Shown here: one piece after another, positions 1 through 34,653 of the stretch
How positions within the stretch are numbered: position 1 is the first letter of the stretch
How the letters are laid out: the number at the start of each line of letters is the position of its first letter
Virus record (IMG/VR): IMGVR_UViG_3300030107_002139
Span: 7,905-42,557 of that record
Reading direction: 5' to 3' (one strand)
DNA length: 34,653 nucleotides
Source of the DNA: a virus
Position numbers and translations under genes: made by a program
Notes under the pieces: generated by a model
Seen by the model: the letters and a program-made list of their open reading frames with translations, nothing else
What the model was told of the DNA's origin: nothing
Database searches by the model: none

Positions 1-101
1 GGTACAGCAGCTTCCATAGGATAGGATTCCTGAATAGGTGTACTACCTTTAGAGTCTATATCTAAAACTCTACCTTCTTTAAGCATTAAGAGCATACTCA
101 T
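1..101 (-). CDS. Partial small protein cut by the left window edge
   Basis: Thirty-three codons from an ATG at 101 stay open to the window edge, so the 3' end is missing. A good ribosome site (TTAGGAG) overlaps the stop codon of the preceding gene and lies just upstream of this ATG, which fixes the start and implies translational coupling. The visible product begins MSMLLMLKEGRVLDIDSKG and has no recognisable motif. It follows the capsid gene and the 110-aa gene in the minus-strand virion operon, so a head-completion or tail role is possible but not shown. Confidence 0.65.
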   Translation of the reverse strand, partial: MSMLLMLKEGRVLDIDSKGSTPIQESYPMEAAV

Positions 102-109
102 TGTTACTC

Positions 110-442
110 CTAACTGTGTCTAAAGTGTAATACTATGTTTCTATCTGCTGCTTCTGTTCCGTTAGATGATACTCTAATATAACCATTACTTGCAAAAGCC
201 CAACCTGAAGGGTCAACTCTTACCATGTTTCCTGCTGAAACTGTGTAGCTAACTTCTGTGCCGTCTGTTTCAAAAACATCAACCCATCCTGTACTACCAT
301 TCATAGAAAAATCAAATGTGATTGCAGAACCTGTCATTGCTGCAGGAAACTCAACACCAGCAAGTAACATACCGTCTGTTTTTACAGCTAGGCTATCATT
401 GTTATCTTCTGAAACATCTATTAAAGCTAATTTACTTATCAT
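110..442 (-). CDS. Small virion-module protein downstream of the major capsid gene, possible decoration protein
   Basis: A 110-aa protein. The frame is open to a TTG at 466, but an AAGGA ribosome site 5 bases before the ATG at 442 favours the start MISKLALID. The sequence is rich in Ser, Thr, Gly and Val with alternating hydrophobic residues (for example FDFSMNGSTGWVDVF), suggesting a beta-rich fold, with no signal peptide or membrane segment. It is the first gene after the major capsid protein, a common place for head decoration or head-completion proteins. That role is inferred from position only; I do not recognise the family. Confidence 0.7.
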   Translation of the reverse strand: MISKLALIDVSEDNNDSLAVKTDGMLLAGVEFPAAMTGSAITFDFSMNGSTGWVDVFETDGTEVSYTVSAGNMVRVDPSGWAFASNGYIRVSSNGTEAADRNIVLHFRHS

Positions 443-466
443 ATCTTCCTTACTATAGCAGAACAA

Positions 467-490
467 TGGGAGCAGGTGGAGCTACTCCCA
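467..490 (-). terminator. Stem-loop after the major capsid gene
   Basis: The arms GGGAG and CTCCC, extended by an inner AG/CT pair, enclose a short loop between the capsid stop codon (509-511) and the next gene. On the minus strand the stem is followed by ATTGTTC rather than a clean T-run. It is therefore more likely a partial terminator or mRNA-stabilising element that sets capsid expression above downstream genes. Confidence 0.45.
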
Positions 491-508
491 AAGTTCTTAA
501 TTATAACT

Positions 509-1627
509 TTACGCTACTGCTTGGATTTTGCAATGATATGAAGGAGGACCAAATTCGAATCCCATCTCCATATAAACTGCTTTACCAATTCTTGCATTAG
601 CATCTTGGTCTAGGTCACGAACAAACACAGTTCCCATTCCTGGGATATTTGTAAATACTGGTTGTATGTAAGCTAGGTCTAAGATGAAAGCAGTACCTGT
701 TGGCATGATGTCAGGGTCAATAACCATCAATCCGATTGAACCGAATGGGGTTACGATTGTATCAATGTCAACACCAGCAACATTTCTATCTCTAGGAATG
801 ATTGCTCCTGCTATATCTACTGTACCTTTAACAAGTTCATTGTTAAGGTCTAGTAGTTGTTGTGGACTAACGCATAGTACAGGTTGTTTCATTGGAGCAT
901 GGTTGTCATACATTCTCTTTAACGCACCTGATATAGTTGCGAAAGAGATGACTTGAGCTGAACCAGTTCCGTCACCTGAAGCGTCATTGTAGTAGCAGTT
1001 ACCACCTAATGGGTTTACTGCTGCAGAGTTACTAGCGTTCTTGTTTAATGTAATCCATACATCAATTCCGTACATTTCTCTAGTTCCTGACCCAGGTGTT
1101 GTGTTAGCACCATCTGAGAAAGAACCATTGAATGCGAACCATTCTACTTCTCTTGCTACTTTTTCCATAGCTTTTTCAAGCTGTAATGCAAATTCATCTG
1201 TTACTGGATTTCCACCGAATAACCCTAATTCGTTTGCGGCTGTTGTTGTACCATCACCATCTGATTGATTAGCAATGTTAGCTGACAACGCAAAAGGATT
1301 TTGGTTACCTGTGGATGCTAAAGCTGTATAGGTCATTTGTACACCTTTATGGAAAATTTGAGTTACATGTGTATACGCAGCTCTGTCTCTTCCAAGATAT
1401 TCTGTAGGTGCAGCACCTTCTTGTCCTTTAGTAGGTTCTGAAGAAATGATTGCATTATCTTCTACTTGGACTTGCCAAAATGTAGAATTTAATACTTTAC
1501 CACCATTCAAACCACCAACTGAGGAAAGTAAAGGTGTTCTTTGACCACCAACTTTAAACAATTCACCAGTAAAGTTATTGATATTTTGTGCATAAATCGT
1601 ACTATTAGTTAACGATATTTCTGCCAT
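509..1627 (-). CDS. Major capsid protein (HK97 fold, SU10/DUF5309-like)
   Basis: A 372-aa protein that should form the icosahedral head shell. The N-terminus (RTPLLSSVGG, residues about 30-39, then a WQVQVED segment) and the later blocks EWFAFNGSF, YGIDVWI, VLCVSPQQ and DTIVTPFGSIGLMVIDPDIMP follow the pattern I associate with the SU10-type capsid family (DUF5309). The length is normal for the family. A ribosome site AGGAGA precedes the ATG. It lies directly after a scaffold-like gene and follows terminase and portal in the same operon, which supports the call. An HK97 fold is assumed from family membership; no protease domain or long cleavable N-terminal delta domain is visible. Confidence 0.85.
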   Translation of the reverse strand: MAEISLTNSTIYAQNINNFTGELFKVGGQRTPLLSSVGGLNGGKVLNSTFWQVQVEDNAIISSEPTKGQEGAAPTEYLGRDRAAYTHVTQIFHKGVQMTYTALASTGNQNPFALSANIANQSDGDGTTTAANELGLFGGNPVTDEFALQLEKAMEKVAREVEWFAFNGSFSDGANTTPGSGTREMYGIDVWITLNKNASNSAAVNPLGGNCYYNDASGDGTGSAQVISFATISGALKRMYDNHAPMKQPVLCVSPQQLLDLNNELVKGTVDIAGAIIPRDRNVAGVDIDTIVTPFGSIGLMVIDPDIMPTGTAFILDLAYIQPVFTNIPGMGTVFVRDLDQDANARIGKAVYMEMGFEFGPPSYHCKIQAVA

Positions 1628-1687
1628 TTTTATCTTCTCCTATATAAATTGTTTACTATTACTTTTTTGAAGAAGACTGAAAAGCTA

Positions 1688-2146
1688 CTATTTACTGTTC
1701 TTTTTAGCTTCTTCTATCGCAAATAATTTAGCAGATATAGATTGTTTGGTCGTACCTTTAGCTTCAACTTCTTTAATTTGTGAGACTATATCATCACCAT
1801 AAACATCTACTACAGAACTTTTTTGGATATTTTCTAGTTTGGCTTGACTTTGTTCAACCTCTGTTACTTCTGATTGTATTCCGTCTTGTTGCCCAAACTC
1901 TACTCCAAATTCTTCGGTAGCAAATTGTTGAATGCTTTGTACATCCATCTCTCCTGAGTACAATTTCTCTACTGCTTTACCAATGCCTTTATCAGTATCA
2001 AGACCTGCTTTTTGAAAGACTTCTACTCTTTCTCTGGCTTCATACTTTGCAAGTTTCTCTTCTAGTGCCTCATTCTTTTTACGAATTTCGGCCCAATTCT
2101 TCTCGCTGTTATTGGCTTCTTCTGAGTTTTTAAGCTCTTCTGTCAT
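1688..2146 (-). CDS. Scaffold-like protein
   Basis: A 152-aa, highly charged, mostly helical protein. Residues about 10-45 form a likely coiled coil rich in Glu and Lys (for example ALEEKLAKYEARERVEVF), and the C-terminus is again lysine-rich and helical. Length, composition and position immediately upstream of the major capsid gene match phage capsid-assembly scaffolds, which line the procapsid and are removed before DNA packaging. No sequence motif proves it. The ribosome site (AAGGAC) is weak and about 10 bases from the ATG. A leader with a promoter-like element and a stem-loop precedes the gene. Confidence 0.7.
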   Translation of the reverse strand: MTEELKNSEEANNSEKNWAEIRKKNEALEEKLAKYEARERVEVFQKAGLDTDKGIGKAVEKLYSGEMDVQSIQQFATEEFGVEFGQQDGIQSEVTEVEQSQAKLENIQKSSVVDVYGDDIVSQIKEVEAKGTTKQSISAKLFAIEEAKKNSK

Positions 2147-2235
2147 TATTCACTTGTCCTTACTTCACACGATATTTTTACAAGAGGTGTATGAGTTACC
2201 TCTGCCTATTTTTACGCTACTTTTTTTATTTGACA

Positions 2236-2260
2236 GGTCTTGTTAGTAGGCATCAAGACC
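2236..2260. repeat. Perfect 7-bp inverted repeat in the leader of the scaffold/capsid transcript
   Basis: GGTCTTG (2236-2242) and CAAGACC (2254-2260) form a stem with an 11-base loop. On the minus strand it is followed by an A-rich stretch, so it is not a normal terminator for the leftward operon. Between the promoter-like element at 2317-2325 and the scaffold start it would be a 5'-leader hairpin, possibly stabilising capsid mRNA. Confidence 0.55.
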
Positions 2261-2316
2261 GAATACAATATTCCTAGTCGAGTTTTACCCCCAGACCAGT
2301 GATAGGGTCAATTATT

Positions 2317-2325
2317 AGTATAACA
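2317..2325 (-). promoter_or_regulatory. Extended -10 promoter-like element for the scaffold/capsid genes
   Basis: On the minus strand this reads TGTTATACT, an extended -10 (TGn plus TATACT). It closely matches TGTTATAGT at 25877 on the plus strand. A GTTTAAAC palindrome (2347-2354) lies just upstream, about where a -35 or an operator would be. It sits in the only sizeable gap of the structural operon, so a separate strong capsid promoter is reasonable. Confidence 0.45.
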
Positions 2326-2346
2326 GATATTTATAAAGGGCAAGTG

Positions 2347-2354
2347 GTTTAAAC
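2347..2354. promoter_or_regulatory. GTTTAAAC palindrome after a stop codon and upstream of a promoter-like element
   Basis: The site begins 2 bases beyond the stop codon of the 446-aa gene and upstream of the extended -10 at 2317-2325. It is the only intergenic copy in the left 22 kb and resembles the copies at gene ends in the early region. Confidence 0.6.
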
Positions 2355-2356
2355 AA

Positions 2357-3697
2357 CTACCCCTCTATAAGGCCTTTAACTTCGCCTGTTCTTGTTTGTG
2401 CTGCACCTGCAGTTGGTGAAGATTGAGATATTAATTGTTGTGTAATTCTGTCTAATTGTTGCTGATAATCTGAATTACCTAAAGCTACAGCTTGTACATA
2501 TTCTGATGTTCCTATTTGTTCTCTACCTTGAAACCGAGCTGCTGTTTGTAACCCAGGTAGTCTTGTTGCTGCTGATTGAAGTGCTTGTCTAGCTCTGTCT
2601 TGTGTAAGTCCTTGTTTAGCAAAACTTTTAGCAACAGCTGTAGTTAAAGCATTACCACCCATTGCTACTTCTGCTTCAGCTAATATCTGACTTGCTCTTA
2701 TTTGGTTTTCTAATACTTTAGTAGAAAGCTGTGGTGAGATAAACATACCAAATATAGATTCTTCATTTAAATCTAAATTAAATTCTCTGAGATAAACTTC
2801 TTTTACTTGAGCTATATTATTAACAATTCCTTCATAACCTACATTTAATCTATCTGCAAACTCTTGTGCAGATACATCACCAGATATAGCTTGTACTATA
2901 TCTTCTTGAAAAACTTGGGGATTTAAATTGTAATCTCTTAACTCAAGTTCCATAAATTCTTTAACAACAATATACTCTTGTTCTGTCATACGAAGAGTTC
3001 CATCATCTTTTGTTATCCCTGCATATACAGTTTCCATCATTGGGTCACTTCTCATAGTTAATAATGCAAGTTCACTATCACCTGTATCTATCCAAGCCTT
3101 TGTGTAAATATCTATAAGCCTTTCATCTAAATAAGGAAATCTTAATTTAACTTCTTCTCTAGTTGACATACCTTTAGGAGCAGGTGTTGGAGTTGGTCCT
3201 CTAGTAATAATATCACTAGCAGAAGGAGGGTTGAATGTATTTTTTAAATCATCATTGTCGTTTCTTGCAGATTCCCTACTAGCTTTTAATGCAGCATTTA
3301 ATCTATCTATTTCTGCACCTACTGTTGCATCTGTATATGTTCCTGCAGGGTCTGCTTTTGCAACATAAAATCCTCCTGCACCTTGAACAATAACATACAT
3401 AGTTGACTCTTCACCTCCACCAGGGTTAGGTACGATAACTGGTTGATTATTACCTCTACCTAGATTTGGGTCTTTATAAAAAGGGTCTTGTGCTTTTTTT
3501 CTATCATCAATATGTTTACTACTTGACCCTGCTGCTGGTGCGGTAGGTCTCTTAGTACTTCTCGCTTCTTCAGCAATCTGCTCTTCTTTTGTTCCACCTT
3601 TTGCTTCACGAATTTGACCACTACTAATCTCACCTTTTGCTTCTGCAGAAAGTGCTTCTTCTATGCTATCGAATCCTAGTATTTGCCACCAAGGCAT
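2357..3697 (-). CDS. Virion-module protein, 446 aa, unknown function
   Basis: I do not recognise this family. The N-terminal third (residues 1 to about 175) is low complexity and modular, with Pro/Thr/Gly-rich linkers (PTAPAAGSSS, IVPNPGGGEE, RGPTPTPAPKG). From about residue 180 to the end it is largely helical and Ala/Gln-rich. The start ATG at 3697 has a clear AGGAG site. It lies in the operon between the 387-aa protein and scaffold, a slot that in short-tailed phages often holds internal or DNA-ejection proteins; this is inference. A GTTTAAAC site follows the stop codon by 2 bases. Confidence 0.75.
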   Translation of the reverse strand: MPWWQILGFDSIEEALSAEAKGEISSGQIREAKGGTKEEQIAEEARSTKRPTAPAAGSSSKHIDDRKKAQDPFYKDPNLGRGNNQPVIVPNPGGGEESTMYVIVQGAGGFYVAKADPAGTYTDATVGAEIDRLNAALKASRESARNDNDDLKNTFNPPSASDIITRGPTPTPAPKGMSTREEVKLRFPYLDERLIDIYTKAWIDTGDSELALLTMRSDPMMETVYAGITKDDGTLRMTEQEYIVVKEFMELELRDYNLNPQVFQEDIVQAISGDVSAQEFADRLNVGYEGIVNNIAQVKEVYLREFNLDLNEESIFGMFISPQLSTKVLENQIRASQILAEAEVAMGGNALTTAVAKSFAKQGLTQDRARQALQSAATRLPGLQTAARFQGREQIGTSEYVQAVALGNSDYQQQLDRITQQLISQSSPTAGAAQTRTGEVKGLIEG

Positions 3698-3710
3698 TAT
3701 TCACTCCTCA

Positions 3711-4874
3711 TTAGTATGCTGCAGACAAGTCTTGTTCAAACTGTCTACCCATATTGCTTATCATATCATTCTTAACACCTGGTGTATCTATGTAATCTCC
3801 TCTTATCTTTGTTCCCATAGCATTAAAATCTCCACTAAAATCTCTTGCCATATTATCAATGTATGACTTATCTTCCATGCTTGGAGATATTTTTGTTATC
3901 TGTGTAAAGTATTGATAAAAAGGAGCAGACCAAGTGCTGTGTTTACCACCTTTAAAATGTGGAAACATTGAATCGTGTGCTTGTTGCAATTCTTTTATAA
4001 TTGTGTTACGCATAATGTTACTTTCATTTGCAGCATCCATTCTTAACATACCTGCATAACTGTCTAATAGTCCTGAATCTCTGAAACCTTGGACAGCATT
4101 TATTCCTAAATATTCTGCTATAAGTCCTTCAGCAGATAACTCTCCTGCTCTTGTAGAATTTATAGTATCTAAATATCCTTGGTATTCAGGAGGGATAGTA
4201 TCAATACCACCTGATATTTGTCTATACACATCATCGCTTAATAATTTAATAATATTAGCTGCATCTCCAGATGATATTTTTCCTGTAGATACTGCAGTAG
4301 ATAAAGCAGTAGATAATCCTTCTACTCCTGCACCTGTAACATCTTGTGAAAACAGAAACTGATTAAACGATGCTTTGTTATCAAACAATAATTGGTTAGC
4401 TTCTTCTGGAGCTAAAGCCATTAGTTGAATCCAGTTTCTTTCTTGTTGTGATGTAGTTAACCAATAGTTAGTATTTTCAATATCTGCTTGTTGTACTGGT
4501 TGTCCTGTTAAAGCAGATAAAGCATAAAGATTCATTATCTCATCATCAAATACCCAATCACCTAATTTTGCAGCAGTTCTATTTAAATTTCTTTCTAATG
4601 AAGTTTCTAAATCTTCCCATGTTTGATTCTCAGGATTTTTAATTTGTGAATAATCCATTATATCTACAAACAATCTATTGTTTGCTTCTTCCCATTCTGC
4701 TTTAGTTCCGACAAAAGATGGTGTGGCTCCTTCTAGTAAAGCAGAAGTGTCATCTACAAATACCAAAACAGGCATTGAATAGTCATCTCCATCTACATTA
4801 AATACACCATAATAGTTGCCATCAACTAAAATTAAATCATCTGGCTGTGTAAACTCTGGTTCAAAATATGTCAT
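3711..4874 (-). CDS. Virion-module protein, 387 aa, unknown function
   Basis: Not a recognised family. The first 60 residues look beta-rich (DLILVDGNYYGVFNVDG) and the rest is mostly helical and Ala/Asn/Gln-rich, ending FEQDLSAAY. There is no signal peptide or membrane segment. The start lies immediately after the stop of the 1219-aa gene, so the two are probably coupled. With its neighbours it forms a block of large proteins between portal and capsid that is best explained as internal, neck or ejection proteins, but no catalytic motif is visible. Confidence 0.75.
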   Translation of the reverse strand: MTYFEPEFTQPDDLILVDGNYYGVFNVDGDDYSMPVLVFVDDTSALLEGATPSFVGTKAEWEEANNRLFVDIMDYSQIKNPENQTWEDLETSLERNLNRTAAKLGDWVFDDEIMNLYALSALTGQPVQQADIENTNYWLTTSQQERNWIQLMALAPEEANQLLFDNKASFNQFLFSQDVTGAGVEGLSTALSTAVSTGKISSGDAANIIKLLSDDVYRQISGGIDTIPPEYQGYLDTINSTRAGELSAEGLIAEYLGINAVQGFRDSGLLDSYAGMLRMDAANESNIMRNTIIKELQQAHDSMFPHFKGGKHSTWSAPFYQYFTQITKISPSMEDKSYIDNMARDFSGDFNAMGTKIRGDYIDTPGVKNDMISNMGRQFEQDLSAAY

Positions 4875-4875
4875 A

Positions 4876-7800
4876 TTAGTAATTAGTATAACTCATATCT
4901 TTATCAGACACAGTGTATTCAGCACTTCTTGCCATGTTTTCGCCAATCTCTGTGAAAGCCCAGTTTAACATAGGTTCTGATAGTTTCCATGATATAGACC
5001 AGTCATCTCCTATGTTACCCATTTCTTGCCAAGTCTCTTTTCCTAAATCTTTCCAACTCCATTGAGACCAATCAGGCTCAACTAACTCTTCAGGTTCTTC
5101 ACCTTCTATTGTTTTACCTCCCATAAAAGATGGAATATATTGTGGTCCTTTATCTATTCCTACTTTTTCTTTTTGAGTTTGTACTGCATTAGCTAATGCA
5201 ATTCCAACATCTAGTGTTGCTATAGTTAGTTCATAAAATATATAAGCAAATAAAGCAGGATATGTAATAGCTGTTGCACCAAGTCTAGGTAATAATCTTC
5301 TCATACCTTCTGTAATAACTATGTCACCTGGGTCAGCAATTTGTAAAGTTTGAAGACCTTTTTTTATTACCTGACCAGGCAATTTTTTTGCAGCTTGAAA
5401 AATACTGTTTGCATGTTCTGGAAAATTCTGTACAAATTGTTCTACTCTTTTAACAGATTTAGGGTCTAAATGTGGAGCTAAATCTTCTGCTGTTTTTATG
5501 ACTTTTGGTACAACTTCTAATCCTCTTATTGGTTTAATTTCTTTACCTTCAGGAACCATTAAATTTATTGAATCACCGCTTTTTAATTGCATTCCAATTA
5601 AACCTATTGCTCCTATTTCTTTTACAGAGCCATCTGCTTGTACAACTTTTAAGTACTTTGAATCATTACCTAGTTCAGTTATTAACTGTGTTGCAGGTCT
5701 CATGTGTAAACCAACAGGGTCTGTAATTTTTAACTCTAAAGGAATTAATTTTTCAACTACTACATCATCTACTACATTTGTAGGTGTGTCTGGTACTGTA
5801 AAACCTTCTTTAGGTAATTCACTACTTGTTATGTACCAATTCTCTACTAGAAATTTTAATCTTTTTTTGCTTAAATAATTTATATTTCCCTCTTTAGGAT
5901 TTATAACTGTTTTAGACCAAGGGTTATCTACTGCTTCTTTATATGCAATAATTTCTTTTTCACCTTTAGCATCTAAACCTAAAGAATGTAAATCTATAAA
6001 ATCATTTTTATGAACAAAATAACCATCTATACCTCTACCTCTTCTTATAGTTTCTTGATTAGTTTGATAACCTACAGAATGTGCTTGAATACCATCTTTA
6101 CTGAATGATTGAACTGGGTCATTTGTCAATGCACCACCTCTAAATAAAATAAAATAATCCTCTGAATTTGCATATAATTTATTATGTTCATTAATTATTG
6201 TTTGTTTCATTCTTTGTTGTGCATTAGCAAATGGTCCTTCTTCTCTACCAAATTGCAATATTAATTCATCACTTAATCCTATTGCACTTTTATAACCTGC
6301 ATTAGGTCCTGTTGTTATATCTGTAGATACACCACTCATATAATTTTTCATCATTTCTAATGTATTTTCATTAACTAAATCAATAGGACTTTTACCATTA
6401 AAAATAACTATTTTAGTTACATCAGCTAAAGCATCAGATGAGTTAAAAGGTTTTGTACCAAAAGCAGGTGTTGGACTTGTGTGCATTAACCATATTCCAA
6501 ATCTAGTAAAATCTATATCACTTACTGTGCCATCTAATATTTTTGGAAGTATTCTTTTTATATCCTCATAATTTAAATTAGGTTTTAATATATCATTTTT
6601 TTTAACTACACCATCTTTCCATCTAGGTTGGTCTGAGTTGCTACCAGGATATTTGACTTCTTCTCCTAAATCTTCCCTCCACACTAAATCAGAATTAAGA
6701 GTAGGTACATCATCTACTACATTTGTAGATGGTCTGTTTTTAATTTCATCAAAGTATTTAATAAATTCTTCCTTAGATATATTTTCAAATCCTCTTCTTT
6801 CTGCAGAAGCATCTCTTAGTTGTAATTTAAACATATCATTTAATAATTTTTCTACATCATCAAATTCAAAACCTCTATCCATAAGTTCTTGAATTAACTT
6901 AGAGTGTTCCATTTTGTTGTGGTATAAATCAGGTGTATCAAATATTTCTAATGCTGCATCATATATATCATCTACTACATTTGTAGGTGTTGTTTCTATA
7001 TCTTCTAATTTTATTAAGTCTTTAAAAGCATCACCCATAACATTTTCTTCAACACCTTCTGGAGTGATATGTTTAATAATTTTACCATCAGGACCTATAG
7101 GTAAATCTTCAGGTTTTGTAATTCCTAAACCTGGCCATACAAAATCTTCTGCAAATCCTCCAGCATTACCAAGATGAGCATGAGGCTTTTTACCTGTTTC
7201 GTATTTATAAAAATTTACATTTTCATATTTTGGAAATTCTATAAATTTAAAGCCATCTTTATTATTTAACTCGTTTAAACGGTTTATTATTACTTGTTGA
7301 TTATTTATATATGAGTATTGTATTTGATTCCACCCACCAGAAGATATGGCATCAGAACCAGAAACATCTGAAAAGAAATTTTCTATATTTTTGTAACTAT
7401 CTTTTAGGTGGTTGTATTCACCATTTTTATTTAAAATATTAAATGCTATTTCTTTGTCAGCATCATTTAGCGTATCTAAAAATTCGGATATAGTGTTTGG
7501 TTGAGGACTGTCAAAATCTTTAATAGTCATATCACCAAAATCTGGCTGCATTAATTCAAAAATTTGTTCTTTGTTTAAATTAAATACATCAATTTTGCTT
7601 CCTGTTGTATTTTCATTTAAGAGATTTGCTATTTCAACTAAAGCTCTATCCCAATTTCCTTGAGTAATACCAATATCAGCTGTATCTAAATTCATATGTT
7701 TTAGCATAAGATTTATAATGTCATTAGCTAGTGTGTCGTCTATACCATAAACATTTTGAATACGATTTATAACCTCTGTGTGTAGTTTATATCTATTTTT

Positions 7801-8535
7801 TGTTGTTCCTGAATAACCAGATTGATTCCAAATTTCTTGTAGTTCGTTTTTTATTTTTCCATAATCTTCAGCTAAAGGGTCATGCCAAACAGTAGACTGG
7901 TCAAAACCAAATGTTGATGTATCTCCAGCCAATGCACCTTCTGTTAATGGATTCATTTCTCCATCAATATACTTCTGCATATCGTGTGCTAACCATTCTT
8001 CATATTTTGAATAATCTTTTTTTATTTCTTTTATTTTCTCAGCTAAATTAGAAGGCAGTTCAATTCCTTCAGCATTTAAATCATCTACAGTTTCAATAAG
8101 TTTTGGTATAAAATGTACAAAACTTCTAGTAGTTACAGATTCTGGTATTGCTACAGAAAGCATCCATGTTTCATGCTGTGCTATTTCTGTAGTCAAACCA
8201 AAATCATTAATGACTTCATTTAATGCTACATTGAAAGAAACAGAGTCTGGCGAAAGTCCTGTTTTAATAGAATATTCTCTCCATATTATATCTTTGTTTA
8301 AACCAGCATCTTTATAAAATGTTACTAATATTGCTTTTTGTTGTTCTAGTGGTAACTGTTGAAGTCTTACTTCAATATGATTTTTTACTATAGGAGTCAA
8401 ATTAGCATGAGTAGCAGGATTTCTTAACATTAAATTAATTAATAGTTTTCTTAATTCTTTTAAATCAGAACCTATTGCTTTATAAAATAGTTTTAGATAT
8501 TCTTGATTTTCTACAAAATGACCCCAGTTTGACAT
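4876..8535 (-). CDS. 1219-aa mosaic virion-module protein with ADP-ribosyltransferase-like and HPr-like domains
   Basis: Three copies of the linker TNVVDD (residues 518-523, 604-609, 919-924) split the protein into blocks. Residues 1-517 are helical and unrecognised. Residues 524-603 form a small charged block. Block 610-918 contains FRGG (Arg799), S810-F-S812 and E859-K-E861, the order of the R-S-ExE motifs of ADP-ribosyltransferases, followed by hydrophobic strands. Just after the third linker, residues about 930-1008 match HPr of the sugar phosphotransferase system: GLHMRPA with His944 and Arg946, then a GLIGMQLKSGD segment; the regulatory serine position appears to be Gly. The C-terminal part has one hydrophobic stretch (about 1100-1130). 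No ribosome site is evident, so translation is probably coupled to the 48-aa gene upstream. Its place in the late operon suggests a protein packaged and delivered with the DNA. Domain calls are by eye; catalytic activity is unproven. Confidence 0.7.
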   Translation of the reverse strand: MSNWGHFVENQEYLKLFYKAIGSDLKELRKLLINLMLRNPATHANLTPIVKNHIEVRLQQLPLEQQKAILVTFYKDAGLNKDIIWREYSIKTGLSPDSVSFNVALNEVINDFGLTTEIAQHETWMLSVAIPESVTTRSFVHFIPKLIETVDDLNAEGIELPSNLAEKIKEIKKDYSKYEEWLAHDMQKYIDGEMNPLTEGALAGDTSTFGFDQSTVWHDPLAEDYGKIKNELQEIWNQSGYSGTTKNRYKLHTEVINRIQNVYGIDDTLANDIINLMLKHMNLDTADIGITQGNWDRALVEIANLLNENTTGSKIDVFNLNKEQIFELMQPDFGDMTIKDFDSPQPNTISEFLDTLNDADKEIAFNILNKNGEYNHLKDSYKNIENFFSDVSGSDAISSGGWNQIQYSYINNQQVIINRLNELNNKDGFKFIEFPKYENVNFYKYETGKKPHAHLGNAGGFAEDFVWPGLGITKPEDLPIGPDGKIIKHITPEGVEENVMGDAFKDLIKLEDIETTPTNVVDDIYDAALEIFDTPDLYHNKMEHSKLIQELMDRGFEFDDVEKLLNDMFKLQLRDASAERRGFENISKEEFIKYFDEIKNRPSTNVVDDVPTLNSDLVWREDLGEEVKYPGSNSDQPRWKDGVVKKNDILKPNLNYEDIKRILPKILDGTVSDIDFTRFGIWLMHTSPTPAFGTKPFNSSDALADVTKIVIFNGKSPIDLVNENTLEMMKNYMSGVSTDITTGPNAGYKSAIGLSDELILQFGREEGPFANAQQRMKQTIINEHNKLYANSEDYFILFRGGALTNDPVQSFSKDGIQAHSVGYQTNQETIRRGRGIDGYFVHKNDFIDLHSLGLDAKGEKEIIAYKEAVDNPWSKTVINPKEGNINYLSKKRLKFLVENWYITSSELPKEGFTVPDTPTNVVDDVVVEKLIPLELKITDPVGLHMRPATQLITELGNDSKYLKVVQADGSVKEIGAIGLIGMQLKSGDSINLMVPEGKEIKPIRGLEVVPKVIKTAEDLAPHLDPKSVKRVEQFVQNFPEHANSIFQAAKKLPGQVIKKGLQTLQIADPGDIVITEGMRRLLPRLGATAITYPALFAYIFYELTIATLDVGIALANAVQTQKEKVGIDKGPQYIPSFMGGKTIEGEEPEELVEPDWSQWSWKDLGKETWQEMGNIGDDWSISWKLSEPMLNWAFTEIGENMARSAEYTVSDKDMSYTNY
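5764..5783 (-). repeat. 20-bp direct repeat encoding the linker TNVVDD (copy 3)
   Basis: Plus-strand ATCATCTACTACATTTGTAG, identical to copies at 6709 and 6967. It encodes residues 919-924 of the 1219-aa protein, directly before the HPr-like domain. Confidence 0.9.
6709..6728 (-). repeat. 20-bp direct repeat encoding the linker TNVVDD (copy 2)
   Basis: Identical 20 bases encoding residues 604-609, directly before the block that contains the ADP-ribosyltransferase-like motifs. Confidence 0.9.
6967..6986 (-). repeat. 20-bp direct repeat encoding the linker TNVVDD (copy 1)
   Basis: Identical 20 bases encoding residues 518-523, at the end of the large N-terminal block. The third codon positions are also identical among the copies, which is more than protein conservation needs. 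Confidence 0.9.
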
Positions 8536-8539
8536 GAGG

Positions 8540-8686
8540 TTATTTTATTTTTGTTGGATATAAGTATTTTAATTGTGCCTCAAGTAAATCAGGATAAAAA
8601 ATACCTAACTCACGAGCTTTACGATAAATTATATAAGGGTCAATATTGTCAGGGTTTTCTATAAATTCTGTTGGAATTTCTGGCAT
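8540..8686 (-). CDS. Small protein, 48 aa, between the lysozyme-like gene and the mosaic gene
   Basis: The ATG at 8686 directly follows the stop codon of the 297-aa gene and has an AGGAGA ribosome site inside the end of that gene. The product (MPEIPTEFIENPDNIDPYII...) is short, soluble and unrecognised. Its stop lies 4 bases before the start of the 1219-aa gene, which lacks its own ribosome site, so this gene may mainly couple the two. Confidence 0.7.
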   Translation of the reverse strand: MPEIPTEFIENPDNIDPYIIYRKARELGIFYPDLLEAQLKYLYPTKIK

Positions 8687-9580
8687 TTATCTATCTCCTC
8701 TTAAAAAACTAATAGCGTCATCCAACAATACACTTGCTTTTTCTATAGGTGTTTTCATTTCTATTTCTTCTGGTTCATCAAACCTAGTAAGCCTATCTAA
8801 AGTATGTAAATACTTAGCAGCATGTTGTCCTGAAACTATTCTACCAGAATGTGGTAATATCTCTTCTCCTGTATATCTTCCTGTTTCTTGATTAATAACT
8901 CTACCATCTGGTGTTGATGAAGGCATAGGAACACCTCTGTCAGTATCTTCTTCTTCTTCTACAACTGTTGTAGGTTCACCAGGTTCTCCTATTTCTATGT
9001 CTTGTTCAACTGGAGGTGGAGTAGTTTCTACATTCATTTCACTTTCAATAAGCTGTTTAAACTCTTGTGCGTCAATATTACTTGGGTCATTAAACTTACT
9101 AACAGTTAAAGGATATAACAAATCTATAGCTACTAATTCATCTTCAGCACCTTCTTGTATTTTTTGTTCAACCATATATTTAAATACAAGCATTTGGTCA
9201 TCAACAGAAGCTGTCTCTTTAAACCAATCTACAACAACTGTTCTTTGTGTAGGTGTAAAATATCTTCTATCGCTTCCTGTTTCTGGAGCAATATTACTCA
9301 TTAATTGTTTATCTTGTTCTTTAGATACTCTAGGTATTTTTACTCCTAGTTCTACCATTGCTCTGTAAACAGCAGGAGCCATTGCATTTTTAGCAATATG
9401 TGCTTGTGCTATTCCCCAAGAATCTGATAATTCATCTTTGGCATTTCTAGTAAAAGCAACACCGTCTTCTCTTGATTCATAACCTAAGATAGGAACAACA
9501 TACTCTATTACTTCTTCTGCTATTCCTACGCTTTGTAATGCTTCAATAACTTCTTGCGTTGTGTATGATTCTGGTTCCAT
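8687..9580 (-). CDS. Lysozyme/transglycosylase-like virion protein
   Basis: A 297-aa protein. Residues about 22-62 resemble a soluble-lytic-transglycosylase/lysozyme-like core: a helix ending in GYES (Glu35 as the likely catalytic acid) followed by SDSWGIAQ (54-59), the usual S-x-G-I-x-Q pattern. Such domains cut peptidoglycan glycan strands, and in virions they open a local hole in the wall during DNA entry. After about residue 190 there is an acidic, Pro/Glu/Thr-rich linker (ETTPPPVEQDIEIGEPGEPTT). The gene overlaps the preceding one at the start codon and has an AAGGAA ribosome site. Only part of the lysozyme fold can be recognised, so this is a moderate call; a purely structural protein is the alternative. 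Confidence 0.6.
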   Translation of the reverse strand: MEPESYTTQEVIEALQSVGIAEEVIEYVVPILGYESREDGVAFTRNAKDELSDSWGIAQAHIAKNAMAPAVYRAMVELGVKIPRVSKEQDKQLMSNIAPETGSDRRYFTPTQRTVVVDWFKETASVDDQMLVFKYMVEQKIQEGAEDELVAIDLLYPLTVSKFNDPSNIDAQEFKQLIESEMNVETTPPPVEQDIEIGEPGEPTTVVEEEEDTDRGVPMPSSTPDGRVINQETGRYTGEEILPHSGRIVSGQHAAKYLHTLDRLTRFDEPEEIEMKTPIEKASVLLDDAISFLRGDR

Positions 9581-10986
9581 TAGGCATTCCTTCCTGCGTT
9601 AGATAATGTTATATAGTTTCTAGTAAATAACTTTGCATTTTCTCTAGCTGTTTCTCTATCTTCTACTGCACCAATTCTTTTTCCATATCTTTCTTTGAAA
9701 TAATTATTCATAGTTCCTGGAACATCTATTGGGTCTTTCATTCCTATTTGTTCTTCAATAGTACTAGCAGGTGGAACAATATATACTCCTGTGTTATCTT
9801 CATATACTCTTCCATCATGCTTTGCTTGTTGATACTCTATAAAACCTTCTTCCCCTTCTTCAGGAACAGATTCAAATTGTTTTGTTCCAAGTATAAGTTC
9901 TTTAAGATAGTTTCCACCAGATTCTATTTCGCTTTGTCTTTGAGCTGCAGTATTAGAAATATCAGTAAAGTAAGCACCATCCGCTTGATACATTGAAGCA
10001 TCTGCAACTAAACCATAACTAGCATATAAATCATCAAGTGCTTGTTTTTTCTCAGATTCCAAAGGTCCTGGTTGCCCAAGAGTAGCGTAACCTTGAAGAG
10101 ATAATATTTCTGCTAACTGTGTTCCAGAATCATTTTGAGTTTTAAATTCTCCTAATGCTGAACGCCATTGCTGACCAACATCTACATGTCCTTGTTCTAA
10201 ATCATATTCCCAACTTCTTGAGTCATTAGCATAAGCTAATACTTTTTCCATATAATCAGCTAAACCTTCATCCCAATAACCTAATCTTTTAGGAGCAGGT
10301 CCTCCTGCTTCAACAATCATCTGTTGTATTTCAAATAAATCATCTCTACCTTGAAACAATCTTGTTCCATCGTTTCTTAAAAAAGGTGCTTTAACATCTC
10401 CTTCTAATCTATTACCTTCTCTATCTGCGTAATATCCATCTCTGTCATAATAATTTCCACCTAAAGTCAAAGCATTAGAAGTTGTTGCTTTTGTTCCAGT
10501 ATCATCCCAACCATAACCTGGGTCTCCACCTTCTAACTGGAAATAATCTATAGCATCTTGAGTAAGGTCTTCTTGTATAATTGATAAAGAATCTTGTCTT
10601 TCTTGATTTAAATCTTTGTAGTCATCGTCACCAAATATTTTGTTATCAATTAATACATTAGTACCACTAAATAATACAAGTTGTTCATCTAACTTAATAG
10701 GGTTTGATAATGAATTTAATTCATAATTTAATTTTGTTATTAAATTTTTTAATACTAATAAATCTGTATTGGATGTATCTTTAAATTCTTTAAGGTCTTT
10801 TAAACTTGATAATGAATCTACTAATGGTGTTGCTATTAAATCATTTATTGAATATGTTTTAGGTATATTCCATTCATCATCACCAGGCTTAAACCTGTTT
10901 CCTTCACCTGCGACAGCAGGAATTGATGAAGTACCAAATAATTCATTTAAAAAACTACTAATATCATCGTGTGTTTTATATCCCAT
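9580..10986 (-). CDS. Virion-module protein, 468 aa, unknown function
   Basis: Not a recognised family. The sequence is soluble, polar and rich in Asp, Gly, Tyr and Asn, with a long hydrophilic middle (for example GGNYYDRDGYYADREGNR) and a basic C-terminus (RNYITLSNAGRNA). The ATG at 10986 follows the stop of the 2078-aa gene, with an AGGAAA site overlapping that gene's last codons. It ends overlapping the lysozyme-like gene by one base. Tight packing between two likely ejection proteins suggests a virion component. Confidence 0.75.
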   Translation of the reverse strand: MGYKTHDDISSFLNELFGTSSIPAVAGEGNRFKPGDDEWNIPKTYSINDLIATPLVDSLSSLKDLKEFKDTSNTDLLVLKNLITKLNYELNSLSNPIKLDEQLVLFSGTNVLIDNKIFGDDDYKDLNQERQDSLSIIQEDLTQDAIDYFQLEGGDPGYGWDDTGTKATTSNALTLGGNYYDRDGYYADREGNRLEGDVKAPFLRNDGTRLFQGRDDLFEIQQMIVEAGGPAPKRLGYWDEGLADYMEKVLAYANDSRSWEYDLEQGHVDVGQQWRSALGEFKTQNDSGTQLAEILSLQGYATLGQPGPLESEKKQALDDLYASYGLVADASMYQADGAYFTDISNTAAQRQSEIESGGNYLKELILGTKQFESVPEEGEEGFIEYQQAKHDGRVYEDNTGVYIVPPASTIEEQIGMKDPIDVPGTMNNYFKERYGKRIGAVEDRETARENAKLFTRNYITLSNAGRNA

Positions 10987-10988
10987 TA

Positions 10989-13900
10989 TTATTTCCTAGT
11001 ATTGTCAACCTCTCTGTAAAGAATAGCATAAAATAATTGATTCCAGTAGGTATCTCCATACTCTTCAACAAGCTCCATTCCTAATTGTTTTAATTGTTCT
11101 CTAACCCAACTTGCTCTATCACTTGTACTATCTAATGGATAAATAGTTGGAGCAGTAGGATTAAAATTACCGCCTCTCCATTTACCACCATTTATCAAAA
11201 CATCTATTGCTTTATCTCTTTCTCTAAGATATATACTTAATGGTTCATATTCTGGAGAGTTTCTTAATTGTTCAATATTTTTCCAATCATATAGTTCTAA
11301 AATATTCATTTTAGGGTCAGATGCAACTTCTCCAATACCTAAAGGTCCAAATGCAACAATACCACTTTTCTTTTCTAAGTCTGCTCTAAATAACGCATAG
11401 TTAGCATTAGCCCATTTTGTTGTATATTTATCAGTCTCACTTTTATCTGCAATCTTTAATAATCTTTCTTTTTCTTTTTGAAGTTCTCTTTCTATTAAAG
11501 TTTGTCTTGCTAATAAATCCCAATCTTTTTCATCATAATATTCTCTTGCGTTATTAAATATATCAGACCAAACCCATCTATCATCAATAGTGTCTGGTCT
11601 TGTAAAGTAAGCTGTTCTAGGTGCTTGTTTCATTACTTCTCTATTTTCTGGTTTTAACCAATATTCAACAGCACCTTCTGTTTTAGGTGTTCTTAACCCT
11701 GGTTTATATTTTCCTAATTTTAATGGAATAGGATTAATATCAAATCTATCTATAAATTCATCTGTAGTAACCATATAATCATAATTATTTTCAATTAACA
11801 TTCTGTCGTACTCTTGTGCTAATGTCTGAACAAACCACCAATTACCATCTTTATCTTCTAATTCTATTCTTGGTTGTATTCCTGTTGGGGCTGTCCATTG
11901 AACTAATCCTCTTATTAACCATTGGTTATTAGCTGCTTCAGCAAATTTTTCAAACTCAGCATCTGCTGTTTCAGGGTCAGTTGGGTCTATTAATCCTTTT
12001 GAGTACATAACAGATAAAGTATCTATAACTGAACTAGCATATTGTTGGTCAAAATATTCTGTACTATTTTCTGTAAATCTTTCTTGAGTAAAGAATTTTC
12101 TATGAGATGGTTTTATAAACTGTAATCCAAATTCTTCTATATCTGTAACATTTGTTCTAAAGTCTCCTAAGAACAATGTTTTTACAGCATAAGGCAAATT
12201 TCCAATAACTCTATCAAAAAACTCTAATGTCCAAGTAACTTTAGGTCCAACACTAGGTAAAAGACCATTTGCAGTTACAAGGTTTAATGCACCAAGAAAA
12301 CCTGCAGGTCTTACTCTTATGCCTTCGTCTCTTAAATCTTCTCCAAACCATCCTTTTTGTATAACTCCCATAGGGTCAGGATAAGAAAACATTCTTTTTC
12401 CTGAAACTGGGTCTCTAAAGAAATAACCCATACTTGCATCATAAGGCTTACCTTCTTCAGCAGCATCAAAAGCTACTCTTGCTCTATTAAATTTACCTGG
12501 CCCTTGCCCAAATAATCCACCCCAAGTTTTCCAAACCTCTGCTCCAATTTCTGGAAATGGTACATAACTAGAAAGTATGTCTGAAAATACATGTCTTTGT
12601 GATGTTGAATACAATAAGTCCATTACAGTAGCTGCTGCTTTCTTCTGTAATATACCCATAGCTTGGTCCATACTTGTTATTTGTTCTTCAAATCCAATCT
12701 GTTTAAATTTGTTAAATACAGTTCTATATTCTGCTAAAACATCTTCACCAAATTTTGAACCTCTTAATTGTTGTTCAGCTCCTCTTATCCATTCTGAAGC
12801 AGTTTTTTCATCAAACAATCCTAATGCTTCTAACCCATGTTCATACAAACTGTACCTATACAATGGGTCTCTATTCATAATGTCAGAAGGTTTTGTTAAA
12901 AATAAATTATATTTAAATTCCAACATCTTATCATATTTTGCTAGAGCTAACTCTAAACCTTTTGTTCCTGTTGAGTAATCTGCTATATCATCTAAAAAAG
13001 AATAAGAACCTGGAAGTGAATCAGGAAACATCTTCATATCTGGAGATACTAAATTCCAGAAGTCTTTGTAAAATCTTTTTAATCTTGTTGATTGTGCTAA
13101 AGCACCTTTACCACTATTTGCTAAAGCTATTTGCCATGCTTCTGCGTAATCTTTACCATTGTAAAAACCACCACTTTTTAATAACTTTTGACCCATTTTA
13201 GAACCAGTATTTAAATCAGCTTCATACAAAGGGTACATTTTTGCAGTACCAGTATGTCTTATTTTTGTTGCCCATTCTTCAGAAACAGCTTCACCGTTTA
13301 ATGGATTTTTAATTTTTACTTCTCCACCAATTAATTTTGTCATTCTGTAATTAAGAGCTTCTAAATTATTTCTTAAATTTATAGGGTCGTATAATTCTTG
13401 CTTTTGTTTTTGGCCACGAACATCAGCCATATCTATTGAACGCTTAAGTAGTTCTTTTCCTTCTGGATTTTTAAGTAAATATCTTAATGTTTCGTCTACA
13501 CCATCATTAGCTAACTTTATTGATATAGGATTATTAAATTGTAACATCATCTGATGTACAAATGTTCTTACATAATCTTCTTCAAGTTTACCGTTTACAA
13601 TTTTTGCATGTTGTTTATAAATACCTTTATATTGATTTCTGAACTCTGGTTGAAAAAAGTTTTTCATAGCTTTTGTTGCCATAGCTGTAATATAACTTTC
13701 AGTAAGAGGTAACCACGAACCATTAGGAGCAGCATTCATAATCCCTCTTTTCTTTCTTCTAACTGCTTTAGCTACATCAAAGTTTGTATCGTATAAAGCG
13801 TTTAATATTTTTTGATTAACTACATCATCTAAATCAACTAATCTATTTGGATTTTTAGCAAATCTTGGAGAATCAGGATTAATAAATTTCATAAAGCCCA

Positions 13901-16900
13901 TTGCAATATCACCTGTAGTTGGGTCAAGAACCTCTTCTATTGCATCATGCCAATATCTTAATTTATCAGATTCTAATATATTTTTTACAGCCATTATTCT
14001 TAAAGTCTCTTTAGGTAAAAAAGCACTCTTTTGTAATCCTTTTATTCCTAACATAGCTGTTGCTACAAATGCTTTTTCTATATCTAAGACTGATGCTGAT
14101 TCATCTAATTTTGGAATAGAAACAGAAACATCAAGTTGTAAGTTACCATCTACCATTCTCCACCCTAAAGCATGATTTTCTTTTCTTAAATATTTTAATC
14201 TTTCAGCACCTGCTGCTGTATCTGTATCTAAGTAACTATTTATTAATTTCCATATAGCTTCTGGTTCTGAATCTGCTGCTACATTTCCAATAACATCAGC
14301 ATCTATTGTTTCTGAAAGTCTTTGATAAGGGCTAACAGAAGCAAACATTTCTGTTTCTAAAGTACCTTTATTAATGTTGTATGTTCCACCTTTTGAGCTG
14401 TTAACAACAGCATCTAACAATTCATCTCCAAGACGAACTGTTCCTTTATTTACTTTTAAAGGTTTAATATTTAGCTTTTGATAAGAATCAAATATAAAAT
14501 CTCTACCATCTCCACCTTCTTTTAATACCCAAGCAACAAAATCATCGCTAGTCATTCCTTCGGTATTAACACCTATTTTGGTGTGTTTCATTATTTTTTC
14601 TATTGCTCTATAATCAGCTTTTGCTGCATTAACAAATTCAGAACCAAGTATTTCTTCTAAAAATTCTTTTTCTTTTTTTAATATTCTTGTACTCCATAAA
14701 ACATCTCCTGAAGTATTTTGTAATTCTAGTTGTGTTCCTGCTGAAAATTTCATTGCAAAATAATGAAATGGATGATTTAAACCAATACGAGAACCAGACA
14801 TCATAATTCTTAACGCTTCCTCTGGTGCTACTCTTGTAGTTAAAGCACCCCTAAGCATCCAAATAGGTTTTAAAACTCTTTGAATTAAATAATCTTGATA
14901 TATCATATCTAGTGTTGCAGCTTTACCTCCACCACCGATACTAGGTTTACCTGTTCTAGGGTTTGTCTTAAAAGCTGTTTTTTGTAATCCCAATCTTTTT
15001 AACATTTTATTTGTTGGTCCTACAGTATCTGCATCAATATATTTTCGTATAGAACCATCTTTAGTACCAATTAATTTTCTAAGTAAAGGAAATGCTTTTT
15101 CTAATTCAAGATAATCAATAAGTGGTGTATAAGTATCTACCATCTCTGAAATCATTTGAGCAGTTGGCGTAGCTTCATAATAATCTTTACCATCTTTAGT
15201 AGTAATTTTTCTCATCTTTGTTCCTGGAAATGCCATAGGTGTACCTTTTTCTGTAACAAAGTATTGTTTAATACCCATAGATTCATCAGCAAGAAATGTC
15301 ATTACTTCTTGTATGTCTTCTATATCTAAATCTGGATTTTTTCTTTGTATTTCAGGAATAACATCGTTGTAGACATTTCTAACAACTTCACCTATTTCAT
15401 CTTGGCTTTCTGCATCTAACATTTCTTTTATTCTTGTTCCTCTTTGTTCTAAAGACAACCTACCTGATTTCATAATTCCATCTAAGTTTCTTGAAGCAAC
15501 TCCAACATTTTTTATAGATACATATTTTCCTGGAGCTAAATCAAAATATTTTCTCATCCTATAAGGAAGTGAATTTCTTAACTCTCCAAAAACATTTAGA
15601 ACTCCATTAAAAACATCGTCTTGAACATTAAAAATATCTCCTGGCAACGCTTCACTTAAAGCGGCTCTACCTTTAGCAACAGTTTTTCTTATTGGTGCAA
15701 TATCTGTATATTCACCTGTAATTTTTTTTGCAATAGCATTTGATACTTCAGGAATCAAATTGGCTTTCATAGGTAAAGACATTCCTGCTGCACCACCTTC
15801 ATCTATTGCTTGAATAACTTCATCTGTTATTCCAAATCTCAGTCTTAAAGCAGGGGTTAATTTAGATAAATTACCTTGGTTCATTAAAGAAACTAAAACT
15901 TTTTGCATATCATCTACATTGTCAATAGCTGAAAGTAATCGTAATATTCTAGGGTCAAGGTTTTTAAATTGAGGTATATCCATTAAAACCGCTAAACCAA
16001 TTTCACCTTGAGCATCAGCCATAGCTTGAAGAAATTTTTGTCCTCTTTTAGTTGTTAATACTTGTTCTGTTGTTCTACCATACTGAAGTCTTCTTGCTTC
16101 TTTAGCAGACATTTGAATTACTTCGCCATTAGGTAATGTTTGTTTTCCTCCTGCAATAGTTTTATATAGCCTTGGAAGAAGTGGTAAGTTTTTAGATTCT
16201 TCAGCTAAAGCCTTACCTGTTTTAAATAATGCTTGTTCATTTGCAGTAACAAGTGACCTTAAACCTATTTTGGCACCACTCATATAACCTAAACCTAAGT
16301 TAACTGGGTCAGCAAATATTCTGAAAACTCCATCTAAAGCAGCAGAACCAACAGCATATCCTAAATCATCTTTTGTAAAAAACTGACCTGCAACATATCT
16401 ACCTGGAGATATGTCAACTTTTCCTGCTTTTCTTGTATTAGCTTTAAATTGATTTTCTTTTTCTTCAAAAACTTCTGTTATTGGAGTTCCATACTCTAAT
16501 TCAGCTTCTCTGTAAGCACCTTCTTCAGAAAACCCTTGTCTTCTTAAATCTCTATACTTTTGTGTTTCTTGTAATTTTGTAGATTCTGGGAACCAACCTG
16601 TTCCTAAGTTAACTGGTTTTCCTTTTTTCCATTCATCGTAAGCTAAATTAAACTCTGCAGGTCCATAAGCATCTTTTGCTTCTTTATATTTATCTGCAAA
16701 TTCTTGTCCATAGATTGATTTTCTAATTCTATCTGCAGCTTTTTCTCCATCTACACCTGGAATCCATGAAGCAAGACCTGTTGCTAGTCCTAATGAAAAG
16801 TTACCTGAAACAGCAGTAGGAACATTTAATCCAGTTTCTTGTGCTGCAACAACAGTTGACTTAAAGTTTCTTGATACTGGTTGAAATCCTAAATCTAACA

Positions 16901-17225
16901 TTAGAAGTCCAAGCTGCGAAGCTCTTTTAGCACGAGATATTTCTTTAAATCTTTTTACATTTTGTTCTACAAAAGCATCGTGATTTCTTTGTGCTAGTTT
17001 AAACGCTAAGGGGCTATCTGGTTCAACACCCATCATTCCTGCATACATACCAATTTTAGGATTCATGTTTGGATAGTTATTTAATAAACCGCCAACTCTT
17101 TCAGCAACATCTGGAGTAACAGTATTTTTAAAATACTCTATCTCTCTTAAGTTAGCTTCTGTTTCTTGTCCTAAAAAATCCTCAACTTCTGGAGGAGGTT
17201 GGAACATTCCTCGCCAATCTACCAT
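10989..17225 (-). CDS. Giant virion protein, 2078 aa, probable internal/ejection protein
   Basis: At 2078 residues this is by far the largest gene of the window. It is predominantly helical, rich in Lys, Glu, Leu and Ala, with no signal peptide. A Gly/Ala-rich stretch near residues 140-155 (SLGLATGLASWIPGV) and another near 300-320 might touch membranes. Around residues 770-810 a block containing YQDYL, LKPIWMLRG and EEALRIMMSG resembles segments I associate with very large minor virion proteins of actinobacterial phages; that is recall, not proof. I could not find T7-type RNA polymerase or peptidoglycan-hydrolase motifs. Its start overlaps the previous stop (TAATG), without a clear ribosome site, so translation is probably coupled. 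Its position after portal and before a lysozyme-like gene fits a DNA-ejection protein of a short-tailed phage. A tape-measure role is less likely, given its place before the capsid genes. Confidence 0.7.
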   Translation of the reverse strand: MVDWRGMFQPPPEVEDFLGQETEANLREIEYFKNTVTPDVAERVGGLLNNYPNMNPKIGMYAGMMGVEPDSPLAFKLAQRNHDAFVEQNVKRFKEISRAKRASQLGLLMLDLGFQPVSRNFKSTVVAAQETGLNVPTAVSGNFSLGLATGLASWIPGVDGEKAADRIRKSIYGQEFADKYKEAKDAYGPAEFNLAYDEWKKGKPVNLGTGWFPESTKLQETQKYRDLRRQGFSEEGAYREAELEYGTPITEVFEEKENQFKANTRKAGKVDISPGRYVAGQFFTKDDLGYAVGSAALDGVFRIFADPVNLGLGYMSGAKIGLRSLVTANEQALFKTGKALAEESKNLPLLPRLYKTIAGGKQTLPNGEVIQMSAKEARRLQYGRTTEQVLTTKRGQKFLQAMADAQGEIGLAVLMDIPQFKNLDPRILRLLSAIDNVDDMQKVLVSLMNQGNLSKLTPALRLRFGITDEVIQAIDEGGAAGMSLPMKANLIPEVSNAIAKKITGEYTDIAPIRKTVAKGRAALSEALPGDIFNVQDDVFNGVLNVFGELRNSLPYRMRKYFDLAPGKYVSIKNVGVASRNLDGIMKSGRLSLEQRGTRIKEMLDAESQDEIGEVVRNVYNDVIPEIQRKNPDLDIEDIQEVMTFLADESMGIKQYFVTEKGTPMAFPGTKMRKITTKDGKDYYEATPTAQMISEMVDTYTPLIDYLELEKAFPLLRKLIGTKDGSIRKYIDADTVGPTNKMLKRLGLQKTAFKTNPRTGKPSIGGGGKAATLDMIYQDYLIQRVLKPIWMLRGALTTRVAPEEALRIMMSGSRIGLNHPFHYFAMKFSAGTQLELQNTSGDVLWSTRILKKEKEFLEEILGSEFVNAAKADYRAIEKIMKHTKIGVNTEGMTSDDFVAWVLKEGGDGRDFIFDSYQKLNIKPLKVNKGTVRLGDELLDAVVNSSKGGTYNINKGTLETEMFASVSPYQRLSETIDADVIGNVAADSEPEAIWKLINSYLDTDTAAGAERLKYLRKENHALGWRMVDGNLQLDVSVSIPKLDESASVLDIEKAFVATAMLGIKGLQKSAFLPKETLRIMAVKNILESDKLRYWHDAIEEVLDPTTGDIAMGFMKFINPDSPRFAKNPNRLVDLDDVVNQKILNALYDTNFDVAKAVRRKKRGIMNAAPNGSWLPLTESYITAMATKAMKNFFQPEFRNQYKGIYKQHAKIVNGKLEEDYVRTFVHQMMLQFNNPISIKLANDGVDETLRYLLKNPEGKELLKRSIDMADVRGQKQKQELYDPINLRNNLEALNYRMTKLIGGEVKIKNPLNGEAVSEEWATKIRHTGTAKMYPLYEADLNTGSKMGQKLLKSGGFYNGKDYAEAWQIALANSGKGALAQSTRLKRFYKDFWNLVSPDMKMFPDSLPGSYSFLDDIADYSTGTKGLELALAKYDKMLEFKYNLFLTKPSDIMNRDPLYRYSLYEHGLEALGLFDEKTASEWIRGAEQQLRGSKFGEDVLAEYRTVFNKFKQIGFEEQITSMDQAMGILQKKAAATVMDLLYSTSQRHVFSDILSSYVPFPEIGAEVWKTWGGLFGQGPGKFNRARVAFDAAEEGKPYDASMGYFFRDPVSGKRMFSYPDPMGVIQKGWFGEDLRDEGIRVRPAGFLGALNLVTANGLLPSVGPKVTWTLEFFDRVIGNLPYAVKTLFLGDFRTNVTDIEEFGLQFIKPSHRKFFTQERFTENSTEYFDQQYASSVIDTLSVMYSKGLIDPTDPETADAEFEKFAEAANNQWLIRGLVQWTAPTGIQPRIELEDKDGNWWFVQTLAQEYDRMLIENNYDYMVTTDEFIDRFDINPIPLKLGKYKPGLRTPKTEGAVEYWLKPENREVMKQAPRTAYFTRPDTIDDRWVWSDIFNNAREYYDEKDWDLLARQTLIERELQKEKERLLKIADKSETDKYTTKWANANYALFRADLEKKSGIVAFGPLGIGEVASDPKMNILELYDWKNIEQLRNSPEYEPLSIYLRERDKAIDVLINGGKWRGGNFNPTAPTIYPLDSTSDRASWVREQLKQLGMELVEEYGDTYWNQLFYAILYREVDNTRK

Positions 17226-17671
17226 TAGAGACCAAAGAAATCTTGTGGGTTATCTTCCATTATTTGTTCTTCTTCTTCAAACATTCCTGAAAGAAGTTCA
17301 TCAAATACTGGGTCCTGTGTTAATTGTTTAGCATTTAATAAAAAATTATGTAATGTATTTGTCTGCAAAGGCATTGTTCCGTTAGAACCTGCACCAATAG
17401 GTACTCCTGTAGTAATAGGTTCTAGCATTCTATCAGTTGCTCCACCAATATTTACTGGTGATGTTATTGCATTCTGAGCAAGAGATGCAGGAACCATTCC
17501 TTCTGGACCCATAGTAGATTTAACAGCGTCTACTTGTGTTTGTAGATTTTTTGTTTGACCTAATGAATCACCTTCTGCTTGTGGTGGTACAACAATATCT
17601 GCATAAGCTCCACTACCAGTCATATCAGTTGCTTCGTCAAATGCTCTGCCTTGTTTACTAGCTCTACCCAT
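17225..17671 (-). CDS. Virion-module protein, 148 aa, unknown function
   Basis: A small protein with a Gly/Pro/Thr-rich middle and an acidic C-terminus (EEEEQIMEDNPQDFFGL). AAGGAG precedes the ATG at 17671, which lies within the end of the 73-aa gene. It overlaps the start of the 2078-aa gene by one base (TAATG). It could be a portal-associated or head-tail adaptor component from its position, but no family is recognised. Confidence 0.7.
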   Translation of the reverse strand: MGRASKQGRAFDEATDMTGSGAYADIVVPPQAEGDSLGQTKNLQTQVDAVKSTMGPEGMVPASLAQNAITSPVNIGGATDRMLEPITTGVPIGAGSNGTMPLQTNTLHNFLLNAKQLTQDPVFDELLSGMFEEEEQIMEDNPQDFFGL

Positions 17672-17885
17672 GATATTCTTCTCCTTCGTCTGGTTGAATT
17701 ACTTCATAACTAACACTGTATGATATAAAAACTCCAGGCACAGGAGTTGGAAATAATACATTTGTTATTGGAAGTTGATTAGTTACTCCTTCTGCAAGAA
17801 AAGGAAGTGTATTGTCAATAAACTCTTCTGGCCAGTCTTCTTGATTTACTATATCCCAAAATAATGTATCAGTATTATCCCCCAC
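17664..17885 (-). CDS. Small protein, 73 aa, GTG start, unknown function
   Basis: The GTG at 17885 is supported by GGAGG 5 bases upstream; that ribosome site is formed by the codons for the portal's terminal Gly-rich tail. The product (MGDNTDTLFWDIVNQEDWPEEF...) is acidic and soluble with a central hydrophobic strand region. It overlaps the portal by 11 bases and the 148-aa gene by 8 bases, so the three are translated as a coupled set. Function unknown. Confidence 0.7.
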   Translation of the reverse strand: MGDNTDTLFWDIVNQEDWPEEFIDNTLPFLAEGVTNQLPITNVLFPTPVPGVFISYSVSYEVIQPDEGEEYHG

Positions 17886-19629
17886 CAGGACCTCCGCCTT
17901 GACCTATTGCTCCTAAAACCTGTCCAATATCAACTGGTCCTTGACCTGGAAATTGTTGTTGTGGTTGTTGTTGCAATAACGCAGCTTCTTCTGGAGACAT
18001 CTCAGGCTCTTCTGGTGTATAAAACTTATCTAAAATTTCAGACATGTTCTGAGGATTTTTTCTTATTTCTATAGCAGCCATAGTTGCTTGTGGATTTCCT
18101 TGTGCAGCTTGTGCCATTAAAGATTCAAATAAAACAGTTTCAGCTTTTTCTTTATTAACTCTTTGTTGAATAACTGTAATGTTTTCTAACCCATCCATGT
18201 TTTCTTGTAATGTCTGAGTATCAATAATACCTTGCTGCTTCAACTGCAGCCCTGTTATTATCTTTTGCGGCTCATCGAACCCTGCCATTACTCCATAAAC
18301 TCTTCTTGTTTTATACATTTCAGATATATCTGTTTTAGGTGTATATGCTTCTTTGTATGCAGTGCCTCTGTGCATTCCTGCTATTGGTTTTCTTTTATTA
18401 GAAAACATTGTTTCATCATATTCAAGTCTTTTAGAATCTAATTCTTGTAATGCGTCTGCTAATACACCTTGATATTCTCTTACATGCAAAGATGCAGACT
18501 GACCTAATTCTTCTAATCCTCTACCAGTAACAAAACTGTTTGGAGATTGTCCATCATCTGATACTGGATAAGAAGCACCAAGTCTTAAATGTCTTTCTAA
18601 TCTATCTACTTGTTGAAATAATTGATAAGGAAGATTGTTAACAGGTTTATTAACTGAAGAACCTGGAGCTAAATAGTTTACAGCAAATCTACCTTTTCTG
18701 TATTTTCCTGATTCTATCTCACCAACAATATTGGTTTCTGTAAATACTGCATCTTCCATAGCAATAGTTCCAAGAATATTAATTTTTGCCATGTTAGCCA
18801 TAAGGCCTGTAATGTGTTGAAACTGACTTTGAAGTTGGTCAAAAGAATATCGTTTAGCAACAACAAAACAAGGTCCTGACTTAAGTGGGTTTTCCATAAA
18901 ATCTATTGTTTTTTTATTTTCAGGAAGATATACATAAGTTCCATCTTCATTCATGTACTCAACAACTAATTTTCCTTTACCTGATGAGTTAGCCCAGTTT
19001 TCAGAATTTTCACCAAAAGATACATTTGCTAATGGGTCTTCGCTTTCTTCAGTTGAATATATCCATTTTTTAGCTTCAGGGTATTGTTGAACTAACATAT
19101 CATGTGGAACTCTTTGTATTATTGCAAGTTCTTGAGGTTGTTGGTCATTTCCAAAAACACCTGGGTAACATTGAAAAGGGTCTCTTAACTGAGCATAAGG
19201 ATAAGGGTTTCCATCTTTATCTTTTTTATGTTTAATTACCCATACAACAAATCCATAACCAGGTAGCCATCTACCTACTTGTGGTAATTGTCTGTCTAAT
19301 TTTTGAAAACCATCATAAGCAGTTACAATTCTTTCTAGCTTTTCTGCTTTCTTTCTAGCTCTATCAGAATCTTTATCATTAATAATATCAATTTTTAAAT
19401 CTGGACTTCTTCCTAGTTTTTGTGAAAATCTTTCTAAAGCAGTTAAAAACAAGTTAGGTGCAGGAAGTTCATGGTATTCTATATTGACACCTTTTCCAAG
19501 CAAAGCAGTAACTGCGTCTGCTCCACCATTCATAATATCTCTAATTCTTGCTTTATCTACAAGCTGTTCTTTATTGATGTTTCTAAGATAATTTATTCTC
19601 TTATACAGTTCATCGTTATTTAAAGGCAC
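17875..19629 (-). CDS. Portal protein
   Basis: A 584-aa protein expected to form the dodecameric ring at the head vertex through which DNA is packaged and ejected. The overall pattern is that of phage portals: a helical N-terminus, a central beta-rich region with ITGLMANMAKINILGTIAMED (about 275-295), LGASYPVSDDGQSPNSF as a connector segment, and a long helical region from about 380 to 430. The C-terminus is Gln/Pro/Gly-rich and ends GGGPGGG. It directly follows the terminase gene, which is the standard order. The exact portal subfamily is not clear from reading. Confidence 0.8.
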   Translation of the reverse strand: MPLNNDELYKRINYLRNINKEQLVDKARIRDIMNGGADAVTALLGKGVNIEYHELPAPNLFLTALERFSQKLGRSPDLKIDIINDKDSDRARKKAEKLERIVTAYDGFQKLDRQLPQVGRWLPGYGFVVWVIKHKKDKDGNPYPYAQLRDPFQCYPGVFGNDQQPQELAIIQRVPHDMLVQQYPEAKKWIYSTEESEDPLANVSFGENSENWANSSGKGKLVVEYMNEDGTYVYLPENKKTIDFMENPLKSGPCFVVAKRYSFDQLQSQFQHITGLMANMAKINILGTIAMEDAVFTETNIVGEIESGKYRKGRFAVNYLAPGSSVNKPVNNLPYQLFQQVDRLERHLRLGASYPVSDDGQSPNSFVTGRGLEELGQSASLHVREYQGVLADALQELDSKRLEYDETMFSNKRKPIAGMHRGTAYKEAYTPKTDISEMYKTRRVYGVMAGFDEPQKIITGLQLKQQGIIDTQTLQENMDGLENITVIQQRVNKEKAETVLFESLMAQAAQGNPQATMAAIEIRKNPQNMSEILDKFYTPEEPEMSPEEAALLQQQPQQQFPGQGPVDIGQVLGAIGQGGGPGGG

Positions 19630-19630
19630 T

Positions 19631-21553
19631 TTATCTCCATGTATCTATATCCATACTACTAGGTTCATAGTTTGAAAAGCTAGGGTTATAATCATGCCCT
19701 AGTTCTGCAAACCGTTCCTTTTGCATTCTTCTAATTGACCTCATAGGAAACCAACTAGCCATTACAATATCAGTTTTAGTACCTACAGATTTACTCTTAT
19801 TTCGAGCAGAACTGAAATACACTAACTGACTTGTATATAAGTTTACCTTTTCTTGAGCTTCAAGACTAAGATATGGCAAATTTATTTTCTTTTCTTGGAA
19901 CATAGGCCTTATAGCCGTCACACCAAAAATAGGGTCAAACTTTTGATTCCTAGTTTCATGTCCTTCCAAAAACACACCATGAGATGATGTAAACTCTCTA
20001 ATAGAAACATCCTGCCTAATAGCTTTTTGAAAACCGTTTTCTTCAATTACCCAGTGACTACAATTATATTTTTTCCACCAATCTTTAATAACTTCTAATG
20101 CTTGAGGTATTCCTCCGCCTAAAGAGTTGTTCATATCAATCATGTATAATTTTGAAGTTTCTACATCAAAACCCCAAAGAAATGCTGCTTGATACCCTGT
20201 AGAAGCAGGGTCTAATCCTGCAATAAGCCTTACTCCTCTAGGTATGTGACCAATATCTCTTTTTTGGTCTCGACATTCTTCTATCTCTTCTCGTTTAAAC
20301 AAAGCAAGTCCATCAGGCATAGCAACATTAAGATAAACCATTTCGTATATAGCTCTACCACCTGTAGTTTCTGCAGCTCTTTTTCTATCCATTAACCATC
20401 TATAAGTTCTTTTAGAACCCCACAACATACATTCTTCATGTTCGTTTTCATTCCAATCAGGTAAAGTACATGAAACATCATGTGCTTCTTCTACAATAGT
20501 TTTCCAAGATTCATTCTCTAAAAGATGTGAATATAAATCGTCATAGTGCTGTCTTGAACCAATAACTACCATAGCTGTATGTTCCTCTTTTCTTGATGAA
20601 AGAGTTGTAGTCCACCAGTTTCTTGTATTTTCTCTTGTTGATGGTTGCATAGTAGAACTGTGGTCTTCAATGTCATCTGCAATAATTATGTCACAGTCTC
20701 TTGATAGAATTTTACCACCTCTACCTATACCTACCATTGTTGGAGATTTAATACCAGTTACTGTTCGTGTACCTACAGTAAATCCACCTTGCGACCATGC
20801 CTTACCTGTTCTGCTAGTTGGTTTAAATTTAGGGCCTGGTCCACATATCTCTTCTATTAATAATTCATTATTTTCTAGTTGGTCAATAACTGAGTTAACT
20901 GCATTTTTAGATATGTCTTCGTTACCACCTACCCATAAAATTCTTATGTTAGGATTCTTGCATATAAGCCATATAACAAAATGAATTAACAAATCAGTTT
21001 TACCATGTCTAGGTGGAGACAATATCATTTGTTGTTCACCTTTTTCTATAGCTTCTAAAATTGAATTAATCCACTTGATATGAAATTCTGGTGTTTCGTA
21101 TGCTTCACCTGTTTCTGTTTGAAAATACCTATCTCTAAAATCAGAAAACTCTTCTAATGTTTTTTCAGCAACCTGCGGTAAAGACCATTTTTCTGCAGCT
21201 TCTTTTGTTTGTAGGTCTTCCATGTAAGCAGCAAAAGCCATTGAGACAGCCCCAACAGTTGTACCAAGTATTTCAGCAACACCAGATAAAGTATTCTTTT
21301 TGTTTTTAATTTCTTCTGCTAAACCAGATTCAACAATATCGTTATATACTTTTCCTCTTCTGGATTGAACATTTGTTTTTTGAGAAGGAATTTCTAATTT
21401 ATCATCTTCTTGTGTCCATTCAATTCCTGCTTTTTTTGCTCTCTTTTTTTGCATTGCAATTCTGTTAGCACATCTAGTACTACAAAATTTTGAACGACCT
21501 TTAGGTAATGGTCTGTGACATCCTCCTGCGTAACACAGTTTTTTTTCTTTCAT
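19631..21553 (-). CDS. terL: Terminase large subunit with N-terminal zinc finger and helix-turn-helix
   Basis: A 640-aa ATP-driven DNA packaging motor and nuclease. Residues 7-28 have Cys7, Cys12, Cys24 and Cys28, a probable zinc finger. Residues about 89-110 (LSGVAEILGTTVGAVSMAF) look like a helix-turn-helix. The ATPase follows: Walker A SPPRHGKTD with Gly184-Lys185-Thr186 and Walker B IIIADD with Asp293-Asp294. The nuclease domain begins with GLDPAST (Asp448), then HWVIEENGFQK and DIVMASWFP. No separate small terminase gene is seen nearby, so the N-terminal DNA-binding region may take over that job; this is inference. The ATG overlaps the stop codon of the thermonuclease gene. Confidence 0.9.
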   Translation of the reverse strand: MKEKKLCYAGGCHRPLPKGRSKFCSTRCANRIAMQKKRAKKAGIEWTQEDDKLEIPSQKTNVQSRRGKVYNDIVESGLAEEIKNKKNTLSGVAEILGTTVGAVSMAFAAYMEDLQTKEAAEKWSLPQVAEKTLEEFSDFRDRYFQTETGEAYETPEFHIKWINSILEAIEKGEQQMILSPPRHGKTDLLIHFVIWLICKNPNIRILWVGGNEDISKNAVNSVIDQLENNELLIEEICGPGPKFKPTSRTGKAWSQGGFTVGTRTVTGIKSPTMVGIGRGGKILSRDCDIIIADDIEDHSSTMQPSTRENTRNWWTTTLSSRKEEHTAMVVIGSRQHYDDLYSHLLENESWKTIVEEAHDVSCTLPDWNENEHEECMLWGSKRTYRWLMDRKRAAETTGGRAIYEMVYLNVAMPDGLALFKREEIEECRDQKRDIGHIPRGVRLIAGLDPASTGYQAAFLWGFDVETSKLYMIDMNNSLGGGIPQALEVIKDWWKKYNCSHWVIEENGFQKAIRQDVSIREFTSSHGVFLEGHETRNQKFDPIFGVTAIRPMFQEKKINLPYLSLEAQEKVNLYTSQLVYFSSARNKSKSVGTKTDIVMASWFPMRSIRRMQKERFAELGHDYNPSFSNYEPSSMDIDTWR

Positions 21554-21897
21554 CTTTTTCCACCGAAGTACTCCACTGCATGACCATTGTCTACCATTAA
21601 TTGATTTATATTTTTTCCGTTAATAAAAAACTCTCCTAGTATTCTTCCGAACTTACCTTTACCGTGTGATTTTAATTCAATAGGGTCTACTGCATCATAA
21701 AATTCTTTAGATAACCATTCTTTTGCAGCCAACCCTCTGACCTTCTCTTCTTTATCTCTTGTTCGTGATTCAGGAGCATTAATACCCATAAGTCGTACAC
21801 GACATTTATGCCACACATCAAAACCCAAATCAATTTTAACATCTACTGTGTCACCATCCACGACTTTGAGTATGTCCACTCCATAATAAAATTTCAT
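21550..21897 (-). CDS. Thermonuclease (staphylococcal nuclease family)
   Basis: A 115-aa protein that covers a compact SNase domain. It shows VVDGDTVDV (Asp14, Asp16, Asp19), the catalytic RLMGINAPES (Arg35, Glu43) and GKFGRIL (Arg85), all three expected catalytic positions, and a DNGHAVEYFGG C-terminus. The family is a calcium-dependent nuclease of DNA and RNA. There is no signal peptide, so it probably acts in the infected cell, for example in degrading host DNA or helping processing. It overlaps both neighbours by 4 bases, tying its expression to the terminase. Confidence 0.9.
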   Translation of the reverse strand: MKFYYGVDILKVVDGDTVDVKIDLGFDVWHKCRVRLMGINAPESRTRDKEEKVRGLAAKEWLSKEFYDAVDPIELKSHGKGKFGRILGEFFINGKNINQLMVDNGHAVEYFGGKR

Positions 21898-22082
21898 TCT
21901 ATTTTGTTGTTTTTATTCTTTTGCTTGGGTATCTTTTTTTCTTTCCGCTTTTTGTGTACGGCATCGTATCTCCTAATATGTTTATTGTAATTTACACAAC
22001 CAAGATTAACACACTTTTTAAATGTGCGGAAGAACTCTAGGGGTTTTCCACATGAACCACAATTTTTTATTAAGTTGTTCAT
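21894..22082 (-). CDS. Small zinc-ribbon protein, first gene of the leftward operon
   Basis: A 62-aa protein with four cysteines in the pattern C-x2-C ... C-x4-C (NCGSCGKPLEFFRTFKKCVNLGC), then a strongly basic tail (KKRKEKKIPKQKNKNNK). This fits a zinc-binding, nucleic-acid-binding protein. It is the promoter-proximal gene of the late operon and overlaps the thermonuclease gene. There is no ribosome site before the ATG, while a TATGAT lies 6 bases upstream, so a leaderless mRNA is possible. Confidence 0.75.
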   Translation of the reverse strand: MNNLIKNCGSCGKPLEFFRTFKKCVNLGCVNYNKHIRRYDAVHKKRKEKKIPKQKNKNNKIE

Positions 22083-22088
22083 TTTTTT

Positions 22089-22107
22089 ATCATACTAGAT
22101 GATTATA
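22089..22107 (-). promoter_or_regulatory. Promoter-like -10 elements for the leftward late operon
   Basis: On the minus strand there is a perfect TATAAT (22102-22107) and a TATGAT (22089-22094). The latter is 6 bases from the ATG at 22082, which would put transcription start at the start codon. No good -35 is visible. One of the two is probably the late promoter. Confidence 0.4.
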
Positions 22108-22116
22108 AAAAATCTT

Positions 22117-22260
22117 ACTCCGTGGAGCGGCAATCGTTAAGCAGAAAAAATGCCCTGACTAAGGTTGTGGCTAGTAGTAGGTGAGACTAATAAAGGAGTC
22201 AATTATGAGCTAATTGAACTATCTTTCCTAGCACAAGCCACTTCCTTTTGTCTACGGAGT
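22117..22260. ncRNA. Possible structured RNA: nested inverted repeats
   Basis: ACTCCGT (22117-22123) pairs with ACGGAGT (22254-22260). Inside, GTGGCT pairs with AGCCAC and CAATT with AATTG. Coding potential is absent. The transcribed strand is unclear; the minus-strand promoter-like element near 22380-22418 would transcribe through it. It could be an untranslated leader or a small RNA. Confidence 0.35.
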
Positions 22261-22379
22261 GCAAGTGCGAATTAAAAGTCTAAGACTTGAACCTACTTGC
22301 TCACCGTATCTATTTTCTTATTATTTAAAGAAAATGGTGTCAGTTCTTTTGTAGAAGTACTAACACTTTCAATATACAT

Positions 22380-22418
22380 ATACTCGAGTTATAAGTAGTA
22401 AAAAAATAATTTTTTTTT
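22380..22418 (-). promoter_or_regulatory. Duplicated element A: ATACTCGAGTTATA plus A/T tract
   Basis: A 14-base identity with 22654-22667 containing the palindrome ACTCGAGT. Both copies are followed on the plus strand by a long A run and then a T run. On the minus strand each copy reads as A/T tract, then TATAAC, a possible -10 with an UP-like upstream region. Bent DNA or a protein-binding repeat is the alternative. Confidence 0.45.
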
Positions 22419-22427
22419 AGAAAAACA

Positions 22428-22449
22428 AAAGCGGCATTCCTGCCGCTTT
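22428..22449 (-). terminator. Rho-independent terminator (minus strand)
   Basis: A perfect 9-bp GC-rich stem (AAAGCGGCA / TGCCGCTTT) with a TTCC loop. On the minus strand it is followed by TGTTTTT. It would end a leftward transcript about 200 bases long starting near duplicated element B. On the plus strand only three T follow, so it acts mainly leftward. Confidence 0.75.
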
Positions 22450-22650
22450 CTATACATTCCCTTAGTGGTTGGCCCCACTATCCGTCTGCATTCGGTGTTA
22501 CTTCCTAGCTTACACATTGCAATCTAAAAGTCACTCACAAAGCCAACAACTTGTGCCTCGGTCAAAATTGGTTTATCAACCATTCTCAATCCTTTGTACA
22601 AAGCTACTCAGCGTTTATTCTACCGCTTAAAATGTACTTCTATAAATATA
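22450..22650 (-). ncRNA. Candidate leftward small transcript between element B and the terminator
   Basis: This is bounded by the promoter-like element at 22654-22693 and the terminator at 22428-22449. Its only notable reading frame is a 19-codon ORF (MVDKPILTEAQVVGFVSDF) preceded by AAAGGA 7 bases upstream, so it may be a small RNA with or without a peptide. The evidence is the arrangement only. Confidence 0.35.
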
Positions 22651-22653
22651 TAC

Positions 22654-22693
22654 ATACTCGAGTTATAGCTGGTGTAAAAAAAATTTTTTTTTT
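22654..22693 (-). promoter_or_regulatory. Duplicated element B: ATACTCGAGTTATA plus A/T tract
   Basis: The second copy of the 14-base sequence seen at 22380, again followed by an A run and a T run of about ten bases each. As in copy A, the minus strand offers TATAAC downstream of the tract. Confidence 0.45.
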
Positions 22694-22869
22694 GAGAATC
22701 TTGTCTAGGTAGGGGTAGCTGTTGCCAGTCACCCCTAAAGAAAAGTTATGGTACTCCGAAGAGTTTACAAAGGGCTGTAAAACTTTCCTTCTCCTAGTAC
22801 AAACAAACAAACAATCCTGGAGGACTGTATGAAAATGGGTTGAACCCATCATCCTTAATATTAACATAC

Positions 22870-22941
22870 TATATTTATATAGGGGTCTTATTTGTGAGAG
22901 TTTCCTCCTTTCGCTCACACCCTGTCAAGGCCCCCATTTTT
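22870..22941 (+). ncRNA. Candidate small RNA with an anti-Shine-Dalgarno loop and terminator
   Basis: A TATATT -10 (22870-22875) would start transcription near G22882. GGGGTCTT (22882-22889) pairs with AAGGCCCC (22927-22934), followed by ATTTTT, forming a terminator-like closing stem. Inside, GTGAG (22894-22898) pairs with CTCAC (22914-22918), and the 15-base loop contains CCTCCTTTC (22904-22912), the same as the anti-Shine-Dalgarno 3' end of many bacterial 16S rRNAs. The RNA could bind ribosome sites of mRNAs. Expression is unproven. Confidence 0.45.
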
Positions 22942-23184
22942 CTAAAATTTTGTCTTAGTATATTTGTATGCTAGGCTACAAGAAGAAACAAATATTTATA
23001 CCTAGTAAGGACAAACAGGTAAAGAGGACATCAGGCGTACAAAAGCTACTGATACTTAGAGTATAAAGGCGAAACACAAAGGTAGTACCCAAGAAGTTCA
23101 GGAAGAGTATAAATCAAGCCTAACCTGCATTAATAGCCTGTTATATACAAAAAGACTCCCTCTCAAAAGAAAGTATATAATACA

Positions 23185-23285
23185 TACTATATATAGTAGG
23201 TACAGGGTACTTAACTATATGTTGTACCACTACATGTAGTACCCCTTTAACAGCATATCTTTAAGGGATTAACAACGAAGTTGTT
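23185..23285. repeat. Cluster of palindromes, possible origin or control site
   Basis: TACTATATATAGTA (23185-23198) and ACTACATGTAGT (23229-23240) are perfect palindromes. GGGTACT (23205-23211) pairs with AGTACCC (23238-23244), GGTAC (23199-23203) with GTACC (23224-23228), and AACAAC with GTTGTT (23271-23285). Five inverted repeats in about 100 bases of noncoding DNA is unusual. Replication origin or regulator binding are both possible. Confidence 0.5.
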
Positions 23286-23526
23286 GGCCCCTCACATTTA
23301 ACCCTACCCATATTTAATCATGGTTTAAACAAGTATTAATTACCTTTCATTACTTAAGAATCTGTAGAAATATAAGCCTACCTACTACCAAATAAATACA
23401 TTATGAAAACATATGTACCTTTTTTTAAATTCTTCTGGGGAGGTATACGAGGTTTAAACTCCTAAACAATAAACTAAAGAACTTCAACCAATAAAGACTG
23501 GGAAAAAAAATAAAAAGAAATACCCT

Positions 23527-23551
23527 GTTTAAACTAAATATGTGTTAGGCT
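23527..23551 (+). promoter_or_regulatory. Early promoter with extended -10 and GTTTAAAC operator-like site
   Basis: The extended -10 TGTTAGGCT (23543-23551) lies about 36 bases before the first early gene. GTTTAAAC (23527-23534) occupies the space between -35 and -10. The layout is nearly repeated at 25413-25435, which supports a real promoter family. Confidence 0.6.
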
Positions 23552-23586
23552 TGTATTACAAAACAAGCAAGATTGGAGAAATCAAA

Positions 23587-23919
23587 ATGACTAAAGCATA
23601 TAAAGTAACTAGAACAATGACTCAGGAATTTATTTCCTTCGGCAAAAATAAGCAGGAGGCAATAGAAAATTCCTACAACTATGACTATATAGACATGAAA
23701 TTCTTAGCTACAGAAAGCATGGCTCAGGGTGATATAAAAGGAGGAAGTTCTAAAGCTCAGGTTATAAATGATGTTGTAATTATTAAAGCAGATTACAGAG
23801 AAATGGATGATATTACAGAACTTGTTGAGAAAGGTGCAAACATTCTCATAGAAGACTGGGAAGGTAACTTAAAGACTTTAGAAAACTTTAAGAAAGCAAA
23901 CAACATAGAAGAGGAGTAA
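23587..23919 (+). CDS. Early protein, 110 aa, unknown function
   Basis: The frame is open from 23542, but TTGGAGAA 7 bases before the ATG at 23587 fixes the start (MTKAYKVTRTMTQEF). The product is acidic and soluble, with an alternating strand/helix look and an acidic C-terminus (NNIEEE). It is the first gene after the early promoter, a position often used for host-takeover proteins, but no motif is recognised. Two small hairpins (23928-23951 and 23955-23967) follow the stop codon. Confidence 0.75.
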   Translation: MTKAYKVTRTMTQEFISFGKNKQEAIENSYNYDYIDMKFLATESMAQGDIKGGSSKAQVINDVVIIKADYREMDDITELVEKGANILIEDWEGNLKTLENFKKANNIEEE

Positions 23920-23927
23920 ATCTCTCG

Positions 23928-23967
23928 GAAGATATTCAAAAGGGTATCTTCTAGGAGCTTTAAGCTC
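23928..23967 (+). repeat. Two intercistronic hairpins
   Basis: GAAGATA (23928-23934) pairs with TATCTTC (23945-23951), and GAGCT with AGCTC follows at once. There is no T-run, so they may be mRNA-processing or attenuation elements between the first two early genes. Confidence 0.4.
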
Positions 23968-23997
23968 AACAAACAAACAATGGAAATGGAGAAGAAA

Positions 23998-24903
23998 ATG
24001 ATACAAACTAAGGAAAAGATTCAGCCGCAGCTCCCAGCAAAAACTGGGTTAAGTTGGCCGAATGTTAACTGGATAATTGAAGACATTGAAAAGAATGTAG
24101 GAAAATCAGAAAAGAAAGCAGAAAAATATCTTGAAGATTTTGCTAAGTTCTGCATAGATTATGCAGTTGCATCTGGTATAGGAACAGCTGAGAATCTAGG
24201 AGCAGGAGTTCAGATTCATATTTCAGATACTATTGGTAGAAAAAGAGTTACTAACAATAAATCTGGAAATCATGCAATCGGAATTTGTTATCCTAAAAGC
24301 TGGTCAGAAGGTCAAGCAAGAGTAATAGAAGTAGATAGAACTTTAAAAGATACTTTAAGAGTTCTTGATGTTGTAGCCCATGAAGTATGTCATGCAGTTC
24401 TCCCAGAGACTACAGGGCATTATGGGAAATTTGTTACTCTTACTAAGAAGGTGTTTAAACTGGGAGGAATACCTACTGCTACACTTCCTACTCCTGATTT
24501 TTTGATGCTAATTAAAGGTTGGCTTGAAAATAATGGAACTTATCCGCATGTTGCTTATAATGACCATTCACAAAAACAAACTACAAGAATGATTAAATTG
24601 GCTTGTAATAATTCTTTTTGTGCAGGGTCAACTGATGCGAGTAAAAAGCAAGACCTAGGAACTATATTCAGAATGTCATCTGTGATTGTTTTGAATAATT
24701 CAGAACTACAGAGAGATGAATATGGAGAAGTTATTCAGAAAGATGTCTCTATTTACGATAAGAATGGAGAGATTAAGGGAGATTATAAATATATAGATTA
24801 TTATAAAACATCTATAACCTGCCCAGTCTGTCAAGGGCCGAGCAGCGTATGGTCTCAATTACCAGTAAACCATGATACAGGAGCAACTTATCTATATCAG
24901 TAG
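23998..24903 (+). CDS. SprT-like zinc metalloprotease
   Basis: A 301-aa protein from the ATG at 23998, chosen because GGAGAAG lies 6 bases upstream; ATGs at 23980 and 23986 are possible but have no ribosome site. Residues 128-132 form HEVCH, the HExxH zinc site, with GHYGKF (His141) as the third ligand, the layout of SprT/Spartan-like proteases. A C-terminal zinc ribbon follows, with Cys203, Cys208, Cys275 and Cys278 (CPVC). The known family degrades DNA-bound proteins or acts as a nucleoprotein factor; the phage target is unknown. It lies in the early module between small unknown genes. The following hairpin at 24912-24936 carries a GTTTAAAC site at its apex. Confidence 0.8.
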   Translation: MIQTKEKIQPQLPAKTGLSWPNVNWIIEDIEKNVGKSEKKAEKYLEDFAKFCIDYAVASGIGTAENLGAGVQIHISDTIGRKRVTNNKSGNHAIGICYPKSWSEGQARVIEVDRTLKDTLRVLDVVAHEVCHAVLPETTGHYGKFVTLTKKVFKLGGIPTATLPTPDFLMLIKGWLENNGTYPHVAYNDHSQKQTTRMIKLACNNSFCAGSTDASKKQDLGTIFRMSSVIVLNNSELQRDEYGEVIQKDVSIYDKNGEIKGDYKYIDYYKTSITCPVCQGPSSVWSQLPVNHDTGATYLYQ

Positions 24904-24911
24904 ATATTATA

Positions 24912-24936
24912 GAGGTCTTGTTTAAACCGAGACCTC
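24912..24936 (+). terminator. Hairpin with GTTTAAAC at its apex
   Basis: GAGGTCT (24912-24918) pairs with AGACCTC (24930-24936), and GTTTAAAC (24920-24927) forms the top, giving an almost continuous stem. It begins 8 bases after the protease stop codon. The downstream sequence AATAATATTT is not a strict T-run, so it is a terminator or an RNA/DNA-binding site. Confidence 0.55.
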
Positions 24937-24988
24937 AATAATATTTATAAAAGTTATAAATATTAAAAGTACTAGGAGGTACAAACAA

Positions 24989-25399
24989 ATGAAAGATAAA
25001 TATGAAAATAAATTAGAGGAGCAAATCGATTGGCTAACTGAAAGAGAGTCAGTCGAGTATGCAAAAGAACTTGCTGACTTATGTTCTACTCTATTGGCTA
25101 GAGCTAACATGATAAAAACTAAAATTAGTAATGAAAAAATGTTAGGCAAACACCCATTAACTAGAAAAGAATCTAAAGAATGGTTTGCAGGAGAAATCGT
25201 AAGCGATGTTACAATCTCAGGATTTGGAGCATTTAAAAGTGTTTCAACTGCTCAGGCCAGAGTTGACGCTCTTGCGGATATGATGCAATATATCGATTGG
25301 TATATGTACACCGAAGGGCAAGACAATCTTAAAATAAAATTTGAGATTAAGGAAACTATAAGCACTATAAGTAAGAACTTAAAGAAAGAAAAAGTATAA
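24989..25399 (+). CDS. Early protein, 136 aa, helical, unknown function
   Basis: An ATG with AGGAGG 10 bases upstream, separated by the AC-rich spacer TACAAACAA. The N-terminal half is helical and charged (for example LEEQIDWLTERESVEYAKELADL). The middle contains VTISGFGAFKSVSTAQARVDALADMMQYIDWYM, and the C-terminus is lysine-rich. There is no membrane segment. The family is not recognised. It has its own intercistronic region, so it may be independently transcribed; a TATAAAT at about 24953 is a possible -10. Confidence 0.7.
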   Translation: MKDKYENKLEEQIDWLTERESVEYAKELADLCSTLLARANMIKTKISNEKMLGKHPLTRKESKEWFAGEIVSDVTISGFGAFKSVSTAQARVDALADMMQYIDWYMYTEGQDNLKIKFEIKETISTISKNLKKEKV

Positions 25400-25403
25400 T
25401 TAA

Positions 25404-25442
25404 TTACCCTAGTTTAATACAATATGTGTTAAGCTAGGGTAA
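25404..25442 (+). promoter_or_regulatory. Promoter within a 9-bp perfect inverted repeat
   Basis: TTACCCTAG (25404-25412) and CTAGGGTAA (25434-25442) enclose the extended -10 TGTTAAGCT (25427-25435). The sequence before it, GTTTAATAC, corresponds in position to the GTTTAAAC of the 23527 promoter. The repeat would cover the -35 to +1 region, as expected for an operator, or could act as a hairpin if transcribed from upstream. Confidence 0.55.
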
Positions 25443-25463
25443 CAAACAAACAAGGAGAAAACA

Positions 25464-25814
25464 ATGGCGATAATCGAAACCGAACACCTGAATCAAACTC
25501 AGTTTATCGGTAAATTTACAAGCCGCTCAGAGATGATTGCAGAGCAATTTTCAGTAAGGGCCTTAGAATGTCTCTATCTTTACCTAGAAGAGATGACTGA
25601 CTCAACAGGTGAAGATATTGAGCTTGATGTTGTTGCAATCTGTGTTGAATGGGCAGAATATGATTCACTAGAGGAATGTCTAGCTGATTATTCTAAAACA
25701 TTTACAAAAGATATGTATGGCTACGATGAGAAAACAACAATAGAAAAGTTAAGAGAACATACAACAGTATTAGAAATAGAGGATAGCAAAGGAATTGTTA
25801 TCAAACAATTCTAG
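25464..25814 (+). CDS. Early protein, 116 aa, conserved-looking phage protein of unknown function
   Basis: The ATG has AAGGAG 7 bases upstream after an ACAAACAAACAA leader. The core (LECLYLYLEEMTDSTG, then DIELDVVAICVEWAEYDSLEECL) resembles small acidic proteins I recall from many tailed phages, whose function is not established. The protein is acidic and soluble. It is driven by its own promoter-like element (25404-25442) and is followed by a GTTTAAAC site 6 bases after the stop codon and a strong hairpin, making it a separate transcription unit. Confidence 0.75.
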   Translation: MAIIETEHLNQTQFIGKFTSRSEMIAEQFSVRALECLYLYLEEMTDSTGEDIELDVVAICVEWAEYDSLEECLADYSKTFTKDMYGYDEKTTIEKLREHTTVLEIEDSKGIVIKQF

Positions 25815-25820
25815 CACCCT

Positions 25821-25868
25821 GTTTAAACCGACACCTGTAAATTATATTTATGGGTGTCAGGTTTTAAT
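25821..25868 (+). terminator. GTTTAAAC site followed by a long terminator hairpin
   Basis: GTTTAAAC (25821-25828) is followed by GACACC (25830-25835), inner TAAAT/ATTTA and GGTGTC (25853-25858). With two wobble pairs this makes a continuous 13-bp stem with a TAT loop. The sequence AGGTTTTAATT follows. It should end the transcript of the 116-aa gene. Confidence 0.7.
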
Positions 25869-25876
25869 TACAGATA

Positions 25877-25885
25877 TGTTATAGT
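25877..25885 (+). promoter_or_regulatory. Extended -10 promoter-like element
   Basis: TGTTATAGT, preceded by ATA as in the promoters at 23540 and 25424, directly after a terminator and about 24 bases before the start of a string of tiny genes. Confidence 0.5.
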
Positions 25886-25908
25886 TGATTTACAAGGAGG
25901 AATAAACA

Positions 25909-26070
25909 ATGAAAGATGCTAAGCAAGAAAGGTTAATAAGAAATATTCAAAATAAATTGGATATGACTAAAAGTGATAATGAGCGTAGAATTAGAAAATT
26001 TAAAGCTCAATGTAAATTGCAAGAAAGCTACCTGGAAGAAATTTTAGAGTTAGCTAAAATTGGTAATTAA
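25909..26070 (+). CDS. Tiny early protein, 53 aa, basic and helical
   Basis: The ATG has a strong AAGGAGG site 9 bases upstream. The product (MKDAKQERLIRNIQNKLDMT...) is highly charged and looks like a single coiled coil, ending in an acidic helix. It is the first of six closely spaced small genes that all use a GAGGAATAAATA-type ribosome site. Function unknown. Confidence 0.65.
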   Translation: MKDAKQERLIRNIQNKLDMTKSDNERRIRKFKAQCKLQESYLEEILELAKIGN

Positions 26071-26084
26071 GAGAGGAATAAATA

Positions 26085-26231
26085 ATGGCTAAAGAATATC
26101 GTACAGTAAAAGTTCATACAGAGGAATTGCAAGAGATATTAGGTGCAAAGTCATTTGTAGTAGAAATAGAACGAGAAGTGTCAGTTGTTGTTAATGCTGA
26201 TAGTAAAGAACAAGCAGAAGAAAAGGAATAA
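26085..26231 (+). CDS. Tiny early protein, 48 aa
   Basis: The ATG follows AGAGGAATAAATA. The product (MAKEYRTVKVHTEELQEILG...) has alternating hydrophobic and charged residues and an acidic tail, with no known motif. It is 14 bases after the previous stop and 3 bases before the next start, so it is part of a co-translated string. Confidence 0.65.
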   Translation: MAKEYRTVKVHTEELQEILGAKSFVVEIEREVSVVVNADSKEQAEEKE

Positions 26232-26234
26232 ATA

Positions 26235-26348
26235 ATGAGCTTACAAATAATTTATGATGAGATAAAAAAATTGGATAGAAAACTAAATTCAATTCAAGTT
26301 GAATTAGTAAAACAAAGATTAGAGGAAAAAAAAGAGAGGAATAAATAA
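26235..26348 (+). CDS. Tiny early protein, 37 aa, coiled coil
   Basis: The ATG is preceded by AAAGGAATAAATA. The whole product (MSLQIIYDEIKKLDRKLNSI...) reads as one amphipathic coiled coil. Its stop codon abuts the ATG of the next gene. Function unknown; a partner-binding or oligomerising peptide is plausible. Confidence 0.6.
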   Translation: MSLQIIYDEIKKLDRKLNSIQVELVKQRLEEKKERNK

Positions 26349-26459
26349 ATGCTTAAAGTAAGAAATATTTTATTACAAAAAATATATTCAAAAAAATATA
26401 GGACATTTTTAGATAAGTTATTTATTAAATTATTTTTATGGATAGAGGAGAAAGAATAA
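26349..26459 (+). CDS. Tiny early protein, 36 aa, basic
   Basis: The ATG directly follows the previous stop, with GAGAGGAATAAATA before it. The product (MLKVRNILLQKIYSKKYRTF...) is strongly basic and hydrophobic, possibly membrane- or RNA-associated. It overlaps the next ORF by one base (TAATG). Function unknown. Confidence 0.55.
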   Translation: MLKVRNILLQKIYSKKYRTFLDKLFIKLFLWIEEKE

Positions 26460-26530
26460 TGGAGGTAATACTTCAGTACATAATTTTAATAATGCTAGGA
26501 ATGACTTTAGGAGGTCTCATTGCTAAATAA
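26459..26530 (+). CDS. Tiny membrane peptide, 23 aa
   Basis: The ORF overlaps the preceding stop (TAATG) and has GAGGAGAAAG just upstream. Almost the whole product (MEVILQYIILIMLGMTLGGL) is a single hydrophobic helix. It overlaps the next gene's TTG start. It is short, so the call rests on the ribosome site and gene packing. Confidence 0.45.
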   Translation: MEVILQYIILIMLGMTLGGLIAK

Positions 26531-26801
26531 ATTTTTAATATCAATAGGTTTTAAGGTGGACGAGATGACCTGCGGAGGAGATTATCATGCTTGGGATTCT
26601 CCAACCGATTATGGCGTTATATGTTTACGCTGCTACAAACAACCAGCAGAGGTTGATTGGGAACACGAATTAAAAATAGTACCTCGGTTTAAACAAGGAG
26701 TCGAAGATTTTATAAACTATATAACATTTGGAAAGTATTCATTTTATAGAAGAATCTATAAAGAAAATAAATTAAGGAAGGGGCAGGAGAAACCATTTTA
26801 A
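26520..26801 (+). CDS. Small protein, 93 aa, possible zinc-binding, TTG start
   Basis: The TTG at 26520 has AGGAGG 5 bases upstream, which favours it over the later ATG. The region CGGDYHAWDSPTDYGVICLRC holds Cys, His and C-x2-C, a possible zinc site. The C-terminus is basic (KENKLRKGQEK). A GTTTAAAC site lies inside (26697-26704) in the context TCGGTTTAAACAAGG. Function unknown. Confidence 0.65.
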   Translation: MLNKFLISIGFKVDEMTCGGDYHAWDSPTDYGVICLRCYKQPAEVDWEHELKIVPRFKQGVEDFINYITFGKYSFYRRIYKENKLRKGQEKPF

Positions 26802-26917
26802 ATTTAAGCATTTAGAATAGAGTCGGAAGAGAACTCCGAACAAGGTTACTTTCATTGGCCTGATTTGAACACTACTTGCTCCTCAATTTTAGAAAAGTTT
26901 TCTCCTATATAGATAAT

Positions 26918-27184
26918 ATGATGAAGTGTGAAAAATGTGAAGGCGGCTACCTACATGTGTTAATAGCTATTGAGCAAAACTTTCCATATACTTTATGCTC
27001 TAAGCATAGAAATTTTAAACCAACTAAATTGTTTACATTCTTACATACAACTTATTTCACTTATTGGAGTGTGCCTAAACAATACAAAAGAATATATGGA
27101 GATTCATATAAACAAGCATTGCAAAGATATTTTAGATTTAAGGGTTGGCAAATGGCTAACCATAGGGGGCCATATTATAAATAA
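26918..27184 (+). CDS. Small protein with Cys motif, about 88 aa
   Basis: The frame is open from a TTG at 26876. The ATGs at 26918/26921 start just before MKCEKCEGGYL, but neither has a good ribosome site, so the start is uncertain. The product has C-x2-C near the start and CSKHRNF later, a possible zinc site, then an aromatic, basic C-terminal half. Three stop codons in a row (TAA TGA TAG) end it, and a GTTTAAAC site lies 8 bases downstream. Function unknown. Confidence 0.55.
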   Translation: MMKCEKCEGGYLHVLIAIEQNFPYTLCSKHRNFKPTKLFTFLHTTYFTYWSVPKQYKRIYGDSYKQALQRYFRFKGWQMANHRGPYYK

Positions 27185-27190
27185 TGATAG

Positions 27191-27313
27191 CGGTTTAAAC
27201 AAGAAGACGACATTCCGTATTTTCCCTGTGTGCGTAGTGGTTATTGCTGTAAACAAGCTCCTTGCGTATATGGAGGTTGGAATAAAGTTAAAAAAGATAC
27301 CAACTTAATGTAA
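27191..27313 (+). pseudogene. Cys-cluster ORF without a start codon (YkgJ-like zinc/iron-binding motif)
   Basis: The frame following the triple stop encodes about 40 residues including FPCVRSGYCCKQAPCVYGGW. This C-x3-G-x-CC-x3-PC-x-YG pattern is that of the YkgJ-like zinc/iron-chelating family, whose phage members are usually longer with a further Cys after this block. Here there is no ATG, GTG or TTG before the motif; only an ATT (IPYFPC) or a +1 frameshift from the ATG at 27184 through GTTTAAA could start it. It ends early at 27311. It is therefore either a degraded gene or a gene with unusual initiation. Confidence 0.5.
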
Positions 27314-27318
27314 TGTTG

Positions 27319-27327
27319 TGGTAACAT
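27319..27327 (+). promoter_or_regulatory. Extended -10 promoter-like element
   Basis: TGGTAACAT, an extended -10 of the same type as those at 23543, 25427 and 25877, located 28 bases before the ATG of the 51-aa gene. Confidence 0.4.
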
Positions 27328-27355
27328 GAAAGGGTAACTTTACATAGGAGAATCT

Positions 27356-27511
27356 ATGAAGTACATGGTAACGAGTCTTTCTGTTTATGGTGGACAGATG
27401 ACTTGGGAATTTGACAATAAAGATGATGCGTTGAAAAAAGTTAGGGAGCTTAAAGACAACGATATGAAGTCATCTTTTATTGTAAAAATTACTGAGTACG
27501 AAACAGTATAA
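27356..27511 (+). CDS. Small early protein, 51 aa
   Basis: The ATG has AGGAGA 5 bases upstream. The product (MKYMVTSLSVYGGQMTWEFD...) reads as strand-strand-helix-strand, ending IVKITEYETV, and is soluble. The family is not recognised. It probably starts a new transcription unit behind the promoter-like element at 27319. Confidence 0.65.
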   Translation: MKYMVTSLSVYGGQMTWEFDNKDDALKKVRELKDNDMKSSFIVKITEYETV

Positions 27512-27544
27512 GTAAACGAACAAACGAATACAAGGAGGAATAAA

Positions 27545-27760
27545 TTGCAAGTATATATATTAATAGGGCTAGTGTTTGCGTGGATTGTATCAGGTCTTAT
27601 GGCCGATAACTATGCGTTGCGTAAACATTTAAAGGAGTATAAGAGATTAGAGCAAATCGATTTAGATAGATACAATTTTGTTGTTGGGATATTAAATCAA
27701 AAACAACAGAAAGACTTGCACCAATACTATGTATTAACAGGTGCAATAAAGGAGGAATAA
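27545..27760 (+). CDS. Small membrane-anchored protein, 71 aa, TTG start
   Basis: The TTG at 27545 has AAGGAGG 7 bases upstream. Residues about 3-20 (VYILIGLVFAWIVSGLMA) form one membrane helix, followed by a charged helical domain predicted to face the cytoplasm. Its stop overlaps the next start (TAATG). Function unknown; the layout suits a small membrane regulator or inhibitor. Confidence 0.7.
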   Translation: MQVYILIGLVFAWIVSGLMADNYALRKHLKEYKRLEQIDLDRYNFVVGILNQKQQKDLHQYYVLTGAIKEE

Positions 27761-28002
27761 TGGCTAAGCCTATAGAGAAACCTAATATATTTAATGAGCC
27801 AAAACTTTTAAAGAAGTGGGCCATATCATTAGCGAATGCTTGTGGAGGACAAGAAGTGTCTCAGACCAGTATTAAGCTAAACCAAAAAAACATGCAAAAG
27901 ATGAACATTCTTATAGATGAATTTGTACTCTGCTATAACAATATGTTTCAAGCTATGCAGCAAGAAGAGACCAGTTTAAACAAGGAGGAGGAAGAAGAGT
28001 AA
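27760..28002 (+). CDS. Early protein, 80 aa, unknown function
   Basis: It overlaps both neighbours by one base and has AAAGGAGG upstream. The sequence is helical, with an acidic tail (NKEEEEE). A GTTTAAACAAGGAGG run near the end (27974 on) is both a palindrome copy and the ribosome site for the next gene. Not recognised. Confidence 0.7.
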   Translation: MAKPIEKPNIFNEPKLLKKWAISLANACGGQEVSQTSIKLNQKNMQKMNILIDEFVLCYNNMFQAMQQEETSLNKEEEEE

Positions 28003-28280
28003 TGACAATTAAACTAACACCTAAGCAAGAACAAAGGTTAAGTGAGAAATGTAATCATAAAGTTGTAGCGAAATTTGAAATTGATTTTAATTTTGATATT
28101 GGTCACTTGAATAATGAATTAATAGCAGAGTTTGTACAACAAGAATTACAAACTCTTTACACAAAAGAAAGTGTTATAAACGAACACTTTACAGAGGAAA
28201 ACTTTAAAGAACTTGTTGATTGGGAAGGTAATTATTGTGATGATTGTGAAGATGAATACCTTACAGAAGAGGAAGAATAA
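28002..28280 (+). CDS. Early acidic protein, 92 aa, possible zinc site
   Basis: AAGGAGGAGG precedes the ATG. The product has CNH near residue 17 and CDDC near the end (GNYCDDCEDEYLTEEEE), a possible zinc site, and an acidic tail. It is coupled by overlapping start/stop to both neighbours. Function unknown. Confidence 0.7.
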   Translation: MTIKLTPKQEQRLSEKCNHKVVAKFEIDFNFDIGHLNNELIAEFVQQELQTLYTKESVINEHFTEENFKELVDWEGNYCDDCEDEYLTEEEE

Positions 28281-28537
28281 TGATTCTAGGCTTATCAAAA
28301 CCTAAAGATGAATGGACTATGCTCTTTACTCCTAGGTGTATTCATTGTAAAACTACAGGAGAAGTGCGTGTTAAGAAGAAAGATGCAACTACTTGGAAGT
28401 ACACATCAAGGTATATAAGGCCGCTTGTTCAAGACTTGTTTCCTTATATAGATAAAGATTACAGAGAACAAATAATGACAGGGATTCACCCTAGATGTTT
28501 CTATGAAATGTTTGGAGATGAAGAAGATGATGACTAA
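28280..28537 (+). CDS. Early protein, 85 aa, zinc-finger-like
   Basis: C-x2-C (PRCIHCKTTG) near residue 20 and GIHPRCFYEMFG at the end. This arrangement resembles small proteins of unknown function that I recall from actinobacterial phages. The middle is helical (IRPLVQDLFPYIDKDYREQI). The tail is acidic. It is coupled to the next gene by TAATG. A nucleic-acid or protein-binding role is possible. Confidence 0.7.
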   Translation: MILGLSKPKDEWTMLFTPRCIHCKTTGEVRVKKKDATTWKYTSRYIRPLVQDLFPYIDKDYREQIMTGIHPRCFYEMFGDEEDDD

Positions 28538-28677
28538 TGGCTATTAAACAATATTGGATTCGGTTTAAACCGATAGAGTTTAAAACTAATAAAGAATTAG
28601 TAATTGATTTACTGACAGAAGAAAGAATTAAAGAACTTAGAAAACAGATAGAGGAAAGAGAGGAAGATAATGGGTAA
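28537..28677 (+). CDS. Tiny early protein, 46 aa, carrying a 14-bp palindrome
   Basis: The ATG overlaps the preceding stop. The product (MAIKQYWIRFKPIEFKTNKE...) ends in a charged helix. The codons for IRFKPI include TCGGTTTAAACCGA (28560-28573), a perfect 14-bp palindrome and the best copy of the GTTTAAAC family. The ORF overlaps the next gene by 8 bases. Function unknown. Confidence 0.6.
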   Translation: MAIKQYWIRFKPIEFKTNKELVIDLLTEERIKELRKQIEEREEDNG

Positions 28678-28897
28678 ATTTTTTGACAAAGATTATTACA
28701 CAAAACAACTTCTAAACATTAGAGAAAATATAGATGTAAAAGAACAAGAGGTTTCTTTTTTAAGAAAAAGAAGAACAAAAATAGTAGGTCAAGCATACGC
28801 AGGAGGCATGTCTGCTATAGAATTAGGAAGAATATTAGGCATGAGTAGGCAAAGTGTTTATGCTTTAATAAACAAACAAGGAGAGAATAATGGATAA
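28670..28897 (+). CDS. Small helix-turn-helix DNA-binding protein, 75 aa
   Basis: Residues 1-40 are a charged helix. Residues 47-68 (MSAIELGRILGMSRQSVYAL) are a typical helix-turn-helix of the resolvase/HTH_23 type, with a Gly turn and Ser-Arg-Gln at the recognition helix. No enzymatic domain is attached. GAGAGGAAG gives a ribosome site. It is the only obvious sequence-specific DNA-binding protein in the early module, so it is a candidate for recognising the GTTTAAAC sites; that link is conjecture. It overlaps the next gene by 8 bases. Confidence 0.75.
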   Translation: MGKFFDKDYYTKQLLNIRENIDVKEQEVSFLRKRRTKIVGQAYAGGMSAIELGRILGMSRQSVYALINKQGENNG

Positions 28898-29891
28898 GGC
28901 AACCAAAACAAAAGCGTGGAAGGAATTAACTAAACCTTTTGCTAAGAGTGTAATTAAAAAAAACCCTAAAGGTTTTGGAGATTATGTTCCTCATCACATA
29001 TACACAAGAAGACTTGTTGATAGTGGACTATTAAAAAGTTTTGATACAGTAGAAGTGATACGAGGAGCTGAAGGACATGTTATATCAGCAAGATGTACAT
29101 TAGTTGTAGATTCTCCTGAAGGAGAGAAAACAGTTACTTCATGTGGAGATGTAGAGCCTTCGGCTATTAACATGTTTAAGAATGGTAAGAAGTCTGAAGG
29201 CGAACTTATTAAAGATGCTGAGTCAGACGCACTTAAAAGATGTTGCATGAGACTAGGTATTGGTCTTCATATGTGGGAGCAGGATATGAGCGAGGAAGAA
29301 TATAGTGCATCTGTATCTGTAGATAATAAACCAAAACCTAAACCTGAAGTTAAGGTAGAGAAAAAACCTCCAGCTAAAATATCTAAAGAAGAACAAGAAA
29401 AAATGGAAGAGACAGTTGAAGAAATGGTCTCTGATAAAAGCAGCAATGTAAAGAAGGAATTGAATCTTGCTTTAAAACAATTTATTGCTAACGATGAGGA
29501 AAGAAGTAAGGTCATGAATGAAATCTACAAGAAAGTAGTTGATGAGCAGAACTTTCCTACCAGTTTAAACGACTGGTCTGATGACCAAAAAGATTCTTTT
29601 ATAGATATTGTTGAAATAAAAGTAAAAGCTAAAGAAAAGCTAGAAGAAACTAAGGAACTGGTTGAAGAAACTTTTGGCGAAGTAAAAGATAATACTAGGA
29701 ACTGCCCTGAATGTGGTAAGCCAGACTTTATAGAAGATAATAGACAAAAGAAAAAGGACGGTACTCCAGAAGACCCTAAGAAGTTTGCAAGTATTCCGTC
29801 TTGGTCTTGTAATGATTACCCTGCAGGTGGTAAACATGGTTGCGGTTGGGTAGCTTGGGGAGATACAGACTGCCCTACAGAATGGCTTTAG
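28890..29891 (+). CDS. Rad52-like single-strand annealing protein with C-terminal zinc ribbon
   Basis: A 333-aa protein. The N-terminal 130 residues include KDAESDALKRCCMRLGIGL (109-127), the signature of the Rad52/Sak-type annealing superfamily, followed by HMW. These proteins anneal complementary single strands in phage recombination and replication. A long charged linker (about 140-265) is followed by a likely zinc ribbon with Cys272, Cys275, Cys307 and Cys318. AAGGAG precedes the ATG. A nuclease gene lies two genes downstream, as expected for a recombination pair. The exact subfamily (Rad52 against DUF1071-like) cannot be settled by eye. Confidence 0.75.
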   Translation: MDKATKTKAWKELTKPFAKSVIKKNPKGFGDYVPHHIYTRRLVDSGLLKSFDTVEVIRGAEGHVISARCTLVVDSPEGEKTVTSCGDVEPSAINMFKNGKKSEGELIKDAESDALKRCCMRLGIGLHMWEQDMSEEEYSASVSVDNKPKPKPEVKVEKKPPAKISKEEQEKMEETVEEMVSDKSSNVKKELNLALKQFIANDEERSKVMNEIYKKVVDEQNFPTSLNDWSDDQKDSFIDIVEIKVKAKEKLEETKELVEETFGEVKDNTRNCPECGKPDFIEDNRQKKKDGTPEDPKKFASIPSWSCNDYPAGGKHGCGWVAWGDTDCPTEWL

Positions 29892-30184
29892 AGCCAATAG
29901 GTAACTCTTTTGCGGTAGAAAAATTAAAAGAGAAATTAAAAAAAAGATTTCCTGAACATAATTTTGATATTAAAGCAGAGCCAGATAGAAAGCATAAGCT
30001 ACCTACTGAATGTGGAAGTAATAAGATTACCTATTATGACAACAAAGGTAATGTATTTTGTGGCCAACGATATAAAAAAATACATGAAGACAACCCATAC
30101 TCATGGGAATGGGCTACCTGCAACGCATTAATTAGAGAAGGTAAGCCTAAGTTTAAACAAGAAGTATTGGAAGAGCCATTTTAA
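29882..30184 (+). CDS. Small protein, 100 aa, between recombination genes
   Basis: The frame opens at 29840, but MALEPIGNSF at 29882, overlapping the end of the annealing gene by 10 bases, is the likelier start. The product is basic and holds CGSNKITYYDNKGNVFCGQRY and WATCNALIREG, with scattered Cys. A GTTTAAAC site lies near its 3' end (30151-30158). It overlaps the nuclease gene by TAATG, implying a shared recombination or replication role. Family unknown. Confidence 0.65.
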   Translation: MALEPIGNSFAVEKLKEKLKKRFPEHNFDIKAEPDRKHKLPTECGSNKITYYDNKGNVFCGQRYKKIHEDNPYSWEWATCNALIREGKPKFKQEVLEEPF

Positions 30185-30654
30185 TGAAACATACAGATAG
30201 TTTTAAAGATAGAAATAAAGGCAGCGATATGGCGGAAGATACCATGCAGCAGTATTTAGAGGACAGGGGTTTGGTTGAATTTCATGACTGGTTAAAGATA
30301 GGAACAGACCCTAAAGAAAGTAAGCTACCCTTATTCTGGTTTATTACTAATGTCTTATTAATACCAGACTACGCTGTTGTATCAAAAGGTTATATCTATT
30401 TAATAGAAGTAAAGGGAACATTAAAGCTAAAAGAATCAGACTACATGAAGATACAAGAGATAGCTAAAAGAGCAAAGAAATATTCAAAGGTTAAGGTTGG
30501 TATTTATTATTTTGCACATCCTAATGCTGTACCAGTATATTACTCTGCAAGAAAATTAAAAGAATTATGGGTCTCTGGAGATTTAGAAGAAGGTATCTAC
30601 GAAGAAAAAGATTTCGAAGGCAAACCTAAAATGTATAGAATACTTCCTGTTTAA
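30184..30654 (+). CDS. PD-(D/E)XK nuclease
   Basis: A 156-aa protein with the core motif IPDYAV ... YLIEVKG: Asp62, Glu75 and Lys77 as metal and catalytic residues, and a helix with Glu18 before them. This matches RecB-like or resolvase-like PD-(D/E)XK nucleases, which cut DNA; single-domain phage versions often act in recombination or replication. It partners with the annealing protein two genes upstream. Its stop codon (TAA at 30652-30654) is inside a GTTTAAAC palindrome shared with the convergent gene. A later ATG (residue 16) is also possible. Confidence 0.75.
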   Translation: MKHTDSFKDRNKGSDMAEDTMQQYLEDRGLVEFHDWLKIGTDPKESKLPLFWFITNVLLIPDYAVVSKGYIYLIEVKGTLKLKESDYMKIQEIAKRAKKYSKVKVGIYYFAHPNAVPVYYSARKLKELWVSGDLEEGIYEEKDFEGKPKMYRILPV

Positions 30655-30656
30655 AC
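30649..30656. promoter_or_regulatory. GTTTAAAC palindrome containing both stop codons of convergent genes
   Basis: The plus-strand nuclease ends GTT TAA and the minus-strand phosphoesterase also ends GTT TAA within the same eight bases. The two coding regions overlap by 4 bases, and there is no separate terminator. Confidence 0.85.
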
Positions 30657-31835
30657 CAGCTTGTAGTTATCCCAACCCTTATCATTTACAGTTAAAGTAG
30701 TAACAGATGGATGAGACCATAGACCTGTTCTTTCAGTAAAATCTATACTTTTATCCAAAGAACTTGTCTGAAACCACGACCTATCTCCTTGTTGCTTAAA
30801 TCGAGGATGGTGGTAATGTGCAGTTATTAATATCTCTGCCTCACCTACAGGCAACCAACCATACATTTGACCCTTCCACCAGTTTTCTATTTTTACTTCT
30901 GGATTACTACCTCCACCGCCTGTCATGTGGCCATGAGTAAATGCAACAGTCTTACCTTTAATATCTAACACCTGATGAAAACCTTTAGGAACTTTTACTT
31001 CTACTTTTCCATACCTTTTAGGATTAGCTTTCATTATTTCACCACAAATCTCTATGTGCATAGTATCTGAATTATCGAGGCGAGATGTACTGACTTGGCC
31101 CTTGCTTGTTCTTGACATTTCTCCATGATTTCCTGGCACTCCACTTAATGTTAGGGATGGAGAATATGGAAGGAAGGTATCTATTGTTTTCATTATCATT
31201 GCCCTAGCTAGAGCATATTGCTCCATCAGGTTTAAGGAAACATTGTGAGGTTGAGATTCGTAAAAATGTGGAGTACAGTTTTCTGTAAGGTCACCTAATC
31301 CTACCATGTATATCTCATCAATTTTTACACCAACTTTTTTAAGAAACTTTAAATGATTAATACCATCAGCTAATGCTTGGTCATATCTTTTGATAGTATT
31401 CTCAACTCCCCAATCTTTTTTGCCCAACTGCCAGTCACTCATCAACCATAGAAAAGCTGTATCTCCTGCATCGTATTGTTTTACAATAGGTGCTTTTTTC
31501 TTTGCTTGTTTAAATAACTCGTTTACATACTTATCATGTCCAGGAATTTTCTGTTGAACTATACCTTTAAAAGCATAGAAAGTTTCTACTTGACCACCTT
31601 TAAGCTGTGTATTCCAAGATGATGCACGAACAGTTCCTACGATTTCGTATTTCTTTGGGTCGAATCCCCATTCTTTAAGTATTTCATCATACTTACTCTG
31701 ATAGTCTGGGTCAGTACCTACATGTGTAAGCTCACCCATACCAGTTTGTTTATTAATATCGTACCCAGGCTGCCAACCAGATTTGTAGAAATTATTACCT
31801 AGTTGTTCACCAGTATACTTTTTCTTCTTAGGCAT
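30651..31835 (-). CDS. Calcineurin-like metallophosphoesterase
   Basis: A 394-aa protein with the metallophosphoesterase motifs in order: SDWQLG (Asp134, in place of DxH), GLGDLTEN (Gly181-Asp182), GVPGNHGE (Asn236-His237), FTHGHMTGGG (His301, His303) and ITAHYHHP (His340, His342). These bind two metals and cleave phosphoesters; phage relatives are usually annotated as DNA exonuclease-like or phosphatase. The first motif has Gln where His is usual. It lies downstream of the holin on the minus strand, separated by a GTTTAAAC site, and converges with the early operon. Confidence 0.8.
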   Translation of the reverse strand: MPKKKKYTGEQLGNNFYKSGWQPGYDINKQTGMGELTHVGTDPDYQSKYDEILKEWGFDPKKYEIVGTVRASSWNTQLKGGQVETFYAFKGIVQQKIPGHDKYVNELFKQAKKKAPIVKQYDAGDTAFLWLMSDWQLGKKDWGVENTIKRYDQALADGINHLKFLKKVGVKIDEIYMVGLGDLTENCTPHFYESQPHNVSLNLMEQYALARAMIMKTIDTFLPYSPSLTLSGVPGNHGEMSRTSKGQVSTSRLDNSDTMHIEICGEIMKANPKRYGKVEVKVPKGFHQVLDIKGKTVAFTHGHMTGGGGSNPEVKIENWWKGQMYGWLPVGEAEILITAHYHHPRFKQQGDRSWFQTSSLDKSIDFTERTGLWSHPSVTTLTVNDKGWDNYKLV

Positions 31836-31867
31836 AAACGCCTCCTTTAGCCCTGTTGAAGGCCCTC

Positions 31868-31875
31868 GTTTAAAC
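31868..31875. promoter_or_regulatory. GTTTAAAC palindrome between holin and phosphoesterase genes
   Basis: It lies 8 bases after the holin stop codon (minus strand) and 33 bases before the phosphoesterase start. It is the rightmost copy of the family. Confidence 0.55.
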
Positions 31876-31883
31876 TATGAGTA

Positions 31884-32162
31884 CTATTTAGAAATTTGTT
31901 TTTTAGCGTATGTCTTAACTACTGCTAATGCAGCACCACCACCAGCTAATGCAGCTAACTGAAGTACTTCAGCGTCTACACCAACTAGAGGAGCAACTGT
32001 TAAGGCACCAATGAAAGCCTCAATGAATGTCCAAGCTGTTCGCTCAATCATATCTTTTAAGTCTTCACTCATTTTATAACTCCATGCTTCGTTCCAAGGG
32101 GTCCACGCCACATCCTTCTTGAATGTACCTTTAGATGTTCTTGCTCTTATTTTTTCAAACAT
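31884..32162 (-). CDS. Holin (r1t-like)
   Basis: A 92-aa protein. Residues 1-40 are hydrophilic; residues about 43-85 (RTAWTFIEAFIGALTVAPLV, then LQLAALAGGGAALAVVKTYA) form two hydrophobic helices with a short turn and a basic end. This is the pattern of r1t-type phage holins, including the aromatic/Ala-rich first helix. Holins open the inner membrane for lysis. It overlaps the start region of the DUF5675 gene by one base in the lysis-type cluster. Confidence 0.7.
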   Translation of the reverse strand: MFEKIRARTSKGTFKKDVAWTPWNEAWSYKMSEDLKDMIERTAWTFIEAFIGALTVAPLVGVDAEVLQLAALAGGGAALAVVKTYAKKQISK

Positions 32163-32749
32163 TATATAATGTCCTTTCCATCAAGTTTAGCAGAAAGTAC
32201 TTGAATCTCCCCACTTATCTCTTGGAGTTTTTCATAGAATTGACCTGAATTAATCATATTTGAGCTAGACTTATTGCTTATTTCCTTACCATCTAAGTCT
32301 ATTTTGCTGTATTCTATAGTAACTTTTTCCCCTGCTAATATAGCTCCTGATACTTTAGGATAAAATTTCTTATACGCATTTGCCGAACTGCCTATAAAAC
32401 CGTCTTTACTAACATCTAAATCTTGTTGAGTGTCACCTACGACCAAACAACCACTGCTCGAATCGTCGGTATTCCCCTGGTGAATTAAGATATATTCAAA
32501 TCCTGGTACATCTTGTATCCATAACATGCCTCTGTGCATTGTCGGATACTTCCTAGAATAGCGTTCGTTGAAACCGCCTACTGTTCTTAGCTTAATTTCA
32601 TACTTACCTTCAGGAATACATGTCTCGTGCATTACTTTTTGTGCCTGGTATTGGTCTTCCAAAGAATAGCACTCAAACAAATTATCAATGAATACGAGAC
32701 CATTGGTCGCATCTTTTCCTAGCTGAGTTCTTATTACTTTAATTTCCAT
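32162..32749 (-). CDS. DUF5675 family protein, possible wall-associated enzyme
   Basis: A 195-aa protein. The N-terminal 135 residues match the DUF5675 pattern: a LEDQYQ segment, IPEGKYEIKLR, then HQGNTDDSSSGCLVVG with His90, Ser99 and Cys101. The order H...S-x-G-C recalls L,D-transpeptidase active sites, but that link is my inference. The remainder (about 155-195) is a charged helix. It is placed between a small membrane protein and a holin, which suggests a lysis or cell-wall role. Confidence 0.7.
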   Translation of the reverse strand: MEIKVIRTQLGKDATNGLVFIDNLFECYSLEDQYQAQKVMHETCIPEGKYEIKLRTVGGFNERYSRKYPTMHRGMLWIQDVPGFEYILIHQGNTDDSSSGCLVVGDTQQDLDVSKDGFIGSSANAYKKFYPKVSGAILAGEKVTIEYSKIDLDGKEISNKSSSNMINSGQFYEKLQEISGEIQVLSAKLDGKDII

Positions 32750-32831
32750 CTTTTCTCCTTATCTCTTAGGGTACTTGCAGTTACAAATTGTAACATGAGT
32801 ACCTTTGTCATTCTTATATGACAAGCATTGG

Positions 32832-33047
32832 CTATCTACTTGCTGACTTTTTATTATCATTTTTGCCTTTTCTAAATCCTATAGTTAATAACCATACACC
32901 TAAAGTAATTATAGTAGCCAAACCTGTAATTTGTTGTGCTGAACCAGTAAGAGTAAGCGTAGCAATAACTAAACCTACTAAAGTCCAACTAAGATTTAAA
33001 GTTTCTTTAATTATCTCTATAAACCAAGACCATATTCTTTTAAGCAT
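32832..33047 (-). CDS. Small membrane protein, 71 aa, two transmembrane helices
   Basis: Two hydrophobic stretches (LSWTLVGLVIATLTLTG and ITGLATIITLGVWLLTIGF) separated by a short polar loop, with a strongly basic tail (RKGKNDNKKSASR). This resembles holin or antiholin proteins. Its start overlaps the stop of the Glu-rich gene by one base. A second lysis membrane protein next to the r1t-like holin is a common arrangement. Confidence 0.7.
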   Translation of the reverse strand: MLKRIWSWFIEIIKETLNLSWTLVGLVIATLTLTGSAQQITGLATIITLGVWLLTIGFRKGKNDNKKSASR

Positions 33048-34653
33048 TATGATTTCCTCATTATAAACGCAGCCATGCTAACTATTCTAGTCAAAATAAC
33101 TGGCACTACAACTTCTTGAGCTTTTTCTCGCTGGTCGCTACTCATGTCATCTCCTATATTATCAAGGGTTATTTCTCCTAAATTATCAAAGTCCACAAAA
33201 GTTTCTATTGGATTCTCTAAAAATTCCTCATACTGTACCTCTGTAACAACATCAGCAAGGGTATAGTTCTCTACATCCTTATTTTCTACAGCTCTCTCAA
33301 CATATTCTTCTACTGCTTCAGCCACTATCTCGTCATCCTTAACAGCTTCAGCAATAATCTCAACATCTTCTGCTTCTACTTGTAGTACTTCAGCCACAAC
33401 TTCTACCTGTTCTTCAGTAAGTTCTTCTATCTCTTCAATAGCTTCTTCAACTACAGCCTGTACTACATCCTGTGTTTCCTGCGTGGCTTCGGATAGATTC
33501 TGTACACCAATGTCATTAACTTCTTCTAAGACTTCAACAACTTCTTCTTCGGTAAGCTCTTCGACAAACTCTTGTATTGCTTCTTCTTTAGCTTCTTCAT
33601 ATTCAACTAACTCCTCTTCTGTATATTCTTCTAACTCTTCTTCAGTAACTTTAGGTATATCAATAACGATAATCTCTTCTATTACTTCTTCTAACTCTGC
33701 AACTTCTTCTTCAACCATCTCTTCAGAAAGAACTTCTTCTCCACTTTCTGCATTGAATATATCAAGTACTTCGAATACAGTTTCTTCAATAGGTTCTTCG
33801 TCTTCCAATATTTCAATGACATCATCAAATATCTCTTCTTCAATTTCTTCTTCAATAAGTTCATCTTGAACTTCCTTTAAGTCTTCTAAAACATCTTCTT
33901 CTTTAGGTGGAAATAAATCATTAGATATAAATATATCTATTAAATTTATATCTTCTTCAATTATAATTACTTCTTCTTCAAAGACATCAAGTTCTTCAAT
34001 GTATTCTTCTACTTGAAGTATTGTCTCGATAAACTCTTTTGCTTCCTCTTCAGTTTCAAATTCATATATTTCAATCTCCTCTGTAAGTTCAAGGGCCTTA
34101 GCATCAATCTCCATTTGTTTTTCAAGTTCTTCATATTCTTCTTCAGTAAGTTCAATAAACTCTTCATTTTCATATTCATCTGCCACAATGAGTACCATAT
34201 CATCATCTTCAAAAAACTCTTCTCCGATTTCTTCATCTATAATTTCTTCAGTAAAATTACAGTCACCGCGTTCCAAAGCAGCGTCAGTAATATAACAACC
34301 ATATAAATTTTCATTGTTAGCTCTTTCCTGGTCTCTTTCAATGGTACCATCATTCTGTTCTTTCTCAGTATAAGTAACTTCTTCATCACCAATAACTAAA
34401 GTTACATTGGTACGAGCTTCTCTTTCAGCACGCTCTTCATTAGTTTCGTTGTAACCAGTTTCAGCCATATTATCTTCAACTTCAATAGCTTCCTGTATTT
34501 CCATTTGGATAATTTCTTGTTGAATAATAGCTTCTTCTTCTTCACGAATACCTTGTTCTTCATCTGTTTCTGATATACCATATGATGCAAAGTTAGCCTG
34601 GCGTTGTACATCTAAAGGATTAAGAGTTGTAGTAGTAGTGGTAGTAGTATCAT
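33047..34653 (-). CDS. Glutamate-rich repetitive protein, 5' end outside the window
   Basis: An in-frame ATG occurs at 34504, but the frame stays open to the window edge, adding at least 49 codons, starting at a run of eight threonines and LNPLDVQRQANF. The real start is therefore outside. The visible part (about 535 residues) is extremely acidic, with repeated EEVVE/EEIEE-type heptads, likely long helices. The end (VVVPVILTRIVSMAAFIMRKS) is hydrophobic and basic. This looks like the C-terminal part of a large virion protein, perhaps a tail or fibre component. No domain is recognised. Confidence 0.65.
   Translation of the reverse strand, partial: DTTTTTTTTLNPLDVQRQANFASYGISETDEEQGIREEEEAIIQQEIIQMEIQEAIEVEDNMAETGYNETNEERAEREARTNVTLVIGDEEVTYTEKEQNDGTIERDQERANNENLYGCYITDAALERGDCNFTEEIIDEEIGEEFFEDDDMVLIVADEYENEEFIELTEEEYEELEKQMEIDAKALELTEEIEIYEFETEEEAKEFIETILQVEEYIEELDVFEEEVIIIEEDINLIDIFISNDLFPPKEEDVLEDLKEVQDELIEEEIEEEIFDDVIEILEDEEPIEETVFEVLDIFNAESGEEVLSEEMVEEEVAELEEVIEEIIVIDIPKVTEEELEEYTEEELVEYEEAKEEAIQEFVEELTEEEVVEVLEEVNDIGVQNLSEATQETQDVVQAVVEEAIEEIEELTEEQVEVVAEVLQVEAEDVEIIAEAVKDDEIVAEAVEEYVERAVENKDVENYTLADVVTEVQYEEFLENPIETFVDFDNLGEITLDNIGDDMSSDQREKAQEVVVPVILTRIVSMAAFIMRKS

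What the first reader, a model, noticed from the sequence alone, without database searches (positions are those of the whole stretch)
5737..6141. ADP-ribosyltransferase-like and HPr-like domains in one phage late protein
Seen: FRGG (Arg799), SFS (810-812) and EKE (859-861) in the order of R-S-ExE transferases; then GLHMRPA (His944, Arg946) with the usual HPr spacing to a GLIGMQLKSGD block. Known: T4 packages an ADP-ribosyltransferase (Alt) and injects it; HPr His is phosphorylated by enzyme I of the sugar phosphotransferase system. Inference: a delivered effector that modifies host proteins and touches host phosphorelay or catabolite control. I know of no described phage protein with this pairing.
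Basis: partly seen in the sequence, partly recalled or inferred. Interest (0 to 1): 0.8.

Follow-up and report, generated by a model that had tools for sequence, protein, structure and literature searches.

The report
Phage effector built from swappable cassettes
A virus of bacteria carries one large, probably injected protein stitched together from interchangeable domains, including a real piece of the host's sugar-uptake phosphorelay (HPr), and related viruses swap these domains in frame at an almost invariant 27-letter DNA seam, an assembly system we found no description of.

Summary
The motifs are real, in a 1,219-aa ORF (8535-4876, minus strand). The HPr domain is genuine: Pfam PTS-HPr above its cut-off, HPr folds as the top structural matches, His944 and Arg946 kept, Ser46 lost. 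In relatives it is a free-standing 88-90-aa cassette. The ADP-ribosyltransferase call rests on motif only: R799, S810xS812 and E859xE861 are invariant in 12 relatives, but there is no profile, fold or hhalign support.

The larger finding lies between the domains. Three copies of a ~27-bp DNA element (GACACACCTACAAATGTAGTAGATGAT, encoding DTPTNVVDD) or close variants separate the cassettes. In IMG/VR it marks the same gene slot of related phages in over 80 loci. 75 of 79 contexts share one 23-nt string although synonymous variants were allowed. Codon identity is 98%, against 51-63% at invariant residues of structural genes in the same loci. 52% of homology breakpoints inside these genes fall at the element (5.9% expected). 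119 junctions comprise 76 distinct cassette pairings.

Best reading: a polyvalent, virion-delivered effector whose domains are exchanged in frame by short-homology recombination at a dedicated DNA seam, plausibly by the phage's own annealase and exonuclease. Injection, enzymology and recombination mechanism are inferred.

The parts
4876..8535 (-). Slot gene: 1219-aa modular protein (four cassettes, three linkers)
6991..8535 (-). Cassette 0 (residues 1-515), unknown function; 94% identical to L005, related to L008/L034 N-termini
6967..6990 (-). Linker 1 (residues 516-523 TPTNVVDD), exact 23-nt consensus
6733..6966 (-). Cassette 1 (residues 524-601); same cassette in L034 and L063 with different neighbours
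6709..6732 (-). Linker 2 (residues 602-609 PSTNVVDD), 2 mismatches to the consensus
5788..6708 (-). Cassette 2 (residues 610-916), ART-like motifs R799, S810-x-S812, E859-x-E861; same cassette in L044 (70% identity, again followed by the linker), more distant in L009-L013, L023, L045, L061, L087, L120, L121
5764..5787 (-). Linker 3 (residues 917-924 TPTNVVDD), exact consensus
5554..5736 (-). HPr domain (residues 934-994), His944/Arg946
4879..5448 (-). Shared C-terminal domain (residues 1030-1219; DPGD motif, hydrophobic helices), common to slot proteins with different cassettes
8687..17225 (-). Upstream conserved neighbours of the slot: 297-aa, 468-aa and 2078-aa proteins (putative ejection/internal virion proteins)
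509..4874 (-). Downstream conserved neighbours of the slot: 387-aa, 446-aa (phrog_8424), 152-aa proteins and SU10-type major capsid protein
28890..29891 (+). Single-strand annealing protein (phrog_3290): candidate to act on the linkers
30651..31835 (-). Exonuclease (phrog_284): candidate partner of the annealing protein

Best explanation
The gene is the effector slot in the late (virion) gene block of a family of uncultured short-genome tailed phages. Its product is a polyvalent-type effector: interchangeable domain cassettes followed by a shared hydrophobic C-terminal domain that probably takes the protein into or out of the virion. In this phage the cassettes are an N-terminal domain, a 78-aa domain, an ART-like domain and an HPr domain. 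Cassettes are joined by a ~27-bp element kept at DNA level and in one reading frame, so that any two phages sharing it can cross over there and still make an intact fusion. The likely engine is short-homology annealing by the phage single-strand annealing protein plus exonuclease during co-infection. SHOWN: HPr domain, cassette structure, DNA-level linker conservation, breakpoints at linkers, fixed genomic slot. INFERRED: virion packaging and injection; ART catalysis; that the HPr cassette takes phosphate from host enzyme I or acts as an HPr decoy or docking module (the regulatory Ser of HPr is absent); recombination by the annealing protein; actinobacterial host.
For: HPr; free-standing 88-90-aa HPr cassettes with linkers on both sides in L037, L071, L072, L084, L086, L094. 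Linker: amino-acid-degenerate scan of IMG/VR gives 85 stretches, every one in frame in an ORF; 75 of 79 contexts share one 23-nt string, 4.4% expected from the genes' own codon usage, while 4 of 5 hits in cell genomes use other codons; linker codon identity 98% vs 51-63% at invariant residues of MCP, portal, terL and two neighbours, with sharp edges; shared 18-mers in 87 of 88 loci, next best non-linker 15 (these loci were selected by the linker). Recombination: 52% of 212 HSP ends within 15 nt of a linker in both genes vs 5.9%; L010/L012 are 99.55% identical for 12.6 kb from the linker on and have no nucleotide similarity before it; L017/L064 differ only by the middle cassette; 119 junctions, 76 pairings, 21 tails with >=2 heads, 17 heads with >=2 tails; 24 pairings seen in >=2 samples or assemblies, including reshuffled ones. 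Slot: one linker ORF per locus, always between the 2078/468/297-aa genes and the 387/446-aa/capsid genes wherever those neighbours are held. Engine: SSAP 6.9e-7; exonuclease 1.9e-50.
Against: No virion proteomics and no isolate in the collections searched; packaging is inferred from position. The ART cassette has no profile or fold support. The HPr domain lacks a predicted C-terminal helix and may not be phosphorylated. Nothing shows that the annealing protein acts on the linker, and no linker-specific recombinase was sought beyond family annotation of the main ORFs. Some junctions seen once could be assembly chimeras at a 27-bp repeat.
Confidence: 0.7

Rival explanations
1. The linker is conserved for its peptide (TPTNVVDD), for example a protease processing site that releases the effector domains after injection, and shuffling is ordinary phage mosaicism.
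For: The linker sits between domains and is always in frame; packaged P1 DdrB is proteolytically processed (PMC5512222).
Against: Synonymous sites are as fixed as replacement sites (98% codon identity); amino-acid variants that keep the DNA nearly intact occur (NVGDD, NLGDD, NEVDD, NVEDE); breakpoints cluster at the DNA element.
Confidence: 0.12
2. A site-specific recombinase (or integron-like system) acts on the element rather than general annealing.
For: Fixed length, sharp edges and a short inverted repeat CTAC-AAAT-GTAG inside the element.
Against: The arms are only 4 bp; no recombinase was identified among the annotated window ORFs, although not every small ORF was scanned; the exchange also swaps whole half-genomes, as simple crossover does (L010/L012).
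Confidence: 0.15
3. Ordinary mosaic phage protein: the apparent shuffling reflects assembly chimeras at a repeated 27-mer and recent common ancestry.
For: All contigs but one are metagenomic viral contigs; a 27-bp repeat can mislead assemblers at small k (general knowledge).
Against: 24 of 76 pairings recur in independent samples or assemblies, one of them a separately assembled MAG (L101); flanking genes are far diverged while the linker is identical.
Confidence: 0.08
4. One reading: a fixed ART-HPr effector dedicated to modifying host proteins and catabolite control.
For: HPr confirmed; ART motif invariant.
Against: The two domains travel separately in relatives (HPr without the ART-like cassette in L037, L072, L094 and L008; ART-like without HPr in L009-L013).
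Confidence: 0.1

Closest known systems
Polyvalent proteins of phages and conjugative elements (Iyer et al. 2017, PMC5512222)
   Same: One polypeptide of 2 to many unrelated (mostly enzymatic) domains, encoded beside virion genes, predicted to be injected; ART, GNAT and methylase domains occur there as well.
   Different: HPr/PTS terms and a repeated linker are not mentioned in that paper; cassette recombination is only raised there as a possibility for one Verrucomicrobium locus. Here it is directly visible with a DNA-level seam.
CDI/Rhs polymorphic toxins with the VENN-type boundary motif (PMC3150448 found; details from general knowledge)
   Same: Variable effector modules exchanged at a conserved boundary.
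   Different: There one C-terminal module follows a conserved N-terminal carrier and is paired with an immunity gene; here 1-4 seams per gene, variable parts N-terminal and internal, conserved part C-terminal, no immunity gene, in a phage late operon, and the boundary is fixed at synonymous sites.
Domain mosaicism of phage proteins (Smug et al. 2023, PMC10684548)
   Same: Recombining domains in phage proteins tied to host interaction.
   Different: No dedicated linker element is mentioned.
HPr (PTS phosphocarrier, Pfam PF00381)
   Same: Fold and active-site GLHxRP with His and Arg.
   Different: No regulatory Ser46, no predicted C-terminal helix, fused as a cassette in a phage protein.
T4 Alt (virion-packaged ADP-ribosyltransferase)
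   Same: R...SxS...ExE order; hhalign pairs only the ExE stretch; late virion gene block.
   Different: No significant sequence similarity; multi-cassette protein.
Sle1-type actinobacterial CIS effectors (PMC13277306)
   Same: Phage-derived, reconfigurable effector with variable functional domain.
   Different: Tape-measure derived, cellular injection system; abstract mentions no linker element.

Membership tests
HPr (PF00381) | Profile score above the curated cut-off | tested here: met
   24.1 bits vs 23; 28.9 bits in the genome search
HPr (PF00381) | Active-site His15 and Arg17 (GLHxRP) | tested here: met
   His944, Arg946; kept in 12 of 14 distinct sequences, lost in the L027/L042 type
HPr (PF00381) | Open-faced beta-sandwich (b-a-b-b-a-b-a) | tested here: inconclusive
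   b-a-b-b-a-b formed, last helix not; Foldseek top 20 all HPr/Crh, prob 0.84-1.0 but no E-value below 0.04; VIA Z 6.7, rmsd 3.0, 77 of 87 residues; most of the HPr part pLDDT 66-85
HPr (PF00381) | Regulatory Ser46 (HPr kinase site; not used by all members) | tested here: not met
   No Ser at the aligned position in the window sequence (alignment)
HPr (PF00381) | Phosphorylated by enzyme I | not testable with these tools
   needs biochemistry
R-S-E ADP-ribosyltransferase | Catalytic R, SxS, ExE in order and conserved | tested here: met
   R799, S810/S812, E859/E861 invariant in 12 sequences
R-S-E ADP-ribosyltransferase | Profile membership in a described ART family | tested here: not met
   no ART family in Pfam, PHROGs or the PDB sequence search; hhalign to Alt not significant. 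Not filed as a member.
R-S-E ADP-ribosyltransferase | ART fold | tested here: inconclusive
   model pLDDT 42.7, no usable match
Polyvalent protein | Several unrelated effector-type domains in one polypeptide | tested here: met
   HPr plus other cassettes here; GNAT and methyltransferase cassettes in relatives, below Pfam cut-offs
Polyvalent protein | Encoded in virion/packaging gene context | tested here: met
   between ejection-type genes and capsid genes in every locus where neighbours are held
Polyvalent protein | Packaged and injected | not testable with these tools
   needs virion proteomics
CDI/Rhs polymorphic toxin | Conserved N-terminal carrier, variable C-terminal toxin, adjacent immunity gene | tested here: not met
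   conserved end is C-terminal; next gene is the conserved 387-aa gene, directly abutting

The most novel reading that the evidence does not exclude
A phage lineage maintains a dedicated ~27-bp, coding, frame-locked DNA seam whose selected function is recombination: it lets co-infecting phages reassemble an injected effector cassette by cassette, each exchange giving an in-frame fusion. This would be a combinatorial domain-shuffling system for injected effectors, with an HPr cassette that plugs the effector into the host phosphotransferase network.
Probability: 0.45. Interest if true: 0.92.

Novelty: new variant of a known kind. Interest (0 to 1): 0.8.

Why it matters
Phage proteins are known to be mosaics, but the joints are usually invisible. 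Here the joint itself is a conserved DNA sequence, so how new multi-domain effectors are built becomes directly testable: recode or delete a 27-bp element and measure exchange. It also gives a simple DNA probe that retrieves dozens of uncharacterised effector cassettes from environmental phages, and it adds an HPr domain to the list of host parts that phages wear.

Tried and rejected
ART by profile: Pfam, PHROGs, PDB profile, hhalign to T4 Alt alone and to a five-phage Alt alignment (only the 11-residue ExE stretch, P 0.058): no support. AlphaFold of the ART cassette: pLDDT 42.7, Foldseek matches meaningless. Whole-protein tblastn in 50,697 phage records: no match. WhiB as an actinophage marker in seven relatives: absent. 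Literature: no paper in the held library contains 'TNVVDD'; searches for phage-encoded HPr gave nothing relevant. A site-specific recombination site was considered; the inverted repeat inside the linker is only 4 bp per arm, so annealing is preferred. Chance was rejected as the source of the linker: 4 of 5 cell-genome hits to the same peptide pattern differ by 4-7 nt.

Full report
OBSERVATION. The window is part of a 42.6-kb viral record. The ORF at 8535-4876 (-) encodes 1219 aa. The stated interval 5737-6141 covers residues 799-933 only; the HPr domain begins at 5736.

HPr. Pfam PTS-HPr scores 24.1 bits against a cut-off of 23. An AlphaFold model of residues 921-1219 made with 13 sequences has pLDDT 66-85 over most of the HPr part and shows b-a-b-b-a-b without the last helix. 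The first 20 Foldseek matches are all HPr or its relative Crh (no E-value below 0.04), and VIA-align gives Z 6.7, rmsd 3.0, over 77 of 87 residues. GLHxRP is kept in 12 of 14 distinct sequences; the L027/L042 type reads WHNTP and has lost the Arg. No Ser stands at the regulatory Ser46 position of the window sequence. HPr kinase control is therefore unlikely; phosphorylation by enzyme I remains possible but untested.

ART-like cassette. R799-G-G, Q-S810-x-S812-K and E859-x-E861 are invariant among 12 sequences that are otherwise about 30-37% (one 75%) identical to the window. This is the R-S-E order with the usual ExE before a strand (general knowledge of the ART superfamily). No library or profile supports membership, the structure model failed, and hhalign with T4 Alt relatives pairs only the 11-residue ExE stretch. 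I call it ART-like, about even odds.

CASSETTES. Relatives fetched through neighbouring genes showed that the same slot holds 779-1481-aa proteins of different make-up: some share only the ART-like cassette (L009-L013), some only HPr and the C-terminal domain (L008), with GNAT and methyltransferase-like cassettes elsewhere (below Pfam cut-offs). The peptide DTPTNVVDD recurs between the parts, three times here including variants. L005, 94% identical to the window protein over residues 1-521, diverges at the first linker and continues with a cassette that L011 also carries after its linker.

A DNA ELEMENT. I scanned IMG/VR with a pattern degenerate for every codon of TPTNVVD[DE]: 85 stretches, all in frame inside ORFs. 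75 of 79 distinct contexts have the same 23 nt, against 4.4% expected from the codon usage of these genes. The same scan of 257 Gb of bacterial and archaeal genomes gave five hits; four are unrelated and differ by 4-7 nt, the fifth is exact and lies in an Actinomycetota MAG. Among same-residue codon pairs the linker is 98% identical, while invariant residues of MCP, portal, terL and two neighbours in the same loci are 51-63% identical; conservation runs from position -4 to +23 and falls to background at once outside. A frame-blind search for the 19-nt core recovered the same gene, plus a few chance hits. Counting 18-mers over 88 loci, linker words occur in up to 87 and the next best in 15; that one is the start of the slot gene itself. 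These loci were selected by the linker, so the number describes contrast, not discovery.

RECOMBINATION. Of 212 ends of >=80%-identity alignments inside these genes, 52% lie within 15 nt of a linker in both partners, 5.9% expected. L010 and L012 are 99.55% identical for 12.6 kb downstream of a linker and share no nucleotide similarity upstream; L017 and L064 are 92-94% identical on both sides and differ only in the cassette between two linkers. 119 junctions give 76 different pairings; 21 tail families are joined to two or more heads and 17 head families to two or more tails. 24 pairings occur in two or more independent samples or assemblies, including reshuffled ones, which argues against assembly chimeras as the general cause. 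Complete genes have one to four linkers, and internal cassettes are mostly 70-410 aa.

SLOT. Each locus has exactly one linker-bearing ORF. Where neighbours are held, it lies between terL, portal and the 2078/468/297-aa genes on one side and the 387/446/152-aa and capsid genes on the other. The most hydrophobic segment lies in the last 35% of 50 of 52 complete proteins, in a C-terminal domain shared by proteins with different cassettes. I infer a virion-associated, injected protein; this is not shown.

ENGINE AND HOST. The phage encodes a single-strand annealing protein (28890-29891, phrog_3290, 6.9e-7) and an exonuclease (30651-31835, phrog_284, 1.9e-50), a pair of the kind known for short-homology recombination (general knowledge). 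A link to the linker is inference. Host: terL is closest to Streptomyces phages among named phages (23% identity), one linker gene lies in an Actinomycetota MAG that holds several related terL genes, and window GC is 31-36%; marine Ca. Actinomarinales have 32.5% GC and PTS components (PMC7771536). Suggestive only: viral contigs are often mis-binned, and WhiB is absent from seven relatives.

KNOWN KINDS. The protein fits polyvalent proteins (PMC5512222) by architecture and context, but HPr, PTS and linkers are not mentioned there and recombination of cassettes is only suggested. VENN-type boundaries of CDI/Rhs toxins are the nearest functional analogue, with opposite polarity and immunity genes. 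Smug et al. (PMC10684548) describe phage domain mosaicism without a seam. I therefore rate it a new variant of a known kind, with a 0.45 chance that the seam is a dedicated recombination element.

Noticed in passing
L002:546-3912 (record upstream of the window): Six consecutive ORFs of about 170-213 aa look like tandem paralogues (N-terminal 'LI..' and 'YDVY..' patterns, C-terminal '..YGVK/YGIK'), probably tail-associated; judged by eye.
   Followed up: no
L101 and genome G001 (contigs C30, C36): An Actinomycetota MAG (RS345) holds several different terL genes of this phage family, two on one contig (C36), one of them split in two pieces: possible tandem or co-binned phages, a lead to the host.
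   Followed up: partly
window 32162-32749 (-): DUF5675 protein (PF18925, 94.7 bits) with a weak Tlde1 (peptidoglycan enzyme) match: candidate endolysin.
   Followed up: no
window 23980-24903 (+): SprT-like metalloprotease domain, weak (PF10263, 20.3 bits, below cut-off) and phrog_6361.
   Followed up: no
L027:2181-2330 (-), L042:9828-9962 (-): HPr-like cassettes with WHNTP in place of GLHARP: His kept, Arg lost, domain shortened.
   Followed up: no
slot gene start in about 15 loci: The start AACAATGGCTGAAGATAAC (MAEDN...) is the next most shared 18-mer after the linker and is often followed directly by a linker (MAEDNTPTNVVDD): a possible second exchange boundary.
   Followed up: no
linker element, e.g. 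window 6967-6990: In another reading frame the linker reads ATG TAG TAG ATG (start, two stops, start), and it contains CTAC-AAAT-GTAG; meaning unknown.
   Followed up: no

Follow-up and report, generated by a model that had tools for sequence, protein, structure and literature searches.

A scattered 8-bp palindrome in phages and plasmids co-occurs with the gene for an SprT-like zinc-ribbon protein, its probable reader

The window that we analysed is a stretch of 34,653 nucleotides, bases 7905-42557 of a 42,557-bp IMG/VR record from an aquatic phage with a GC content of 34%. It contains 20 exact copies of the palindrome GTTTAAAC, to which no strand is assigned, with 14 of those within 23323-31875; the first 7,904 bases of the record contain none. 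An earlier note on this DNA had reported about 20 copies, 14 of them in 8.5 kb, and the exact count agrees. Towards the start of the window copies are found between genes (2347-2354), twice within a 1219-aa gene (7273-7280 and 8296-8303), in coding sequence (9055-9062), within a 2078-aa gene (16997-17004) and within the terminase gene (20293-20300). The denser series begins upstream of the early operon, in a stretch without a clear gene (23323-23330), and continues with a second copy upstream of the operon (23452-23459) and one immediately upstream of the first early open reading frame at 23542 (23527-23534). The gene for an SprT-like protein has a copy within it, coding for V-F-K-L (24453-24460), and another 16 bp past its stop codon (24920-24927). 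Beyond this, copies lie 6 bp past a further stop codon (25821-25828), in coding sequence (26687-26694), in a position that is intergenic in the gene set used (27193-27200), at two gene 3' ends (27974-27981 and 30151-30158), at the core of a 14-bp palindrome (28563-28570), within the annealing-protein gene (29563-29570), over a stop codon between convergent genes (30649-30656) and 32 bp upstream of the phrog_284 gene on the minus strand (31868-31875).

The 20 copies compare with an expectation of 1.1-3.6 for the window from shuffles and from Markov models of orders 0-5. In 100 dinucleotide shuffles the mean was 1.14 (sd 1.00, maximum 4), and the successive Markov orders gave 1.3, 1.3, 1.2, 1.8, 2.0 and 3.6; the k-mer model that the earlier note had named as a check fails at all of these orders to account for the count. 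At order 6 the expectation is 8.9, a figure inflated because the palindrome's own sub-words feed the model. No 8-mer in the window is more over-represented than GTTTAAAC, whose core is sharp, with 146 exact sites across seven relatives and no more than 13 for any one-base neighbour. The flanks are not random, as had also been claimed: TCGGTTTAAACAAG is found at 26684-26697 (the 26697 given earlier is its end), 24917-24930 carries its complement, 27190-27203 reads GCGGTTTAAACAAG, and a 14-bp palindrome, TCGGTTTAAACCGA, occupies 28560-28573.

The gene at 23980-24903 on the plus strand encodes a 307-aa SprT-like HExxH metalloprotease with a KQTTR arm and a zinc ribbon, which we propose as the site reader. 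It matches phrog_6361 with an E of 4e-11 and, weakly, the Pfam SprT-like family, at or below the Pfam cutoff. The HEVCH catalytic zinc motif is encoded at 24379-24393 (plus strand), and the H, E and H of HExxH are invariant in alignments A1, A2 and A4. The KQTTR basic arm and cysteine ribbon, encoded at 24574-24831 (plus strand), form a putative DNA-reading module; Q200, T202, R203, K206, C209, C281 and C284 are invariant in alignment A2. The fold was judged on an AlphaFold model of the L361 protein (pLDDT 88.4), which superposes on the Spartan structure 6MDX with a Z of 8.2 over 97 residues and on 6MDW with a Z of 8.1, and is equally close to the archaeal minigluzincin-type structure 4JIU. 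Foldseek gave an E of only 0.1 for the same model, and a sequence search of solved structures reached Spartan at only E 0.5. Judged from the model, the protein has an SprT fold with HExxH, and protease activity is predicted. The matched SprT part begins at model residues 4-11 and the extra module is C-terminal. The protein would share with SprT and Spartan (SPRTN) the fold, the HExxH and a C-terminal zinc-binding part. To our knowledge no sequence-specific site guides those enzymes in their action on DNA-protein crosslinks, whereas here the presence of the gene tracks an exact 8-bp site.

Amongst 80 relatives of the window phage the distribution of GTTTAAAC is bimodal, with 3-29 copies in 23 and 0-1 in the other 57. 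The SprT-like gene is present in nine of 12 site-rich records and in none of seven site-poor ones. In relatives carrying the gene the sites are upheld, 70-74% being retained at 60-75% nucleotide identity compared with 9-15% for all 8-mers, while relatives without it lack the sites. The second refuting condition of the earlier note, loss of the sites in related phages, is thus not borne out where the gene is present. No replacement motif was seen in the SprT-less relatives. The earlier note had nominated the 75-aa HTH protein of the window (28670-28897), which has a match to HTH_28 and sits in the early block. Its homologues are, however, found in four of the seven site-free relatives and in only three of 11 other site-rich records, and it is not common to the other site-bearing genomes; it was rejected as the gene tracking the sites, and we consider it extremely improbable as their reader. 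Of the phage- or host-encoded reader that had been suggested, it is the element-encoded half that finds support, through the SprT-like gene, which had not been named.

HIP1 is a highly iterated 8-bp palindrome of cyanobacteria, chromosomal and scattered over coding DNA. The site described here resembles it in being an 8-bp palindrome across coding DNA, and a short exact palindrome of this kind is the trace expected if the sites are generated by a protein of the host, or by mutation or restriction there. Unlike HIP1, however, it tracks one mobile-element gene, whose presence sharply separates close relatives, and it recurs, in one of two forms, in elements of hosts that span Streptomyces, E. 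coli and Pseudanabaena. Across 118 contig stretches from bacteria and archaea, chosen by the 14-mer, there were 41 sites in addition to one per stretch, against 24 expected, which gives little sign of a strong host-wide enrichment. An origin in the host seems very unlikely.

To look beyond the window's family, 80 viral loci were chosen solely by their SprT-like protein, through a profile scan; a single-sequence scan for the gene had returned no matches. Either GTTTAAAC or a second form, GTGTAAAC, is enriched in 77 of these loci (P<1e-3). GTTTAAAC passes in 73 of the 80, the next palindrome in four. Conversely, the SprT-like family is the sole one found in every one of the 20 site-bearing records, among which are plasmids, and the next family that is not its antisense shadow reaches eight of 20. 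Clusters in 13 and 11 of the 20 were rejected as other shared genes; they run antisense to the SprT-like gene and are its shadows. The association depends on the C-terminal module: among 26 named records, a tail of [K/P]KQx[T/I]R plus ribbon is accompanied by sites in 18 of 18 and its absence by sites in none of eight, which fall in two separate clades. These two groups represent only two evolutionary events, and the counts overstate independence because the counted loci and pairs are related.

In cultured phages GTTTAAAC occurs 16 times in Pan1 (0.02 expected), 20 times in R26L (0.02) and 34 times in Venkman (1.7), and GTGTAAAC 42 times in Stuff (0.05), 22 times in Zeta1847 (0.08), 20 times in Yang (0.08) and 16 times in GardenState (0.02). 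The plasmids MGMAQ_p and pUT1 hold 18 and five sites against 0.40 and 0.03 expected. The GTGTAAAC form is used by the tested actinophage members and by a small number of others, and shows no consistent strand preference (6+/14- in Yang, 10+/6- in GardenState, 21+/21- in Stuff); no position among the SprT-like proteins compared cleanly separates users of the two forms. The system thus occurs on conjugative plasmids and in many unrelated phages, whose hosts include Proteobacteria, a cyanobacterium and actinobacteria, so that the earlier framing around actinobacterial phages does not hold, the window itself being from an aquatic phage of 34% GC. Two site-bearing IMG/VR records of unknown completeness, G009 (37 sites in 30 kb) and G010 (15 sites in 50 kb), have neither an SprT-like gene nor a KKQxTR open reading frame, and these may be fragments or may use another reader.

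In annotated phages 27 of 59 sites fall at least partly outside coding sequence, where the backgrounds are 4.6-8.5%, and more than half of the sites lie within genes. GardenState has four promoter-like sequences, TTGCGC-N5-GTGTAAAC-N4-TANNCT, in which the site occupies the spacer. In 40 of 108 loci (14.2 expected) the 200 nt preceding the start of the SprT-like gene include a site; the other 68 have none there, and autoregulation is therefore not universal. Upstream of the early operon of the window, matches to sigma-70 promoters were fewer than in shuffles, and an Rfam scan (2.1 kb) and a tRNA scan gave no matches.

Taken with the early-region bias, which is strong in the window's family, G008 and Venkman, the enrichment of the sites, their tie to one gene and their placement lead us to give an even chance to the reading that the sites are a dispersed operator or roadblock set for the SprT-like protein of the element itself. 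What finds support in the original idea of dispersed operators is the strong maintenance of the sites, their operator-like position at promoter spacers and gene boundaries and their tie to one of the element's own genes. It is the SprT-like protein with its zinc ribbon that probably reads the 8-letter site; we infer from the patterns above direct binding, dimerisation, repression and a role for the conserved protease site. The protein would be made early, and its C-terminal KQxTR basic arm and ribbon would recognise GTTTAAAC, or GTGTAAAC where that form is used; two copies of the protein probably pair on the palindromic site. Bound at promoters, at gene boundaries and within genes, it would block initiation and act as a roadblock to transcription over the early region, where its own gene would often be affected too, giving an autoregulated, stoperator-like early shutoff. 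The protease site might self-cleave or strip bound proteins and so release silencing. An invariant catalytic HExxH is not needed by a plain repressor, which counts against the operator reading.

Cluster A stoperators are asymmetric 13-bp sites, oriented with transcription and bound by a phage-encoded HTH immunity repressor. As far as the accessible text of PMC3203893 describes them, in mycobacteriophages of the L5 type they are short repressor-type sites dispersed over the genome for transcription control. The present sites are similar in being many copies of one short sequence, some at promoters and gene boundaries, but differ in that the site is either palindromic, at 8 bp, or the GTGTAAAC form with no consistent strand, that many copies are intragenic, that the linked gene, of the one family shared by all 20 site-bearing records compared, would encode a zinc metalloprotease instead of an HTH repressor, and that plasmids and phages of many bacterial groups carry them. 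In temperate members the protein and its sites would be a candidate immunity system. According to PMC8758107, some Cluster AZ phages form homoimmune lysogens and have no identifiable repressor. The SprT-like protein may be the repressor so far missing in Cluster AZ/EH phages. Pan1 and R26L lack an annotated integrase, and lysogeny is therefore not the common purpose.

Promoter control alone does not explain why most sites in annotated phages are intragenic, nor how they are spaced: in Stuff, Yang, Pan1, R26L and plasmid MGMAQ_p the sites are spread more evenly than chance would give (P of at most 0.019). The sites could instead be labels of self, with the ribbon anchoring the enzyme on the element's DNA where it would cleave host proteins as they load. 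We consider this possible though not likely. It would fit the invariant HExxH, the Spartan-like fold, the even spacing across coding DNA and the occurrence on phages and plasmids alike, as expected of an anti-defence trait, while the promoter-spacer and intergenic bias and the early-region clustering in several phages look regulatory. The host targets would be silencers, restriction or SMC-type defence, or crosslinked proteins. A parallel is ArdC of plasmid R388, described in the accessible portion of PMC7213743 as combining DNA binding, a Spartan-like metalloprotease domain and antirestriction; that antirestriction is, however, stated there to be independent of protease activity. Both are mobile-element proteins pairing (putative, in the present case) DNA binding with such a domain. 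ArdC binds single-stranded DNA non-specifically through an N-terminal domain, and dispersed sites are not described in that portion; the protein here has no N-terminal ssDNA-binding domain before the protease part, its extra module is C-terminal and its sites are dispersed.

The operator and label functions might also be combined, an evenly spread 8-bp address recruiting a ribbon-guided SprT protease that removes silencing or attacking host proteins and also controls the element's early genes, which we regard as possible though doubtful. If it is true that sequence steers the protease, mobile DNA would have a new means of marking itself. The even spacing seen in several records, and the plasmids that carry the system, would also suit a protein bridging or compacting the DNA of phages and plasmids for replication, segregation or packaging, with the sites as spread anchors. 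We find this improbable, as the early-region bias, the unusual choice of a protease fold for such a role and, in pUT1, an adjoining AAA-family ATPase and ribbon-helix-helix gene that could do partition all argue against it.

A literature search, whose scope left out most subscription journals and bioRxiv, returned no report of the site or of a link between it and an SprT protein. The shared gene and the scattered site point to a system of control or self-marking that has not been described before, and the phrog_6361-type family of phages and conjugative plasmids gains a specific candidate DNA partner. While phrog_6361 itself is listed as function unknown, members of the gene family are currently annotated as an SprT-like protease or a transcription elongation protein.

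The window has 20 copies of the 8-bp palindrome GTTTAAAC, with 14 lying between 23323 and 31875, whereas shuffling gave a mean of 1.14 and a maximum of 4 (100 shuffles) and order-0 to order-5 Markov models predict just 1.2 to 3.6. The earlier note had described the palindrome as enriched and concentrated in the early region; both points are borne out, and the excess stands against these k-mer models. No copy is found in the remaining 7,904 bases of the 42,557-bp IMG/VR virus record (34% GC), of which the window is bases 7905-42557. The genes are those of a tailed phage: terminase and major head protein are encoded on the minus strand, and the plus strand has an early block that includes an annealing protein and small ORFs.

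Relatives of the window were collected through the phrog_284 gene (30651-31835). Among the best 80 of 346, 23 carry 3 to 29 sites and 57 carry 0 or 1, with 280 sites in total against 24 expected. Four longer virus records (G001, G002, G003 and G007) have 27 to 34 sites each and nine others (G012 to G020) have 0 to 2. No substitute short word was found in the site-poor relatives. The core is exact, with 146 copies in seven rich loci, where no one-base neighbour exceeds 13, and the family prefers A at the first two outward positions, giving TTGTTTAAACAA.

ORFs were compared between 12 site-rich records and 7 site-poor ones. The 307-aa SprT-like protein (23980-24903), a metalloprotease with a C-terminal arm and zinc ribbon, has homologues in nine of the former and none of the latter. 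The site-poor records likewise lack a 51-aa ORF and a 310-aa protein, but each of these is present in only 6 of the 12 site-rich ones. One of the site-rich records with the SprT-like gene is an otherwise different phage (G008; 59 kb, 43% GC, 44 sites). In a set of 20 site-bearing records, two plasmids among them, its product is the single protein family common to all; the next family, excluding antisense shadows of the SprT-like gene, reaches 8 of the 20. The helix-turn-helix protein that had been proposed as the reader is not supported in that role: homologues are present in 4 of the 7 site-poor relatives. The three site-rich records lacking the SprT-like gene are G005, a 12-kb fragment, G009 and G010. 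The last two, which carry sites without the gene, argue against a link between protein and site, in IMG/VR records of unknown completeness. In G009 (30 kb, 57% GC; loci L338 and L339), where the gene was not found, there are 37 copies of GTTTAAAC against 0.11 expected. Among the other site-rich loci that lack the gene, many are short fragments. We consider it very probable that the protein is linked to the site.

Loci were also chosen by protein alone, with a SprT-like profile search of IMG/VR; of 586 confirmed relatives, the best 80 were retained. In 77 of these 80, GTTTAAAC or the alternative form GTGTAAAC is over-represented at P<1e-3; the others are L364 and L365, short loci with one site each, and L388, with 3 sites against 0.20 expected. 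When every 8-mer was scored identically, GTTTAAAC passed in 73 of the 80 and overlapping words in as many as 69; GTGTAAAC did so in 5, and TGCTAGCA, the palindrome ranking next, in 4. In pairwise alignments at 60-75% identity, where pairs are not independent, the site is kept in 1460 of 1966 cases in these best 80 of 586 (all 8-mers, 9%; other AT-rich palindromes, 1%) and in 415 of 593 in the window's family (15% and 10%).

A tblastn search with the protein of phage Pan1 found relatives in 163 phage and 70 plasmid records, and 26 named records, 24 of phages and 2 of plasmids, were hand-picked to cover different hosts and, for some of them, both protein types. GTTTAAAC is present, with order-2 Markov expectations in brackets, 16 times in Pan1 (0.02), 20 in R26L (0.02), 34 in Venkman (1.7), 7 in Mica (0.09), 4 in Mano (0.14), 6 in Bas97 (0.68), 6 in PT1 (0.71), 7 in Arya (1.0), 2 in Pseudomonas F_TK1718sp/PAK (0.04), 18 in plasmid MGMAQ_p (0.40) and 5 in plasmid pUT1 (0.03). 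In the actinophages examined the form is GTGTAAAC, with 42 copies in Stuff (0.05), 22 in Zeta1847 (0.08), 20 in Yang (0.08), 16 in GardenState (0.02), and 14, 41 and 26 in Percival, JackieB and DrManhattan respectively. The form switches over a short distance: the L361 record, whose protein is 75% identical to that of Pan1, has 11 GTGTAAAC and 1 GTTTAAAC, while Pan1 has no GTGTAAAC. In pUT1, a Sphingobium plasmid, the SprT-like relative (L454:2174-2806) adjoins an AAA-family ATPase and a replication gene.

No more than one site copy was found in Bordetella FP1 and CN2, Pseudomonas Epa5 and Psa21-HRN, or Microbacterium Franklin22, AvGardian, Eden and Bernstein. Exactly these eight have a protein without the C-terminal [K/P]KQx[T/I]R arm; it carries KPAQPKGWFLVKLVS, RGQAQGGWVRMFS or KSRSGKSIKL instead, with the ribbon also degraded in most; all 18 arm-bearing named records have sites. 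Since the arm-less proteins form two separate supported clades of four in a tree of 71 proteins, they represent two losses, not eight. The co-occurrence and the double loss are most simply explained if the arm and ribbon read the site directly. The predicted structure of the L361 protein (pLDDT 88) aligns with Spartan at Z 8.2 over 97 residues, the archaeal metallopeptidase 4JIU scoring equally; the Foldseek match alone is weak (E 0.1), and the structural match covers the SprT part only (approximately residues 5-120).

Of the 59 sites in Yang, GardenState, Pan1 and R26L, 27 fall at least partly outside coding sequence, where the backgrounds are 4.6-8.5%, and the remaining 32 lie within genes, the count covering 47 of 72 kb of Pan1 and 45 of 79.5 kb of R26L. 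GardenState has four near-identical sequences, TTGCGC-N5-GTGTAAAC-N4-TANNCT, preceding small genes at its right end (L360:41967-44080); judging by their hexamers these are putative promoters, with the site within the 17-bp spacer. In 40 of 108 loci, against 14.2 expected, the 200 nt preceding the SprT-like start contain a site; in Mica, Arya, Bas97, PT1 and Mano one is found 15 to 20 bp from the annotated start. In G001-G003, G007, G008 and Venkman the sites are crowded into a single region, corresponding to the early block in the window. The promoter-like placement, this crowding and the sites at the gene's own start suggest that the protein may be an autoregulated repressor and roadblock, though on transcription control as the main function our judgement is evenly balanced. 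As a repressor, the protein would be a candidate for the one missing from Cluster AZ phages such as Powerpuff, for which one report (PMC8758107) describes homoimmune lysogens with no identifiable repressor; among the Azeevirinae relatives of Powerpuff, sites were counted in Yang and DrManhattan.

Alternatively, the sites could be addresses for a protease acting on the element's own DNA. The HExxH motif is invariant in the alignments and sites are spread evenly through coding DNA. Stuff, Yang, Pan1, R26L, MGMAQ_p, G009 and the early region of the window show more regular spacing than chance would give; evenness was not significant in Zeta1847, GardenState, PT1, Arya and Mica. We regard the address reading as less likely than transcription control. 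In the open-access literature, the protein-site system appears undescribed.

Between the divergent blocks of the window, 1.46 kb (22083-23541) has no clear gene and no Rfam or tRNA matches. The site 3′ of the SprT-like gene occupies the loop of a GAGGTCT/AGACCTC stem (24909-24936), and beyond the next site, at 25821, come a GACACC/GGGTGTC stem and a T-rich tract. Some relatives (L064, L078 and L080) have very many CCACCACC repeats. The Nanhaivirus phages Pan1 and R26L (L357 and L358) carry a second dispersed repeat, ATAAGCGAGTTA/AACTCGCTTATA, which is strongly over-represented (5-7 copies per ~45 kb), lies once near the SprT-like gene and is possibly a promoter element.
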